Source of the DNA: Alphaproteobacteria bacterium
GTDB taxonomy: Bacteria; Pseudomonadota; Alphaproteobacteria; DSM-16000; Inquilinaceae
Length of the DNA stretch: 64,000 nucleotides
Direction of reading: 5' to 3'
Assembly (NCBI GenBank): GCA_028284045.1
Contig: JANQSN010000062.1
Span: forward strand, 1-64,000
Below, one piece after another: positions 1 through 64,000 of the stretch (positions are counted from its first letter, which is position 1; each line of letters starts with the position of its first letter). The position numbers and the translations under genes are program-made. The notes under the pieces are model-generated. The model was not told the DNA's origin. It saw nothing but the letters and a program-made list of their open reading frames with translations, and did not search any database.

Positions 1-6
1 CCATGC

Positions 7-29
7 GGGCTGGCCTCCTTCACCAGCCC
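7..29. other. Hairpin at window start
   Basis: Seven-base arms GGGCTGG (7-13) and CCAGCCC (23-29) flank a nine-base loop. No T-tract follows on the plus strand, so it is not a convincing terminator. It may be the 3' end of a gene lying outside the window. Confidence 0.25.
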
Positions 30-50
30 ATATGGTGAATCACAAAACCG

Positions 51-82
51 CCCGGAGAGGAATCCCTCGCGATTCAGCCGGG
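51..82. other. Nested inverted repeat upstream of acetyltransferase gene
   Basis: Outer arms CCCGG (51-55) and CCGGG (78-82) enclose inner arms GAATC (60-64) and GATTC (71-75). It could be a terminator stem of an upstream gene or a small structured leader. No function can be assigned. Confidence 0.25.
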
Positions 83-159
83 CGCGAATTCGCCCTAGAA
101 CCTTCTTCATCGAATGTCGGCTAGTGCAAATCCATCAGGTCAGATGCTATCGTCACGCG

Positions 160-663
160 ATGGATATTGAGCCTTTGAACGAAACGAACATTCACGCCAT
201 CATTGAGAGTGACGGAGGCAACGGGTGGAAGAACAGCCCTGTCACCTGGGCAGATCGCCTGCGAAAAAACAGGACTAAAGAGCAAATCACATTGGTGGCA
301 TTGGAAAACAGCCAAGCGCTCGGCTACGGCAGTTTGGTTTGGCAATCAGCATACAGGCGTTTCGCGGAAAGCGGTGTTCCTGAAATTCACGATGTGGCTA
401 CGGCCAAACAGTTTCGTCGTCTGGGAGTTGCCACCAAGATCATCGACAGACTTGAGGGAATAGCAGCACAAAGAAACCAGTCACTTGTCGGCATTGGAGT
501 TGGCCTTTACGCCGATTATGGTGCCGCCCAAAAGCTCTACGCCTCTCTCGGCTATGTTCCAGACGGTTTCGGAGTGACATATTGTGGATCGCCTGTCGAA
601 CCTGGCGCACATTATGCCGTCGATGATGACTTTATCCTCTGGCTGACAAAGCCCTTGGGTTAG
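160..663 (+). CDS. GNAT family N-acetyltransferase
   Basis: Predicted 167-residue acetyltransferase that would transfer an acetyl group from acetyl-CoA to an amine; the substrate is unknown. The family pattern is visible: beta-strand LGYGSLVWQS, then the acetyl-CoA loop region around residues 80-105 (EIHDVATAKQFRRLGVATKI, with the R-x-x-G-[VI]-[AG] pyrophosphate-binding core RRLGVA), then a C-terminal YGAAQKLYASLGYVPDG segment typical of GNAT folds. ATG at 160 is preferred; an in-frame GTG at 124 would add 12 residues (MQIHQVRCYRHA) with no clearly better ribosome site. The gene is visibly lower in GC and richer in A than everything downstream, which suggests recent acquisition. It stands alone, with no operon partner on its strand. 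Confidence 0.8.
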   Translation: MDIEPLNETNIHAIIESDGGNGWKNSPVTWADRLRKNRTKEQITLVALENSQALGYGSLVWQSAYRRFAESGVPEIHDVATAKQFRRLGVATKIIDRLEGIAAQRNQSLVGIGVGLYADYGAAQKLYASLGYVPDGFGVTYCGSPVEPGAHYAVDDDFILWLTKPLG

Positions 664-1011
664 ATCGGCATTAACTAATGACTGAGAAGTATTTGGGCGA
701 GAAGCGGTCATGCGCAAAAGTTGCAGCATCCGTCAATCTGGGCTCAAACCGGTCGCCTCCTCTGCAAATTGGATCGCCCGAAACGGGTCATGAGGAGCCG
801 TTCGGCAAGGCCCGAAAGCGTGTCCGTTGTTGGGCGAAGAGCAACCAGGCCGGTGAGGCCATCCTGCTCAATCTTCAGGCCTTCAACACCGGTGCCGCGC
901 CAGCCGGTGCCGGATCCAGGCGCCCGCTCGGGTCCCGCAGGGCGGCTGGCCCACGGCCGTCCGCCCCTCGAGGAACCGCCCATCTCGGTACCCCCATCAC
1001 CCGCTTCCGCA
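664..1011. other. Gene-poor stretch, no supported feature
   Basis: About 350 bases between the acetyltransferase and the convergent exported-protein gene. Composition changes here from moderate GC to the very high GC of the rest of the window. Open frames exist on both strands, but none has a recognisable domain, a good start with ribosome site, or conserved-looking sequence. It may be a decayed junction of an acquired segment. Confidence 0.4.
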
Positions 1012-1524
1012 TCACGGCGCCAGGTCGAGGCGGTACAGCACCGTACCCGAACACGGCACGCCCAGATCGGCGTGGGCGTTGCGGAATTCGATCAACCGTT
1101 CGGCACCGTCGCGGATCTCGATCTGCACCGGCTGGCCGGCGGTGGGCATTTCCGGTGCCGCCGGGGTCAGCGGGTCGCCCTGCCAGGTCCACTGCCCGAA
1201 GGTCAGCACCAGCACATCCCCGCCGCCCTCGACCCGGCCCCGATAGGTGCTGGGGCCGTTGAGGAAGTAGCCCGTGCCGGTGTGATCGTAGAGGCCCGTG
1301 GCGGTGACCGTCCCGTTGCCCGCGGGCAGCATCAGCGGCACCGTGTCGATGCTGCGCATGGTGTCCGGAAAGCCCGGATGCTGGCAGATCTCGTTGCGTT
1401 CGATGGTCAGGGTGGCCGGGATGGTGCCCTGGGCCAGCGCGCCCGGCCGGACCGGCGCCAGCAGCATCACGCCCAGCAGCAGGGCAAGGCCGGCGCGCCG
1501 GGCTGTGGACGACGACGGAAACAT
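1012..1524 (-). CDS. Small exported protein of unknown function
   Basis: 170 residues. The N-terminus has an Arg pair followed by a hydrophobic stretch (LALLLGVMLLAPV) and ends near ALAQG, a standard Sec signal peptide with probable cleavage after ALA. The mature part is rich in Gly, Thr and beta-type sequence and has one cysteine in the middle (EICQHPG) and one near the end (VPCSGT), possibly a disulfide across the domain. A GGGGAG ribosome site lies just upstream of the ATG. No catalytic motif or known family is recognised. It is divergent from vapBC and likely periplasmic. Confidence 0.6.
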   Translation of the reverse strand: MFPSSSTARRAGLALLLGVMLLAPVRPGALAQGTIPATLTIERNEICQHPGFPDTMRSIDTVPLMLPAGNGTVTATGLYDHTGTGYFLNGPSTYRGRVEGGGDVLVLTFGQWTWQGDPLTPAAPEMPTAGQPVQIEIRDGAERLIEFRNAHADLGVPCSGTVLYRLDLAP

Positions 1525-1696
1525 GGCCGGTCAACTCCCCAAAGATGGACGATGGTGACCCAGCCTATGGCAGTGGCCAGACCCTTGTCGGTGACGGCGG
1601 CCACACCTCGCTCCCTTCGACCGATGACCAGCGCCCATCCGGCGGCACCGGCCCCCCCCCCCGGGCACCCGCGAAGTCGATTGCGCAGTTCCTGAA

Positions 1697-1723
1697 TTCC
1701 TCCCATCATAAAGAATGGAGGAA
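1697..1723 (+). promoter_or_regulatory. Inverted repeat overlapping the vapB ribosome site
   Basis: Perfect seven-base arms TTCCTCC (1697-1703) and GGAGGAA (1717-1723) with a 13-base spacer. The right arm contains the Shine-Dalgarno sequence GGAGG of the antitoxin gene, seven bases before its ATG. Toxin-antitoxin operons are normally autorepressed through palindromes near the promoter; here the repeat could be a DNA operator or an mRNA hairpin hiding the ribosome site. Confidence 0.45.
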
Positions 1724-1728
1724 CAGCG

Positions 1729-1989
1729 ATGCCGCTCAACATCAAGGATGAGGCCATCGCGCATCAGGCGCGCCGGCTCGCTGCCCTGACGGGGCAGAGC
1801 ATCACCGGGGCGGTGCGTGAGGCGATCGCCGACCGGCTGCGCCAAGTGGAACAAGGAACCAGCCAACCGCCGCCGCGCACCCCGGAAAGACTGTTGGCCA
1901 TGGCGCGCGAGATCGCGGCGCATCTGGAAGAAGGCGAACGGTCGAGCGACCACGCGGCGCTCTACGGCGACGACGGATTGCCGGTGTGA
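1729..1989 (+). CDS. vapB: VapB-type antitoxin (Rv0623/PSK-like)
   Basis: 86 residues. The N-terminal half (MPLNIKDEAIAHQARRLAAL, then TGQSITGAVREAIADRLR) is the ribbon-helix-helix-like DNA-binding region of the Rv0623/VapB antitoxin family. The C-terminal tail, with a hydrophobic-acidic helix (LLAMAREIAAHLEEG), would bind and neutralise the partner toxin. The ribosome site GGAGG is optimal, which fits higher antitoxin than toxin translation. The stop codon overlaps the vapC start by four bases. It is expected to repress its own operon with VapC, probably through the overlapping inverted repeat. Confidence 0.88.
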   Translation: MPLNIKDEAIAHQARRLAALTGQSITGAVREAIADRLRQVEQGTSQPPPRTPERLLAMAREIAAHLEEGERSSDHAALYGDDGLPV

Positions 1990-2375
1990 TCGTCGACGCC
2001 TCCGCCCTGCTCGCCGTACTGCTCGACGAAGCCGAGGCACCGGACTTCGCCGCCGCGATCTGCGCGATTGAGCGCCCCGCACTGTCGGCGGTGAACTATC
2101 TGGAGGTCGCGATCCGCATCGACCGGCGCGACAGCCTCCTGCTCGCCCAGAAGTTCGACGACTTTCTGGCCTTCAGCGGCATCGAGGTGGTGCCCGTATC
2201 GCTTCCCCAGACCCGTCTCGCCCGACGCGCCTATGCCGAGTTCGGCAAGGGCCGCCACCGCGCCGGTCTGAACTTCGGCGACTGCTTCGCCTACGCACTC
2301 GCCAAGGAGAGCGGACGGCCCCTGCTGTTCAAGGGAGAGGATTTCCGACACACGGACATCCGGCCGGCCGTCTGA
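1986..2375 (+). CDS. vapC: VapC toxin, PIN-domain ribonuclease
   Basis: 129 residues, full length for VapC. The PIN-domain acidic residues are present: Asp in MIVDASALLA, Glu in SAVNYLEVAIR, Asp in LNFGDCFAYALA and Asp in FKGEDFRHTDI. These coordinate Mg for endoribonuclease activity, typically against tRNA or rRNA. Translation starts at GTG 1986 inside the last codons of vapB (GTGTGA overlap), so toxin synthesis is coupled to antitoxin translation. The operon looks intact and probably active. Confidence 0.9.
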   Translation: MIVDASALLAVLLDEAEAPDFAAAICAIERPALSAVNYLEVAIRIDRRDSLLLAQKFDDFLAFSGIEVVPVSLPQTRLARRAYAEFGKGRHRAGLNFGDCFAYALAKESGRPLLFKGEDFRHTDIRPAV

Positions 2376-2433
2376 GCAAACGGGTGCCGGTGTCGGCACC
2401 ACCGGCTCATCCCATCGATCCGATCAGATGTTG

Positions 2434-2637
2434 TCAGACGTAGAGATCGACGCGCCGGCCGACGAAGTCGTTGCGCGGGCGGGAGCGGTAGGAGGCTTCC
2501 TGCTTTTCCGTCGCGTCGACGGCGGTGCGCGTCTGGGTGCGCACCTGCTCGCCGCCGCGCGGCTGCTTCATCACCTGCTGCGGTGCCGCGACGGGTGCGG
2601 TCGGCGTTGGCGCAGTTATGGCTGGTGGCACGAACAT
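2434..2637 (-). CDS. Possible small hypothetical protein
   Basis: 67 codons, uncertain. The predicted peptide is Pro/Ala/Gln-rich at the N-terminus and basic at the C-terminus (SRPRNDFVGRRVDLYV). No family is recognised. Support for expression comes from the DNA: on the same strand a TTGACT -35 and a TAGTTT -10 are separated by 17 bases, and the ATG comes only a few bases after the -10, which would give a leaderless or near-leaderless mRNA. It could also be a chance frame in the tail region between vapC and the peptide transporter. Confidence 0.35.
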   Translation of the reverse strand: MFVPPAITAPTPTAPVAAPQQVMKQPRGGEQVRTQTRTAVDATEKQEASYRSRPRNDFVGRRVDLYV

Positions 2638-3035
2638 ATTGCTAAACTACCAGAAGACGCCACGACAGTCAACGAATTCACGACATTCACTGTCCCAGCC
2701 GCCGAAAAATACTTAACAGAAGGTTAACCATCGGCAGCTTATTTTGTTCAATCTTAATTGACCCAAAATAAAGACAATCGCCCGCATTTGCCGGCCGCTG
2801 GTCGACCCGACGATCGTATCGGTACCGCGCCGCCACACTTGCCAAGACCGAAGGCGCGGGTCCACAGTGTTGCCATCGAGCCGTCCGGAACGGCGCGGCC
2901 CGGGGCGCTCAAGCCCCCCAGGCGGGGCGCCGGCCGACAACGCGATGGCCCCGCGGCGATGCGCTCGCATTGCCCCGCCCCACCGTTCCGCGGCATCCAA
3001 TGACAAAGGCATCTCGTCCGAGGAGTCCCGAAAGC
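2638..3035 (+). promoter_or_regulatory. Intergenic control region upstream of the peptide-transporter operon
   Basis: About 400 bases without a supported gene. 2640-2780 is clearly AT-rich relative to the surroundings. On the plus strand a weak promoter can be drawn: TTGTTC (2744-2749), 17-base spacer, AATAAA (2767-2772). The minus strand carries a TTGACT / TAGTTT pair ahead of the small ORF. From about 2800 the sequence is GC-rich leader ending in AGGAG, the ribosome site for the binding-protein gene. No known operator is recognised. Confidence 0.4.
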
Positions 3036-4625
3036 ATGAAGACTTTCGCGCTGACCTGTCTCGCCACCACCGTGCTCGGCGCCGGTATCGCCAACGCCCA
3101 GACCCTCGTCTACTGCTCCGAGGGCAGCCCGGAGGGCTTCAACGCCTCCCTCTACACCGCCGGCACCACCTTCGACGCCTCGTCGAAGAACATGTTCAAC
3201 CGGCTGGTCGAGTTCGAATACGGCTCCACCAACATCGTCCCCGGCCTCGCCGAGAGCTGGGATGTCTCCGACGACGGTCTGACCTACACCTTCAATCTGC
3301 GCCAGGGCGTGCAGTTCCATTCCACGGACACGTTCACGCCGACCCGCGACTTCAACGCCGACGACGTCATCCACAGCTTCGAGCGGCAGTGGCTCGACGA
3401 CAATCCGTTCCATGACCTGAGCGGCGGCAACTACGAGTACTTCGAAGGCATGGGCATGGGCGACCTGCTCGCGGATATCGAGCGGGTCGACGACTACACC
3501 GTGCGCTTCCACCTGAACTATCCGGAAGCGCCGTTCATCGCCAATCTCGGCATGGACTTCGCCTCGATCATGTCGCTGGAGCATGCCGAGGCGATGATGG
3601 AGGCCGGCACGCCCGACGAGATCGACCTGCGTCCGGTCGGCACCGGGCCGTTCCAACTGGTCGACTATCAGATCGACGCGATCATTCGCTACGCGGGCTT
3701 CGACGACTACTGGGCCGGCGCCCCGGCGCTGGAGCAGTTGATCTTCTCGATCACGCCGGACGCCTCGGTGCGCTACGCCAAGCTGCAGGCCGGCGAATGC
3801 CACATCATGCCGTACCCGAACCCGGCCGACATCGCCGACATGCAGGCCAATCCCGACATCACGGTGATGGAGCAGGAAGGGCTGAACGTCGGCTATCTCG
3901 GCTTCAACACCGAGCGCGAGCCGTTCACCGATGTCCGCGTCCGCCAGGCGCTCAACATGGCGGTCAACAAGCAAGCGATCATCGAAGCGATCTTCCAGGG
4001 CGCCGGCACCGCGGCCACCAACCCGCTGCCGCCGACCATCTGGTCCTATAACCCGGATGTCGAGGACTACCCCTACGATCCGGAAGCCGCCCGCGCGCTG
4101 TTGGCGGAGGCCGGGTTCCCCGACGGGTTCTCCACCAATATCTGGGCGATGCCGGTGCAGCGCCCGTACAACCCCAACGCCCGGCGCATGGCCGAGATCA
4201 TCCAGGCCGACTGGGCGGCCGTCGGCGTCGAGGCGGAGATCGTCACCTATGAGTGGGGCGAGTACCTGAACCGCTCGAAGAACGGCGAGCACGACACGGT
4301 GCTGTTGGGCTGGACCGGCGACAACGGCGATCCGGACAACTTCCTCTACGTGCTGCTCGGCTGCGACGCCGCCGTCGACGGCACCAACCGGGCCCGCTGG
4401 TGCTTCGAGCCGTTCAACGACCTGCTGCTCGAAGCCAAGCGGACCACCAACGTCGCCGAGCGGACCGCGCTCTACGAAGAGGCCCAGGTCATCTTCAAGG
4501 AAGAGGCGCCGTGGGTAACCATCGCCCATTCGGTGGTCTTCAAGCCGATGCGCAACGAGGTGCAGGGCTACCGGATCGATCCGTTCGGCGGGCACATCTT
4601 CTACGAAGTGAGCTTGGCCGAGTAG
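3036..4625 (+). CDS. Peptide ABC transporter, periplasmic substrate-binding protein (DppA/OppA-like)
   Basis: 529 residues, typical for SBP_bac_5 family proteins. The signal peptide is MKTFALTCLATTVLGAGIANA, cleaved before QTLVYCSEG. The mature start (VYCSEGSPEGFN) closely resembles dipeptide-binding protein DppA. Other family landmarks: NRLVEFEYGSTNIVPGLAESW, PVGTGPFQLVDY, and the LNMAVNKQAIIEAIFQGAG helix. It binds peptides or related solutes in the periplasm and delivers them to the permeases encoded next. ATG 3036 is chosen because it gives the signal peptide and follows AGGAG; a longer frame upstream is spurious. It is first of five genes in the operon, and a strong hairpin sits right after it. 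Confidence 0.93.
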   Translation: MKTFALTCLATTVLGAGIANAQTLVYCSEGSPEGFNASLYTAGTTFDASSKNMFNRLVEFEYGSTNIVPGLAESWDVSDDGLTYTFNLRQGVQFHSTDTFTPTRDFNADDVIHSFERQWLDDNPFHDLSGGNYEYFEGMGMGDLLADIERVDDYTVRFHLNYPEAPFIANLGMDFASIMSLEHAEAMMEAGTPDEIDLRPVGTGPFQLVDYQIDAIIRYAGFDDYWAGAPALEQLIFSITPDASVRYAKLQAGECHIMPYPNPADIADMQANPDITVMEQEGLNVGYLGFNTEREPFTDVRVRQALNMAVNKQAIIEAIFQGAGTAATNPLPPTIWSYNPDVEDYPYDPEAARALLAEAGFPDGFSTNIWAMPVQRPYNPNARRMAEIIQADWAAVGVEAEIVTYEWGEYLNRSKNGEHDTVLLGWTGDNGDPDNFLYVLLGCDAAVDGTNRARWCFEPFNDLLLEAKRTTNVAERTALYEEAQVIFKEEAPWVTIAHSVVFKPMRNEVQGYRIDPFGGHIFYEVSLAE

Positions 4626-4642
4626 CTGGCCGACCCGTTCCA

Positions 4643-4670
4643 GGGACCGGCGGCGCCTGCCGCCGGTCCC
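4643..4670 (+). promoter_or_regulatory. Perfect 12-bp hairpin between binding-protein and permease genes
   Basis: Arms GGGACCGGCGGC (4643-4654) and GCCGCCGGTCCC (4659-4670) are perfect complements around a four-base loop. There is no T-tract, so it is better read as an RNA processing or 3'-end stabilising structure or partial attenuator than as a full terminator. Such elements commonly raise binding-protein mRNA over permease mRNA in ABC importer operons. Confidence 0.6.
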
Positions 4671-4708
4671 GCCGGTGACCCCATCTCGTCCGGCCTCGTC
4701 CCCCGCCC

Positions 4709-5719
4709 ATGCTGCGTTTTGCGCTGACGCGTTTGACCCTGGTCATCCCGACATTCATCGGGATCACGCTTCTGACCTTCGCCCTGATCCGACTGGTGCC
4801 CGGCGATCCCATCGAGGTGATGGCCGGCGAGCGCGGCGTGAATCCCGAACGGCACGCGCAACTGCGCGCCGAGCTGGGCCTCGACCGGCCGATCCTGGAA
4901 CAGTATTGGGACTATATCCGCGACGTGCTGAGCGGCGATCTCGGCGCGTCCGTCGTCACCAAGACCCCGGTGATCGAGGAATTCGCCGCGCTGTTCCCGG
5001 CGACGCTGGAACTGGCGATCTGCGCCATGATCTTCGCCTTGGCGATCGGCCTGCCGGCCGGGATCATCGCCGGGGTGCGGCGCGGCTCGATCTTCGACCA
5101 TTCGGTCATGGGCCTGTCGCTCACCGGCTATTCCATGCCGATCTTCTGGTGGGCGATCCTCTTGATCCTCCTGTTCTCCGTCACCTTGGGCCTGACGCCG
5201 GTCTCGGGACGGATCTCGGTGATCTATTGGATCGAGCCGGTCACCGGCTTCATGCTGATCGACACGCTGTTGAGCGGCGAGGACGGCGCCTTCCGCTCCG
5301 CCGTCAGCCATCTGATCCTGCCGGCCATCGTGCTTGGCACCATCCCGCTGGCGGTGATCGCGCGGATGACCCGCTCGGCCATGCTGGAGGTGCTGGGCGA
5401 AGACTATATCCGCACCGCCCGCGCCAAGGGCCTGGCCCCCTTGCGCGTGATCGGCCTGCACGGGCTGCGCAACGCGCTGATCCCGGTGATCACCGTCATC
5501 GGCCTGCAGGTCGGCGTGCTGCTGACCGGGGCCATCCTGACGGAGACCGTGTTCTCCTGGCCCGGGGTCGGCAAATGGATCCTGGAATCGATCCACCGGC
5601 GCGACTACCCGACGCTGCAGGGCGGCCTGTTGCTGATCGCGAGCATGGTGATCCTGGTCAATCTGACGGTCGACCTGCTCTACGGGGTGATCAACCCCCG
5701 CATCCGTCACGGCCGGTAG
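4709..5719 (+). CDS. Peptide ABC transporter permease (DppB-like)
   Basis: 336 residues with the N-terminal signature of the DppB/OppB family (RFALTRLTLVIPTFIGITLLTFALIRLVPGD, split over one membrane helix and the conserved VPGDP). Six membrane segments are apparent. The cytoplasmic EAA loop, which docks on the ATPase, is visible as EDYIRTARAKGLAPLRVIGL followed by HGLRNALIPVITVIG. It forms the transmembrane channel with the DppC-like protein encoded 16 bases downstream. The start is the ATG giving the expected N-terminal helix. Confidence 0.93.
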   Translation: MLRFALTRLTLVIPTFIGITLLTFALIRLVPGDPIEVMAGERGVNPERHAQLRAELGLDRPILEQYWDYIRDVLSGDLGASVVTKTPVIEEFAALFPATLELAICAMIFALAIGLPAGIIAGVRRGSIFDHSVMGLSLTGYSMPIFWWAILLILLFSVTLGLTPVSGRISVIYWIEPVTGFMLIDTLLSGEDGAFRSAVSHLILPAIVLGTIPLAVIARMTRSAMLEVLGEDYIRTARAKGLAPLRVIGLHGLRNALIPVITVIGLQVGVLLTGAILTETVFSWPGVGKWILESIHRRDYPTLQGGLLLIASMVILVNLTVDLLYGVINPRIRHGR

Positions 5720-5735
5720 CGGCGGGGCGCGCGTC

Positions 5736-6665
5736 ATGGTCAGCTTGGACAAGGCCGTCGAGACGGCCGCCATTGCCGACCCGGTCTTGGAGGACGCGCC
5801 GCCACCGCGGCCGATCACCGAGTTCTGGTTCGCCTTCTCGCGCAACCGCGGGGCCTTGGCCGGCCTGGTGGTGATCGCCACCATCTGCTTCGTGGCGATC
5901 TTCGCCGATGTGCTGGCGCCGCATCTGCCCAACCACCAGTACCGCGACGCCCTGTTGGCCGAGCCGCTGACCCGTCACCCCGAGCTCGGCTGGTTCCTCC
6001 TGGGCACCGACGATCTCGGGCGGGATATCTTGTCGCGCGTCATGCATGGGGCGCGGCTGTCCATGTCGGTCGGCTTCCTCGTCGTCGCGCTGGCGCTGAC
6101 CACCGGGATCGTCCTCGGCCTGATCGCCGGCTTCTTCCCCGGCGTTCTCGGCATCGTGATCATGCGCGCGATGGACATCATGCTGTCGCTGCCGACGATC
6201 CTCTTGGCCATCGTCATCGTCGCCATCCTGGGGCCCAGCCTGACCAATGCCATCATGGCGGTGGCGATCGTCCAGTTACCGCATTTCGTTCGGCTGACCC
6301 GCGCAGCGGTGATGACGGAGCGGTCGAAGGACTATGTGGTGGCCAGCCGGGTCAGCGGGGCCGGCCTGCCGCGGCTGATGGTGCTGACGGTGCTGCCCAA
6401 CTGCATGCCGCCCTTGATCGTCCAGGCGACGCTGGGCTTCTCCACCGCCGTGTTGGATGCCGCGGCGCTCGGCTTCCTCGGCCTCGGCGCCCAGCCGCCG
6501 ACGCCGGAATGGGGCACCATGCTCGCCGGCGCCATGCAGTTCGTGCAGCGGGCCTGGTGGGTCGTCACCTTCCCCGGCGTGGCGATCCTGGTCACGGTGC
6601 TCGCCTTCAACCTGTTGGGGGACGGGCTGCGCGACGCGCTCGACCCCAAGCTGAAGCAGAGCTGA
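5736..6665 (+). CDS. Peptide ABC transporter permease (DppC-like)
   Basis: 309 residues. After a short cytoplasmic N-terminus come the OppC_N-type helix ([20 protein letters not shown]) and the conserved [11 protein letters not shown]-like element ([19 protein letters not shown]). The EAA loop is [20 protein letters not shown] followed by [11 protein letters not shown]. It pairs with the preceding permease. Its stop lies nine bases before the next ATG, so the two are co-transcribed and probably coupled in translation. Confidence 0.93.
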
Positions 6666-6673
6666 AGGCCGGC

Positions 6674-7674
6674 ATGCCGCTCGTCGAGATCCGCAATCTG
6701 GCGGTCAGCTTTCCGACCCCCCGCGGGGCGTTCCGCGCCGTCGACGGGGTCGACCTGACCATCGAGCCGGGCGAACTGATCGGCCTGGTCGGCGAGAGCG
6801 GCTCGGGCAAGAGCCTGAGCCTGCTCGCGCTGATGGGCCTGATCGGCTACCCCGGCCGCGTCACCGCCGATGTCCTCCGGTTCGACGGCGTCGACCTGCA
6901 GGGCCTGCGCCCGCGCCAGCGTCGCCGGCTGATCGGCAAGGACCTGGCGATGATCTTCCAGGAGCCGATGTCCAGCCTGAACCCCTGCTTCACCGTCGGC
7001 TTCCAGATCGGCGAGATGCTGGGCGTTCACGAAGGCCTCGACCGCCCCCAGCGACGCCACAGGGCGATCGCGCTGTTGGAGCAGGTGGGCATTCCCGCAC
7101 CCGAAAGCCGGCTCAGTGCCTTTCCCCACCAGCTCTCCGGCGGCATGAGCCAGCGGGTGATGATCGCCATGGCGATCGCCTGCAATCCCCGCCTGCTGCT
7201 GGCCGACGAACCGACCACCGCGCTGGACGTTACCATCCAGGCGCAGATCCTCGACCTTCTGGTCGACCTCCAGCGCGAGCGCGGCATGGCGCTGGTACTG
7301 GTCACCCACGACATGGGCGTGGTGGCGGAGACCGCCCGGCGGGTCGCCGTCATGTATGCCGGCCAAGTGGTGGAAGAACGGCCGGTGGACGCCCTGTTCG
7401 CCGCGCCGGCACACCCCTATACCGCTGCCCTGCTCGACGCCCTGCCGGAGCGCAGCGAAGGCCGCGACCGGCTGCCGACCATCCCGGGCGTCGTACCCGG
7501 CGCCTATGACCGTCCGCGGGGCTGCCTGTTCCACCCGCGCTGCGGCTTCGCCGACGACCGCTGCCGCGGCGACGGCCCCGCTTTGCAGGCGGTCGGCGGA
7601 GGCCGGGCGCGCTGCCACTACCCCTTGGCGGACGGGCCCTTGGCGGCCGGGCCAGCGCCCGCGGTGGCGACGCC

Positions 7675-7678
<4 letters not shown>
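6674..7678 (+). CDS. Peptide ABC transporter ATP-binding protein (DppD-like)
   Basis: 334 residues. Walker A is GESGSGKS, Q-loop [12 protein letters not shown], signature [16 protein letters not shown], Walker [13 protein letters not shown], and H-loop VTHDMG. The C-terminal oligopeptide-transporter extension has conserved cysteines ([15 protein letters not shown], then ARCHYPL), which in some relatives bind an FeS cluster. ATG 6674 is chosen because it begins the standard [12 protein letters not shown] strand. The gene overlaps the next one by four bases (ATGA), so the two ATPases are coupled and probably form a heterodimer. Confidence 0.93.
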
Positions 7679-8643
<965 letters not shown>

Positions 8644-8671
8644 CCCCTCTCTGGGTCCCATCGGCGGCCGA

Positions 8672-10396
8672 CTACCCCGGTGAACTCCCGGCAGCGGCGG
8701 GCGCTGCGGCGCCGTTGGGAAAGCTCAGCGTCGCCGTCGTGCCGTGGCCGAGGGCGCTGGACAGGCGCAGCCGGCCGCCATGCAGTTCGATCAGCGACTT
8801 GACGATCGCCAGCCCCAGCCCGGTCCCGCCTTCCCCGTGCGGAACGGTCAGCCCGCGCACCTGATGGAAGGGTTGCACCACCAGCGCCAGATCGCCGGCC
8901 GCCATGCCGATACCGGTGTCGGCGACCGCCAGCTCGACCGTTCCATCGTCGCCGACGGTCCCGGTGATGCGGACATTGCCGCCGGACGGGGTGAACTTCA
9001 CCGCGTTCGACAGCAGGTTGACCAGCATCCGTTGAACCGCACCCGGATCCCCCGGGATCGTCGCCAGGTCGGGGGCGAGCACCCGCTCGATCTCGATGCC
9101 GCCGCGGATCGCCTGGGCCATGACCTGGTCGATGGCGGCCTGCACGATCGCCGGCAGGCCGATATTGGTGATCTGCACCTCCCAGCGGCCGGCCTCCAGC
9201 TTGGCCATGTCGAGCACGTCGTCGATCAGGCTCTGCAGGAAGACGCCGCTGCGGTGGATGTGCCCGGCATACTCCGCATAGGACGGGTTCTCCAGCGGGC
9301 CCAGCACGCCTTCGACCATCATCTCGGAGAAGCCGTTGATGGCGTTCAGCGGGGTGCGCAGCTCGTGACTGACCGTCGCCAGGAACTGCGAGCGCGTCCG
9401 GTTGGCCGTCTCGGCGGTCGACAAGGCCTGGACCAGCCGTTCCCGCGTCTCGGTCATGGAGATCGCGGCGGCGGCGATATGTGCGCCGGCGGCCAGCGCC
9501 TCGACCACGGGCGCCGACCAGCCGGTGAAGGGACGCAGGCGGCGGGCGCTGCAGATGTCGAAACCGATGAACCCGATCAGGCGTTCCGCCGCGATGACGG
9601 GATGCACCGAGATCGCGTCGATCTCCTGCACCTCCAGGAACCGGCGCTCGCTCTCCGGCAGTTGGCCCGGCCCGTTGGCGACCACCGGGTTGCCTTGCAG
9701 GAACTGTTCGATCCAGCGCGGGAAACCGGCCGCGACCATGTCGAGGCCCTGCAGATCAGGGTTATCCACTTGGGGCACGATGCCCGGCGCGCACCACTCG
9801 GCTCGCTGATGGGCGATCCAGGTCTCCGGGGCGACCACCGGATCAAGGCCGGTCACCGGATCGAACTCGAAGCAGTAGCAGCGGTCGACATCCGCGGCGT
9901 CGCCCATGCGGGCCAAGAGACCGTCGATCTCCCGCGACCAGTGCGAGGCGACCAGGAACCGCTCCGCCGAGGTCGCCACGGCCGACAGGATGCGGCCATA
10001 AACGGTGTCGTCCATCGCGCCGTAGGTCTCGTCCCCGGGCAGGACGACGACGGTCATCGCCGCATCGCCGTTCCACTCGGTCCCCCACATGGAGCAGCGG
10101 ACCGTCTTCGGGCGGCCATGCGGATAGAGCGTCCAGATCTCCGTCACCACATGCCCGGCCGCCAACCGCGCGGCGATCGCGGCCAGCCGCGATCGCGCCG
10201 ACAGCGAGATATCGGAGAGGTCGCGCTCGCGCAGCCGCTCCACCGTCCCGGCATCCCAGAACCGCAGGCCCGCCTCGTTGGCCCAGCAAAGCCGATTGGC
10301 GCTGAACGCATAGACCCAGGCCGCCAGCGGCATGGCGGCAAGCGACACAGGGCCGGCGTCGACGCCGGGGCCGGACAGGAAACGGTCGATCGACAT
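8672..10396 (-). CDS. Soluble PAS-GAF sensor histidine kinase
   Basis: 574 residues with no membrane segment, so cytoplasmic. Order: PAS-like region (about 25-115, WVYAFSANRLCWANEAGLRFW), GAF-like region (about 150-320), HisKA with the phospho-acceptor His in SHELRTPLNAINGFSEMM, then HATPase_c with N box NLLSNAVKFTP, G1 DTGIGMA and G2 GGTGLGLAIVKS. It should autophosphorylate and pass phosphate to a response regulator, but none is encoded nearby, so it is an orphan kinase. The GAF region contains several aromatic and Cys residues (RCYCFEFD), but a chromophore or ligand cannot be assigned. Confidence 0.9.
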   Translation of the reverse strand: MSIDRFLSGPGVDAGPVSLAAMPLAAWVYAFSANRLCWANEAGLRFWDAGTVERLRERDLSDISLSARSRLAAIAARLAAGHVVTEIWTLYPHGRPKTVRCSMWGTEWNGDAAMTVVVLPGDETYGAMDDTVYGRILSAVATSAERFLVASHWSREIDGLLARMGDAADVDRCYCFEFDPVTGLDPVVAPETWIAHQRAEWCAPGIVPQVDNPDLQGLDMVAAGFPRWIEQFLQGNPVVANGPGQLPESERRFLEVQEIDAISVHPVIAAERLIGFIGFDICSARRLRPFTGWSAPVVEALAAGAHIAAAAISMTETRERLVQALSTAETANRTRSQFLATVSHELRTPLNAINGFSEMMVEGVLGPLENPSYAEYAGHIHRSGVFLQSLIDDVLDMAKLEAGRWEVQITNIGLPAIVQAAIDQVMAQAIRGGIEIERVLAPDLATIPGDPGAVQRMLVNLLSNAVKFTPSGGNVRITGTVGDDGTVELAVADTGIGMAAGDLALVVQPFHQVRGLTVPHGEGGTGLGLAIVKSLIELHGGRLRLSSALGHGTTATLSFPNGAAAPAAAGSSPG

Positions 10397-10603
10397 CGGT
10401 TTCCGATCAGGGTTCGGCTGCGCGGTCGAATCACCACGACCGCCGACTCATATAGCCGTCTGCTGCCGGTTTGTGGCGTAGAATCTGAACAGTGCGACCG
10501 TGCATCGTCCCCAACGGTCGCCCTACCGACCGGTGCGGGTAGGCGACGCCCACCCTTCGACTACCGTCGGTTGGCGTCGGCCGACAGGCTGCCAATACTC
10601 CGG

Positions 10604-12478
10604 CTACGGCGTCCCATCCGTCAGCTCGCGCAGCAGTGCTTGCGCGTCTGCCAGGCTGCGCTCGGCGACGACTCGATAATGGGATGCGCCGGCAGCGCGC
10701 AAGACATCCAGCGCCGTCTGGAGAATGGCCACAGCGGCCGCCACGCGGCTCGCGTCTCCCTCTCGTTCTCCAAGCGCCATCAGGGCGTTGGCCAAATTGT
10801 TCTGGGTCATCGCCCAGTCGATCGGCACACGCGCGCGGGTCAGCTCCTCCAGGGCGGCGCGATAGGCGGCAACCGCCGCCTCCAGGCGCTCCGTACCGCT
10901 TTCCCGCGCCCCAAGCGTCTGAAACACGTTGCCAAGGTTGCCCTGGATCCTTGCCCAGACCAATGGCGCGCGGGCGCGGGTGTATTCCTCCAGCGCGGCA
11001 CGGTAGGCCGCAACGGCCGCCTCCAGGCGCTCGCTGCCGCCCTCCCGCGCGCCCAACGCCTGCAGCGCGGCACCCAGATTGGTCTGGGTCGCCGCCCAGT
11101 CCAGCGGCACCCGCGCGCGGGTGTGTTCCTGCAGGGCGGCGTGGTAGGCGGCAACGGCGGCTTCCAGGCGCTCCGTACCGCTCTCCCGCGCGCCGATTGT
11201 TGCCAGCGCGATGCCGAGGTTGTTCTGGATCGTCGCCCAACCCAGCGGCACGCGCTCGCGGGTGTACTCTTCCAGGGCGGCGCGGTAGGCGAGGACAGCG
11301 GCCTCCAGGCGCTCGGTGCCGCTCTCCCGCGCGCCGATGGTCGCGAGCGCGATGCCTAGGTTGTTCTGGGTCATCGCCCAGTCCATCGGCACGCGCGTAC
11401 GGGGCAGCTCTTCCAGAGCCACGCGATAGGCCGTGACGGCCGCCTCAAGGCGCTTGGTGCCGCTCTCGCGATCCCCAAGCTGTACTAGGGCGTTGCCCAG
11501 ATTGTTCTGGGTGATCGCCCAGTCGAATGGTGCGCGCACACGGGTGCGTTCCGCCAGCGCTGCACGATAGGCGGCCACGGCCGCCTCCAGGCGTTCGGTG
11601 CCGCTCTCCCGCGACCCAAGCACCCGAAGGGCAGACCCTAGACGGTCTTGGGTCGTCGCCCAGTCCATCGGCGCACGCGCGCGCGTCTGCGTTTCCAAGA
11701 CGCGACGGTAAACCGCGATGGCATCGATCAAGGCCGCGTTGTCGCCCCGCTCGTCGCCCTCGCGGTAGAGCGCGTTGGCCTCGCGGGAGAGATAGTCGGC
11801 GCGCGCGCCTTGCGCGTCGACGGGAACAAATTCGGCTGCGATGCGGAACGCGTCGGCCGCGCCGCGGTAGTCCAGCCGCGTCAGCCGCAACTCGCCTCGC
11901 TCGGCGCTGGTTGCGGCGGCGCTGAGCCACCGCTGGTCGGCGACGTCCTGCGCTCGGCGCGCCGCCTCAAGATCGGCGTCTTGCGCCTCGACGAGCAGCG
12001 CCTCCGCCCGGTCGTAGTCACCGTCCTCGACGGCGGCGGCGGCGGCCTCGCGCAGCCGTTCGACCTCCGGATCGGCGGAGCGGAAGAGGCGAAGCTCGTC
12101 CAGGAGAGCCAGATGCCGCTGGGCGATCTCGGCCAGGCGGTCCTGAAGGGCAGCCGCCTCAACCTCGGTCTCGCCCAGCACCTCGAAGAACCGCGCCAGC
12201 GCCTCGACCCTCAGCCGGCTCGTCTCCGGGATCAAGGCCTGCAAATGCAGGATCAGCCGCTCGCGATCGGCGGCCGTCGGCGACGCGGCAAGCCGCACAA
12301 GCTCCACCACCTCTTCGTGCGGCATGCCACAGACGATGGTCAGCGAGCTGTCCGTGACATCGCCGCCGATCGCGGCGGCGCAGTTCGTCGCGGTGACGAC
12401 CAGGCCGTCCGGCTGCGCCACCGCCGGCGCGGCGGTCAGCAGCAAGGCGGCGATGAGGGGTGCAAGGTCACGGGGCAT
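10604..12478 (-). CDS. Exported TPR-repeat protein with N-terminal GGDV..S.TI motif
   Basis: 624 residues from ATG 12478, chosen because it gives a clean signal peptide (PRDLAPLIAALLLTAAPAVA, cut before QPDG). Residues 36-50 read AIGGDVTDSSLTIVC, a short Gly-rich beta-type motif also found in the C-terminal tail of the gene just upstream. A helical region follows (about 52-290, with DYDRAEALLVEAQ and LDYRGAADAFRIAAEF TPR-like units), then about seven near-identical 47-residue repeats of the form LEAAVAAYRAALEE...RVPLDWA.TQNNLGNAL..LGARESGTER. These are NLGNAL-type TPRs, which bind proteins. The gene starts inside the 3' end of the membrane-protein gene (11-base overlap), so the two are coupled. 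No enzymatic domain is seen. Confidence 0.82.
   Translation of the reverse strand: MPRDLAPLIAALLLTAAPAVAQPDGLVVTATNCAAAIGGDVTDSSLTIVCGMPHEEVVELVRLAASPTAADRERLILHLQALIPETSRLRVEALARFFEVLGETEVEAAALQDRLAEIAQRHLALLDELRLFRSADPEVERLREAAAAAVEDGDYDRAEALLVEAQDADLEAARRAQDVADQRWLSAAATSAERGELRLTRLDYRGAADAFRIAAEFVPVDAQGARADYLSREANALYREGDERGDNAALIDAIAVYRRVLETQTRARAPMDWATTQDRLGSALRVLGSRESGTERLEAAVAAYRAALAERTRVRAPFDWAITQNNLGNALVQLGDRESGTKRLEAAVTAYRVALEELPRTRVPMDWAMTQNNLGIALATIGARESGTERLEAAVLAYRAALEEYTRERVPLGWATIQNNLGIALATIGARESGTERLEAAVAAYHAALQEHTRARVPLDWAATQTNLGAALQALGAREGGSERLEAAVAAYRAALEEYTRARAPLVWARIQGNLGNVFQTLGARESGTERLEAAVAAYRAALEELTRARVPIDWAMTQNNLANALMALGEREGDASRVAAAVAILQTALDVLRAAGASHYRVVAERSLADAQALLRELTDGTP
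10745..11731 (-). repeat. Tandem 141-bp coding repeats (about seven units)
   Basis: Within the TPR gene, units of exactly 141 bp (47 codons) are clearest at 11590-11450, 11449-11309, 11308-11168, 11167-11027, 11026-10886 and 10885-10745, preceded by a more diverged unit at about 11731-11591. Adjacent units are similar enough in DNA to indicate expansion by unequal recombination. Unit number may vary between strains. Confidence 0.8.
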
Positions 12479-12827
12479 CGTCCGGCCCCACCGCCTCGGC
12501 ATCGGGGTCCTGGCCACCGATGGTGATCGTGCTGCCGTCGACGCTGCCGCCGATGCCGACGCTGCCGTCTTCGGCCCGGACATTCACAGGGGAGCCGCCT
12601 GCATCCCCGGCGACGGTCTCGGTCCAGACCCAGGCGCCGATGCCGGCGAGGGCGACGACGAAGACCAGCACGCTGATCAACCGCAGCAGGCGGTAGGCGT
12701 CGTCCTTCTTGAGAGTCGGGAAAATGTTCCGAGCAATGATCTGCCGGAAGACCAGCAACAACACGCCGAGCGCGAGACCGCCGATGCCGGCGATCTGACC
12801 GACGGTGTGCAACAGGTCGGTTTCCAT
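12468..12827 (-). CDS. Small two-helix membrane protein with C-terminal GGSVDGSTITIGG motif
   Basis: 119 residues. Two membrane helices (about 9-29 and 50-69) flank a positively charged loop (ARNIFPTLKKDDAYRLLR) that should face the cytoplasm by the positive-inside rule. This puts both termini outside. The C-terminal tail contains residues 88-105 (GSVGIGGSVDGSTITIGG), the same motif type found at the N-terminus of the exported TPR protein encoded by the overlapping downstream gene. This places both motifs in the periplasm, and an assembly between them is an inference. The tail motif resembles short Gly-rich beta elements seen in some TPR and STAND-type proteins. The function is unknown. Confidence 0.75.
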   Translation of the reverse strand: METDLLHTVGQIAGIGGLALGVLLLVFRQIIARNIFPTLKKDDAYRLLRLISVLVFVVALAGIGAWVWTETVAGDAGGSPVNVRAEDGSVGIGGSVDGSTITIGGQDPDAEAVGPDDAP

Positions 12828-12985
12828 ATCGGCGTGTCTCGACCGGGCGCCCTGCTACCGACGATATCAGAGAGCGGGTCACGGCACCACTTGGACGGCC
12901 TTCGCCGTCCGCCGTCGAAACGTGACAACAACCGATCGGAGATGGGGCGAACGAATGGGCGAGGGCGCAAAAGGACGGCGAGGAA

Positions 12986-13062
12986 TGGTCGGAGTGAGTG
13001 GATTCGAACCACCGGCCCCTGCCTCCCGAAGACAGTGCTCTACCAGGCTGAGCTACACTCCG
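12986..13062 (-). tRNA. tRNA-Pro (anticodon CGG)
   Basis: 77 nt including an encoded CCA end. The acceptor stem pairs CGGAGTG with CACTCCG. The anticodon arm is CTGTC-TTCGGGA-GGCAG with anticodon CGG reading CCG, a frequent proline codon in this high-GC genome. The T-arm contains the invariant GGTTCGAATCC, and the D-arm has TAGCTCAGCCTGGTAGAGC. It sits alone between the membrane-protein gene and the polyprenyl synthase gene, transcribed on the minus strand. Confidence 0.95.
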
Positions 13063-13198
13063 TCCCGTCGCCGGCCGCCCTACGCTCCGGGTCGGGAACC
13101 GGAGGCGTCGCGAAGCTGCGATGCGGCAGGTCCCGGCTTATAGCGCGCTCCCAACGGCGCCGCAAGGAAAGCGCCCGCCGACTCGGGCTGGCAGCCTG

Positions 13199-14266
13199 CT
13201 AGTAGTCGCGGTCGATGCAGAAATCGACGATGTCCAGCAGGATCTGCCGGACCGGGGAGGCGGGAAAGCCCGCCAGCGCCGCGCGCGCCTCGGCCCCATA
13301 CCCACGGGCGCGGTCCATCGCCTGGTCCAGCGTGCCGTGGCGCTGCATCAACACCAGCGCATGGTCCAGATCGGCCGGCGTCTGGTCCAGGTCCTCCAGG
13401 CAGCGCTTCCAGAACGCCCGCTCGTCCGCGTCGCCGGCGGCGATCGCCAGCACGGCCGGCAGCGTGATCTTGCCCTCGCGGAAATCGTCGCCGATCGCCT
13501 TGCCCAATCGGGCTTGCCGCGCGGAATAGTCCAAGACGTCGTCGACAAGCTGGAAGGCCACGCCCAGCGCCCGGCCGTACTGGGCCAGGGCCGCCCGCGC
13601 CGCCGGGCCGGCATCGGCGACCACCGCGCCGACCTCGCAGGCCGCCGCGAACAGCTCCGCCGTCTTGGCGCGGACCACCGCCAGATAGGTCTCCTCGCCG
13701 GTGGCGATGTCGTTGGCGGCGGCAAGCTGCATGACCTCGCCCTCCGCGATCACCGCGGCGGCCCGGCTGAGGATGTGCAGCACGTCGATGGAGCCGTCGG
13801 CGACCATCAGCAGGAAGGCGCGGGCGAACAGGAAGTCGCCCACCAGCACGCTCGGCTTGTTGCCGAAGACCTCGTTGGCCGACGCCTTGCCGCGGCGCAG
13901 GTCGCTGCCGTCCACCACGTCGTCGTGCAGCAGCGTCGCGGTGTGGATGAACTCCACCGACGCCGCCAGCCCCTGATGGCGCTGGCCCTCATACCCGCAG
14001 AGCTGCGCGGCGCCCAACAGCAGCATCGGCCGCAGCCGCTTGCCGCCGGATGCGACGATATAGCCGGCGAGCTGCGGGATCAGCGCGATCTCGCTGTCCA
14101 TATTGGCGACGATGATGCGATTGACCTCATCGAGGTCCGCCCGCACCAGGCGGGTCAACGCATCGACGGCGCCGTCGAGGGCCGGAATGGGCTCGCGCGC
14201 GGCCTCGCCGTCGGGCGAGGGCTCGCCGGCCAATTGCCCGGCCAGTTGATTGACGGTGGCGCTCAT
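13199..14266 (-). CDS. ispB: Polyprenyl (octaprenyl/decaprenyl-type) diphosphate synthase
   Basis: 355 residues. A trans-isoprenyl diphosphate synthase of the long-chain class: it condenses isopentenyl diphosphate onto farnesyl diphosphate to make the ubiquinone side chain. The first Asp-rich motif is DDVVDGSDLRRG (Asp-Asp-x-x-Asp) and the second FQLVDDVLDY; GGKRLRP binds substrate. The start is taken as ATG 14266 (MSATVNQLAG); upstream in-frame starts would add an unconserved-looking tail. Ring size or chain length (C40 versus C50) cannot be read from sequence alone; alphaproteobacteria usually make Q10. Confidence 0.9.
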   Translation of the reverse strand: MSATVNQLAGQLAGEPSPDGEAAREPIPALDGAVDALTRLVRADLDEVNRIIVANMDSEIALIPQLAGYIVASGGKRLRPMLLLGAAQLCGYEGQRHQGLAASVEFIHTATLLHDDVVDGSDLRRGKASANEVFGNKPSVLVGDFLFARAFLLMVADGSIDVLHILSRAAAVIAEGEVMQLAAANDIATGEETYLAVVRAKTAELFAAACEVGAVVADAGPAARAALAQYGRALGVAFQLVDDVLDYSARQARLGKAIGDDFREGKITLPAVLAIAAGDADERAFWKRCLEDLDQTPADLDHALVLMQRHGTLDQAMDRARGYGAEARAALAGFPASPVRQILLDIVDFCIDRDY

Positions 14267-14367
14267 GGCTGTGAGCATAGAAGGCGCCGATACCCGGTCA
14301 AGCCTGCTCGCGGCCGGCCTGGTCGCGGGTTCCGCCACCACCTCCCGGAAGCCAGCCGAGCCGCCCC

Positions 14368-14595
14368 TTGGTCGAACTGCTGCGCACCACCGATCCCGCC
14401 CGCCTGTCCTGGCTGCAGGCCCTGTTCGCCGATGCGGGCATCGAGGTCTTCGTGCTCGACACCCACATGTCGTTCATGGAGGGCTCGGTCAGCGCCATCC
14501 CCCGCCGGGTAATGGTCGCCGACGACGATGCGTCACGGGCCCGCCGCCTCTTGCAAGACGTCGGGGAGGCGTTCGACGGATCGACCCCGGCATGA
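14368..14595 (+). CDS. DUF2007 domain protein
   Basis: 75 residues starting at TTG 14368 (VELLRTTDPARLSWLQALF). The pattern DPARLSWLQALFADAGIEVFVLDTHM and the C-terminal VADDDASRARRLL match DUF2007, a small ferredoxin-like-fold family of unknown role (sometimes called putative prokaryotic signal-transducing protein). The stop overlaps the next gene's start (ATGA), so it is translationally coupled with the methyltransferase. This pairing recurs in alphaproteobacteria, to my knowledge. Confidence 0.8.
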   Translation: MVELLRTTDPARLSWLQALFADAGIEVFVLDTHMSFMEGSVSAIPRRVMVADDDASRARRLLQDVGEAFDGSTPA

Positions 14596-15350
14596 CGCCG
14601 GACGAAGCCGACGCGACCACCAGCCAAGACGCGCTGCTGGACGGCCGGATCGTTCTGCACCAGCCCCGCCACGGCTACCGTAGCGCCGTCGATCCGGTGC
14701 TGCTGGCCGCCGCCCAGGACCCGCGACCCGGCGACCGTGTCGCCGATCTGGGCTGCGGTGCCGGCGTGGTGATGCTCTGCCTCCTGGTCCGGCTGCCCGA
14801 GATCGCCGTGATCGGGGTGGAGCGGGACCCGCACCTCGCCGACCTGGCGCGCCGGAACCTGGCGGCCAACGGCTTCGCCGATCGCGCCCGGGTGGTGGCG
14901 GCCGATATCGCCGACGCCGCCCGGTTGGCGGCCGAACTCGGCACGGTCGACCGGGTCGTCACCAATCCGCCCTATCATGCCGCCGGCGGCCACACGCTGC
15001 CCGACGATGCGGCGGCCCGCGACGCCGGGCACGAAGGGACGGTCGGCCTGGAAGACTGGCTGGCGGCGGCGGCCCGCATGGTCGCCCCGCGGGGCACGCT
15101 GTCGCTGATTCACCGCGCCGACCGGCTGGTCGACATCCTGCGGGGCCTGCCGCGGGGCTTCGGGTCGGTCACGCTGACGCCGCTCTGGCCGAAGGCCGGC
15201 CGGCCGGCCAAGCGGATCATCGTCACCGCGCGACGCGGCGGCCGGGGGCCGGCACAGCTCGCCCCAGGCTTGGTGCTGCACGAGGCCGATGGCGGCTACA
15301 CGGCCGAGGCAACGGCCGTGCTGCGCGGCGGCGGCGCGCTGGACGGGTGA
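14592..15350 (+). CDS. TrmN6/YfiC-like methyltransferase
   Basis: 252 residues. S-adenosylmethionine-binding Rossmann fold with motif I VADLGCGAGVVMLCL, acidic loop VIGVERDP and the N6-adenine methyltransferase catalytic motif TNPPY. The N-terminal HQPRHGYRSAVDPVLLAA is diagnostic for the tRNA1(Val) A37 N6-methyltransferase-like family (COG4123). The likely substrate is tRNA adenine. Its 3' end overlaps the convergent M48 protease gene by 128 bases, which is unusual. Confidence 0.87.
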   Translation: MTPDEADATTSQDALLDGRIVLHQPRHGYRSAVDPVLLAAAQDPRPGDRVADLGCGAGVVMLCLLVRLPEIAVIGVERDPHLADLARRNLAANGFADRARVVAADIADAARLAAELGTVDRVVTNPPYHAAGGHTLPDDAAARDAGHEGTVGLEDWLAAAARMVAPRGTLSLIHRADRLVDILRGLPRGFGSVTLTPLWPKAGRPAKRIIVTARRGGRGPAQLAPGLVLHEADGGYTAEATAVLRGGGALDG

Positions 15351-16188
15351 CCCGATCGCGTCCCGGCGGCCCCAGGGCGGCCGGCAGCGGGGTCATCGGG
15401 CCGGTCGTCGGCCAGCCCTGTTCCCGTGCCCGCGTCTCGATCGCCGCGATGCGGTCCCGGGTCAGCGGATGCGTGGACAGGAAGGCCGGCCCCTGCCCGG
15501 CCTCTCCCCCCGCCGCGGCGATCAGCGCCTCGAACAGGTCCGTGGCACCGCCGACATGCCCATAGGCCGCGGCCAGGGCCGCCAGCGCGTCCCGGTCCGC
15601 CCGACGCTCCGCGTCGCGGCCGTAGCTCAGCTCGACCAGGCGGCCGGTGCCGCCGATCAGCCCCTCGGTCAAGCCGCCGATGTCGCCCAGCACCAAGGAG
15701 AGGGCCAGATCCAGCAGCAGCCGGCCGCCGAGCGCCCGGGCGACGTCGCGGTGGCGGACATGGGCGATCTCATGCGCGACCACCATGGCCAGCGCGTTCT
15801 CGCTTTCCAGCCGATCGGTCAGCCCGGCGAACATGTAGATGTTGCCGCCGAGCGTCGCGAGCGCGTTCACCGTCGGCTCGTCGACATGGTGCAGCGTCAC
15901 CGTCATGCCGTCGGGCAGATCCATCAGCGGCACCAGGCGGTCGGCCAGCCGCTGCAGCGCCACGGTCTCCGGATCACGCGGGTCGGGCTCGTCCAGGACG
16001 ATGTCGGCGACCGAGCGTTCCCAGCCGAACGGGGTCAGCGTCGCGATCCATCCGCCCAGCCACAGCGCCAGTGCCACCAGCGCCGCCATCACAACCGCCG
16101 CACCCGCCGCCAGAATCGCCAAGTCGCGCCAGACGCGCTGGCGGCTGACATTGATCCCTTCCGGGATCTTGGGGTTTTCGTATCTCAG
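15223..16188 (-). CDS. M48 family zinc metalloprotease (likely CTG start)
   Basis: About 321 residues if started at CTG 16188. The zinc motif HEIAH (His139, Glu140, His143) and the downstream third-ligand region SYGRDAERRAD identify an M48 peptidase. One N-terminal membrane helix (LAILAAGAAVVMAALVALALW) anchors it. The first ATG/GTG/TTG-type start lies after the conserved N-terminal RYENPKIPEGINVSRQ, which is a family hallmark, so translation almost certainly begins upstream. The only candidate is CTG at 16188, inside CTGA overlapping the previous gene's stop. The C-terminal 40 or so residues, Arg/Pro-rich, overlap the convergent methyltransferase gene and may be non-conserved. Confidence 0.83.
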   Translation of the reverse strand: MRYENPKIPEGINVSRQRVWRDLAILAAGAAVVMAALVALALWLGGWIATLTPFGWERSVADIVLDEPDPRDPETVALQRLADRLVPLMDLPDGMTVTLHHVDEPTVNALATLGGNIYMFAGLTDRLESENALAMVVAHEIAHVRHRDVARALGGRLLLDLALSLVLGDIGGLTEGLIGGTGRLVELSYGRDAERRADRDALAALAAAYGHVGGATDLFEALIAAAGGEAGQGPAFLSTHPLTRDRIAAIETRAREQGWPTTGPMTPLPAALGPPGRDRVTRPARRRRAARPLPRPCSRHRPRAAPSLGRAVPAPGRRVAR

Positions 16189-16694
16189 CGCACGCGCCCC
16201 ACGCCGGTCCCGCCGGCCGGCAGCGCGGCGGTACCGTAGGCCAGGACCTCGATGGTCCCAATCGCCCCGCGGCCCCCCTTGGAGATCGACGCGGTCTCCA
16301 TCCGCACATTGACGATCACCGACGCCCCGATCGCCCGGGCTTCGCCGCGCATGCGCAACAACGCCTCCCGCCGCGCGCGGTCGATCAGGCTCTCATACGC
16401 GGTCACCCGGCCGCCGAAGAGCATCTTCAGTTGCGCCAGGAACCGCTTGAAATAGTCCAGCGAGATCACCGCGCTGCCCTCGACCATGCGGGTCTCCGGC
16501 GCCGGCCCCAGTCCCGGAAAATCCTCCGGCACCCGTCGGGTCGAGATGATCGGCAGGTCGCGCAAGATCCTCTCGCGGGCCAGGATGGAGCGGTAGTGCG
16601 CCCGCTCCCGCGCGCTGCCGACCAGATAGCCGAGAACGATCAGGAAGACCGGTACCCCGACCTGCCAGAAGAGCGGGTTGGACAGCACGGACAT
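16185..16694 (-). CDS. YbjQ/DUF74-domain protein with N-terminal membrane anchor
   Basis: 169 residues. An N-terminal helix (about 10-27, FWQVGVPVFLIVLGYLVG) is followed by a basic linker and then a YbjQ-like (UPF0145, heavy-metal-binding-type) domain: EGSAVISLDYFKRFLAQLK, a long helix with YESLIDRARREALLRM, and GASVIVNVRMETASI...EVLAYGTA. The fold is a small ring-forming domain of unknown biochemical role. It lies between a soluble YbjQ gene and the M48 protease gene, the latter coupled by a CTGA overlap. A role in membrane-protein quality control with the protease is possible but inferred. Confidence 0.8.
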   Translation of the reverse strand: MSVLSNPLFWQVGVPVFLIVLGYLVGSARERAHYRSILARERILRDLPIISTRRVPEDFPGLGPAPETRMVEGSAVISLDYFKRFLAQLKMLFGGRVTAYESLIDRARREALLRMRGEARAIGASVIVNVRMETASISKGGRGAIGTIEVLAYGTAALPAGGTGVGRVR

Positions 16695-17009
16695 CTAGTC
16701 CACCGTCACCGCGGTGCCGTAAGCCAACAGCTCTGCCGCACCTTGCGCCACCGACGAGGTAGCGAAGCGGACGTTCAGCACCGCGTTCGCGCCGACAGCC
16801 CGGGCCTGCTGCTCCATCCGCTGCAGCGCTTCCGCCCGCGCATCGCTCAACAGCTCGGTATAGGCGCCGAGCTCGCCGCCCACGATGTTCTTCAGCCCCG
16901 CCAGGAAGTCGCGGCCGAGATGCTTCGCCCGGACGGTACTGCCCTGGACGATGCCCAGATGGGCGGTCACGGTCTTGCCGGGAACGTATTCCAGCGTGCT
17001 GACGATCAT
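16695..17009 (-). CDS. YbjQ family protein (UPF0145)
   Basis: 104 residues from ATG 17009 (MIVSTLEYVPGKTVTAHLG), the standard start for this family; a few more in-frame codons upstream are possible. The typical YbjQ body is present: GIVQGSTVRAKHLGRDFLAG, YTELLSDARAEALQRM, AVGANAVLNVRFATS and LAYGTAV. The proteins form pentameric rings in structures of relatives, and their function is not established. It is the first gene of a three-gene unit with the anchored YbjQ paralogue (adjacent, no gap) and the M48 protease. Confidence 0.87.
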   Translation of the reverse strand: MIVSTLEYVPGKTVTAHLGIVQGSTVRAKHLGRDFLAGLKNIVGGELGAYTELLSDARAEALQRMEQQARAVGANAVLNVRFATSSVAQGAAELLAYGTAVTVD

Positions 17010-17239
17010 GCGGTGCGGCCTCACGATGGATCAGGGAGGCTACACCATAGCGCATTTTGCTTTCGCCGACGCCCAAAGACCCTTGAGATGGACCCGTCGT
17101 CCGACGCCGCGGGCGGACCCCTGCTCCCGATCGCCGCAGGGCTTGTCTTGGCCGGGGCGGGCGCGCATTACAGCGGCGGCGGTCCACCGCCTCGTTCGCC
17201 ACCTCTTCGACCCGGGCGAAGGACGACCGCACCCGCGCG

Positions 17240-18109
17240 ATGACGACAGCCGAATCCTCCCCGACGACGACGCAGCCGACCGGCCGCCCCGCCCTGTGGC
17301 GGCGGATATGGCCGCGGCCGCCCCTGGTCGCCGTGGTCCGCCTGGCCGGCGTCATCGGCCAGGTCGACGGGCTGCGCCGCGGCCTGGCGTTGAGCGCCGT
17401 CGCCGGCACGCTGGAACGGGCATTCTCCCATCGCCGGGTGGCCGCGGTGGCGCTGGCCGTCAACTCCCCCGGCGGCGCGCCGGTGCAGACCGCGCTGATC
17501 GCCCGCCGTATCCGCGACCTCGCCGACGAACACGGCGTCCCGGTCTACGCCTTCGTGGAGGACGTGGCGGCGTCGGCGGGCTATTGGCTGGCCTGCGCCG
17601 CCGACGAGATCTATGCCGATGCCGGCTCCATCGTCGGCTCCATCGGCGTGATCAGCGCCGGTTTCGGCTTCGACCGGCTGATCGAGCGTTGGGGCATCGA
17701 CCGCCGCGTCTACACCGCCGGCACCCGCAAGGCGCTGCTCGACCCCTTCCGGCCGGAGGACGGCGACGACGTCTCGCTCCTGAAAGACATCCAGGGCGAC
17801 CTGCACCGCCTCTTCCGCGACTATGTGGAGACGCGCCGCGCCGACCGCCTGACCCCGGGCGAGGAGACGCTGTTCGACGGCCGCGTCTGGACCGGGGAGC
17901 GCGCCCACGCCCTCGGCCTGATCGACGGCGTCGGCCAGATGCGCCCCATCTTGCGCCAACGGTTCGGCGACAAGGTCCGCCTGAAGGTCATCGGCGAGCC
18001 GCGCGGCCTGTTGCGCCGGCGGCTCGGTCTGACCGAGGCGGAAGCCCTGCCCGCCGCCACCCTCGCCACCCTCGAAGAGCGCCTGATCTGGGCGCGCTTC
18101 GGGCTCTGA
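17240..18109 (+). CDS. S49 family serine peptidase (SppA/SohB-like)
   Basis: 289 residues. The peptidase S49 core is present: [34 protein letters not shown] with the probable nucleophile Ser112, [16 protein letters not shown], and Lys164 in [11 protein letters not shown] as general base (Ser-Lys dyad). A hydrophobic N-terminal segment ([16 protein letters not shown]) is short and may be a core strand rather than a signal peptide. Relatives degrade cleaved signal peptides or membrane-protein fragments. This is a single-domain form like SohB, shorter than the double-domain E. coli SppA. Confidence 0.88.
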
Positions 18110-18126
18110 CCCGCCGACCGGCCGCC

Positions 18127-18369
18127 ATGTTCTCCCTGCCCAAACTGCTCGTCCTGGCGCTGATCATCGCCGGGGTCATCGCCGCCTTCCGTGTCGCCGG
18201 CACGGTGCGGCGCCTGCGCGCCGACGCCGCGCGCCGGCAGGCGACTGCCCGCCCGCCCGCCAAGACCGAAGAGCTGTTGAAGTGCAGCGGCTGCGGCGCC
18301 TATGTTCCGCTCGACAGCCCCGATCCCTGCGGCCGAGGGGATTGCCCGCGCCGGCCGGAGCGTTCCTAG
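18127..18369 (+). CDS. PP0621-like small membrane-anchored Cys protein
   Basis: 80 residues. One N-terminal helix ([22 protein letters not shown]) is followed by an Arg/Ala-rich linker and a zinc-ribbon-like tail [13 protein letters not shown] with a second Cys pair region ([10 protein letters not shown]). This matches the PP0621 family of small proteins with the C-x2-C-G-x-YVP motif; the function is unknown. It lies 17 bases after the S49 peptidase and 62 bases before glyQ. Confidence 0.7.
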
Positions 18370-18431
18370 GCGCAAGGCCCGCGGCTCCACCCGCCCCATC
18401 GCCGCCCCCGTCGCCCGAACGTCCCCGACCC

Positions 18432-19313
18432 ATGCCCGGCGTCAGCCCGCCCCCCACCTCCTTCCAGGACATCATCCTGCGCCTGCAGCAGTTCTGGGCG
18501 GCGCAGGGCTGCGTCATCCTCCAGCCCTTCGACATGGAGGTCGGCGCCGGCACCTTCCATCCGGCGACCACGCTGCGCGCCCTGGGGCCGGAACACCGGT
18601 GGAACTGCGCCTATGTCCAGCCGTCGCGGCGCCCGACCGACGGCCGCTACGGCGAGAACCCGAACCGGGTGCAGCACTACTACCAGTTCCAGGTGCTGAT
18701 GAAGCCGTCGCCGGCGGACGCCCAGGACCTCTATCTCGCCAGCCTCTACGCGCTGGGCATCGACCCCGCGCGCCACGACATCCGCTTCGTGGAGGACGAC
18801 TGGGAAAGCCCCACGCTGGGCGCCTGGGGCCTCGGCTGGGAGGTCTGGTGCGACGGCATGGAGGTCACCCAGTACACCTATTTCCAGCAGGTCGGCGGCA
18901 TCGAATGCGACCCCGTGCCGGTCGAGCTGACCTACGGCCTGGAACGCATCGCGATGTATGTCCTGGGGCGGGAGAGCCTGTTCGACCTGCCCTTCAACGA
19001 TCCCGAAGCACCGGGCGCGAAGACCTATCGCGACGTCTTCCACCGGGCGGAACGGGAGTATTCCGCCTACAATTTCGAGCACGCGAACACGCAAGCCCTG
19101 TTCCGCCACTTCACCGATGCGGAAACCGAGTGTCAGGCGCTGATCGACCAGCGGCTTGCCCTGCCGGCCTATGACCATTGCATCAAGGCGAGCCATTTGT
19201 TCAATCTGCTCGACGCGCGCGGCGTGATCAGCGTGGTGGAGCGCGCCGCCTACATCGGCCGCGTGCGCACCCTCGCCCGCGCCTGCTGCGAGATGTGGCT
19301 GGAGGCGGCGTAA
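18432..19313 (+). CDS. glyQ: Glycyl-tRNA synthetase alpha subunit
   Basis: 293 residues, full length. It carries the class II catalytic core of the tetrameric alpha2beta2 enzyme that charges tRNA-Gly. Recognisable stretches: [52 protein letters not shown], and [15 protein letters not shown] 18432 is chosen because it begins the conserved region. It lies nine bases upstream of glyS in the usual order. Confidence 0.97.
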
Positions 19314-19321
19314 GGCGACCC

Positions 19322-21409
19322 ATGCCCGACTTCCTCCTAGAGCTGTTCTCAGAAGAGATCCCGGCGCGGATGCAGGCCCGCGCCGCCGCGGATCTCGACC
19401 GCCTGATGGGGGAGGCGCTGGCGGCGGAACGGCTGGCGCCCGAGGTGACGGCAACCCATGTGACGCCGCGCCGGCTGGTCTATGCGGCGTCCGGCCTCGC
19501 CGCACGCCAGCCGGACCTGGCGGAGGAGCGCAAGGGACCGCGCGAGGACGCCCCGCAGCAGGCGATCGACGGGTTCTTGCGGTCCACCGGCCTGACGCTG
19601 GACGCCTGCGAACTGCGCGACACGCCCAAGGGGCGCACCTGGTTCGCCGTGATCCACCGCCCCGGCCGGGCGAGCGAGGCGGTGCTGGGCGAGGTGATCG
19701 CCCGGGTCCTCGCCGGTTTTCCCTGGCCGAAGAGCATGTGCTGGGGCGAGACCAAGTTCCGCTGGGTGCGCCCGCTGCACCATGTGCTGGCGGTCTTCGA
19801 CGGCCGGCCGCTGCCCGGCGCCTTCGCGCCCGACGAGGGGCTGTCGCTGGCCTTCACCGACAAGAGCCGCGGACACCGCTTTCTCGCGCCCGATCCGTTC
19901 CCGGTCGCCGGCCTGACCGACCTCAAGGCGGGCCTCGCCGGCGCGCATGTCGTGCTGGACCGCGAAGACCGCCGCCGCGCCATCGCGGAAGGGGCGGCCC
20001 GGTGCGCCGAGGCGGCCGGGCTGCGTTTGCGCGACGATCCCGGCCTGATCGACGAGGTCGCCGGGCTGGTCGAATGGCCGGTGGTGCTGGCCGGGCGGAT
20101 CGATGAGGCCTTCCTCGACGTGCCGGAGGAAGTGCTGGTGACCGCCATGCGCACGCATCAGCGCTACTTCGCCTGCGTCGACGGCACCGGCCGGCTCGCG
20201 CCCCGCTTCGTCATGGTCGCCAATACCGAAGCCCGCGACGGCGGCGCGGCGATCGTCGCCGGCAACGAGCGCGTCTTGCGCGCCCGCCTGTCCGACGCCC
20301 GCTTCTTCTGGGACCAGGATCGCGCCAAGTGCCTCGACGACCATCTGCCGGCGCTCGCCGAGATCGTCTTCCACGCCAAGCTTGGCTCGATGGCCGACAA
20401 GGTCGCGCGGCTGGAAAGGCTGGCGGCGCGGCTCGCCGAGGCGATCCCCGACGCCGATCCGATGGCCGCGGAACGCGCCGCGACGCTGGCCAAGGCAGAC
20501 CTGGTCACCGGCATGGTTGGCGAGTTCCCGGAACTGCAGGGCGTGATGGGCCGGTACTACGCCCTGGCGCATGGCGAGGACGCGGCCGTGGCCGATGCCG
20601 TCGCCGCGCACTACGCCCCTCTCGGCCCCTCCGACGATTGTCCGTCGGCCCCGGTCGCCGTCGCCGTGGCGCTGGCCGACAAGCTCGACACGCTGGCCGG
20701 CTTCTTCGCCATCGGCGAGACGCCGTCGGGCCGCGGCGACCCTTACGCCTTGCGCCGCGCCGCCTTGGGCGTGATCCGGCTGGTGACGGAAAACGGCTTG
20801 CGCCTGGGGCTCTCGGATCTCTTCCGCTCGGCGCTGGCCGCCTATCCCGAAGACGTCACCGGGATCTATCCCCAAGAGCATGTTGACTCCCTAGTCGGTT
20901 TCTTCGCCGACCGGCTGAAGGTCGCCTTGCGCGACCGCGGCGTGCGCCACGACCTGGTCGACGCCGTCTTCGCGTTGGGCGGCGAGGACGATCTGGTGCG
21001 GCTGATCGACCGGGTGACAGCGCTCGGCCAATTGGTCGACAGCCCCGACGGTGCGAACCTGCTGACCGCCTACCGCCGGGCCGCCAACATCGTTCGCATC
21101 GAGTCGAAGAAGGACAAGATCGCCGGCTATGGCGACCCCGATCGCGCACGTCTGGCGGAACCGGCGGAACGCGCGCTCGCCGATGGCCTCAGCGCCTCCG
21201 GCGACCAGGCGGCGCGGCACGCCGCGTCGGAGGACTTCGCCGGCGCGATGACCGCGCTCGCGGCGCTCAGGGCGCCGGTGGACGCCTTCTTCGATCAGGT
21301 GACGGTCAATGCCGACGACGCGGCGCTGCGTCGCAATCGGCTGGCCCTGCTGCAGCATATCACCGCAACCCTCGACCGGATCGCCGACTTCTCGAAGATC
21401 CAAGGCTAA
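19322..21409 (+). CDS. glyS: Glycyl-tRNA synthetase beta subunit
   Basis: 695 residues, normal length. It starts at ATG 19322 with MPDFLLELFSEEIPARM, the conserved family N-terminus. Internal landmarks are the HD-like domain (FHAKLGSMADKVARLERLA), FPELQGVMGRYYA, and the C-terminal DALR-type anticodon-binding region (KKDKIAGYGDPDRARLAEPAE). It recognises tRNA-Gly and works with GlyQ. Confidence 0.97.
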   Translation: MPDFLLELFSEEIPARMQARAAADLDRLMGEALAAERLAPEVTATHVTPRRLVYAASGLAARQPDLAEERKGPREDAPQQAIDGFLRSTGLTLDACELRDTPKGRTWFAVIHRPGRASEAVLGEVIARVLAGFPWPKSMCWGETKFRWVRPLHHVLAVFDGRPLPGAFAPDEGLSLAFTDKSRGHRFLAPDPFPVAGLTDLKAGLAGAHVVLDREDRRRAIAEGAARCAEAAGLRLRDDPGLIDEVAGLVEWPVVLAGRIDEAFLDVPEEVLVTAMRTHQRYFACVDGTGRLAPRFVMVANTEARDGGAAIVAGNERVLRARLSDARFFWDQDRAKCLDDHLPALAEIVFHAKLGSMADKVARLERLAARLAEAIPDADPMAAERAATLAKADLVTGMVGEFPELQGVMGRYYALAHGEDAAVADAVAAHYAPLGPSDDCPSAPVAVAVALADKLDTLAGFFAIGETPSGRGDPYALRRAALGVIRLVTENGLRLGLSDLFRSALAAYPEDVTGIYPQEHVDSLVGFFADRLKVALRDRGVRHDLVDAVFALGGEDDLVRLIDRVTALGQLVDSPDGANLLTAYRRAANIVRIESKKDKIAGYGDPDRARLAEPAERALADGLSASGDQAARHAASEDFAGAMTALAALRAPVDAFFDQVTVNADDAALRRNRLALLQHITATLDRIADFSKIQG

Positions 21410-21723
21410 AGCGTCTTAACACTGGGTGGACTCAACCGGGCAACCCAGAAAATCCCATCAAACAATAGGCTAGACCGGTCGCGAACGGGCCGTCGTCAGT
21501 CCGCGGCCGGTCAAGCGCCGCCACACGACTTTTGCTGCACTGCAAACGGCGCGGTTTTCCAGTCTCGGCCGGCGGTCGCGCTATTGAGCCATGTCATGGA
21601 CCCAAATAGGCTGACGGCTAGAGTTCCGGTACGCCGTCACCCATCGGGCCAACTCGTCATCCGGCCAACTCGTCGGCGACTTCTCTCGCACAGCAACGGA
21701 TGCTCTTAAGGAGACCGCGCGTC
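21410..21723 (+). promoter_or_regulatory. Intergenic region glyS-ppdK
   Basis: About 310 bases without a gene. A weak stem can form from CTGGGT and ACCCAG just after glyS but lacks a T-tract. A ten-base direct repeat CCAACTCGTC occurs twice, about 16 bases apart, close to 21650-21675. The region ends with TAAGGAGA, a strong ribosome site for ppdK. It presumably holds the ppdK promoter, but I cannot place -35 and -10 boxes with confidence. Confidence 0.4.
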
Positions 21724-24395
<2,672 letters not shown>

Positions 24396-24399
<4 letters not shown>

Positions 24400-25319
24400 C
24401 CGGCCGGGACGTCATCACCGGCGACGGGGTCAGGCTGCACGCCACGGCCTGGCCCCCGCCGCCGCGTCCCAAGGCGACGGTGCTGATCGGCCCCGGCCGC
24501 ACGGAACCTATCGCCAAGTATGATGAAGCCGCGCGCGATCTGATCGCGCGCGGCTTTGTCGTGCAGGGCTTCGACTGGCGGGGACAGGGCCTGTCCGACC
24601 GCCCGGTCGGCCATCCCCAGAAGGGCCATGTCGACGATATCGGCGCGTATGCCGACGACCTCGCCGCCGTGCTGGCCGATCTGGTCGCAACCGCCCCGCC
24701 GGTGCGGCCGCTGATCCTGCTCGCCCATTCCACCGGCGGGCTGGCGACGTTGACCTATCTGCTGGACCGGCCCGCCGGCGGGCTCGCGGTCGACGGGGTG
24801 GCGCTGTCCGCTCCGCTGCTCGGGCTCGGCGGCGGCCGGTTGTTCGCCGGTGCGATCGCCACGGCGGCCCGCCTCGCCACCGCGGTCGGGCTTTCCAAGC
24901 GCTATGCGATCGGCCAGGGCGACTGGCGCCGCGAGACCTTCGACGGCAATCGGGTAACCCGCGACCGGCGCCGGTTCGAGGCCGCACAGGACCTGTTCGC
25001 CGAGCGGCCCGAGCTTCGGGTCGGCGGCGCGACCTGGGGATGGATCGCGGCGGCTGTGCGGGGATGCGCGCGCCTGGCGGACCCCGCGGCACCGCCGCGG
25101 ATCAGCATTCCCCTGCTTTTCGGCATTGCCGGCGCCGACCGCATCGTCAGCCCGCCGGCGACCCGCCGCTTCGCCGACCGCGCCGGCGATGCCACGGTGC
25201 TCGACCTGCCCGACAGCCGGCACGAGATCCTGCAGGAGATCGACGCCGACCGAACCCGCTTCCTCGACGCCGTCGACGCCTTCGCCGACCGTCTATCAGC
25301 GTCGGCCGGGGGACCCTAG
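24396..25319 (+). CDS. Alpha/beta hydrolase (lysophospholipase-like), likely CTG start
   Basis: About 307 residues if started at CTG 24396. Serine hydrolase of the Hydrolase_4 type: GRTEPIAKYDEAARDLIARG, DWRGQGLSDR, nucleophile elbow LAHSTGGLA (Ser), late Asp in IAGADRIVSP and His in PDSRHEIL. It resembles monoglyceride lipases or lysophospholipase PldB. In-frame sequence upstream of the first GTG (24480) encodes VITGDGVRLHATAWPP, which is the expected first beta-hairpin of this family. The only start before an in-frame TAG (24393) is CTG 24396, in a CTGA overlap with the ppdK stop. Confidence 0.82.
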
Positions 25320-25320
25320 C

Positions 25321-26112
25321 TCAGCGCCCCTGATACTGCGGCGTCCGTCGATCGATCCAGGCGTGCAGGCCCTCTAGCACGTCGTCCGTGCGGGCCATTC
25401 GGGCAAACTGCTCGCTCTCGATCTGCAGTCCCTCCGTGATCGACGCGTTGAGGCCGCGGGTAACCGCGGTGATGATGCGGGCGGCCGCGAGCGGCGAGTG
25501 CCGGGTGATCCGGCCGGCCAGCTCGAAGGCCGCGGGCATCAGCCGGTCGTGCGGGACGATCCGGTTGATCAAGCCCATCTCATGGGCACGCTCGGGTGTG
25601 AACGGATCGCCCGTCAACAGTAGCTCCAGCGCGCGTTTGCGGCCGGCCAACCGGGGCAGCCGCTGGGTTCCGCCGAAGGTGGGCGGAATGCCGATCTTGA
25701 TCTCCGGCTTGGCGAACACGGCGCGGTCGCTGGCGATCGCCAGATGGGCCGCCTCCGTGATCTCGCAGCCCCCGCCGAACGCCAGGCCGTTGACCGCGAC
25801 GATGATCGGCTTGGGGAAGCTTTCCAGCCGCGCCGTCATGGCTTGGCCACGCCGGACGAACTGTTTCACCGCCGGCTCCGGCCCCGCTTCGATGCTCCGG
25901 GTGAATTCGTGGATGTCCCCGCCGGCGGAGAAGGCGCGATCGCCCGCGCCGGTGAGGACGACCGCGCGGATGCCGTCATCGTCCTCGATGGCGTCCAGGC
26001 GCTGGAGCAAGCGGTCATTGGTGGCGTAGTCGAGCGCGTTCAGCCTCTCCGGACGGTTAAGCGTCAGGATGGCGATATCGTCTCTTCGGTCGAGCAGAAC
26101 GGTATCGGTCAT
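25321..26112 (-). CDS. Enoyl-CoA hydratase/isomerase family protein
   Basis: 263 residues, typical for crotonases. The oxyanion-hole residues lie in AFSAGGDIHEF and NGLAFGGGCEITEAAHLAIAS; a Glu in GGCEITE is near the usual first catalytic position, and PPTFGGTQRLPRLAGRKRALEL matches the second catalytic region, with Thr where hydratases often have Glu. This leaves hydratase versus isomerase activity uncertain. The C-terminal ARMARTDDVLEGLHAW...R.P.Y.GR is standard. It is divergent from a TetR gene whose promoter region may also control it. Confidence 0.85.
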   Translation of the reverse strand: MTDTVLLDRRDDIAILTLNRPERLNALDYATNDRLLQRLDAIEDDDGIRAVVLTGAGDRAFSAGGDIHEFTRSIEAGPEPAVKQFVRRGQAMTARLESFPKPIIVAVNGLAFGGGCEITEAAHLAIASDRAVFAKPEIKIGIPPTFGGTQRLPRLAGRKRALELLLTGDPFTPERAHEMGLINRIVPHDRLMPAAFELAGRITRHSPLAAARIITAVTRGLNASITEGLQIESEQFARMARTDDVLEGLHAWIDRRTPQYQGR

Positions 26113-26140
26113 TCCGGCATAGCCTTCGATCGTGTGTCGG

Positions 26141-26169
26141 TTGACGGGAGACTAGCCAGGCCGGATGAT
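26141..26169 (+). promoter_or_regulatory. Predicted promoter of the TetR gene
   Basis: TTGACG (26141-26146), 17-base spacer, GATGAT (26164-26169). It is placed about 30 bases upstream of the TetR start codon and directly before the palindromic candidate operator. Confidence 0.5.
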
Positions 26170-26176
26170 CTGTGAA

Positions 26177-26190
26177 ACTCACTAGTGGGT
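26177..26190. promoter_or_regulatory. Candidate TetR operator
   Basis: ACTCACTAGTGGGT is a 14-base palindrome with one mismatched pair, centred on CTAG. The form ACT-n-ACT-n-GT-n-n-GT is common for TetR family sites of the fatty-acid or efflux-type regulators. It overlaps the expected transcription start of the TetR gene, so autorepression is likely, and it lies 65 bases from the divergent enoyl-CoA hydratase gene. Confidence 0.5.
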
Positions 26191-26196
26191 ATACAT

Positions 26197-26778
26197 ATGT
26201 CGCCCCGACCGGACACCCGGGCGCGCATCCTCGATGCCGCCAGCCGCCTGTTCTACGAAGAGGGCATTCGCGCGATCAGCGTCGATGCGATCGCCGACAA
26301 GGCCGGGATCACCAAGAAGACGCTGTACTACCATTTCAAGAGCAAGGACGAGCTGATCGCCGGCTACCTGCAGTCGCGCGATCAGCCGAACCTGGCGCTG
26401 TTCGCGAAATGGTTCGACGAGACCGACGCAGACCTGCCGGACAAGGTCGCGGCCATCTTCGTGCATCTGGCGCGAAACGCCCGCCACCCGCGCTGGAAGG
26501 GCTGCGGCTTTCTGCGAACGGCGGCGGAGCTTGCCAACATGCCGGGCCACCCGGCCGTCAAGGTCGGCGCCGCACACAAGAAGAAGTTCGAGGCGTGGCT
26601 TGCCGAACGCCTCGCCGCCGGGGGTGTCGCCGGTCCGCAAGAGCTTGCCAGGCACATCGTCATCTTGATGGACGGCGTCTTCTCCTGCGTGCTGATCCAC
26701 CGCGATGTGGGGTATGCCGACGCCGCCGCCCGCGCAGCGAAGACCATGGTCGAAGGGGCCCTGCGGCCAGCGGGATGA
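26197..26778 (+). CDS. TetR/AcrR family transcriptional regulator
   Basis: 193 residues. The N-terminal helix-turn-helix is clear: RARILDAASRLFYEEGIRAI, then SVDAIADKAGITKKTLYYHF with the TetR recognition helix. The C-terminal ligand domain is variable, with a Cys in WKGCGFLRTAAELANMPGHP; this pattern resembles YxaF/LmrA-type or TetR_C_7-like regulators. ATG 26197 is chosen over an upstream GTG at 26185 because the conserved DNA-binding domain follows it directly. It probably represses itself through the adjacent palindrome; the inducer is unknown. Confidence 0.9.
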   Translation: MSPRPDTRARILDAASRLFYEEGIRAISVDAIADKAGITKKTLYYHFKSKDELIAGYLQSRDQPNLALFAKWFDETDADLPDKVAAIFVHLARNARHPRWKGCGFLRTAAELANMPGHPAVKVGAAHKKKFEAWLAERLAAGGVAGPQELARHIVILMDGVFSCVLIHRDVGYADAAARAAKTMVEGALRPAG

Positions 26779-26875
26779 TCGCCCGGGGGACGGGCAGATC
26801 CGCCCGCGCTTGCCCGCAGCGCCGGGCGGCGCCTATACCCTCGCCCGTAGCTTCTCGTCGCCAGGTCGCCCGATC

Positions 26876-28642
26876 ATGCCGTGCCTTTCCGCCCTCTTGA
26901 GCGACACCGTCCAGGCCGCCTTCACCGCGGCCGGGCTGCCGGCGGAACTGGGTCAGGTCAAGCTGTCGGACCGCCCCGACCTCGGCCAGTACCAGACCAA
27001 CGGCGCGCTCGCCGCGGCGAAGCTGGCGCGCAAGCCGCCGCGCGCCGTCGCGGAAGGCGTGGCGGAGATCCTCGACGGCGACCCGCGCTTGGCCGGGGTC
27101 TCCATCGCCGGGCCGGGCTTCATCAACCTGACGCTGACCGACGCCTTCCTCGCCGCCCATGTCGCCGATTTGGCCGCCGACGACCGGTTGGGCGTGGAGG
27201 CGGTGCGCGATCCGCAGACGGTCATCCTCGACTTCGGCGGCCCGAACGTCGCCAAGCCGATGCATGTCGGCCATCTGCGCGCCAGCATCATCGGCGATAG
27301 CCTGCAACGGCTGTTCCGCCATCTCGGCCACCGGGTGATCAGTGACGTCCATCTCGGCGACTGGGGCTACCCGATGGGCCTGCTGATCGCCGAGATGGCG
27401 CGCCGCCGGCCGGACTTGCCCTATTTCGATGCCGGCTTCCAGGGCCCATATCCGGCGGACTCCCCGGTCGGCCTGGAGGATCTGGAGGCGCTCTATCCCG
27501 AAGCCGCCGCCGCCGCCCAGGCGGAGCCGGAGCGGCGGCGCCAGGCGAGCGCGGCCACCGCCGCCCTGCAGTCCGGACGGCCCGGCTACCGCGCGCTGTG
27601 GCAGCATTTCCTGGACATCTCCGTCGCCGCGATGAAGCGGGACTTCGATGCGCTGGGCGTGCATTTCGACCTGTTCAAGGGCGAGGCCGATGTCGACCCG
27701 CTGATCGCGCCGATGGTCGAACGCCTGGCCGACCACGCCATCGCCGAACGCGACGAAGGCGCGCTGGTGATCCGCGTCGCCGAGGACGGCGACAAGGCCG
27801 AGGTGCCGCCCCTGATCCTGGAGAAGGCGGACGGCGGCGTCATGTACGCCACCACCGACCTCGCCACCATCGTCGACCGGGTCACCGCCTTCGACCCTGA
27901 TCTCGTGCTCTATGTCGTCGACCAGCGCCAGCACCTGCATTTCGAGCAGGTGTTCCGCGCCGCCCGCCGCGGCGCAATCAGCGGGCATGCGCGGCTGGAG
28001 CATATCGGCTTCGGCACCATGAACGGCACCGACGGCAAGCCCTTCAAGACCCGCGCCGGCGGCGTCATGAAGCTTCAGGACCTCCTGTCCATGGCGACGG
28101 AGGAGGCCGAAGCCCGGCTCGGCGAAGCCGGCCTCGCCGCCGACTACCCGGCCGAGGAGCGCGCGGAGATCGCGCGCCTGGTCGGCATCGCCGCGGTCAA
28201 GTTCGCCGATCTGCAGAACTGGCGGATGTCGAACTACATCTTCGACCTCGACCGCTTCATGCGCTTCGAGGGCCGGACCGGCCCCTATCTGCAGTACGCT
28301 GCGGTGCGCATCCGCTCGCTGTTGCGCAAGGCGGCGGCCCAGGATCTCCGGCCCGGCGCCATCCTGCCGCCCGAGGCGCCGGTCGAGCGCGACCTGATGC
28401 TGACGCTGGCCCGGCTGCCCGACGCGGTCGCCGTAGCGGCCGCCAAGCGCGCGCCGCACGAGCTGTGCGACTACGCCTACGATCTGGCCCAGGGGTTCAG
28501 CCGCTTCTACGCCGCTTGTCACGTCCTGAGCGCTGACGACGCCGACCGCCAGGCGTCCTGGCTGATGCTGGCGCACACCACCGAGCGTGCGCTCGACCGC
28601 CTGCTCGACCTTCTGGGCATCGCCGTGCCGGAGCGGATGTAG
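26876..28642 (+). CDS. argS: Arginyl-tRNA synthetase
   Basis: 588 residues, standard. Class I synthetase that charges tRNA-Arg. The N-terminal Arg-specific domain (PDLGQYQTNGALAAAKLAR) is followed by the HIGH-type motif in KPMHVGHLRASIIGD. The KMSKS-like loop is degenerate as in many ArgRS (FGTMNGTDGKPFKTRAGG). The C-terminal DALR anticodon-binding domain ends ACHVLSADD...R..LM...ER.LDRLLDLLGI.VPERM. ATG 26876 is chosen as the start of the conserved region; the longer frame upstream overlaps the TetR gene. Confidence 0.96.
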   Translation: MPCLSALLSDTVQAAFTAAGLPAELGQVKLSDRPDLGQYQTNGALAAAKLARKPPRAVAEGVAEILDGDPRLAGVSIAGPGFINLTLTDAFLAAHVADLAADDRLGVEAVRDPQTVILDFGGPNVAKPMHVGHLRASIIGDSLQRLFRHLGHRVISDVHLGDWGYPMGLLIAEMARRRPDLPYFDAGFQGPYPADSPVGLEDLEALYPEAAAAAQAEPERRRQASAATAALQSGRPGYRALWQHFLDISVAAMKRDFDALGVHFDLFKGEADVDPLIAPMVERLADHAIAERDEGALVIRVAEDGDKAEVPPLILEKADGGVMYATTDLATIVDRVTAFDPDLVLYVVDQRQHLHFEQVFRAARRGAISGHARLEHIGFGTMNGTDGKPFKTRAGGVMKLQDLLSMATEEAEARLGEAGLAADYPAEERAEIARLVGIAAVKFADLQNWRMSNYIFDLDRFMRFEGRTGPYLQYAAVRIRSLLRKAAAQDLRPGAILPPEAPVERDLMLTLARLPDAVAVAAAKRAPHELCDYAYDLAQGFSRFYAACHVLSADDADRQASWLMLAHTTERALDRLLDLLGIAVPERM

Positions 28643-28711
28643 CGACGATCCACCGCAGACGGCGACTTCTCATAGAGATCAAGGTCTTGTGATCCGTCGC
28701 CAGCCGACGTG

Positions 28712-28739
28712 ATGACCGGTTCCCGCCATCCGCGGTCAT
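28712..28739. promoter_or_regulatory. Inverted repeat upstream of the radical SAM gene
   Basis: Perfect arms ATGACCG (28712-28718) and CGGTCAT (28733-28739) with a 14-base spacer, ending ten bases before the start codon. It could be an operator or a leader hairpin near the ribosome site. No regulator can be named. Confidence 0.3.
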
Positions 28740-28748
28740 GCTCTCCGC

Positions 28749-30080
28749 ATGCCGGATCAGCGCCCTGCCCCCACCGTCCTGACCCCCGCAGACATCGCGG
28801 CCTACCCGATCGACCGGCCGGAAACGGCCGGCGGCGACCCGATGGCGCTGACGCGTTGCCGCCTCGCCGCGACGGACCAGTGGCACGACGCGCAGGTCGC
28901 CGGCCGCCGATGGCCCGTGGGTTGCGTCGCGCTGGAGATCACCCAGCGCTGCAACCTCGACTGCACCATCTGCTACCTCTCCGAAACAGCCGAGGCGGTC
29001 GTCGACCTTCCGATCGGCGAGATCGAGCGGCGCATCGACATGATCCATGCGCTCTACGGGCCCGGAACGAACGTGCAGATCACCGGGGGCGAACCGACCC
29101 TGCGCCCACGTGACGAGTTGCTGCGCATCGCCCGCTACTCCGCCGACCGGGGCCTGCGCCCGGCGCTGTTCACCAACGGCCTGCGCGCGCGCCGCCCCCT
29201 GCTTGCGGCACTGGCCGACAATGGGCTGGTCGACGTCGCCTTTCACGTCGACCTCACGCAGCAGCTCAAGGGCTATGCGTCGGAACAGGCGCTGAACGCC
29301 GTTCGGGCGCGCTGCATCGAGGCGGCGCGCGGCCTGCCGCTGGCCGTCTACTTCAATACGACGGTGCATGCCGGCAACCTCGGCGCGGTGCCCGACATCG
29401 TGCGCTTCTTCCTGGGCCACGCCGATGTGGTCAACCTGGCGTCGTTTCAGATCCAAGCCGATACCGGACGCGGGATCGACCGGCACCGCGCCACCGCGCT
29501 GACCGTGGAGCGCGTGGAGGCGGCGATCGACGAGGGCACGGGCGGCGCCCTCCGCTTCGGTCAGCTTCAGCCCGGCCATCGTCAGTGCAACCGCTACGCG
29601 ATGGCGCTTGTCTGCAACGGGCGGGCGCACCCGCTGGCCCCGTCGGACGCCTTCGCCGCCCGCATGATGCGCGCGACCGGCGACCTGGTCCTGGAGCGGC
29701 GTAGCCCCGGCCGCTCGCTCAGCCGCGCAGCCCTCTGGCTGCTCCGGCACCCCCAGCACCTGCCGGCCACGGCCGCCTGGGCTGCCGGGCGGGCCTGGGC
29801 GATGCGGCGCGACCTCTGGCCGGCCCGCGGGCGCGTGCAGAAACTCTCCTTCATGATCCACAACTTCATGGACGCAAGCGCGCTCGATGGCGAACGGCTG
29901 GACGCCTGCATCTTCCGCACGGTCACCGCCGACGGAACGGTGCCGATGTGCCTGCACAACGCCCGCCGCGACGCTTTCACCCTGCCGCTGACGGGACCCC
30001 TCGGCGACGGGCCGGCGCGGCTTCCCACGAAACTCCGCAAGGGCCGCGCCAAACAGGGATCGGAACCACGGACGCCATGA
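28749..30080 (+). CDS. Radical SAM protein (COG1964-like)
   Basis: 443 residues. The [4Fe-4S]-SAM motif C-x3-C-x2-C is in EITQRCNLDCTICYLSE, followed by the SAM-binding QITGGEPTLRP. Further cysteines occur in GHRQCNRYAMALVCNG and in the C-terminal LDACIFRTVTADGTVPMCLHNARRD. This arrangement resembles COG1964 radical SAM enzymes, a group that includes archaeal tetraether lipid synthase Tes, but similarity by eye does not establish the reaction. The substrate is unknown. Its stop overlaps the ATG of a DUF547 lipoprotein gene, so the two are translated together and may act in one envelope-related pathway. Confidence 0.78.
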   Translation: MPDQRPAPTVLTPADIAAYPIDRPETAGGDPMALTRCRLAATDQWHDAQVAGRRWPVGCVALEITQRCNLDCTICYLSETAEAVVDLPIGEIERRIDMIHALYGPGTNVQITGGEPTLRPRDELLRIARYSADRGLRPALFTNGLRARRPLLAALADNGLVDVAFHVDLTQQLKGYASEQALNAVRARCIEAARGLPLAVYFNTTVHAGNLGAVPDIVRFFLGHADVVNLASFQIQADTGRGIDRHRATALTVERVEAAIDEGTGGALRFGQLQPGHRQCNRYAMALVCNGRAHPLAPSDAFAARMMRATGDLVLERRSPGRSLSRAALWLLRHPQHLPATAAWAAGRAWAMRRDLWPARGRVQKLSFMIHNFMDASALDGERLDACIFRTVTADGTVPMCLHNARRDAFTLPLTGPLGDGPARLPTKLRKGRAKQGSEPRTP

Positions 30081-30862
30081 GACTGTTGCTACTGACCGTC
30101 GTCGGCCTCTTCCTGGCCGGCTGCTATGGCGTGCCGACGCCGACACCGCCGCTCGACCCCGATCGGACCCCCGAAGCGGCCACCGCCGATTGGGCCGCCG
30201 TCCTGCAGACCCATGTCGACGAGGACGGGCGAACCGACTTCGTCGGCCTGTCCCGGGCGCCGCTGCCTTTGGAACGCTTCGTCGCCTACATCGCCGCGGT
30301 GAGTCCGGAGAACCGGCCGGACCTGTTCCCGACGGCGGATCACGCGCTCGCCTATTACATAAACGTTTACAACGCCTTGGCGATGTACAACGTGATCCGC
30401 CAGGACTTTCCGTACTCGCTCGGCGGCCCGCAGCTCCTCGGCTTCTTCGTCTATCCGCATTTCCGGGTCGGCGGACACTCGATCAACCTGCTGGATCTGG
30501 AACGGGACGTGATCTTCGACGGATTCGCCGATCCGCGGGCCCATTTCGCCGTGAACTGCATGGTCCGCGACTGCCCGGTGCTGCCGCGCCAGCCCTTCGC
30601 CGCCGACGACCTGGACGCGGCCTTGGATCGGGAGGCCCGGCGCTTCGCGACCGACGACCGAACGGTGCGCGTCGACGCGACGGCTCGGACGGTCGAGCTG
30701 AACGAGATCTTCGCGTTCTACGAGGACGAGTTCATCGCCGATGCCGGCAGCCTGATCGCCTATGTAAACCGGTATCGGACGAACCCGATACCGGACGATT
30801 ACGCCGTGGTCTTCCGGGCGTACGACTGGCGCGTCAACTACCAGCTTGGCACGGCACCCTAG
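30077..30862 (+). CDS. DUF547 lipoprotein
   Basis: 261 residues. N-terminal lipoprotein signal MRLLLLTVVGLFLAGC with lipobox LAGC, so it is anchored to a membrane facing the periplasm. The DUF547 body is clear: AFYINVYNALA-like stretch ALAYYINVYNALAMYNVI, HFRVGGHSINLLDLERDVI, DPRAHFAVNCMVRDCPVLPRQPF and LNEIFAFYEDEF. The conserved Cys and His residues suggest a papain/transglutaminase-like fold, but the function is not established. It begins within the stop of the radical SAM gene (ATGA). Confidence 0.87.
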   Translation: MRLLLLTVVGLFLAGCYGVPTPTPPLDPDRTPEAATADWAAVLQTHVDEDGRTDFVGLSRAPLPLERFVAYIAAVSPENRPDLFPTADHALAYYINVYNALAMYNVIRQDFPYSLGGPQLLGFFVYPHFRVGGHSINLLDLERDVIFDGFADPRAHFAVNCMVRDCPVLPRQPFAADDLDAALDREARRFATDDRTVRVDATARTVELNEIFAFYEDEFIADAGSLIAYVNRYRTNPIPDDYAVVFRAYDWRVNYQLGTAP

Positions 30863-31005
30863 GGTCTCATCGGAGATCGATCGCGGCATCTCATGCGACA
30901 AGGCGCCACGCAGGGCGCTTTGACGTAGCGCCCGCGGCCGCACCGGCGGAAGCTCCCGGCGACATCTTCACGTGCCTTACGCACTCTCCGGCTGCGACCT
31001 CGGCC

Positions 31006-32175
31006 ATGACCTGTTCGCTCACCCACCGTGGCGCCCGGCGCGCCGCGCCGCCGATCGCGCTGGCCTTGGCCGCTGCGCTCGCATTCCCACAGTCGGCTAC
31101 CGCCCAAGGCGCGCCGCCGGAGGTCACCGTCAGCCCACCGCTCGTCCAGGAGCTGATCGAGTGGCAGGAGTTCACCGGCCAGTTCGTGGCGGTGGACAGG
31201 GTCGAGCTTCGCGCCCGCGTCAGCGGCTATCTGGAGTCGATCCACTTCGACGACGGCCAGTTCGTCGCGGCCGGCGACCGGCTGTTCGTCATCGACCCCC
31301 GCCCGTTCGAGGCGGAACGCGACAGCGCCGCCGCCCGGCTGGAACAGGCCGACGCGCGCCTGGAACTGGCGGAAAGCCAGCTCCAGCGCGCCGCGTCCCT
31401 GCTCGCCAACGGCAATATCCCCGAGGCGACCTATGACGAGCGCCTGCAGGAGGTGCGCGCCGCCACGGCGGCCATCGACCAGGCCCGCGCCGATCTCAGG
31501 CTCGCCGACCTCAATCTCGGCTACACCCAGATCACCGCACCGATCGCCGGGCGCATCGGCCAGCGCGAGATCAGCATCGGCAATCTGGTGATCGGCGGCG
31601 CCACGGCGGGCGCCACCTTGCTGACCACCATCGTCTCGCTCGACCCGATCTATTTCGAGTTCGACATGAGCGAGGCCTACTTCCTGCGCTATCAGCGGGC
31701 GATCGCCGAAGGGCTCTTGGAACCGCACCGCGACGGCGGCGTGCGGGTCAGCGGCCGGCTGTTCGACGAGACGGACTGGCCCTTGGACGGGCGCGTCGAC
31801 TTCGTCGACAACCGCGTGGACCGCTCGTCGGGCACCATCCGCATGCGCGCGGTCTTCGCCAATCCCGACCGGTTCCTCACACCCGGCCAGTTCGGCGTGC
31901 TGCGCCTGCCGGGCTCGCCCCGCTATGCCGCGATCCTGCTGCCGGACGAGGCGATCCTCAACGACCAGGACCGCCGCATCGTCCTCACCGTCGACGCCGA
32001 CAATGTCGTGGTCCCGCGCATCGTCCGCCCCGGCCCGCGCGAGCTTGGCCTGCGCGTCATCCGCGAGGGGTTGGCGCCGGAGGATCGGGTCATCATCAAC
32101 GGCCTGGTCCGCGCCCGCCCCGGCACACCGGTAACGCCGGTCGACGGCACGATCGAGCTGCCGGAACAGCCATGA
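31006..32175 (+). CDS. RND efflux periplasmic adaptor (MexE/AcrA-like)
   Basis: 389 residues from ATG 31006, which gives a Sec signal (IALALAAALAFPQSATA). Mature start EVTVSPPLVQELIEWQEFTGQFVAVD; barrel-sandwich/lipoyl region ELRARVSGYLESIHFDDGQFV; alpha-hairpin between about 100 and 170; then TQITAPIAGRIGQREISIGNLV and the beta-barrel. No lipobox Cys is placed at the cleavage site, so it is a soluble or signal-anchored form. It links the inner-membrane RND pump encoded by the overlapping next gene to an outer-membrane channel, which is not encoded in this operon. Confidence 0.92.
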   Translation: MTCSLTHRGARRAAPPIALALAAALAFPQSATAQGAPPEVTVSPPLVQELIEWQEFTGQFVAVDRVELRARVSGYLESIHFDDGQFVAAGDRLFVIDPRPFEAERDSAAARLEQADARLELAESQLQRAASLLANGNIPEATYDERLQEVRAATAAIDQARADLRLADLNLGYTQITAPIAGRIGQREISIGNLVIGGATAGATLLTTIVSLDPIYFEFDMSEAYFLRYQRAIAEGLLEPHRDGGVRVSGRLFDETDWPLDGRVDFVDNRVDRSSGTIRMRAVFANPDRFLTPGQFGVLRLPGSPRYAAILLPDEAILNDQDRRIVLTVDADNVVVPRIVRPGPRELGLRVIREGLAPEDRVIINGLVRARPGTPVTPVDGTIELPEQP

Positions 32176-35100
32176 GAGGCTTCTCGCATTTCTGCATCGA
32201 CCATCCGGTCTTCGCCAGCGTCTGCTCGATCCTCATCGTCCTGATCGGCGCCTTCGCCTTCCTGCGCCTGCCGGTGGCCCAGTATCCGGAGATCGCGCCG
32301 CCGACCATCGTGGTCGGCGCGACCTATCCGGGCGCGTCGGCCGAGACCGTCGCCGACACCGTCGCCGCGCCGTTGGAGCAGGAGATCAACGGCGTCGAGA
32401 ACATGCTCTACATGAACAGCCAGTCGACCGGCGATGGCCGGCTGGCGGTCACCATCACCTTCGCGCTCGGCACCGACCTCGATACCGCGCAGGTGCTGGT
32501 GCAGAACCGCGTCGCGGTGGCGGAGGCACGGTTGCCGGAGGAGGTGCGCCGCCTCGGCGTCACCGTTCGCAAGAACTCGCCCGACCTGATGATGGTGATC
32601 CACATCTCCTCGCCGGACGGGTCGCGCGACGAGCTGTACCTCTCGAACTACGCGACCTTGCAGGTCCGCGACGTGCTGGCGCGCCTCAATGGCGTCGGTG
32701 ATGTCCAGGTGTTCGGCGCGCGCGACTACTCCATGCGGATCTGGCTCGATCCCGACCTCCTGGCCGCCCGCGGCCTCGCCGCCGGCGACGTGCTGCAGGC
32801 GCTGCGGGCGGAGAATGTGCAGATCGCCTCGGGCGTCTTGAACCAGCCGCCGGTGCCGACGCCGGCGGCCTACGAGATGACCATCGAGACCCTGGGCCGC
32901 TTGGTCGAGCCCGGCCAGTTCGAGGACATCGTGGTGCGCACCGACGAGGCCGGCCGGGTCACCCGCCTGGTCGACGTGGCGCGAGTCGAGATCGCCGCCC
33001 AGGACTACAGCCAAATCGGCTATCTCGATGAGCGGTCCGCCGTACCGCTGCTCATCTTCCAGCGCCCGGGATCGAACGCGCTGGAAACGGCGACCGCCGT
33101 GCAGGAGACGATGGCCGAGCTGGCGCAGGCCTTCCCGCTCGGTGTGCAATACGAGATCGTCTACAACCCGACGGAGTTCATCGCCGAGTCGGTCCAGGCG
33201 GTGATCGTGACGATCTACGAGGCGATCGCCCTGGTCATCCTGGTGGTCGTGGTTTTTCTGCAGACTTGGCGCGCCTCGATCATCCCGATTCTGGCGATCC
33301 CGGTCTCGCTGGTCGGCACCTTCGCGGTGCTGGCCGCACTCGGCTTCTCGCTCAACAATCTCTCGTTGTTCGCGCTGGTGTTGGCGATCGGCATCGTCGT
33401 CGACGACGCCATCGTCGTCGTGGAGAATGTCGAACGTCATCTGCGCGACGGCCTCTCGCCAAAGGAGGCCGCCCACCGCACCATGGACGAGGTGTCCGGC
33501 GCGATCCTGGCGATCACCCTGGTGCTGGTCGCCGTGTTCATTCCGGCGGCGCTGGTGACGGGGATCACCGGCCAATTCTTCCGCCAGTTCGCGCTAACCA
33601 TCGCGACGGCGACGATCATCTCGTGCTTCGTCTCGCTGACCTTGAGCCCGGCCTTGTGCGCCCTCTTGTTCAAGCCGCACGATCACGACCGGGGACGCCG
33701 GCCGTCGCCCCTGACCTGGCCGTTGCGCGCCTTCTTCGGCGGGTTCAATCGCGGCTTCGAGGGCCTGAGCAGCGGCTACGGCGCCTTCACCCGGCGCGCC
33801 GTGCGCCTGCCGATGATCGTGTTGCCGGTCTACGGCGTGCTGGTCGCGCTGGCGCTTTGGCAGTTCGACCGGGCGCCGACCGGGTTCATCCCGCAACAGG
33901 ATCAGGGCTACCTGATCACCGTCGTGCAGCTACCGCCGGGCGCGGCACTCAGCCGCACCGATGCGGTGGTGCAGGAGGTGGCGGAGATCCTGCGCGGCAT
34001 CGACGGCGTCGAGCATTCCGTCGCCTTCGCCGGCTTCGACGGCGCCACCTTCACCAATGCCTCCAATGCCGGGGCGATCTTCACGGCGCTCGCCCCGTTC
34101 GAGGAGCGCGGACCCGACCAGAGCGCGCTGGCGCTGATCGGCGCGGCCAACCAGGCGCTGGCCTCGGTCCAGGAGGCGTTCATCCTGACCATCCCGCCGC
34201 CGTCGGTGCGCGGCGTCGGCAATGCCGGCGGCTTCAAGATGATGATCCAGGATACCCGCGGGCGCGGCTTGGCGGCGCTGGAGGCGGCGACCCAGGACCT
34301 CGTCGCCGCGGCCAACGCGGCCGACGGGGTGGTCGGGGTCTTCACCCTGTTCAACACCCGCACGCCGCGGATCTACGCCGATCTCGACCGCGTGCGCGCT
34401 CAGATGCTCGGCGTGCCGGCGGACCGCCTGTTCGAGACGCTGGAGGTCTATCTGGGCTCGGCCTATGTCAACGATTTCAACTTCCTCGGCCGAACCTTCC
34501 GGGTCACTGCGCAGGCCGATGGCGCCTTCCGTCAGGACGTCGACGACATCGCCGATCTGAGGACCCGCAACCTGCAGGGCGAGATGGTCCCCATCGGCTC
34601 GGTCGCCGAGTTCCGCAGCACCACCGGGCCGCAACGCGTACCGCGCTACAACCTCTTCCCGGCGGCCGAGGTCCAGGGCTCCGCCGCGCCGGGCGTGTCG
34701 ACCGGAGAGGCGCTGTTGATCATGGAGGCGCTGGCCGAAGAGCGTCTGCCGGACGGCTTCCAGTACGAATGGACCGAGCTTGCCTATCAGGAGCGCCAGG
34801 CGGGCGGCGGCCTGGCGATCTTCGGCCTGTCGGTGATCTTCGCCTTCCTGTTGCTGGCCGCCCAGTACGAGAGCTGGTCGCTGCCGATCTCGGTGATCCT
34901 GATCGTGCCGATGAGCCTGCTGGCGGCGGTCAGCGGGCTGATGATGCGCGGCATGCCGGTCGACGTCCTGGGCCAGGTCGCCTTCGTCGTGCTGGTCGGT
35001 CTCGCCGCCAAGAACGCCATCCTGATCGTCGAGTTCGCCCGCCAGGCGGAGGCGGCCGGCAAGGACCGGTTCGCCGCCGCGGTGGCGGCGGCGCGCACCC

Positions 35101-35363
35101 GGCTGCGGCCGGTGCTGATGACGTCGTTCGCCTTCATCCTGGGCGTGGTGCCGCTGGCCATCGCCACCGGCGCCGGCGCGGAGATGCGCCAGACCCTCGG
35201 CACTGCCGTCTTTGCCGGCATGCTCGGCGTCACCGTCTTCGGGCTGATCTTCACCCCGGTGTTCTACACGGTGGTGCGCGGCCTGGTCGGCTGGCTGCGC
35301 CGCGGGCAGGCGCCGGTGGTCGAGACGGGTCGCCGGCCCGATCCCGACGGCGCCGCCTCCTGA
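32172..35363 (+). CDS. RND multidrug efflux transporter, HAE1 family
   Basis: 1063 residues, normal for AcrB/MexF-type pumps. N-terminal FCIDHPVFASVCSILIVLIG; large periplasmic loops with YPGASAETVADTVAAPLEQEINGVENM; proton-relay Asp pair in GIVVDDAIVVVENVERHL; twelve membrane helices. It drives drug, solvent or fatty-acid export using the proton gradient and works with the adaptor, which overlaps by four bases. The C-terminus ends in a short Arg/Pro-rich tail. The substrate cannot be predicted from sequence. Confidence 0.94.
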   Translation: MRGFSHFCIDHPVFASVCSILIVLIGAFAFLRLPVAQYPEIAPPTIVVGATYPGASAETVADTVAAPLEQEINGVENMLYMNSQSTGDGRLAVTITFALGTDLDTAQVLVQNRVAVAEARLPEEVRRLGVTVRKNSPDLMMVIHISSPDGSRDELYLSNYATLQVRDVLARLNGVGDVQVFGARDYSMRIWLDPDLLAARGLAAGDVLQALRAENVQIASGVLNQPPVPTPAAYEMTIETLGRLVEPGQFEDIVVRTDEAGRVTRLVDVARVEIAAQDYSQIGYLDERSAVPLLIFQRPGSNALETATAVQETMAELAQAFPLGVQYEIVYNPTEFIAESVQAVIVTIYEAIALVILVVVVFLQTWRASIIPILAIPVSLVGTFAVLAALGFSLNNLSLFALVLAIGIVVDDAIVVVENVERHLRDGLSPKEAAHRTMDEVSGAILAITLVLVAVFIPAALVTGITGQFFRQFALTIATATIISCFVSLTLSPALCALLFKPHDHDRGRRPSPLTWPLRAFFGGFNRGFEGLSSGYGAFTRRAVRLPMIVLPVYGVLVALALWQFDRAPTGFIPQQDQGYLITVVQLPPGAALSRTDAVVQEVAEILRGIDGVEHSVAFAGFDGATFTNASNAGAIFTALAPFEERGPDQSALALIGAANQALASVQEAFILTIPPPSVRGVGNAGGFKMMIQDTRGRGLAALEAATQDLVAAANAADGVVGVFTLFNTRTPRIYADLDRVRAQMLGVPADRLFETLEVYLGSAYVNDFNFLGRTFRVTAQADGAFRQDVDDIADLRTRNLQGEMVPIGSVAEFRSTTGPQRVPRYNLFPAAEVQGSAAPGVSTGEALLIMEALAEERLPDGFQYEWTELAYQERQAGGGLAIFGLSVIFAFLLLAAQYESWSLPISVILIVPMSLLAAVSGLMMRGMPVDVLGQVAFVVLVGLAAKNAILIVEFARQAEAAGKDRFAAAVAAARTRLRPVLMTSFAFILGVVPLAIATGAGAEMRQTLGTAVFAGMLGVTVFGLIFTPVFYTVVRGLVGWLRRGQAPVVETGRRPDPDGAAS

Positions 35364-35379
35364 CGCCGTGACCTGGATT

Positions 35380-35417
35380 GCACTGGATTGTGCTTTTTCT
35401 TGACTATTAGAAGTCAA
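35380..35417. other. Short hairpin with T-run and adjacent inverted repeat
   Basis: GCAC (35380-35383) pairs with GTGC (35390-35393) and is followed by TTTTTCTT, a weak terminator-like element after the RND operon. It is followed by TTGACT-n6-AGTCAA (35400-35417), a perfect six-base inverted repeat at the head of an AT-rich patch (to about 35445) that probably contains the chemoreceptor promoter. Confidence 0.35.
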
Positions 35418-35571
35418 TATAAAAGTAACTTATATAATTCTATGCCCGGCTCATGGAGCGGTTTAAGGGAAGTTTAACCCGCATTCGTGCCTTATTGGCG
35501 AGACCACGTTGGAGCGCGGCGCCCCTACCCGCTTCGATGAAGACTCCGCTCGGCATCGGGAAAGCTTCGAA

Positions 35572-37581
35572 ATGAGCGTTCTCAACTCTATCAAGATCGG
35601 TAACAAAATTCGCCTCGGCTTTGCCACCGTCATGGTGATGATGGTCGCGACTATTGCCGTCGGCATCGTGTCATTGAATAAGGAAGATGGACATTTCGAC
35701 GAGTATCAGCAGCTTGCCAAATTGTCCAACCAAGTGGGCGACGTGCAGGCGGAGATGCTGAACACGCGTCTTGCCGCGCGGGACTTCATCGTCCACGGTC
35801 AGCCGGAATTCGTCGACCCGGTCCGCCAGGGCGCGCAGGCGACCCTTGCCGTCATCGGCGAGGCTCTCGAGCTTGCCATTGACGAGGGGCGGACCACCGC
35901 CCTGGTCGCCTTGCAGGACCAGCTTGAGGAATATGTCGAAGCCTTCGACCGCGCCGTGGTCTTTCAGGAAGAGCGCAACCAGCATTTCGGCGTCTTGAGC
36001 AGCATCGGGCCGGAGATCGACCGGACCCTGACCGAGATAATGACCGGCACCTTCCGCGACGGCGACGCCGACTCCACCTATAAGGCCGGGATCATGCTGC
36101 GGCATGCCCTGCTCGCGCGGTTCTATGTCGCGCTCTACTTCATCACCAATCAGCCCTCCGCATACGAACGGACCATCGCCGAGTTGGACGAGATGGCCGT
36201 GGCGTCGGAGGCCCTGCTCGCCTCGCTCAGCGACTTCGGGCGCCGCCAGTTGGCCCAAGAGGCGCTGACCCATATGAACACCTACTCCACGACGACCGAG
36301 GCCGCGTTCGAGGCGATCTCCGCCCGCAACGAGATCATTGCCGACACGCTCGATCGGGTCGGTCCGACGGTGGCCACCGCCGTCGCCGAGCTGAAGGCCG
36401 GCATTCAGGCGCGACAGACCGAGCTGGGGGTTGCGGCCGAGCAGTCCATGCAGGTGGCGATCATCGTCATGTCGGTGGTCGGCGCGCTCGCCATCGCCAT
36501 CGGGATTGCGGCGTCCTATGTGATCGCCGGTGGGATCGCCGGCCCGGTCACCCAGATGACCGGCGCCATGCGCGCGCTGGCGGAAGGCGACAGGACGACG
36601 GACATCCCAGCGCGCGACCGCCACGACGAGATCGGCGAGATGGCGAAGGCGGTGCAGGTGTTCAAGGACAACATGCGCCGCAATGACGAGCTGTCGGCCA
36701 AGGCCGCGGAGGAAGAGGCGCAGCGCGCCCGGCGCGCCGAGCGCATCGAGGAATTGGCCCACGGCTTCGACGCGCAGTCGGCCGTCATGCTGGAGACGGT
36801 CGCCGGCGCGGCGACCGAGCTGGCCTCGACCGCCAACGGCATGACCACCACCGCGGAAGAGGCGTCGAGCCAGGCCACCACCGTCGCCGCGGCGGCGGAG
36901 GAAGCCACCGGCAACGTCCAGACCGTCGCCGCCGCGGCGGAGGAGCTGGGCACCTCCGTCAGCGAAATCAGCCGCCAGGTCCACCATCAGGCGGAGATCG
37001 CTGGCGCGGCGGCCAAGGCGGCGCACACGTCGGACACCAAGGTGCAGGATCTCGACCAGGCGGCGCGGGAAATCGGCGCGGTCGTCCAGCTCATCACCTC
37101 GATCGCCGAGCAGACCAACCTGCTGGCGCTGAACGCCACCATCGAGGCCGCGCGCGCCGGCGATGCCGGCAAGGGCTTCGCGGTCGTCGCCTCGGAGGTC
37201 AAGACGCTGGCCGGGCAGACGGCCAAGGCGACCGAGGAGATCTCGCAGAAGATCATGGCGATCCAGGGCGCGACGGAGGAAACCGTCACGGCCATTCAGA
37301 CGATCGGCTCGCACATCGCCCAGATGCAGGAGATCTCCTCCGCCGTCGCCGCGGCGGTGGAGCAGCAGACCGTCGCCACCGGCGAGATCAGCCAGAACGT
37401 CCAGCAGGCGGCCGCCGGCACCCGCGAGGTCAGCGTGAACATCGCCGGCGTCTCCGAAGCGTCGCAGAGCACCGGGCAGGCGGCCAGCGACGTCCTCCAC
37501 GCCTCGGAGGAGCTGTCCCGCAAGGCCGAGGAGCTGAAGGGCAACGTGCAGCGGTTCCTGGGCGACATCCGGGCCGCGTAG
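35572..37581 (+). CDS. Methyl-accepting chemotaxis protein
   Basis: 669 residues from ATG 35572. Membrane helix at about 17-36, a long periplasmic all-helical domain of HBM (helical bimodular) type to about 305, a second helix ([24 protein letters not shown]), then HAMP ([38 protein letters not shown]). The cytoplasmic signalling tip is [20 protein letters not shown], then [17 protein letters not shown]. No C-terminal pentapeptide for CheR binding is seen. The upstream frame extension is not needed. The ligand is unknown; HBM receptors often sense organic acids. Confidence 0.92.
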
Positions 37582-37668
37582 GCGCAAAGGAAGGGTCGCG
37601 CGACGAACAGGGCTGGAGCCGGTCGCGGCCCCTATGGGATAGTCACGGACCGTTAGGAACGGATGGAC

Positions 37669-37699
37669 GGCGCGGGCGGGGACGGCCCCCTCCCGCGCC
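37669..37699. other. GC-rich hairpin after the chemoreceptor gene
   Basis: Arms GGCGCGGG (37669-37676) and CCCGCGCC (37692-37699) with an additional internal GGGG/CCCC pairing. No T-tract follows. It may be a 3'-end structure of the chemoreceptor mRNA or part of the leader of the gamma-glutamyltransferase gene 35 bases downstream. Confidence 0.35.
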
Positions 37700-37733
37700 C
37701 TTCGTCCGTCGGTCCCGTGAGAGCCGTCCGCGC

Positions 37734-39512
37734 ATGTCGTCCCGCCGCGCCTTCTGGAAACCGGCCCGCCTGAGCGGGCTGGCGCTGCTGCTGGCCCTGT
37801 CGACGCCCGCGGCGCCCCGGCTCGCGGCGGCCCAGGACCATCAGCCGGAAGACGCGACCGGCCGCACGGCCGACCGCCCGGCCGCTGTTGCAGACACCGC
37901 CATGGTCGCCGCCGCCCATCCCCAGGCGGTGGAAGCCGGCCTGGCGGTGCTGGACGACGGCGGCACCGCCGCCGACGCGATGGTGGCGGTCCAGCTCGTC
38001 CTCAACCTCGTGGAACCGCAGTCCTCCGGCATCGGCGGCGGTGCGTTCCTCGTCTGGTTCGACGGCGCCACCGGTACGGTGACCACCTATGACGGGCGCG
38101 AGACGGCGCCGATGGCGGCCGACTCCGCACTGTTCCTCGATGATGCCGGCGAACCGATGGGCTTCTTCGATGCGGTGGTCGGCGGCCGCTCGGTCGGCGC
38201 GCCGGGCACGCTGGCGCTGCTGGAGACGGTGCACGCCGCACACGGCCGGCTCGACTGGCCCCGGCTGATCGCCCCCGCCGCCAGCCTCGCCGAAAGCGGC
38301 TTCACCGTCGGCCCGCGGCTGGCCGGCCTGTTGGCCGGGCCGGCCGGGGCGCGACTGGCGACGTTCCTGACCGCCCGCGACTACTTCTTCCCCGACGGCC
38401 GGCCGCTCGCCGCCGGCGATCTCCGCGACAACCCGGCCTTCGCCGAGACGCTGGCGCGCATCGCCGTGGAGGGCGCGGGCGCCCTCTACGAAGGCCCCGG
38501 CGCCCGGCGGTTGGTCGACGCCGTCGCGACGGCCCCCGGCAATCCGGGCCTCTTGTCGCTGGAAGACCTCGCCGGCTACCGCGTCGTCGAGCGGCGCCCC
38601 GTGTGCCATCCCTACCGAACCTGGCGGGTCTGCGGCATGGGACCGCCCAGCTCGGGCGCGCTGACCGTCGGGCAGATCCTGATGCTGTTGGAGGGCTTCG
38701 ACCTTCCGGCGATGGGGCCTACCGATCCGCTGGCCTGGCACCTGTTCGCCGAGGCGGCGAAGCTGGCCTATGCCGATCGCGGCCGCTACATGGCCGATGC
38801 CGACTTCGTGCCGGTGCCCATCGCCGGCCTGCTCGACCCCGGCTACTTGGCCGAACGCGCACGCCTCATCGATCCGACCGCGGCGATGGCAACCCCGGCA
38901 CCGGCGGGGCGGCCGCCGGGATCGACGGCGCCGGGCGGACGCGACGATGGCGGGGGCCGACCCGGCACCAGCCACGTCTCGATCGTCGATGCCGATGGCA
39001 ATGCGGTCTCCTTGACCACGACCATCGAAGGGGCCTTCGGGTCCCAGCTCATGGTCGACGGCTTCATGCTCAACAACGAGCTGACCGACTTCGCCTTCGT
39101 GGCCGAGATCGACGGCGATCCGGTGGCCAACCGGGTCGAACCGGGCAAGCGGCCGCGCAGCTCGATGGCGCCGACGCTGGTGCTCGGCGGCGACGGCCGC
39201 CTCGTCTTGGTGATCGGCAGTCCCGGCGGCAGCCGAATCATTCCCTATGTTGCCAAGACGCTGATCGCCGTGCTCGATTGGGGCCTCGATATCCAGTCGG
39301 CGATCGAACTCGGCCATGTCGTCAACCGCAACGGAACGACGGAGCTTGAAGCCGGGACGCCGGCGGCCGGCCTCGCCGAAACCCTGTCGGCGCTCGGGCA
39401 CGAGGTGGTGGTGCGCGATCTCAACAGCGGCCTGCACGGCATCCAGGTGACCGCCACGGGGCTGCTGGGCGGCGCCGATCCGCGACGCGAAGGCATCGCC
39501 GCCGGCCGATGA
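37734..39512 (+). CDS. Gamma-glutamyltransferase, exported
   Basis: 592 residues. Basic N-terminus and hydrophobic stretch ([21 protein letters not shown]) form a signal peptide, so the enzyme is periplasmic. Self-processing Ntn-hydrolase: the nucleophile Thr412 is in [20 protein letters not shown], at the large/small subunit boundary. Other landmarks: [38 protein letters not shown] and [12 protein letters not shown]. It would hydrolyse or transfer gamma-glutamyl groups of glutathione or related compounds. The linker before Thr412 is long and Gly/Pro-rich. It overlaps the next, cytoplasmic paralogue by four bases. Confidence 0.92.
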
Positions 39513-41068
39513 CCGGGTTTCGTACGGCCAGCGGGCCGGCGACCCGCGGCATCGTGGCCGCGGGCGACGGTGCGACCGCCGGTGCGGCGGCCGCGGTGCT
39601 CGACGCGGGCGGCAACGCGTTCGATGCGGCCTTGGCCGGCCTCGCCGTCGCCTTCATCGCCGAACCGGTGCTGGCCAGCCTGGGGGGCGGCGGTTTCCTT
39701 CTGGCCATGGCGAACGGCCGGCCGGCCTGCGTCTACGACTTCTTCGCCGCCACGCCGGCCCGGCCGCGTCCCGCCGCCGATCTCGACTTCCGGCCGATCC
39801 TGGTGGATTTCGGCACGGCGACGCAGGAATTCCATATCGGCCTCGGCTCGATCGCCGTTCCCGGCACCGTGGCGGGCCTGTTCGCCGTGCATGCCGATCT
39901 CGGCCGCATGCCCCTGAAGGACATCCTGGCGCCGGCCATCGCGCTGGCGCGCGACGGGACCGTGCTGGCGCCGATGCAGGCCGCCGTCATGGACGCCGTC
40001 GCACCGATCCTCCTGGCCACGCCCGAGGCGCGCGCCGTCTTTGCCGCGCCTGACGCGCAGGATCGCACCCTGGCCGGCGGGCAGCGTCTCGCCTGGCCGG
40101 CGCTGGGCGATGCGCTGGCGGCCCTGGCGGCGGAAGGTCCCGACCTGTTCTATCGCGGCGAGATGGCAGCGGCGCTGGTGGCGGCCTGCGCAGCTGGCGG
40201 CGGGCAGATCACCGCGGCGGATCTCGCCGCCTATCGGGTCGAACGGCGGCCGCCGCTGGTCTGGCACCATCGCGGCGCGCGGCTGACCACCAATCCGCCG
40301 CCTGCAGCCGGCGGGGCGCTGATCGCGCATTGCCTGGCCCGGCTGGCGGAATGGGACATCACGCACGACGGGCTGCACGGCGCTGCCCATGTCGCAGCAC
40401 TGGTCGCCGGGTTCGCTGCCAGCGAGCAGGTGCGCGAGGCCCTGCAGGCGGGCGAACCGCCGGATTGGCTGCGGGCGCTGGACGGCCTGATACCGGCCGC
40501 CCGCGGCACGACCCAGATCAGCGTGCTCGACCGCGACGGACAGGCGGCGTCCTTGACCGTGTCGAACGGCGAAGGCTGCGGCGCCGTGCTGCCGGCGCTC
40601 GGCTACATGCCCAACAACATGCTGGGCGAGCAGGACCTCAACCCGACGGGTTTTCAGCGCTGGACTGGCGGCCGGCGGCTGTCCTCGATGATGGCGCCCA
40701 GCGTCCTCGACCGCACCGACGGCACCCGCGTCGTGCTGGGCAGTGGCGGGTCGAATCGGATTCGATCGGCCCTGGTCCAGGCGGTGGTCAATCTGGTGGA
40801 TTTCGACCTGGACGCCCAAGCGGCAGTCACGGCCCCCCGCCTGCACCTGGAGGCCGGCCAGCTCGACGTCGAACCGGGCATTCCCGACGGCGCGCACGAC
40901 GCGGCCCGAACGGCCGCCGACCGCGTCGTGCGCTGGGAGAGGACCAGCTTCTTCTTCGGCGGCGTGCACGCGGTACAGCGCCATCCGGATGGCCGGCTGT
41001 GTGGCGCGGGCGACCCGCGGCGCGGCGGATGCGTCGCCGGGGGGGTCGAGCGCGACGCCGATCGCTGA
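39509..41068 (+). CDS. Gamma-glutamyltransferase family protein, no signal peptide
   Basis: 519 residues. Ntn-hydrolase of the same family: [25 protein letters not shown] at the start, [13 protein letters not shown], the nucleophile region [21 protein letters not shown] with Thr334, and [19 protein letters not shown] near the end. The residue after the Thr pair is Gln336, where classical enzymes have His, and no signal peptide is seen, so it is likely cytoplasmic with a different substrate (acylases and 'ywrD-like' branches share such changes). The start overlaps the stop of the exported paralogue. Confidence 0.88.
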
Positions 41069-41681
41069 GCCGCATACCGCCCCAGGCCGTCGGCATCCCG
41101 GCGATGGCATCTCGCTGAGACTTCAGTTGTTTATAGTAAACGTTCCGCCATAGTCTTGCGCAAGCAGGGGTTTATCGTTATCACATGGGATCATAGTGGA
41201 TGCTGGGTGTACGGTGTTCGGGGTTGTGGAATGGGTGTCGAACCGATGGCGGCGCTCACACGGAGACCTCAATCAGCCGTTCGGTATCTGCCATGTAGGG
41301 CGTTCGGTGGGCGCGGGTGACCACCATCTGAAATCTGAATTGACCGGCGTTGGTGATGGCAGGGGCTTGCTTCGCCGCCGCCGGATTTTGGGAGGAAGAC
41401 CAAACCAGACCCAAGAATGGGCGGTTTCGATGGATCCGGCCGGCGAAACGGCGGACATCCAACGGCATCGTTACCCGCTACCGACCTCTTGGGCAGGTAT
41501 GGTCAGGCATCGGCCGAGGGCAGGCGCCGGCACGGCGTCGACCCCGGTGCAGGTGCCCTGCCGTCGGGAACGCGTCCGGCGCGGCGGCCGGCAACGACCC
41601 TTGAGGACGCGACGCAATCCGGTCGGATGATGCGCAGATCCGGCCCAATACAACCGTAAATGGGGACTGGCGAGGTTGACG
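41069..41681 (+). promoter_or_regulatory. Long non-coding stretch upstream of the type I secretion locus
   Basis: About 610 bases with no supported gene. 41120-41200 is notably AT-rich for this genome and contains a perfect ten-base palindrome CTTGCGCAAG (41155-41164) and a possible -10 TATAGT at 41132. From about 41200 to the tolC-like start the sequence is GC-rich and could be a long transcribed leader. Open frames present lack ribosome sites and domains. It probably carries the promoter of the secretion operon. Confidence 0.45.
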
Positions 41682-43181
41682 ATGCGGACTCCACTGGCTT
41701 CTTCCCTCACCACCGGCACGGCGCTGACCGTGGTCAACCGCATGCGGTCCCTGGCGCGGCGCTGCCGCGTCGCCGTCGTCGCTGCGGCACTGGTCCCAAT
41801 GGTGTGGATCGGCGCCGCCCAGGCGATGACGCTGCAGGAAGCCGTGGCCTACGCGGTCTCCACCAGTCCCGAGATCCTGGCGGCGGCCTCCAACCGCTCG
41901 GCCATCGACTTCGAACTGCGCCAGGCGCGCGGTCTCTACCTGCCCCAGATCGACCTGGAAGGCTCGATCGGGCCGGGCTGGCGGGATCGGCCGGGTTCGA
42001 CCGGCGACGATGCCGACCACACCATCCTGGTGCGGCGTGAGGTCGCGCTGACCCTGCAGCAAATGGTGTTCGACGGGTTCGCGACGGATAGCGAGGTGGA
42101 GCGCCAAGCCTCCCGGGTCGATGCCGCCGCCGCGCGGGTGCTGGAGCGCTCGGAGTTCGTCGCCGTCAACATCGCCCAGGCCTACATCAACATCCTGCGG
42201 CAGAACGAGTTGGTGGGCCTCGCCCAGAACAACATCCGGGTTCACGAGCAGATCCTCGCCGACGTTCAGGCGCGGGTGAACGCCGGCCGCAGCAGCGTCG
42301 CCGACGTCCAGCAGACCGAGGAGCGGCTGCGCGGCGCGGAAGCCACCTTGATCGAGATCGAGCGGGACTTCGAAGCCGCCCGCATCTCCTATCAGCAGCT
42401 CGTCGGCCTGCCGGCCGGCCAGCTATCGATGCCGCCGGCGGTCGATGGGTCGATCCCGACCTCGCTGGACGGCGCCATCCAGATCGCGTTGAACAACAAC
42501 CCGACGCTGTCGATCGCGCGCGCCGATATCGACACCGCCTATGCCGAGTTCCGCGCGGCCAACGCCGCCTTCTGGCCGACCCTGGACATCGAGGGACGGG
42601 CCAGCACCGGCATCGACATCGGTGGCGAGCGGGGCTCCGACAGCGACATCGAGGCGCTGTTGGTGATGCGCTACAACCTCTATCGCGGCGGCATCGACAC
42701 GGCGAACCGGGAGGAGCAGGTCCGCCGCATCGACGAGGCGCGCCAGGCGCTCCTACAGTTCGAGCGCGAGGTTCAGGAGATCGTCCGCGGCGCCTACAAC
42801 ACGCTGGACCGCTCGCAGCGCCGGCTGGTGCTGTTGCGTGAGCAGGTCGCCGTGTCGGAGCAGGTCCGCCAGAGCTATCTCGATCAGTTTTCGATCGGCG
42901 AGCGGACCCTGCTGGACGTGCTGGATGCAGAGAACGCCCTGTTCAACGCCCGGGTCGACCTGGTCAATTCCGAGTTCGACCTGATGTTCTCGAAGTATCA
43001 GATCATCGGCGCGACCGGACAATTCCTGACGACCTTCAACATCCAGCCGCATCCCGCGGCCGCCGCGATCGCCCGCCAGGACGCCGATGTGCCGGTGACG
43101 CCGGAGTCGGAGACGATGGACCGCAGCGACACGCGGACCTCGCCGTCGTTGAGCCGGGATGCCGTGGGCATCACGCAATAG
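41682..43181 (+). CDS. TolC-family outer membrane protein (LapE-like)
   Basis: 499 residues from ATG 41682; an in-frame TTG two codons earlier is possible. Signal peptide with basic start and VAVVAAALVPMVWIGAAQA. Mature N-terminus MTLQEAVAYAVSTSPEILAAASNR is typical of TolC. Two internally homologous halves of long helices and beta segments (LPQIDLEGSIG..., FWPTLDIEGRAS...) and DQFSIGERTLLDVLDAENALFNA identify the type I secretion branch. It forms the outer-membrane exit duct used by the ABC exporter and adaptor genes downstream. A Thr/Ser-rich C-terminal tail is non-conserved. Confidence 0.92.
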   Translation: MRTPLASSLTTGTALTVVNRMRSLARRCRVAVVAAALVPMVWIGAAQAMTLQEAVAYAVSTSPEILAAASNRSAIDFELRQARGLYLPQIDLEGSIGPGWRDRPGSTGDDADHTILVRREVALTLQQMVFDGFATDSEVERQASRVDAAAARVLERSEFVAVNIAQAYINILRQNELVGLAQNNIRVHEQILADVQARVNAGRSSVADVQQTEERLRGAEATLIEIERDFEAARISYQQLVGLPAGQLSMPPAVDGSIPTSLDGAIQIALNNNPTLSIARADIDTAYAEFRAANAAFWPTLDIEGRASTGIDIGGERGSDSDIEALLVMRYNLYRGGIDTANREEQVRRIDEARQALLQFEREVQEIVRGAYNTLDRSQRRLVLLREQVAVSEQVRQSYLDQFSIGERTLLDVLDAENALFNARVDLVNSEFDLMFSKYQIIGATGQFLTTFNIQPHPAAAAIARQDADVPVTPESETMDRSDTRTSPSLSRDAVGITQ

Positions 43182-43423
43182 TGTAGGGTCGTCGACCGGC
43201 CGCCGCTTGGGTCCGGTCGGCTTGCCGATGCACAGTGTGACGGGTCGGTAGGACCCGAAGGATCGCTCGGACACGCGGGCGATCCGGCATCGGTGCCGAT
43301 CCTACATCGGTGTCCGCCGCGCAACCGATCGAGTTTGGCCGATCGAGCTTAACGAATAGCTCACGCCCGGGCTCGTAGTCTTGGGTACCGGGCTGCGGCC
43401 CTGGACGCTTGAGAGCCATCGGC

Positions 43424-46090
43424 ATGGTGACGCCCTACCCTTTGAAGGATTCCGGTCCCAGCCGGCCGGACCCGTCGGATACGGGCGACGATGGGGCGAC
43501 GCCGGTGCGGCTGCAGGCCGTGCCGGGGACGGTGGAACCGGCGACGATCGCAGATCCCGACTCGACGGCGGACGCCGCGGCGGTGCCCGACACCGACACG
43601 GATGAAGTCCCCGCCGACCCGTCCATCGAGACAGACATCCCGCCCGAGACCGTCGCCGATGCGGACACGACGGCGGACACCGAAGCGGCGAACGACGGGG
43701 CCGCCCCCGACGCGGCAACCGCGTTGATCTCCGACGCCGTACCGGTGACCGGGACGGACACGCCGGCCCCCACGGCCGCACCGACGTCCCTGGACAAGTC
43801 GGACGTGGCACCCGCAGCGGCGAACCTCGCCGCACCGGCGGCCGAAACCGACGCCGCTCCCGGCTGGGAGTATCAGCCGGGGGACGCCGCCGCCGACCGT
43901 TTCGACCCGCTGCTGCGGTCGCTGATCTCGCTCAGCAAGCATTTCCACCGGCCGGTCTCGTCGGAGTCGGTCGTCGCCGGCCTGCCGCTCCAGGACGGGC
44001 TGATGACGCCGGAGCTGTTCGTCCGGGCGGCCGGGCGAATCGGCCTGACCGCGCGGCTGGTGCGCCGGCCGCTCTCCGGCATCACCAATCTCGTCCTGCC
44101 GGCGGTGCTGCTCTTGTCGGGGCGCCGCGCCTGCGTGCTGATGGGCCGCCCCGACGCCACCACCGCCGAGGTCATCCTGCCGGAGGCGGATGGCAGCACC
44201 GCGCGCGTGCCGCTCGACCAGCTCGCGGCGGACTATGACGGCTTCGCGCTATTCGTGCGCCCGCAATATCGCTTCGACGGCCGCGTCGACGAGGAGCTGG
44301 CGCCGAGCGCCCGGCACTGGTTCTGGGGCACCGTGGCGCGGTTCTGGCCGACCTATGCCGAGATCATCGTGGCGGCGGCGCTGATCAACCTGATGGCCCT
44401 CGCCTCGCCGCTGTTCATCATGAACGTCTACGACCGCGTGGTGCCCAACGAGGCGATCGCCACGCTCTGGGTCCTGGCGATCGGCGTCGGCCTGGCCTTC
44501 CTGTTCGACTTCCTGCTGAAGAGCCTGCGCAGTGCCTTGATCGACAACGCCGGCAAGCGCGCCGACGTCCTGCTCGCCAGCCGGCTGTTCGAGCAGGTGT
44601 TGAACATCCAGATGAAGGCGCGCCCGCCAACCACCGGCGCCTTCGCCAACCAGCTCCGCGAGTTCGAGAGCGTGCGGGAGTTCTTCACCGCCTCGACCAT
44701 CGCGACGCTGACCGACCTGATGTTCGTCGGCCTGTTCGTGTTCGTCATCTACATCATCGCCGGCCCGGTCGCCTATATCGCCCTGGTCGCCGTGCCGGTG
44801 GTCATCATCATCGGCCTGCTGATCCAGATCCCGCTGAACAAGGCGGTCAAGGAGACCCAGCAGGAGGCCGCGCAGAAGCACGCGATCCTGGTGGAGACGG
44901 TCAGCTCGCTCGACACCATCAAGAGCCTGGGTGCCGAAGGCCGCATGCAGCGGGCCTGGGAGCACTTCGTCGGCGTCACCGCCCGCACCAGCCAGAAGTC
45001 CCGCTTCTACTCCTCGCTCGGCGTCAATCTCTCCGGTCTGGCGCAACAGGCGGTCTCCGTCGTCACGGTGATCACCGGCGTCTATCTGATCGGCGAAGGC
45101 GAACTGTCCATGGGCGGGCTGATCGCCGCCACCATCCTCGGCGGCCGCGCGGTCGCGCCGCTGTCCAGCGTCGCCAACACCATGTCGCGCTTCCACCAGA
45201 GCCGGGTGGCGCTGAAGACGCTGAACGACCTGATGGAACAGCCGGTCGAGCGGCCCGCCGACCAGGCCTTCGTCAGCCGGCCGATCACCGGCGGCAAGGT
45301 GGAGTTCCGCGGCGTCGACTTCACCTATCCCGGCGGGGCGGAGCCGGCGATCCGCAAGCTGAACTTCACCATTCAGCCGGGCGAGCGCATCGGCATCATC
45401 GGCAAGATCGGCTCGGGCAAGACGACGGTCAGCCGCCTGCTGATCGGCCTCTATCAGCCCGACGACGGTTCCGTGCTGATCGACGGCGTGGAACTGCGCC
45501 AGTACCACCCCACCGACGTCCGCCGCGGCATCGGCACGGTGATGCAGGATGTCGCGCTGTTCTTCGGCACGGTGCGCGAGAACATCGCGATGAGCTACCC
45601 TTACGCGGACGATGCCATGGTGCTGCACGCCGCACAGCTCGCCGGCGTCGACGACTGGGTCGGGCAGCACCCCCAGGGCTATGGCTTGCCCGTCGGCGAG
45701 CGCGGGCAGAACTTGTCCGGGGGGCAGCGCCAGGCGATCGGGCTCGCCCGCGCTTTGCTGCTGGACCCGCCGATCCTGATGCTGGACGAGCCGACAAGCG
45801 CGATGGACACGGCCTCGGAACAGGCGTTGATCCGTCGGCTGCGCACCATCTCCGACGGGGGCCGGACGCTGATCGTGACGACCCATCGGGCCTCGATGCT
45901 GAAGCTGGTCGACCGCGTGCTGGTCCTCGACAAGGGGCGCTTGGTGATGGACGGCGCCCGCGACGACGTCATTCGTGCGCTGCAACGGCCGCCGGGGCGC
46001 GGCGACGCGGACGCCAAGGTCGCCCAGCAGGGTCATGACGGGCCGTCCCTGACCAAGCCCGTCAGTCCGGGCGGCGGAGGTCCGTCATGA
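43424..46090 (+). CDS. Type I secretion ABC transporter ATPase/permease (LapB-like)
   Basis: 888 residues from ATG 43424; an in-frame TTG at 43409 is an alternative. An unusual acidic, Thr/Ala/Pro-rich low-complexity N-terminus of about 140 residues comes first. Next is a C39-like domain (about 150-275) without the catalytic Cys, as in LapB, which binds rather than cleaves its RTX substrate. Then come six membrane helices (from AEIIVAAALINLMALASPLFIMNVYDRVV) and the nucleotide-binding domain with Walker A GKIGSGKTT, signature LSGGQRQAIGLA and Walker B ILMLDEPTSAMD. It exports a protein directly to the outside with the adaptor and TolC. Its stop overlaps the adaptor start (ATGA). Confidence 0.92.
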   Translation: MVTPYPLKDSGPSRPDPSDTGDDGATPVRLQAVPGTVEPATIADPDSTADAAAVPDTDTDEVPADPSIETDIPPETVADADTTADTEAANDGAAPDAATALISDAVPVTGTDTPAPTAAPTSLDKSDVAPAAANLAAPAAETDAAPGWEYQPGDAAADRFDPLLRSLISLSKHFHRPVSSESVVAGLPLQDGLMTPELFVRAAGRIGLTARLVRRPLSGITNLVLPAVLLLSGRRACVLMGRPDATTAEVILPEADGSTARVPLDQLAADYDGFALFVRPQYRFDGRVDEELAPSARHWFWGTVARFWPTYAEIIVAAALINLMALASPLFIMNVYDRVVPNEAIATLWVLAIGVGLAFLFDFLLKSLRSALIDNAGKRADVLLASRLFEQVLNIQMKARPPTTGAFANQLREFESVREFFTASTIATLTDLMFVGLFVFVIYIIAGPVAYIALVAVPVVIIIGLLIQIPLNKAVKETQQEAAQKHAILVETVSSLDTIKSLGAEGRMQRAWEHFVGVTARTSQKSRFYSSLGVNLSGLAQQAVSVVTVITGVYLIGEGELSMGGLIAATILGGRAVAPLSSVANTMSRFHQSRVALKTLNDLMEQPVERPADQAFVSRPITGGKVEFRGVDFTYPGGAEPAIRKLNFTIQPGERIGIIGKIGSGKTTVSRLLIGLYQPDDGSVLIDGVELRQYHPTDVRRGIGTVMQDVALFFGTVRENIAMSYPYADDAMVLHAAQLAGVDDWVGQHPQGYGLPVGERGQNLSGGQRQAIGLARALLLDPPILMLDEPTSAMDTASEQALIRRLRTISDGGRTLIVTTHRASMLKLVDRVLVLDKGRLVMDGARDDVIRALQRPPGRGDADAKVAQQGHDGPSLTKPVSPGGGGPS

Positions 46091-47418
46091 GCCAGTCCTG
46101 GCAATGGGGCGATCTCGACTTCGCGTCGGAGGTCGGCGCCGCCGTGCGCCGCGGCCCCCATCCGCTGACCCGGCTGTTCCTGCTGACGATCGCGCTGGTC
46201 TTCGGCGGGGCGATCTTCTGGGCCTCCCAGGCGACGCTGGACGAGGTGACCCGCGGCGAAGGCCGGGTGATCCCGTCCACCCAGCTCCAGGTGGTGCAGT
46301 CCCTGGAAGGCGGCATCGTCAAGGAGATCATGGTCGCGGAGGGCGACATCGTCGATCCCGACCAAGTGCTCGTGCGGATCGATGACACGCGCGCCGCCGC
46401 CTCGCTGGGCGAGTTGGAGGTGCAGCGCCGGCATCTGTCGCTGACCATTGCGCGGCTGGAGGCGGAAGCCAACGGATCGGACAGCTTCCACATGCCGATC
46501 CGCCCGGCCAGCGTCACCGACGAGATGCTGGCCAATGAGAGCGAGCTGTTCGAGGCCCGCCGCCGCCAGCTTGAGACCGAGCGCAGCATCCTGGAACAGC
46601 AGATCGAGCAGCGCCGCCGCGAGTTGTCGGAGCTGGAGCTGCAGGAGCAGTCCTTCACCAGCAGCCTCGGCCTGGCGCGCCAGGAACTCTCCATCTACCT
46701 GCCGCTGGCCCAGACAGGCGTCGTCCCGCGGGTCGAGGTGCTGCGCCTGCAGCGCGAGGTCAACGACCTCAGCGGCGAGCTGGAGACCACGCAGAACGCG
46801 ATCCCCCGCGCCCAGGCCGCGATCGACGAGGCGACGCAGCGACTGGAGGAGGTCGACCTGCGCTTCCGCTCCGACGCGCGCATCGAGCTGAACCGGGTGC
46901 GCGCCGAGCTGTCGGTGATCGAGGAGACGATGCGCGGGGCCACCGACCGGGTGGTCCGCACCGATGTGCGCTCCCCGGTCTCCGGCATCGTCAACACGGT
47001 GCACGTCAACACCGTGGGCGGCGTGGTCCAGCCGGGCGAGGCGTTGGTGGAGATCGTGCCGATCGAGGACAGCCTGCTGGTGGAGGCACGCATCCGGCCC
47101 AGCGACGTCGCCTTCCTGCATCCCGGCCAGACCGCGACCGTCAAGATCACGGCCTACGACTTCTCCATCTATGGCGGCCTCGACGGCCGGATCGAGCGCA
47201 TCAGCGCCGACACCACGACCGACGACCAGACCGGCGAGAGCTTCTATCGCGTCATCGTGCGCACCGATCAGAACTTCCTGGGCAACGAGCGCAACCCGCT
47301 GCCGATCATCCCCGGCATGGTGGCCTCGGTGGATATCCTGACCGGCGAGAAGACGGTGCTGGAATACATCCTGAAGCCGATCATCAAGGCACAGACCGAG
47401 GCGCTGCGGGAGCGATGA
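46087..47418 (+). CDS. HlyD-family type I secretion adaptor (LapC-like)
   Basis: 443 residues. One N-terminal membrane helix (TRLFLLTIALVFGGAIFWASQA), a lipoyl half-motif VIPSTQLQVVQSLEGGIVKEIMV, a long coiled-coil (about 110-260, rich in Glu/Arg/Leu heptads), the second lipoyl half VRSPVSGIVNTVHVNTVGGVVQPGE, and a beta-barrel domain ending MVASVDILTGEKTVLEYILKPI. It bridges the ABC protein and TolC. Overlap by four bases with both neighbours places it in the same operon. Confidence 0.93.
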   Translation: MSQSWQWGDLDFASEVGAAVRRGPHPLTRLFLLTIALVFGGAIFWASQATLDEVTRGEGRVIPSTQLQVVQSLEGGIVKEIMVAEGDIVDPDQVLVRIDDTRAAASLGELEVQRRHLSLTIARLEAEANGSDSFHMPIRPASVTDEMLANESELFEARRRQLETERSILEQQIEQRRRELSELELQEQSFTSSLGLARQELSIYLPLAQTGVVPRVEVLRLQREVNDLSGELETTQNAIPRAQAAIDEATQRLEEVDLRFRSDARIELNRVRAELSVIEETMRGATDRVVRTDVRSPVSGIVNTVHVNTVGGVVQPGEALVEIVPIEDSLLVEARIRPSDVAFLHPGQTATVKITAYDFSIYGGLDGRIERISADTTTDDQTGESFYRVIVRTDQNFLGNERNPLPIIPGMVASVDILTGEKTVLEYILKPIIKAQTEALRER

Positions 47419-48125
47419 CGACCCGGCGCGCCGCAGCACCGCGCCCGGCCGGCGCGCGACCCTCGGCAGGACTCCGACGGCCCGGCTTGGCCCTGGTCCT
47501 GGTGCTTGCCATCGCCGCCGGACTGGCGGGGATGGCCGGGCCGGCCGGTGCGGCCAACGGGCTGTTCGGGTCGATGGAGTTCAGCTCGACCAATCTGGCG
47601 GCGATCCCGCAATGGGTCTCCGTCATGGCGCGCATCCGCAACGAACGCGCGACCATCCAGTCCTGCGACCACGATGCCGGTACCTGCCCGACACCGCGGG
47701 TGCAGACCTGGCGGCGCCACACCGACGGCCTGGCCGGCCTGTCCGCTGCGGCGCAGGCCGATGCCGTCAACCGCTACGTCAACAGCATCGTCCCCTACAT
47801 CACCGACTACGAGAACTATGGCGTCAGCGACTATTGGGCCGCACCCTTGGAGTTCCTGCGCCGGTCCGGCGATTGCGAAGACTATGCCATCACCAAATTC
47901 GTCTCGATGCTGGACCTCGGGCACAGCAACGCGTCGATGCGGATCGTGGTGGTCAACGATGTCGTCCGCAACATCGCCCATGCGGTCCTGTCGGTGGATG
48001 TCGGTGACCGCACCTTGATCCTCGACAGCCTGATCTCCAGCGTCACCGACGACACGCGGCTGCCGCAGTACATCCCCCAATACTCGGTGAACCTGGACAC
48101 GCGATGGGCTCACATCATGCGCTGA
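47415..48125 (+). CDS. LapG-like periplasmic transglutaminase-type cysteine protease
   Basis: 236 residues. Signal sequence (LALVLVLAIAAGLAGMAGPAGA) directs it to the periplasm. Bacterial transglutaminase-like cysteine peptidase (BTLCP) landmarks: NRYVNSIVPYITDYENYGVSDYW, catalytic Cys154 in RSGDCEDYAITKF, His in VVRNIAHAVLSV, and Asp in LILDSL. In Pseudomonas, LapG cleaves the N-terminus of a giant surface adhesin and releases the cell from a biofilm; it is normally held inactive by the c-di-GMP receptor LapD. The adhesin substrate is not encoded in this window. Confidence 0.9.
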   Translation: MTTRRAAAPRPAGARPSAGLRRPGLALVLVLAIAAGLAGMAGPAGAANGLFGSMEFSSTNLAAIPQWVSVMARIRNERATIQSCDHDAGTCPTPRVQTWRRHTDGLAGLSAAAQADAVNRYVNSIVPYITDYENYGVSDYWAAPLEFLRRSGDCEDYAITKFVSMLDLGHSNASMRIVVVNDVVRNIAHAVLSVDVGDRTLILDSLISSVTDDTRLPQYIPQYSVNLDTRWAHIMR

Positions 48126-48188
48126 CGGCGCGCCGCCGGATGGCCTGCGCCGGCCGGGCCGGCCCCTCACGCGAGACATGAGCGGGAC

Positions 48189-50264
48189 ATGAGCGAGACG
48201 GCGCTGCCGCCCCCGCCCCCACCCGATGTCAGCCGGCTGCTCGACCCGAAGGCGGTGGACCGGCCGGCCGCGGTCGGCCAGCGCCTGCGCGTGCGCCTCG
48301 CCATCGCCTTGCCGGTCGTGCTGGTCCTGGTCGCCGGGCTGTCGGCCGGGATCCTGTTGGAGCGGCGCGAGACGCTGTTCGGGGGCTTGCAGGAACGGCT
48401 CGGCCTGCTCGCCGCCGGACGCGCGGCGGTAATCGACGAGCGGATCGACCGGTTGGTGGAGCTGCCGTCCTATGTCATCGACAGCGATGCTTTCCGCCTG
48501 TTCGCCACCGAGGTCGATCTGGTGGCGGCCGACGATCCGCTCGCCGTGCAGTTGCACGACATGGCCCCCTATATGGCCGAAGCGCTGTCGGAGCTGGTGC
48601 GCCAGCGGGGCCTGGTAGCCGCCTATCTGATGGCCCGGGACGGCGAGTCGGTGCTGGCCAGCGGCGCGGCGCCGGAGTTGAGCCCCGACGCCCGGTCACC
48701 CGCCCTGACGGTGTTCGAGAACGGGAACCCGCGCTTCTCCGCGGTCCACCGCCGCGCCGATGGCCTGGCGCTCGACGTCTTCCTGCCGGTCCGCGCCGTG
48801 CAGGCGCCCGCGCCGGACACCCCGGCCGACATCGTCGGGGTCTTCGTGATGACGGTCCCGGTGGCGGAGATGCTGGCGGAATTCGTGCAGCGCCCGATGC
48901 TGGCGGCGCCCGGCGAACGGATCGTGCTGATCCAGACCGATCAGGGGTCGGCGTCGGCCGTGGCGACCGGACGGGCAAACCGCTTCCAGCCGGTCGACTG
49001 GACGCCGGAGGGCGCGATCGGCGCCATGCGGCGCGGCGCCAGCCCGCTCGACGCCCAGCCGGTCTTTTCCGTCGCCGTTTCGGTCGCGCGACTCGGTTGG
49101 TACGTCGTCCAGGAGGTCGACGAGGCGATCGCCATTCGCCCGCTGGTCCGCGCCCGCCTTGTGGTGTTTCTGGTCGCCGGGCTGGTCGTGGTGTTGATGA
49201 CGACCGTCGCCATCGCCCTCTTGTCCGGTCAGGCCAGCGCCTTCAACCGCGCGCTCGCCCGCCAGTACCGCGAGCTGGCCCTGAAGATCGACGCCCACCG
49301 CCGCCTGCTCGACAGCATCAACAGCACGATCAACGAGATGATCGGCCTGAAACGGCCCGACGGCACCTACACCTATGTCAACGCCGCCTTCGTGCGCATC
49401 GTCGACCGGGCGGAAGACCAGATCATCGGCCAGACCGACGAAGGCGTCTTCGGCCATGGCCAAGCGCAATGGCTGGAGCTGGCCGACCGCCAGGCCCTGG
49501 AGACCGGCACCGCGATCCGTGCTGAACAGCGCCTGTATGTCGACGGCACCCTGCACTATCTGGAGATCTCCAAGGTCCCGCTGATCGGAGAGGACGGGCG
49601 CGCCGACGGCATCGTCAGCGTCGCGCGCGACGTCACCGAGCTGGTGGACGAGCGGCGGCGGCGCGAGGCTGCGCTGCACCACACCGTCGACGCCCTGATC
49701 AAGACCATCGAGTTCAGCGACCCCTATCTCAGCGGGCATGCCCGCCTGGTCGGCCGCTTCACGGAACTGATGGCCCGCGGCCTCGGCCTGTCCGCCAGCG
49801 ACGCGCAGACGCTGGAGATCGCCGCCAATGTCGCGCAGATCGGCAAGCTGTTCGTGCCGCGCGACATCATCTCCAAGCCCGGCCGCCTGTCGGCCGAAGA
49901 GCAGGCGGTGATGGAACGGCACATCGACTACGCCCGCGCCGTGCTGGCGGAGATCGATTTCGACCTGCCGGTGCAGTCGACCATCGCGGCGATGTATGAG
50001 CGCCTGGACGGCACCGGCTACCCGCTGCATCTCAAGGGCGACGACATACCGCTGTTGTCGCGCGTCCTCGGCCTCGCCGACGTCTTCTGCGCGCGCATCC
50101 GCCCGCGTTCCTACCGGGCCGGGGTGTCGCCGGACGAGGCACGCACGCTGCTGCGCACCCATTCCAGCCAGAAGTTCGGCGAAGACCTGTTGGAAGTGCT
50201 CGACATCGTCCTGAACACCACCGAGGGCGAGAAGCTGATGGCGCTGGCCCGTACGGAGATCTGA
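48189..50264 (+). CDS. Membrane sensor with PAS and degenerate HD-GYP domain; candidate LapD substitute
   Basis: 691 residues. Membrane helices at about 31-53 and 318-345 enclose a periplasmic sensor region of about 260 residues. A PAS domain (about 375-485) and an HD-GYP domain (about 497-680) follow. The GYP loop is intact (DGTGYP), as are GHARLV and MERHIDYA, but metal ligands are lost: the usual HD pair is Ala549-Gln550 (NVAQIGK), the usual HH pair is Met602-Tyr603 (MYERLDGTGYP), and the late Asp of ADVFDA is Cys634. c-di-GMP hydrolysis is therefore unlikely, and a binding-only receptor role is plausible. It lies 63 bases after the LapG-like gene, where LapD would be expected. Confidence 0.85.
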   Translation: MSETALPPPPPPDVSRLLDPKAVDRPAAVGQRLRVRLAIALPVVLVLVAGLSAGILLERRETLFGGLQERLGLLAAGRAAVIDERIDRLVELPSYVIDSDAFRLFATEVDLVAADDPLAVQLHDMAPYMAEALSELVRQRGLVAAYLMARDGESVLASGAAPELSPDARSPALTVFENGNPRFSAVHRRADGLALDVFLPVRAVQAPAPDTPADIVGVFVMTVPVAEMLAEFVQRPMLAAPGERIVLIQTDQGSASAVATGRANRFQPVDWTPEGAIGAMRRGASPLDAQPVFSVAVSVARLGWYVVQEVDEAIAIRPLVRARLVVFLVAGLVVVLMTTVAIALLSGQASAFNRALARQYRELALKIDAHRRLLDSINSTINEMIGLKRPDGTYTYVNAAFVRIVDRAEDQIIGQTDEGVFGHGQAQWLELADRQALETGTAIRAEQRLYVDGTLHYLEISKVPLIGEDGRADGIVSVARDVTELVDERRRREAALHHTVDALIKTIEFSDPYLSGHARLVGRFTELMARGLGLSASDAQTLEIAANVAQIGKLFVPRDIISKPGRLSAEEQAVMERHIDYARAVLAEIDFDLPVQSTIAAMYERLDGTGYPLHLKGDDIPLLSRVLGLADVFCARIRPRSYRAGVSPDEARTLLRTHSSQKFGEDLLEVLDIVLNTTEGEKLMALARTEI

Positions 50265-50476
50265 GCGCCCACGCCCGGCCGTACGAGACCTGCCGCACCG
50301 CCGCCACACCACACATACATCGCCCGCACATACGCCCACCCGCCGTTGCGGCGGGGCGGGTGACGCACATCAAAAATGTTCGGCGCCGCACAAGCCGGCC
50401 TTGCGGCGCGTGTCCGCATCCGGCATCGTTCGCGGGCCGTAGCGACGGCGTCTCGTCCGCAGAGGTCGGATCTTCC

Positions 50477-51652
50477 ATGAAAGTTGCGATTCCCAAGGAA
50501 CGCCGCCCGGGCGAAACCCGGGTCGCGGCGTCGCCCGAAACCGTCAAGAAAATGGTCGGCATGGGTCTGACGGTCGCGATCGAGACCGGGGCGGGCGACG
50601 GCGCATCGATCCCGGACGGCGACTACGCCGCCATGGGTGCAGAGATCGCCAGGGACGCCGCCGCGGCTTATGCCGGCGCGCAGGTGGTGCTGAAAGTCCA
50701 GGCGCCGACGCTGCCGGGCGAAACCGGCGTGGCGGCCGGCCAGGACGAGTTGTCCCAGATCCCGGAAGGGGCCGCCCTGATCGGCATGCTGGCACCCTAC
50801 GACATGGTGCCGCTGCTGGGGCGCTATGCCGACCGCAAGGTGGCCGCCTTCTCCATGGAGTTGCTGCCGCGCATCACCCGCGCGCAGGTCATGGACGTGC
50901 TGTCCAGCCAGTCCAACCTGGCCGGCTACAAGGCGGTGCTGGAGGCGGCGGACGTCTTCGGGCGCACAATGCCGATGATGATGACCGCCGCCGGCACCGT
51001 GCCGCCGTGCCGCTGCTTCGTCATGGGCGCCGGCGTCGCCGGCCTGCAGGCGATCGCCACGGCGAAGCGCCTCGGCGCCATCGTCTCGGCGACCGATGTG
51101 CGCCCGGCGGCGAAGGAAGAGGTGCAGAGCCTCGGCGGGACCTTCGTCGCCGTTGAGGACGAAGAGTTCGCCCAGGCGCAGACCGCCGGCGGCTACGCCA
51201 AGGAGATGAGCGACGCCTACAAGCAGAAGCAGGCGGCGCTGATCGCGGAGACCCTGAAGAAGCAGGACATGGTGATCTGCACCGCGCTGATCCCCGGCCG
51301 GCCGGCGCCGACCCTGGTCAGCGAGGAGATGGTCAAGTCGATGAAGCCGGGCGCCGTTCTGGTCGACCTGGCGGTCGAGCGCGGCGGCAACTGCCCGCTG
51401 TCGGAGCCCGGCAAGGTCGTCGTCAAGCACGGCGTCACCATCGTCGGCTATACCAACATGGCCGGCCGGCTGCCCGCGGCGGCCTCCCTGCTCTACGCCA
51501 AGAACCTGACCTCGTTCCTGAGCCCGATGGTCGATGCCGAAACCAAGGCATTGAAGATCGACTGGGAGGACGAGGTGGTCACCGGCACCGCGCTGACCCG
51601 CGACGGCGCCGTCGTCCATCCCCGCTTCGCCGAAGCCGCGGCCGGCGCCTAA
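50477..51652 (+). CDS. pntAA: NAD(P) transhydrogenase alpha subunit part 1 (NAD-binding)
   Basis: 391 residues from ATG 50477 (MKVAIPKERRPGETRVAASPETV). Soluble domain I of proton-translocating transhydrogenase, binding NAD(H): RCFVMGAGVAGLQAIATAKRLGA is the Rossmann glycine motif, and the mobile loop RPAPTLVSEEMVKSMKPGAVLVDLAVERGGNCP is present. The three-gene form (AA, AB, B) is typical of alphaproteobacteria such as Rhodospirillum. The complex uses proton motive force to reduce NADP+ with NADH. Confidence 0.95.
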   Translation: MKVAIPKERRPGETRVAASPETVKKMVGMGLTVAIETGAGDGASIPDGDYAAMGAEIARDAAAAYAGAQVVLKVQAPTLPGETGVAAGQDELSQIPEGAALIGMLAPYDMVPLLGRYADRKVAAFSMELLPRITRAQVMDVLSSQSNLAGYKAVLEAADVFGRTMPMMMTAAGTVPPCRCFVMGAGVAGLQAIATAKRLGAIVSATDVRPAAKEEVQSLGGTFVAVEDEEFAQAQTAGGYAKEMSDAYKQKQAALIAETLKKQDMVICTALIPGRPAPTLVSEEMVKSMKPGAVLVDLAVERGGNCPLSEPGKVVVKHGVTIVGYTNMAGRLPAAASLLYAKNLTSFLSPMVDAETKALKIDWEDEVVTGTALTRDGAVVHPRFAEAAAGA

Positions 51653-51742
51653 CGCGCCGCCGACATCCCCGGACCCCCCTTGCCGGACGGGCCGGCTCGG
51701 GGGTGCATCGGGGACGGTTGACTGAGAGGACAGCAATCGACA

Positions 51743-52171
51743 ATGGAACCGGAATCGATCCTGTCTCAGGCCCAGGCGCTGGCCGAGGAGGCGCGGGACC
51801 TGGCCGGCCGGGCGGCTGAGCTTGCCGAGCAGGCAGCCACCGCGGCGGCCACGGTCGTCGCCGACCATGGCGGGGGCGGCGGGCATGCCGACTTCTTCCT
51901 GATCGGCCTGACCGTCTTCGTGCTGGCCGTCTTCGTCGGCTACTACGTGGTCTGGAACGTCACGCCAGCGCTGCACTCGCCGCTGATGAGCGTCACCAAC
52001 GCCGTGTCGTCGGTGATCATCGTCGGCGCGCTGATCGCGGCCGGACCGGCGGATTTCGGGTTCAGCCCGGCCCTCGGCTTCGTCGCCGTGGTCCTCGCCT
52101 CCGTGAACATCTTCGGCGGCTTCATCGTCACGCAACGAATGTTGCAGATGTACAAGAAGAAGAAGAAGTAG
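51743..52171 (+). CDS. pntAB: NAD(P) transhydrogenase alpha subunit part 2 (membrane)
   Basis: 142 residues. After an Ala/Glu-rich N-terminal helix (about 1-40) and a Gly/His linker, three membrane helices follow ([51 protein letters not shown]), with the conserved [17 protein letters not shown]. It forms part of the proton channel (domain II). It ends with a Lys-rich tail. The N-terminal extension is longer than in many PntAB proteins. Confidence 0.94.
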
Positions 52172-52190
52172 CGCGGAAGGACCTCGGATA

Positions 52191-53576
52191 ATGCTCGCCT
52201 ACGCAACCATCGCGTACCTGGTCGCCGCCGTCCTCTTCATCATGGCGCTGCGCGGTCTGTCTTCGCCGGAAACGGCGCGGGCCGGCAACATGTACGGCAT
52301 CGCCGGCATGGTCATCGCCATCGGCACGACGCTGCTCCTGCCGGATGTCGTCAGCTACCCGCTGATCATCGTCGGCATCCTGATCGGCGGCACCATCGGC
52401 ACGCTGATCGCCCGCCAGATCCAGATGACGGCGCTGCCGCAGCTCGTCGCCGCCTTCCACAGCCTGGTCGGCCTTGCCGCCGTGCTGGTCGCGGCGGCCG
52501 CCTTCTATGCGCCGGAGGCCTATGGCATCGGCATCCGCGGCGACATCGCCATCGGCAGCCTGATCGAGATGGCGATCGGTGTCGCCATCGGCGCCATCAC
52601 CTTCACCGGCTCCATCGTCGCCTTCGCCAAGCTGCAGGGGCTGGTCACCGGGACGCCGCTGGTCTTCCCACTGCAGCACCCGCTGAATGCGGCGCTCGGC
52701 ATCCTCACCATCGTTCTGATCGTGTGGATGTGCATGACCCAGTCGGAGGTGCCGTTCTGGCTGATCGTGCTGGTGTCGCTGGCGCTCGGCTTCCTGTTGA
52801 TCCTGCCGATCGGCGGCGCCGACATGCCGGTGGTCGTGTCGATGCTGAACAGCTATTCCGGCTGGGCCGCAGCCGGCATCGGCTTCACGCTGCAGAACAA
52901 CCTGCTGATCATCACCGGCGCGCTGGTCGGCTCGTCCGGCGCCATCCTCTCCTACATCATGTGTAAGGGGATGAACCGGTCGATCTTCAACGTCATCCTC
53001 GGCGGCTTCGGCGGCGAGGTGGCGGGGCCGTCCGCCGCGATGGGCGACAAGACGGTCAAGCAGGGCTCCGCCGACGACGCCGCCTTCATCATGAAGAACG
53101 CGCAGAGCGTGATCATCATCCCCGGCTACGGCATGGCCGTCGCCCAGGCCCAGCATGCCTTGCGCGAGATGTCGGACATCCTGAAGGCGGAAGGGGTGGA
53201 GGTGCGCTACGCCATCCACCCGGTCGCCGGGCGTATGCCGGGCCATATGAACGTGCTGCTGGCCGAGGCCAACGTGCCCTATGACGAGGTGTTCGAGCTG
53301 GAGGACATCAACCGCGACTTCGCCAACAGCGACGTGTCCTTCGTCATCGGCGCCAACGACATCACCAATCCGGCGGCGAAGACCGACCCGACCAGCTCGA
53401 TCTACGGCATGCCGATCCTGGAGGTCGAGAAGTCGAAGACCGTGCTGTTCATCAAGCGGTCGCTGGCGTCGGGCTATGCCGGCGTCGACAACGAACTGTT
53501 CTTCCGCGACAACACGATGATGCTGTTCGGCGACGCCAAGGCGATGTGCGAGAACATCGTCAAGGCGCTGGAGTAG
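52191..53576 (+). CDS. pntB: NAD(P) transhydrogenase beta subunit
   Basis: 461 residues. Membrane domain II helices occupy the first 260 residues or so, then the NADP(H)-binding domain III: VIIIPGYGMAVAQAQHALREM, YAIHPVAGRMPGHMNVLLAEA, VIGANDITNPAAKTDP, and KRSLASGYAGVDNELFF. It completes the transhydrogenase. It is followed by a strong intrinsic terminator that closes the operon. Confidence 0.96.
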   Translation: MLAYATIAYLVAAVLFIMALRGLSSPETARAGNMYGIAGMVIAIGTTLLLPDVVSYPLIIVGILIGGTIGTLIARQIQMTALPQLVAAFHSLVGLAAVLVAAAAFYAPEAYGIGIRGDIAIGSLIEMAIGVAIGAITFTGSIVAFAKLQGLVTGTPLVFPLQHPLNAALGILTIVLIVWMCMTQSEVPFWLIVLVSLALGFLLILPIGGADMPVVVSMLNSYSGWAAAGIGFTLQNNLLIITGALVGSSGAILSYIMCKGMNRSIFNVILGGFGGEVAGPSAAMGDKTVKQGSADDAAFIMKNAQSVIIIPGYGMAVAQAQHALREMSDILKAEGVEVRYAIHPVAGRMPGHMNVLLAEANVPYDEVFELEDINRDFANSDVSFVIGANDITNPAAKTDPTSSIYGMPILEVEKSKTVLFIKRSLASGYAGVDNELFFRDNTMMLFGDAKAMCENIVKALE

Positions 53577-53661
53577 CTGCGCGCGGCGCGATACCCCGCC
53601 CCGACCCGCGGTCCCCGTATCCGGCCGCGCATCTGACGAACCTTCAGGCTCCGTCCCTGTC

Positions 53662-53694
53662 CTGCGGCACCCTTCGGGGTGCCGCAGTCGTTTT
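53662..53694 (+). terminator. Rho-independent terminator of the pnt operon
   Basis: Perfect 11-bp stem, CTGCGGCACCC (53662-53672) and GGGTGCCGCAG (53677-53687), with a TTCG tetraloop and a following TCGTTTTG tract. It separates pntB from the large NTPase gene. Confidence 0.92.
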
Positions 53695-53776
53695 GTCGTG
53701 CTCGCTCGATTCCAGATAGGATCCTGCTGGACCTCTCCCTTTTTCTGCGCAAGCCTTCCAAGAGCTGTAGAGATTT

Positions 53777-53801
53777 CTCTGTCGGGACCGTCGCGACAGA
53801 G
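53777..53801. promoter_or_regulatory. Inverted repeat upstream of the EVE-KAP gene
   Basis: Perfect eight-base arms CTCTGTCG (53777-53784) and CGACAGAG (53794-53801) separated by nine bases, 67 bases before the GTG start. It could be an operator or a leader hairpin. The 170 bases between the pnt terminator and the start must hold this gene's own promoter. Confidence 0.4.
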
Positions 53802-53868
53802 ACGCGATCGAGTCTCGTGTCGAGCTGACAGGCCAGCGCCGACCGCAGATCGAGGGAGGCGACGGACG

Positions 53869-56800
53869 GTGGAAGGCAGGAACTACTGGATCTTCCAGTA
53901 CACGCACGACACCCGCGTCGACCGGCTGCTGCGGTCGGATCATGCGGGCGACGACGTGCCCTGGCCTTGGAACGAGCGAGGGCCCGAACCCCAACCGGGG
54001 GATCCCGTCTTCTTTCTGAGATGCGGTGAAAGGCCCCCCGCCCGGGACTATCCGCGCGACAAGCCCTGGCGCGGAATCGCCGGCCTCGGCAGCGCTGCAG
54101 GACCGCCGGTGGATCTGGAAGGTGCTCTGAGTCCCCGTGGTATCCCGGTGGCTACGTTGGCCTTCTCTTGGCTAAACCCCTTACCAGACTGGCGGGTCTG
54201 GCACGATCATCGGGTCGCCGACACCAGCGTGCTATTCGACCAACAGGGCACCAACTTCGCGATCACCGCGCCAGCGGCCCAGGCGTTGATCGACGCCATA
54301 GGCATCTACGGCCCTCCTAATCTCCAATCAGCGGCCAAGAGGTCGTTGCCGGACAAGATCAGCCCGGAACAACGGGACGCGCTGACCGAGCTGATCGAGC
54401 GACAGAGCGCCTGGGTCAACAATCATGTGGCCCACAGCCTGCACGCTGCCCGCACCATCAACGACGGATCTTCGAGACCGGCGGAGCTTGCTCTGGCCCA
54501 CCTTCTGACCGGACTAGCCGTGGTCGGTCGGGACCTGCCGTCGGACGCGGTCACCCGCGCCTTGGCGGTCGTTCTCTACGATCTAGCTGTTCCCGAGGGC
54601 GATACCACGCGCTTCCGGCGATTGATGCTTCGCTTGAGCAGTCGTGCAGTAGAACCGGGCGACATCGATCGCCGGAGGGCCGAACCGGTCCAATACCTTA
54701 CGCCACATGCGAACGACGTCTTCCGCGACGCCAAGGACTACTCGGGTAAGAACCCGATCACGGTCGATGCCCTGCTGGCGGCGCTGCTGTCATCCCCGGA
54801 AACGGACAAGGCCTGCGACGTGCTGTTCGCCAGCGACCGAGCCACCCTGATCGACCGGATCATCGAAGGCGGCCGCGAGCGCTGCCCCCCTGCGGACCTG
54901 GAACACTTCGCCCGTTCGCTGGGGCTTTCCGTGCCGGAAGGGGCGACATCCGCAAGGGACAAGGTATCGCCCGAAGAGGCAGGGTCGTCGTCCGGCGAGA
55001 ATGGGTCGCCGAGCGAAGGGAGCGCACCGCCGCCCCCACCATATGAGCCGCCGCTGGGCGATGGCATCGCCGGAACGCTCAACGACACCATTGACCACGG
55101 CAAGGACTTTCTCGACGTCGGACATGAAGCAAAGGCCTTCGCCCGCCTGATCGCCTCGAAGAGCTTCGAGCCACCCTTGGCCATCGGCATCTTCGGCCAG
55201 TGGGGAACCGGCAAGTCGTTCTTCATCGATCGTATCGACAAGGGCCTGCAAGAGATCGAAAATCTCTTCAAACCCGAAGATCTACCCAAAACAACGCTCG
55301 AAGACGCCGAAAATGCGGAAAAGATATTCCACCGCAACATCGTCCAAATCCACTTCAATGCCTGGCACTATATGGAGACCAATGTCTGGGCAAGCCTGGT
55401 CGATGTGATTTTCAGGGATCTGGACGGCTGGCTGCGCAAGGAGATCGCGGAAAAGAACACCGGCGATGAGATCGAGGCTCTGTTCGAGAGCCTCGCAACG
55501 GCGCAAGCCGAGCGGCTGGAGGCGATCGAGACCTATGCCGACCGTCTGCGGGACGTGGAAACCGCCCGCTGGACTCTCCAGAGCGCCGGCAAAGCGGAAG
55601 CCGATCACTGGACCACCATCGCCCGGGAGATCATCGCGCAACCGGAGGTCGGCGCAGCCTTCGACGATGTAGTCGACGCCTTCGGCCTGGAACAACTGTC
55701 CGGCGAAGGCGCCAAGCTGCAGGCGGCGATCGAAGAGACCCGCCATACCGCGTCCGACGCCAGGCTGTTTTGGACATCGCTGCGCGCCCGCGCCGCCTCG
55801 CCGATCCTTTTGGTCCTGCTGACCGTGCTGATGCTGGGCCTTCCCCTGCTTCTCGTCTGGCTGCTGCAGGAGGCGGCGGTAGCCCCGACGGTATCGGCCC
55901 TGACCGGCCTCGCCACGGCTGCCGCGGCCTGGTTCAGCACGATCGCCCTCAGGACGAAGACCGTAGTCGGCGCGCTCCGCCAACTCAGAGCAGCGTTCGA
56001 CGCGGTGGAGCACCAGCGAGCCCAGAAGAGGAAGAGGACGCTTGCCGATTGCGAGACCAGGATCAACGAAGCCCGGACCGCGCTGGCCCATGCCGAGCAA
56101 GCCAGCGCGGTCGCCCGGCGAACGCTGCACGCCGGTTCCGCAGCCGGCCGCGTCGCCGCCTTCATCCGCTCACGCGCGGAAGGCGATACCTACGCCAGGC
56201 ACCTCGGGATCATCGATACGATCCGCCGCGACTTCGAACAACTCACCACGCTGATGAAAGAGACGGATAAAAGAGCTGAGAAAGAGAACAAGATCCTGGA
56301 GAATCAACAAAAAGACCTCGATCGACGAATCGGGGCCCTTCGCGCGCGCTATTTGGGTGACCACGCGAGTAAGGCCGAGCGTGCGCTGTTCGCGCCGATC
56401 GGCGAGGCCCTGGATCGGGTGGAGAAGACCAAGAAGTCAGAGAATCCCCTGAACATCTCGGTCGACCGCATCGTTCTGTTCGTCGACGATCTTGACCGCT
56501 GCCCGCCCGACAAGGTCTACCGGGTGCTGCAGGCAATCCATCTGTTCTTGAACTTCCGGCTGTTCGTCGTGGTCGTCGGCGTCGACACCCGGTGGATGGA
56601 GACATCCCTGATCCGAGAGTTGGGCGACCTGGTCAATGGCACCCGTGGCACCACCGCGCAGGACTATCTGGAGAAGATCTTTCAGATCCCCTACTGGACC
56701 CGCCGCATGGACGCGACGGCCAGCCGCGGGTTCGTGAAGGGCGTCCTGGACAAGATCCCAGCCGAAGCTTCCATCACAGCACCCCCGACCAGCACCGAAC

Positions 56801-57594
56801 CGGGATCGGGACCGCCGCCGGATGACAGCCGACCGCCCCCGGACCTCAGTTCAGATGCTGAGATGGAGACCAGCACCCAAACCGTCGATGAGCCGGCCCG
56901 AACCGATCGAGCTGTCCAACCAAAAGACCCTCTTGCGACCCAAGAAGACTTGGGTGCCGGGCAACCGAACCCGGAGGTACAGACTCAAAGCAACCTTCCG
57001 AACGGCCAGAACCAGACGCCGATGGCAACGCGCCCCGTGGTCATCACGCAGCGCGAACGCCTGATGATCCAGCGGTTGGCGCCCCAAGCCGGCCGGTCGC
57101 CCCGCCAACTCCTGCGCTTCGTCAATGTCTATGGCTTGATCAAATCGGTGACGGATGCCGGCGGCGCGCCGCTCCTCGACTTGGAGAACGACCCGACCAC
57201 CTGCCAAGCCCTGCTGGCACAGCTCGCCATCGCCACCGGCTCGCCGGTCTCGGCACGCCTCTACTTCGACGCCCTCGCAAAATGCACGGGCAACCTCAGC
57301 AGATTTCGAAATCTGATAGAGTCTTCAAGATCAAGCTCGGCCGTGCCTGAGGGCGAGACGAACAACGTCTACGCCGTCCTGCGCGTGGCCTTCGCCGGTG
57401 CCGGTCGACATGACGACACGACCGACGAGAAGGGGTTCTGGCCGGACGCGGACGACGACAGCGCCCGCGACTTTCTGATCAAGCTGCAGGAGACCGCCCC
57501 CATCGCCCGCCGCTACACCTTCGCGGCGATCGATGCGGTTCTGGCCTTGCCGACGCCGAAAGAAGCGCCGGACGGGGGGCGAGCCGGTGCCTGA
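53869..57594 (+). CDS. EVE-like domain fused to KAP-family P-loop NTPase; candidate defence protein
   Basis: 1241 residues from GTG 53869, chosen because it follows GAGGGAGG and begins an EVE/PUA-like domain (residues 2-150 or so: NYWIFQYTHDTRVD, GDPVFFLRCGE, WRGIAGLG). EVE domains read modified bases. The middle (about 150-420) is helical, with ALLAALLSSPETDKACDVLF resembling Clp N-terminal repeats, then a Ser/Pro linker. The KAP NTPase follows: Walker A GQWGTGKS near 443, KAP motif FNAWHYMETNVWASL, two membrane helices inserted at about 643-665 and 677-697, a coiled coil, and Walker B VDDLDRCPPDKVYRVLQAIH near 872-890. After a charged linker comes a C-terminal helical part (RSPRQLLRFVNVYGLI). 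It is a single gene with lower GC than its neighbours. Confidence 0.85.
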   Translation: MEGRNYWIFQYTHDTRVDRLLRSDHAGDDVPWPWNERGPEPQPGDPVFFLRCGERPPARDYPRDKPWRGIAGLGSAAGPPVDLEGALSPRGIPVATLAFSWLNPLPDWRVWHDHRVADTSVLFDQQGTNFAITAPAAQALIDAIGIYGPPNLQSAAKRSLPDKISPEQRDALTELIERQSAWVNNHVAHSLHAARTINDGSSRPAELALAHLLTGLAVVGRDLPSDAVTRALAVVLYDLAVPEGDTTRFRRLMLRLSSRAVEPGDIDRRRAEPVQYLTPHANDVFRDAKDYSGKNPITVDALLAALLSSPETDKACDVLFASDRATLIDRIIEGGRERCPPADLEHFARSLGLSVPEGATSARDKVSPEEAGSSSGENGSPSEGSAPPPPPYEPPLGDGIAGTLNDTIDHGKDFLDVGHEAKAFARLIASKSFEPPLAIGIFGQWGTGKSFFIDRIDKGLQEIENLFKPEDLPKTTLEDAENAEKIFHRNIVQIHFNAWHYMETNVWASLVDVIFRDLDGWLRKEIAEKNTGDEIEALFESLATAQAERLEAIETYADRLRDVETARWTLQSAGKAEADHWTTIAREIIAQPEVGAAFDDVVDAFGLEQLSGEGAKLQAAIEETRHTASDARLFWTSLRARAASPILLVLLTVLMLGLPLLLVWLLQEAAVAPTVSALTGLATAAAAWFSTIALRTKTVVGALRQLRAAFDAVEHQRAQKRKRTLADCETRINEARTALAHAEQASAVARRTLHAGSAAGRVAAFIRSRAEGDTYARHLGIIDTIRRDFEQLTTLMKETDKRAEKENKILENQQKDLDRRIGALRARYLGDHASKAERALFAPIGEALDRVEKTKKSENPLNISVDRIVLFVDDLDRCPPDKVYRVLQAIHLFLNFRLFVVVVGVDTRWMETSLIRELGDLVNGTRGTTAQDYLEKIFQIPYWTRRMDATASRGFVKGVLDKIPAEASITAPPTSTEPGSGPPPDDSRPPPDLSSDAEMETSTQTVDEPARTDRAVQPKDPLATQEDLGAGQPNPEVQTQSNLPNGQNQTPMATRPVVITQRERLMIQRLAPQAGRSPRQLLRFVNVYGLIKSVTDAGGAPLLDLENDPTTCQALLAQLAIATGSPVSARLYFDALAKCTGNLSRFRNLIESSRSSSAVPEGETNNVYAVLRVAFAGAGRHDDTTDEKGFWPDADDDSARDFLIKLQETAPIARRYTFAAIDAVLALPTPKEAPDGGRAGA

Positions 57595-57597
57595 GCC

Positions 57598-58038
57598 CTA
57601 CCAGCTACCGGTATTGCCCATCGACGCCCAAGGCTCTTGCGCCGGTTGGGCGTCACCCTTCTGCAACAGTTCGACGGAGATGCCGTCGGGCGAGCGGATG
57701 AAGGCCATGCGGCCGTCGCGGGGCGGGCGGTTGATGGTCACGCCCTTGTCCATCAGGTCCCGGCAGAGGCCGTAGATGTCGTCGACTTCATAGGCCAAGT
57801 GGCCGAAATTGCGGCCGCCGGTGTAGGCTTCCGGATCCCAGTTGAAGGTCAGCTCGACCAGCGGCGCACGCGCCGCCTGAGCGTGATCGACGTCCTCGCC
57901 GGCCGACAGGAAGACCAGCGTGAACCGCCCCTTGTCGTTGTCGACCCGGCGCACCTCGGTCATGCCGAGCTTGTTGCAATAGAAGTCGAGCGACGCGTCG
58001 AGATCGCTCACCCGCACCATGGTATGCAGATACCGCAT
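57598..58038 (-). CDS. gloA: Lactoylglutathione lyase (glyoxalase I)
   Basis: 146 residues from ATG 58038 ([20 protein letters not shown]). VOC-fold metalloenzyme that isomerises the methylglyoxal-glutathione hemithioacetal to S-lactoylglutathione. Metal ligands: His5 in YLHTMVRV, Glu in [10 protein letters not shown], His in NFGHLAYEV and Glu in [10 protein letters not shown] longer frame upstream runs into a REP-like repeat and is rejected. It is convergent with the NTPase gene, with only three bases between the stops. Confidence 0.94.
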
Positions 58039-58131
58039 CGCACGCCCTTTCGCGGTGTGCCGTCGAGACCGGGCCCTTGCGACGTGCCGGGGCCGCATAG
58101 GCGGGCCGCGCTCACCCAACCCGGCCTGAAT

Positions 58132-58204
58132 CGTCATTCCCGCGAAAGCGGGAATCTCTAGACCACACAAGCGGCTGAAGATCTCCGCCTTCGCGGAGAT
58201 GACG
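58132..58204. repeat. REP/BIME-like pair of inverted hairpins
   Basis: Two oppositely oriented elements. The first begins CGTCATTCCCGC with perfect arms ATTCCCGC (58136-58143) and GCGGGAAT (58148-58155) around GAAA. The second has perfect arms ATCTCCGC (58181-58188) and GCGGAGAT (58193-58200) and ends GACG. Elements of this CGTCATTCCCGCGAAAGCGG form are dispersed intergenic repeats in many proteobacteria. It lies between gloA and rpsU and may act as a bidirectional mRNA 3'-end. Confidence 0.75.
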
Positions 58205-58240
58205 TTGGCGAATGCTCTCAGCCCAACGTCGACCGAAGGG

Positions 58241-58444
58241 CTAGTAGCCCTCGCGCTCCATGCGCTTGCGCAGCAGCTTGCGCGCGCGGCGGATTGCCTC
58301 CGCCTTCTCGCGGGCCCGCCGCTCCGAAGGCTTCTCGTAGCTGCGCCGCAGCTTCATCTCGCGGAAGACGCCCTCGCGCTGCATCTTCTTCTTCAGCGCG
58401 CGCAAGGCTTGATCGACATTGTTGTCGCGGACTTGAACCTGCAC
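58241..58444 (-). CDS. rpsU: 30S ribosomal protein S21
   Basis: 67 residues, starting at GTG 58444 ([20 protein letters not shown]). The conserved core [20 protein letters not shown] and a long basic C-terminal helix ([19 protein letters not shown]) are present. It binds the 16S rRNA 3' region and assists initiation on mRNAs with Shine-Dalgarno sequences. An AAGGAG site lies upstream. It is monocistronic here. Confidence 0.96.
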
Positions 58445-58667
58445 TGGGCTCTCTTCTCCTTGCCTGATCCTCGCGTCGCCGGTGCCCGTCGCGGATCGGC
58501 GATCCGCGTGCGGCCGGTCGGCATCCGGCGAACCAGCTTGTCGTCAAGAAACGGCCGGACACGCCTTTGCAGCAAGGCAACACCCGACATCGCGCAAAGG
58601 AAACCCTTCGCGGCGCACGCGACCGGATACCCGAGATCGGCCGCGAACGCAAGATCCGCCGCGCCGC

Positions 58668-58681
58668 TTGATGGACATCAA
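58668..58681 (+). promoter_or_regulatory. FNR/Anr/FixK-type binding site
   Basis: TTGAT-GGAC-ATCAA matches the FNR consensus TTGAT-n4-ATCAA at all ten defined bases. The site centre (58674.5) is 41.5 bases before the start predicted from the -10 element downstream, the spacing for class II activation. It indicates anaerobic or low-oxygen induction of the hydrogenase operon. Confidence 0.8.
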
Positions 58682-58704
58682 GGCGCCAGCATCGGATCGC
58701 AGGT

Positions 58705-58710
58705 TATCAT
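58705..58710 (+). promoter_or_regulatory. -10 element of the hydrogenase promoter
   Basis: TATCAT (five of six to TATAAT), 23 bases after the FNR box. The predicted transcription start is near 58716, leaving a leader of about 70 bases. No good -35 is present, as expected when FNR replaces it. Confidence 0.6.
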
Positions 58711-58788
58711 GGATACTGCCTGGTTGCGCCTGCCGTCTGGACCCGGGTCCGCCGGCAGCCCGCCCATCCGCTGCCAAGGCGAGCGTTC

Positions 58789-59964
58789 ATGACCCAGCGT
58801 ACGCATCGCGGCGACACGGCCGGCAACGATGCGGCCGTTCTCGACCGCGACGGGCTCGCCGCCCTGATCGCCGGCTTGTCCGCGGCCGGTTTCTCGGTGA
58901 TCGGACCCCGCATCGCCGACGGCGCGGTGGTGCTGGACGAGATCACCGACATCGCCGACCTGCCCGCCGGCTGGCGGGTCGACCAGGCCCCCGGGCGCGT
59001 CGAGACCCGCCCCGCCGACCCCGACGCCCCGCCCCATCTGTTCGACACCGTGCTGCCCGCCCAGGGCCTGAAGCGCTACCTCTATCCGCCGCGGCGCCGG
59101 CTCTGGCAGGCCGACCGCGACGCCGCCGGCGGCTGGCACCTGTCGGACGAGGATGCACAGCCGCCCCCCGCGCTGGCCTTCCTCGGCCTGCGGCCTTGCG
59201 AGTTGGCCGCCGTCGCGGTGCAGGACCGCGTCTTCCTGGAAGGTCCCTACGCCGACTCCGACTACGCGGCGCGCCGACGCCGCGCCGTCCTCATCGCCGT
59301 CAACTGCACCCGCGCCGCGGCGACCTGCTTCTGCGCCTCCATGGGCACGGGCCCCCGGGCGACCGCCGGCTACGACTTGGCGCTGACCGAAATCCCCGAC
59401 CCGGACGCCCCCCGCTTCCTGGCGGAGGCCGGCAGCGACCGCGGCCGGGCGCTCCTGGCGGATCTGCCGCAGCGCTCCGCCGACCCCACCGACCGGGCCG
59501 CGGCCGATGCCGCCACCGCCGAAGCGACGCGGCAGATGGACCCGGCCAACGGCGGCCGCGCGATGATCGGCGACGTCGCAGACCTGTTGCGCCGCACTCT
59601 CGACCACCCCCATTGGGATCGCGTCGCCGAGCGCTGCCTCGGCTGCACCAATTGCACGCTGGTCTGCCCCACCTGCTTCTGCGCCACGGTGGAGGACGAG
59701 ACCACGCTGGACGGCGCCACCGCCACCCGCTGGCGGCGCTGGGATAGCTGCTTCGCCGTCGGCTTCAGCTACATGCACGGCGGCAGCGTGCGCCGCGAGA
59801 TGAGCGCCCGATACCGTCAATGGATGACCCACAAGCTGGCCCACTGGCACGACCAGTTCGGCGTGTCCGGCTGCGTCGGCTGTGGGCGCTGCATCGCCTG
59901 GTGCCCGGTCGGCATCGACATCACCGCCGAGGCCCAGGCGATCGCCGCCAGCGAGGAGCGCTGA
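58789..59964 (+). CDS. Hydrogenase FeS subunit beta (HydB/HyhB-like)
   Basis: 391 residues. Two C-terminal ferredoxin-type clusters are obvious: [16 protein letters not shown] and [16 protein letters not shown]. Extra cysteines occur in [14 protein letters not shown] and [16 protein letters not shown]. It belongs to the sulfhydrogenase beta / group 3b hydrogenase electron-transfer subunit family, moving electrons between the small subunit and the flavin subunit. It is the first gene of the operon, behind the FNR-type promoter. Confidence 0.88.
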
Positions 59965-59967
59965 GCC

Positions 59968-60456
59968 ATGGAACAGATCCGCGGGATCGACAGCTTGGTG
60001 CGCGAGCACCCCTTCTGTCAGGACCTCGACGAGGCCGCCATCGCGCTGATGAGCGGCTGTGCGAAGAACGAGCAATTCCCGGCGGGCAGCATGATCGCGC
60101 GGGAGAACCAGCCGAGCGAGCGGCTGTTCCTCCTGCGCTACGGCACCGCCGCGCTGGAGATCCGCCGGCCCGGCCACGACCCGCTGATCATCGAGACGCT
60201 GGAGGCCGGCGAGATCCTCGGCTGGTCGTGGATCGTGCCGCCCTATCGCTGGGCCTATGACGTCCGCGCGGTGACCATCGTCCGCGCCATCAGCGTTGAG
60301 GCAGGCTGCCTGCGCGCCAAATGCGACGACGACCATTCCTTCGGCTACGAGATCTATCACCGCATCCTGCGGGTCATGGCCAACCGCCTGTCGGCGACCC
60401 GGCTGCGGCTGGTCGATCTCTACGCGCCGCCGCCCCGCGCGGCCCGCGCTCCCTGA
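59968..60456 (+). CDS. Cyclic nucleotide-binding domain protein without DNA-binding domain
   Basis: 162 residues. A single CRP-type beta-roll: [57 protein letters not shown], then a C-helix. There is no helix-turn-helix, so it is not a transcription factor. The usual cAMP-contacting Arg-Ser-type pair of CRP is not evident, so the ligand is uncertain. It starts three bases after the FeS subunit gene and sits inside the structural hydrogenase operon, which suggests an allosteric or assembly role in the complex. Confidence 0.85.
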
Positions 60457-60475
60457 CGCCCCGCGACCGGCTCAG

Positions 60476-61345
<870 letters not shown>

Positions 61346-61351
61346 GAGGCC

Positions 61352-62170
61352 ATGGCCCGCTCCGCCCCCCACGACGCGAAGCCCGACGGCGACCGGCGCG
61401 CGCCCAAGCGGCCGAAGCTGGCGGTGTGGAAGTTCTCCTCCTGCGACGGCTGCCAGCTCAGCCTGCTCGACTGCGAGGACGAGCTGCTGGCCGTCGCGGA
61501 GGCGGTGGAGATCGCCTATTTCCTGGAGGCGACGCGGGCGCGCATCCGCGGCCCCTACGACGTCTCGCTGGTCGAGGGGTCGATCACCACGCCCGACGAC
61601 ATCCGCCGCATCCAGAAGATCCGCGGCCAGTCGCGCCTGCTGGTCACCATCGGCGCCTGCGCCACCGCCGGCGGTATCCAGGCGCTGCGCAACTTCGCGC
61701 GCATCCATGATTTCGTCACGGCCGTCTACCCGACGCCGCACTATATCGAGACGCTGGCCACCTCCACGCCGATCCATGACTACGTGCCGGTCGATCTGGA
61801 GCTGCGGGGCTGCCCGATCGACAAGCACCAGCTCCTGGAACTGCTGTCGGCCCTGCTGAACGGCCGCGCCCCGGTGCTGCCCACCCACGCCGTGTGCGTG
61901 GAGTGCAAGATGCGGGGCGTGCCCTGCGTGGCGGTAGCCAAGGGCGCGCCCTGCCTAGGCCCGGTTACCCAGGCCGGCTGCGGCGCGCTTTGCCCAGCGG
62001 TGGGGCGCGCCTGCTACGGCTGCTTCGGTCCACAGGAGAGCCCGAACTGTTCCGCACTGGCCGCCACGCTGAAGGCCGGCGGCCTGGAGCGCCGGCAGAT
62101 CGCGCACGCCTTCCGCTCCTTCAACGCCGGCGCGGAAGCCTTCCGCCGGGAAAGCGAAGTCCATGATTGA
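61352..62170 (+). CDS. [NiFe]-hydrogenase small subunit (HydD/HyhS-like)
   Basis: 272 residues. Proximal-cluster ligands in [13 protein letters not shown], with [21 protein letters not shown] and later cysteines ([36 protein letters not shown]). The absence of a Tat signal peptide shows a cytoplasmic enzyme, in line with group 3b. A basic N-terminal tail precedes the core. It overlaps the large-subunit gene by eight bases. Confidence 0.93.
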
Positions 62171-63488
62171 GACGGCCGCCGCCGGACAGGCCGGCAAGGG
62201 CCGGCGCACCATCAAGGTCGAGGCGCTGGCGCGGGTGGAAGGCGAAGGTGCCCTGTCGGTCCGCGTCAAGGACGGCCAGGTGCGCGACATCAAGTTCCGC
62301 ATCTTCGAGCCGCCGCGCTTCTTCGAGGCGCTGTTGCGGGGCCGGCTCTATTCCGACGCGCCCGACATCACCGCGCGGATCTGCGGCATCTGCCCGGTCG
62401 CCTATCTGATGGGCGCCAGCCATGCCATGGAAGCCGCGCTCGGCCTGACGCCGACGGCGGAAATCCGCGCGCTGCGCCGCCTGCTCTATTGCGGCGAGTG
62501 GATCCAAAGCCATGTGCTGCACGCCGCCTTGCTGCACGCGCCCGACTTCCTCGGCCTCGACGACGCGCTGGTGCTGGCCAAGACCGACCGCGCGGTGGTG
62601 GAAACGGCGCTGGAACTCAAGAAACTCGGCAACGAGATCCTGGAGATCGTCGGCGGCCGCGCCGTCCACCCGGTCAACACGCGGGTCGGCGGCTTCTTCA
62701 AGGCGCCCAGCGGATCGGTCATCCGGCCGCTCGCCGACCGGCTGAAGCGCGGCGCCGACCAGGCCGAACGGCTCGGCCGCGTCTTCGGCGGCTTCGACTT
62801 CCCCGATTACGACCACGCCTATACCTGCGTCAGCCTGCACCACCCCGACACTTATGCGATCGAGGACGGGCGCCTGGTCTCCAGCCTCGGCCTCGATGTG
62901 GCCGTAGACGGCTTCTTCGAGCATTTCGGCGAGGCGCATGTCGCCCATTCCAACGCGCTGCACGGCGTTGCCCGGGACGGCAGCGGCCCGTATCTGGTCG
63001 GCCCGATCGCCCGCTACAACAACAACCACGCCCAGCTTTCCCCACGCGCGCGGGCGCTGGCCGCGGCAGCCGGTCTCGGCCCCGTCTGCACCAACCCGTT
63101 CCAGAGCATCGTCGTGCGCATGGTGGAGACGCTCTATGCCTGCGAGGAGGCCGCCCGGCTGGCGGAAGACTACCGGCCGCCGGAGCCGGCGGCGGTCGAG
63201 GGCGAGGCCCGCGCCGGCCTCGGCCATGGCTGCACCGAGGCGCCGCGCGGCATCTGCGTCCACCGTTACCGCCTGGACGACGACGGCCGTATCGTCGAGG
63301 CGGATATCGTGCCGCCCACCTCCCAGAACCAGCCGCAGATCGAGGCGGACCTGTTGGGCGTCGTCGAACGCAACCTGCATCTCGACGATGAGGCGCTGAA
63401 ATGGCGCTGCGAGCAGACCATTCGCAACTACGACCCCTGCATCTCCTGCGCCACCCATTTCCTGGATCTTGAGATGATCCGCGAATGA
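62163..63488 (+). CDS. [NiFe]-hydrogenase large subunit (HydA/HyhL-like)
   Basis: 441 residues. The Ni-Fe site ligands are intact: Cys74 and Cys77 in [17 protein letters not shown], and Cys426 and Cys429 in [10 protein letters not shown], with His432 after them. Nine residues follow His432, the expected short C-terminal extension removed by the protease encoded next. [17 protein letters not shown]-like sequence ([15 protein letters not shown]) is the standard N-terminus. It catalyses H2 oxidation or evolution coupled to NADP(H). Confidence 0.94.
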
Positions 63489-64000
63489 CGGCGCCGGAAA
63501 GGGCTGCGCCGGAGGGGCCGGAGCGTTTCGACCTCGTCATCGGCGTCGGCCATCCCGACCGCGGCGACGACGGCGTCGGCCCCTTCGTGGCAGAGCAGGT
63601 GCGCGGCGCCGGGGGCGCGGCCGCCGTCATCCACGGCGACTGCCTGTCGCTGCTGACGCTGTGGGCCGATGCCGGCCGCGTCGCGCTGGTGGACGCCGCA
63701 CAACTCGGCGCGCCGCCGGGCACGGTCCGGCGCTTCGCGATCGGCGAGGACGCGCTGCCCGCCGGCGCCTTCGGCTCGGCCAGCCACCTGCTCGGCCCCG
63801 CGGCGGCCATCGGCCTGGCGGAGACGCTGGGCCGCCTGCCACCGGTCCTGGTGATCTTTGCCATCCAGGCGGCCGGCACGGCCCTAGGCGCCGGCCTGTC
63901 GGCGCCGGTGCGGACGGCAGCGGAGCAGCTTGCCGCGAGCCTATCCCAGTCGACCGAGCCGCCGTCCCCCCGCCTTAGCCTCGCGGAGAGAGGCGCAGGA
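63485..64000 (+). CDS. Hydrogenase maturation protease (partial, runs off window)
   Basis: At least 172 residues, open to the last base of the window. HyaD/HybD/HycI family endopeptidase that trims the large-subunit C-terminus after Ni insertion. Metal ligands fit: Asp in [12 protein letters not shown], Asp in [10 protein letters not shown] and His in GSASHLLG. The usual GNxxRGDDGVG reads [11 protein letters not shown] here, with His for Asn. It overlaps the large-subunit stop by four bases (ATGA). The C-terminus beyond 64000 cannot be seen. Confidence 0.88.

Follow-up and report, generated by a model that had tools for sequence, protein, structure and literature searches.

Results

The M48 gene and its junction with a YbjQ-like gene

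The window, by which we mean the whole stretch of 64,000 nucleotides that was analysed, carries on its minus strand a gene for an M48 metallopeptidase that is co-directed with a YbjQ-like gene, the two being joined by a four-base stop-start overlap (Table 1). The TGA of the upstream gene occupies 16187-16185 and the CTG at the head of the M48 frame occupies 16188-16186, so that the junction reads CTGA; RYENPKIPEGINVS follows immediately past this CTG as the N-terminus of the M48 protein, and the frame closes with a stop codon at 15225-15223. The M48 protein matched PF01435 with 81.8 bits (cut-off 20.3), and its HEIAH fits the HExxH pattern. Its matches to NCBIfam models all fell short of the curated cut-offs (best BepA, with 74 of 570 bits), and the NCBIfam score cut-off for membership of the BepA, HtpX or LoiP subfamily was not reached.

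Table 1. Features of the M48 locus and of the second CTGA site (window coordinates)
Feature	Coordinates	Strand	Remark
M48 metallopeptidase gene, very probable CTG start, 321 codons plus stop	15223..16188	minus	HEIAH zinc motif; single hydrophobic N-terminal segment
CTGA junction, M48 CTG start overlapping the TGA stop of the YbjQ-like gene	16185..16188	minus	also in G004 and G012
Conserved N-terminal motif YENPKIPEGINVS	16144..16182	minus	5' of every ATG, GTG and TTG in the M48 frame
TTG, earliest conventional in-frame M48 start	16120..16122	minus	CTG in G004, CTT in G012
M48 C-terminal tail	15223..15350	minus	overlaps a convergent methyltransferase gene; missing in G004 and G012
YbjQ-like protein (PF01906), upstream partner of M48	16185..16694	minus	hydrophobic N-terminal segment
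First YbjQ-family gene (PF01906), abutting the second directly	16695..17024	minus	start may be an internal ATG
Second CTGA, hydrolase CTG overlapping the TGA of the pyruvate phosphate dikinase gene	24396..24399	plus	
Alpha/beta hydrolase (Hydrolase_4), apparent CTG start	24396..25319	plus	in-frame TAG immediately 5'

From the in-frame stop 69 codons 5' of the CTG to TTG 16122 at codon +22, the M48 frame holds no ATG, GTG or TTG. CTG 16188 is the sole NTG codon in this interval, and 5' of it the frame is, back to the stop, also free of further CTG and of ATT, ATC and ATA. The first-pass annotation had placed the conserved N-terminus of the protein upstream of the first ATG, GTG or TTG and had named this CTG, overlapping the TGA of the upstream gene, as the only candidate start; coordinates and frame proved correct on both counts, with the motif preceding TTG 16122. 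CTG makes up 2.0% of the window trinucleotides, and a lone CTG therefore says little. The weight of CTG 16188 comes from its conservation at the exact column in three genomes, the same frame being unconserved 5' of it.

The window carries two YbjQ genes before the M48 gene (the three together spanning 15223-17024, minus strand), of which the second has the hydrophobic N-terminus. A YbjQ-family gene lies 5' of the M48 gene in 31 of the 33 orthologue rows described below, across Alpha- and Gammaproteobacteria, and no paper listed in one literature search mentioned YbjQ. At the other end, the M48 frame extends about 45 codons beyond the C-terminus of its closest relatives (G004 and G012, 278 residues), and this tail overlaps the methyltransferase 3' end by 128 bases; a different gene lies downstream of M48 in G012. 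A scan of 15000-17600 for promoters and terminators found none, matching shuffled sequence, and no match was obtained in a search of a plasmid collection.

Conservation of the CTGA junction

The family was sampled with 17 genomes, which are the entire order as sampled. At a presence threshold of E < 1e-30 the M48 gene was patchy, being found in three of these genomes, namely that of the window (G000) and G004 and G012, which belong to another genus and whose M48 proteins share 66-67% identity with that of the window. All three read CTGA followed by RY(E/D)NP(K/R)IPEGINVS, and in all three ATG, GTG and TTG are absent from the CTG back to the in-frame stop. The codon preceding the CTG is ATC in G004 and G012, and the window has no such ATC. 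Since the M48 proteins of G004 and G012 are 95% identical, conservation of the CTG amounts to about two independent lineages. A further record, L033 (JANQQD010000021.1), duplicates a contig of G012, so that the two were counted as one; it is titled as an Anaerolineae metagenome bin yet matches a contig of the window's own family, and the title is probably misassigned.

More widely, 36 loci from Alpha- and Gammaproteobacteria were examined and 33 rows were kept, after L046 and L047 (motif region unalignable) and L063 (contig edge) had been dropped. Duplicate records were counted once (L033 and L040 with L005, L041 with L034, L042 with L036, L043 with L037, L044 with L038), and the more distant M48 genes L039 and L006 to L032 were left out of this count. 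In every one of the 33 rows the best start fell within codons -6 to +1 of the column of the window CTG, the start codons being ATG in 25, GTG in three, TTG in two and CTG in three. The first-pass annotation had proposed looking for ATGA at this position in relatives. ATGA does occur there, in three rows (L045, L055 and L072), as does GTGA in two (L034 and L037), but with the three CTGA rows the four-base overlap of start and TGA is confined to eight of 33, and several relatives have intergenic bases between the YbjQ and M48 genes. The protein tree built from the 33 rows grouped the three CTG rows in a single clade (SH-aLRT 98). Next to this clade stood the alphaproteobacterial L045, which has ATGA and sits on a long branch, making its placement unsure. 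From these alignments the CTG looks derived within a family that otherwise uses ordinary starts.

A second CTGA at an alpha/beta hydrolase gene

The TGA of the pyruvate phosphate dikinase gene at 24397-24399 is overlapped in the same way by CTG 24396, from which the frame of an alpha/beta hydrolase runs for 307 codons. The next conventional start of this hydrolase is a GTG at codon +28, past the conserved stretch DGVRLHATAW. All 20 relatives found in 41 searched genomes, its own included, have an ATG, GTG or TTG 5' of this stretch, and the hydrolases of G004 and G012 have TTG at the column of the window CTG. It is likely, then, that the hydrolase starts at CTG 24396, a site seen in the window genome only; with a single genome showing it, this CTG may be a sequencing error.

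Frequency of CTGA starts in the genome

The genome was sampled over 831,211 bases (the window and 40 further stretches) with 701 called genes. With its high GC content, this DNA often has CTGA ahead of a coding frame, here in 30 cases; over all overlaps of the NTGA type the codon was ATG in 59, GTG in 31, CTG in 30 and TTG in four. For each CTGA case we weighed where ordinary starts lay, the codon signal and Pfam or NCBIfam domains. An ordinary start fitted in 28 of the 30, often as CTGATG with the ATG at codon +1, and only 16188 and 24396 had no conventional start 5' of the conserved part; in the 767,211 bases outside the window no clear CTG start at a CTGA site was found. Two such sites among 701 genes indicate that CTG starts are rare here and no habit of the lineage. 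The frequent presence of a fitting ordinary start also means that CTGA by itself proves nothing, the evidence lying in absent alternatives together with a conserved N-terminus.

Among the CTGA sites set aside in the window, those at 6662 and 18106 are followed by ATG at +4 and +7, and that at 50261 was put down to chance, the gene after it, which we take from its translation to be transhydrogenase-like, beginning at ATG 50477. Elsewhere in the sample, four CTGA genes had their earliest conventional start 10 codons or more downstream, namely L100 (judged by family search), L129 (judged by reading of its translation only), L118 and L132; they were rejected as CTG starts, a fitting ATG being present in each.

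A coarse scan, applied regardless of CTGA, flagged genes whose coding signal preceded the earliest conventional start by 10 codons or more. It returned 21 of the 701 genes, nine of which were inspected closely, and among these nine the two window genes stood. An ordinary start was adequate for L098, L103, L121, L118 and L132, and L104 matched no known family. The ninth, a sigma-54-type regulator on contig C13 (L127:8640-10583, plus strand), lacks CTGA, and its frame shows strong coding signal over 29 codons ahead of any ATG, GTG or TTG, where there may be a rare start or a frameshift. In the G004 sample (387,398 bases) the same scan flagged 13 of 293 genes, of which the M48 orthologue alone had a CTGA.

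Start site and mode of translation

The stretch between CTG 16188 and TTG 16122 evolves as coding sequence. Over codons +1 to +15 the comparison of the window with G012 gave 11 identical, four synonymous and no non-synonymous codons, and that with G004 gave nine identical, three synonymous and three non-synonymous, whereas 5' of the CTG, over codons -10 to -1 of the M48 frame, seven of ten were non-synonymous in both comparisons. A simple codon-usage model, trained for each genome on its own genes, placed the onset of coding signal in the window at 16182, two codons past the CTG, and in G004 one codon ahead of it (L151:15040 against 15043). A start at TTG 16122, with which the first-pass annotation had confronted its own reading, would give a product without the first 22 residues and leave the conserved 5' stretch untranslated. 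As a start, TTG is reported to outperform CTG by far (PMC11497404), and such a product would keep its hydrophobic segment whole, but the stretch in question encodes a motif conserved in Alpha- and Gammaproteobacteria, and the TTG column itself is unconserved (Table 1), the next TTGs of G004 and G012 lying at codons +25 and +32. Substitution pattern, codon signal and the unconserved TTG together indicate that the conserved N-terminus begins at the CTG, and initiation at TTG 16122 is very unlikely. Neither does the other objection raised at first pass, a sequencing error hiding an ATG, survive the comparison. One-base differences commonly lie behind lost starts, but the identical CTGA at the same place in three genomes of two genera excludes such an error for the M48 gene, and the chance that faulty sequencing or assembly made this CTG is negligible. 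We conclude that M48 translation very probably starts at CTG 16188.

A -1 frameshift near the stop could in principle fuse the YbjQ-like protein and M48 into one polypeptide, given that the frames overlap at the TGA and that no stop interrupts the M48 frame over 69 codons 5' of the CTG. In all three CTG genomes, however, the last 60 bases lack XXXYYYZ slippery heptamers, the junction codons differ between the genera, and the separation of the genes in several relatives speaks against fusion too, which leaves this explanation highly improbable. The CTG may instead be kept as a brake, a weak and possibly IF3-sensitive start that holds the protease low and could be relieved. In the frame of the YbjQ-like gene the C of the CTG falls on a fourfold-degenerate third position. 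Both genera have kept this C, even though an A or a G there would leave the YbjQ-like protein unchanged and would give M48 a strong start; a precedent is in print for Streptomyces sigR, which starts at GTC (PMC5472188). Base composition, on the other hand, makes retention of C fairly frequent, the 111 fourfold sites of the YbjQ-like gene having C in 44, G in 62, A in three and T in two, so that the retained C says little for selection on the CTG itself. A brake of this kind is unlikely, if compatible with a CTG start used through coupling.

No regulatory element was found. A stem-loop of the form GATCCC-GGAR-GGGATC (16153-16168, minus strand; L004, L005) lies about 20 bases past the CTG in G004 and G012 as well as in the window, and we rejected it as an initiation aid, four of its six pairs being dictated by the peptide IPEGI, and treated it as a by-product. 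The IPEGI motif is present in 24 of the 33 rows; among these, the two third-base pairs formed in 12 rows each, where shuffling gave means of 8.5 and 12.5 (one-sided values 0.09 and 0.79), and covariation was not significant.

Discussion

In the arrangement that we favour, ribosomes that terminate on the UGA of the YbjQ-like gene would already sit on CUGA and would re-initiate there, which would permit a codon that is poorly used by ribosomes arriving from outside. Starting at CTG 16188, the M48 protease would then be a protein of its own, 321 residues long, and would probably be made in smaller amount than the YbjQ-like protein. At non-AUG starts, position 1 of the protein is formyl-methionine. 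Coupled re-initiation fits the anatomy of the locus, with its four-base overlap, conserved gene pair and modest Shine-Dalgarno pairing; the 20 bases 5' of the start gave pairing energies of -5.6, -5.6 and -3.4 kcal/mol in the three CTG genomes, calculated with an assumed anti-Shine-Dalgarno tail. Provided that the CTG is the start, coupling is quite likely its main route of use, and use of the CTG in the cell by coupled re-initiation, taken as one explanation, is likely.

Published work on CUG in bacteria counts against use of CTG 16188. CUG is reported to make up 0.024% of bacterial start codons and to work at 0.86% of AUG efficiency (PMC11497404), CTG was unenriched when start codons were selected for in mycobacteria (PMC4633059), and an upstream CUG of Caulobacter dnaA that was toeprinted is described as unused in the cell (PMC8443254). 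The NTGA overlap, for its part, is given as the commonest spacing of neighbouring genes, with re-initiation by the same ribosome as one of two models of coupling (PMC12548453). Work on re-initiation at non-canonical codons in a eukaryotic system (PMC4648390) has no bearing here. Among the papers listed by a search with subscription journals mostly outside, judged by title and abstract opening, no paper on a natural bacterial CTGA start was found, and one may exist.

CTG 16188 sits exactly where coupling could offset a weak codon, and the natural series of CTGA, GTGA and ATGA within one gene pair lets one ask if re-initiation relaxes start-codon choice. A wider proposal would be that ribosomes re-initiating at a stop-start overlap discriminate less between start codons than newly initiating ones and that CUGA by itself serves as a start signal, which this clade kept as a fixed low-output setting for a membrane protease and evolved again at the hydrolase; we regard this as speculative and rather improbable. 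For annotation, gene callers restricted to ATG, GTG and TTG would cut short both the M48 protein and the product of the hydrolase gene at 24396.

Arrangements of this kind have been described before, and the M48 CTGA adds a well-supported case. With the coupled NTGA pairs described so far it shares the common strand, the two bases of the NTG that also belong to the upstream TGA and a conserved neighbour (PMC12548453, PMC6728339); it differs in having C as N, the latter source naming ATGA and TGATG, and in that coupling here is read from the arrangement. Like the rare CTG starts reported in bacteria (PMC11497404), it has no alternative start and a conserved N-terminus, and unlike them it has orthologue support from two genera and falls precisely on the overlap of a stop with a start. 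Streptomyces sigR likewise has a non-canonical start within an operon of overlapping genes, but there a GTC opens the first gene and repression by IF3 was shown, whereas here the second gene is concerned and the case is built from sequence (PMC5472188). As to the protein, the Pfam match and the HEIAH motif place it in the M48 family (PF01435; BepA-, HtpX- and LoiP-like), where it is set apart by scores under the NCBIfam cut-offs, by a conserved N-terminal motif of its own and by its YbjQ partner gene.

Follow-up and report, generated by a model that had tools for sequence, protein, structure and literature searches.

A DvhD-type pseudo-HD-GYP protein in the LapD position of an alphaproteobacterial type I secretion operon: a probable inside-out receptor of c-di-GMP

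In Lap-type adhesin systems, the periplasmic protease LapG is paired with LapD, a receptor composed of a LapD_MoxY_N periplasmic domain, a HAMP domain and an inactive GGDEF-EAL part. The window analyzed here (64,000 nucleotides, positions 1 to 64,000 of contig JANQSN010000062.1 of an alphaproteobacterial assembly) carries a Lap-type secretion operon in which the gene following lapG encodes a degenerate HD-GYP protein. This raises the question of whether such a protein can stand in for LapD. The earlier note, made from the letters alone, had placed TolC, LapB-like, LapC-like and LapG-like genes in front of the receptor gene. This order was borne out by profile searches, each of the four scoring over its cut-off, and all five genes lie on one strand:

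41682..43181, plus strand: TolC-family outer-membrane channel in the LapE position (ORF 41676-43181, first ATG at 41682; TIGR01844, 297.8 bits)
43424..46090, plus strand: LssB/LapB-type T1SS permease/ATPase, start uncertain (TTG 43409 or ATG 43424; TIGR03375, E=1.3e-287)
46087..47418, plus strand: HlyD/LapC-type membrane-fusion protein, overlapping lapB by 4 bp (TIGR01843, 425 bits)
47415..48125, plus strand: LapG/DvhG-type periplasmic BTLCP protease, Peptidase_C93 (PF06035; matches to LapG entries of the PDB)
48189..50264, plus strand: DvhD-type receptor, in the order transmembrane helix, periplasmic dCache-like domain, transmembrane helix, PAS, pseudo-HD-GYP (phmmer and Foldseek matches to DvhD structures)

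The lapC and lapG genes likewise overlap by 4 bp, and 63 bp separate the end of lapG from the receptor gene. The protease has an intact catalytic triad (C154-H189-D204) and calcium motif (D153/E155), residues which are also present in 58 of 59 aligned LapG relatives, and it matches solved LapG structures (4u65, E=1.9e-16; 4fgo, E=1.4e-15). Its score with the NCBIfam LapG model is 83.6 bits, below the 320-bit equivalog cut-off; judged by these matches, it is a LapG relative outside NCBI's LapG equivalog. Near its N-terminus is a hydrophobic segment resembling a signal peptide. The operon is immediately preceded by a tandem pair of gamma-glutamyltranspeptidase genes (37734-41068), and pyridine nucleotide transhydrogenase genes follow the receptor gene; the cluster therefore encodes no adhesin. 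Elsewhere in the window (53698-57594) we observed a gene for a 1298-aa protein with a split match to KAP-family P-loop NTPases.

The receptor ORF starts with ATG and encodes 691 amino acids. Pfam matches, hydrophobic stretches and an AlphaFold2 model (pLDDT 83.5, pTM 0.47) agree with the architecture that had been read from the sequence, i.e. two membrane helices, a periplasmic domain, PAS and HD-GYP. In the model, two long helices flank a periplasmic part of mixed alpha/beta structure, and the PAS domain and a helical HD-GYP domain follow the second helix. All of the following features lie on the plus strand:

48291..48356: first transmembrane helix, residues ~35-56 (hydrophobic stretch inside predicted helix 28-91)
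48357..49148: periplasmic dCache-like domain, residues ~57-320 (Foldseek to 9rc2, TM-score 0.86 by target length, 27% identity)
48483..48518: S99DAFRLFATEVD110, the most conserved periplasmic stretch and a candidate LapG-docking helix (conservation window; predicted helix 100-111)
49149..49223: second transmembrane helix, residues ~321-345 (hydrophobic stretch inside predicted helix 317-380)
49329..49646: PAS domain, residues 381-486 (Pfam PAS_4, PF08448, E=1.1e-17)
49695..50183: pseudo-HD-GYP domain, residues 503-665 (Pfam HD_5, PF13487, E=4.9e-35, well above the curated cut-off)

Alignment with the active HD-GYP phosphodiesterases PmGH (4mcw), PA4781 (4r8z) and V-cGAP3 (5z7c), with which the protein shares the HD-GYP fold and a GYP-type motif, revealed the loss of metal ligands which these enzymes keep, at exactly the residues that the earlier note had named: the HD pair is replaced by Ala549-Gln550, the HH pair by Met602-Tyr603 and the late Asp by Cys634. 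The GYP motif (G610-Y611-P612), the RPRSYR motif, H517 and H578 are retained.

The position of the gene beside T1SS and LapG genes is that of lapD in Pseudomonas fluorescens, and by inference both receptors would use c-di-GMP inside the cell to restrain LapG outside it. The proteins themselves differ, since the Pfam matches of the window receptor comprise only PAS and HD families, with no LapD_MoxY_N (PF16448), HAMP or GGDEF-EAL among them. A genuine lapD elsewhere in the genome, which the earlier note recognized as a finding that would speak against its reading, was also sought: a profile search for PF16448 gave no match in any of 29 DvhD-bearing genomes, the window's own among them. This result covers proteins that this one periplasmic-domain model can recognize; a GGDEF-EAL protein with another periplasmic part may be present. 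The model worked in a phylum-wide positive control, in which 70 of 249 genomes matched; matches with E<1e-20 occurred only outside the Alphaproteobacteria, and alphaproteobacterial ones were weak (best 3.4e-10).

The best PDB sequence matches of the receptor are crystal structures of DvhD. In phmmer searches, the PAS/HD-GYP structure 9rc0 matched over residues 367-684 (E=4e-69), the HD-GYP domain with bound c-di-GMP (9rbz) gave E=3.8e-51 and the DvhD periplasmic domain (9rc2) E=1.1e-11. The same three entries account for the six best Foldseek PDB matches of the receptor model, with TM-scores by target length of 0.77, 0.83-0.85 and 0.86. DvhD (DVU1020/BfsD) of Desulfovibrio (Nitratidesulfovibrio) vulgaris Hildenborough has a periplasmic dCache domain, carries SQ in place of HD and MN in place of HH, and binds c-di-GMP without hydrolyzing it in the presence of any ion tested (PMC13090378). 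According to the account given there, which cites PNAS 2024 121:e2320410121, DvhD controls the LapG-like DvhG in a c-di-GMP-dependent manner in a reconstituted P. fluorescens system.

The two proteins share (i) the periplasmic dCache domain, two membrane helices, PAS and inactive HD-GYP, the three domains matching in both fold and sequence, (ii) the loss of both HD and HH (AQ and MY in the window protein), and (iii) the location of their genes directly after T1SS genes and a LapG-type protease gene. They differ in that identity over PAS/HD-GYP is ~39% and the host of the window is an alphaproteobacterium, in that D. vulgaris DvhG carries a membrane anchor while the window LapG looks secreted by means of a signal peptide, and in the lack of an adjoining adhesin gene in the window operon. 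On these comparisons the window receptor is a clear relative of DvhD, and would be a further member of this recently described type of biofilm switch.

We conclude that the window protein is very probably a DvhD-type inside-out receptor of c-di-GMP that restrains LapG. By homology with D. vulgaris DvhD, we infer that c-di-GMP at high concentration would bind to the pseudo-HD-GYP domain and would not be cleaved, because the catalytic metal ligands are lost. Binding would alter the helical stalk that joins PAS to HD-GYP; the two membrane helices would relay this change to the dCache-like domain in the periplasm, and that domain would restrain the neighbouring LapG-type protease. A fall in c-di-GMP would free LapG to remove the retention part at the N-terminus of an adhesin secreted by the type I system, and the adhesin would thus be released from the TolC channel.

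The proposal that an inactive HD-GYP protein substitutes for LapD is thus supported by homology to an experimentally studied protein; it was right in substance, and it had already been demonstrated for a homologue, since DvhD binds c-di-GMP and controls DvhG. The novelty that the earlier note had implied does not hold: the mechanism is published for DvhD (PMC13090378), and for that reason the novelty of the window receptor is modest. The text of that paper treats Desulfovibrionales, and its class-level distribution figure may already show alphaproteobacterial members.

The pocket bears on which ligand is read. In DvhD, mutations of R650, Y652/R653 and P567 clearly hurt the binding of c-di-GMP or stabilisation by it (PMC13090378). 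The alignment revealed that their counterparts are kept in the window receptor as R640, Y642/R643 and P557, and Y523, L577 and Y621 of DvhD are also kept (Y513, L567 and Y611). Changes were found at the contacts M646 (R636), K582 (Q572) and E668 (S659), and at the bridging residues K520 (S510) and R569 (D559); M646A and K520E alone had small effects in DvhD (PMC13090378). Arginine occupies the M646 position in about half of the family.

These differing contacts, which include the base-specific E668→S659 and M646→R636, would fit a receptor that controls LapG but reads mainly 3'3'-cGAMP, pGpG, another nucleotide or a signal perceived by the PAS or periplasmic domain. PAS and dCache domains are commonly sensory, which also favours such a reading, and DvhD itself binds 3'3'-cGAMP as well (Kd about 501 nM; PMC13090378). 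We nevertheless consider it improbable, given that R640, Y642, R643 and P557, whose counterparts clearly matter in DvhD, are kept, and that the E668 position varies across the whole family while most of the pocket is conserved.

On the periplasmic side, residues 99-110 form the top-scoring 12-residue conservation window and fall on predicted helix 100-111. For DvhD, AlphaFold 3 modelling led to the proposal that DvhG docks on helix alpha1' (PMC13090378), and the conserved helix of the window receptor seems to correspond to that helix.

Turning from the window receptor to its relatives, we scanned one genome per species and counted proteins with a strong match to at least part of the HD-GYP domain. 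This yielded 61 relatives (L051-L111), from Kiloniellales, other Alphaproteobacteria, Desulfovibrionales, Desulfuromonadales, Desulfobacterales and a few others; none was found among plasmid records. The neighbourhood is conserved as well: in 50 of the 52 relatives with at least 1 kb of upstream sequence, lapG lies directly upstream on the same strand, accompanied in 46 by lapB and lapC, an adjacency far beyond chance. One exception, L068, does have a lapG, which is overlapped because the receptor ORF was called too long; the other, L094, has no lapG at this position. In the latter locus (3965-7887), from a Rickettsiales MAG, a TolC gene immediately precedes the DvhD-like gene. Across a spread of 385 alphaproteobacterial genomes, nine had a receptor scoring at least 500 bits, and eight of these lie 51-135 bp from a same-strand Peptidase_C93 match.

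Several individual loci deserve mention. L177 (G580:C109) and L178 (G407:C1) encode DvhD-like proteins of 1126 and 885 aa, compared with the usual ~700 aa; about 850 bp ahead of each gene, the same strand carries a Peptidase_C93 match. The operon of L051 (JANQQD010000222.1), a MAG labelled Anaerolineae, is nearly identical to that of the alphaproteobacterial MAG L052; this contig is probably mislabelled or misbinned.

Adhesins near other DvhD loci have a beta-rich N-terminal domain ending in ..ETAAG or a variant, and ends of this type fit the LapG/DvhG cleavage consensus, [T/A/P]AAG (PMC13090378). Large ORFs at seven loci (L057, L059, L061, L066, L088, L101 and L105) show this N-terminal retention domain with ..[E/A]TAAG at its end; a segment rich in glycine and a Y..D motif come next. 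When retention domains of adhesins from other DvhD loci were aligned, the alignment (A2) matched 11 of 15 DvhD genomes (G011, G014 and G021 weakly), and gave no match in the window's genome (G000), which is in 63 contigs, or in its two nearest relatives (G009 and G010). A single-sequence query with the retention domain of the nearer relative G014 did not match the window's genome either, and none of its large RTX/VCBS ORFs that we read has a retention-type N-terminus. The LapA retention model NF033682 also gave no match there, a result that is uninformative because the control genomes, which were unlikely ones, matched only below the cut-off. Two contig ends of this genome, C25:1-1381 and C59:41440-45498 (both minus strand), carry near-identical VCBS repeats and may be the halves of one large adhesin gene broken in assembly; the visible N-terminus of this gene has no retention domain.

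Loss of the catalytic residues, together with the failure to find an adhesin substrate in the window's genome, could be taken to mean that the receptor gene is in decay or codes for an unrelated pseudo-enzyme, plays no part in controlling LapG and lies beside lapG incidentally. This is very unlikely, as the ORF is full-length, the gene order is conserved in 50 of 52 loci across Alphaproteobacteria and several deltaproteobacterial orders, the binding pocket is conserved and a homologue has been functionally tested. Less likely still is an active c-di-GMP phosphodiesterase encoded beside lapG by chance, as the HD_5 score and the retained GYP, H517 and H578 might suggest, because other residues stand in place of HD, HH and the late Asp, a situation similar to that in the non-hydrolysing DvhD (PMC13090378), and ligand replacement is common to the whole family.

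This replacement can be followed in 64 aligned rows, where HD reads SQ in 60, AQ in three and a gap in one, HH reads MN, MH, MY, IN or MT, and GYP is present in 64/64. In the tree, a branch that unites the window protein with its relatives (100/99) stands apart from the active HD-GYP phosphodiesterases. When the tree is rooted with the sister group described below (clade B), the deltaproteobacterial receptors form one clade (100/100) nested among the alphaproteobacterial ones. The nesting would fit transfer from Alphaproteobacteria to deltaproteobacterial lineages, yet monophyly of the alphaproteobacterial receptors is not rejected (p-AU 0.28), and this direction was therefore not adopted.

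The window's genome contains a second pair of this kind, in which a LapG-like gene (C46:61740-62108) is divergent from a pseudo-HD-GYP gene (C46:59218-61266); the region C46:59218-62108 corresponds to positions 9200-12114 of locus L013. The encoded receptor is homologous to the DvhD group over its full length (656 columns; hhalign E=4e-90) and has HD changed to LN, H578 to S, HH to VQ and GYP to GWP. It belongs to clade B, which is sister to the DvhD group in trees of both the HD-GYP domain (100/99) and the full-length protein (100/100). The nine members read have MN or LN for HD and S or Q for H578, and the GYP tyrosine is replaced in eight of them (GWP, GMP, GQP and others). Like the window receptor, clade B members are encoded beside a Peptidase_C93 gene, but in divergent arrangement and with more residues lost.

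Among the 68 lower-scoring hits in the 385 surveyed alphaproteobacterial genomes, 41 have an opposite-strand Peptidase_C93 match within 1.7 kb. These 68 are a mixture, because the 13 that were read split into eight of clade B and five that group with DvhD. The clade B receptor-protease pair is common in the surveyed Alphaproteobacteria, and our literature search found no paper describing this receptor together with its second LapG-like protease. It is conceivable, though rather unlikely, that DvhD-type and clade B proteins make up a larger family of pseudo-HD-GYP controllers of LapG-like proteases, in which clade B has lost further nucleotide-contact residues and responds to some signal besides c-di-GMP in controlling its protease. 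Two parallel protease switches would then operate in one genome.

As for the DvhD-type receptor, the occurrence of its gene set in Kiloniellales, other Alphaproteobacteria and several deltaproteobacterial orders indicates that DvhD-style control of adhesins is not peculiar to sulfate reducers.
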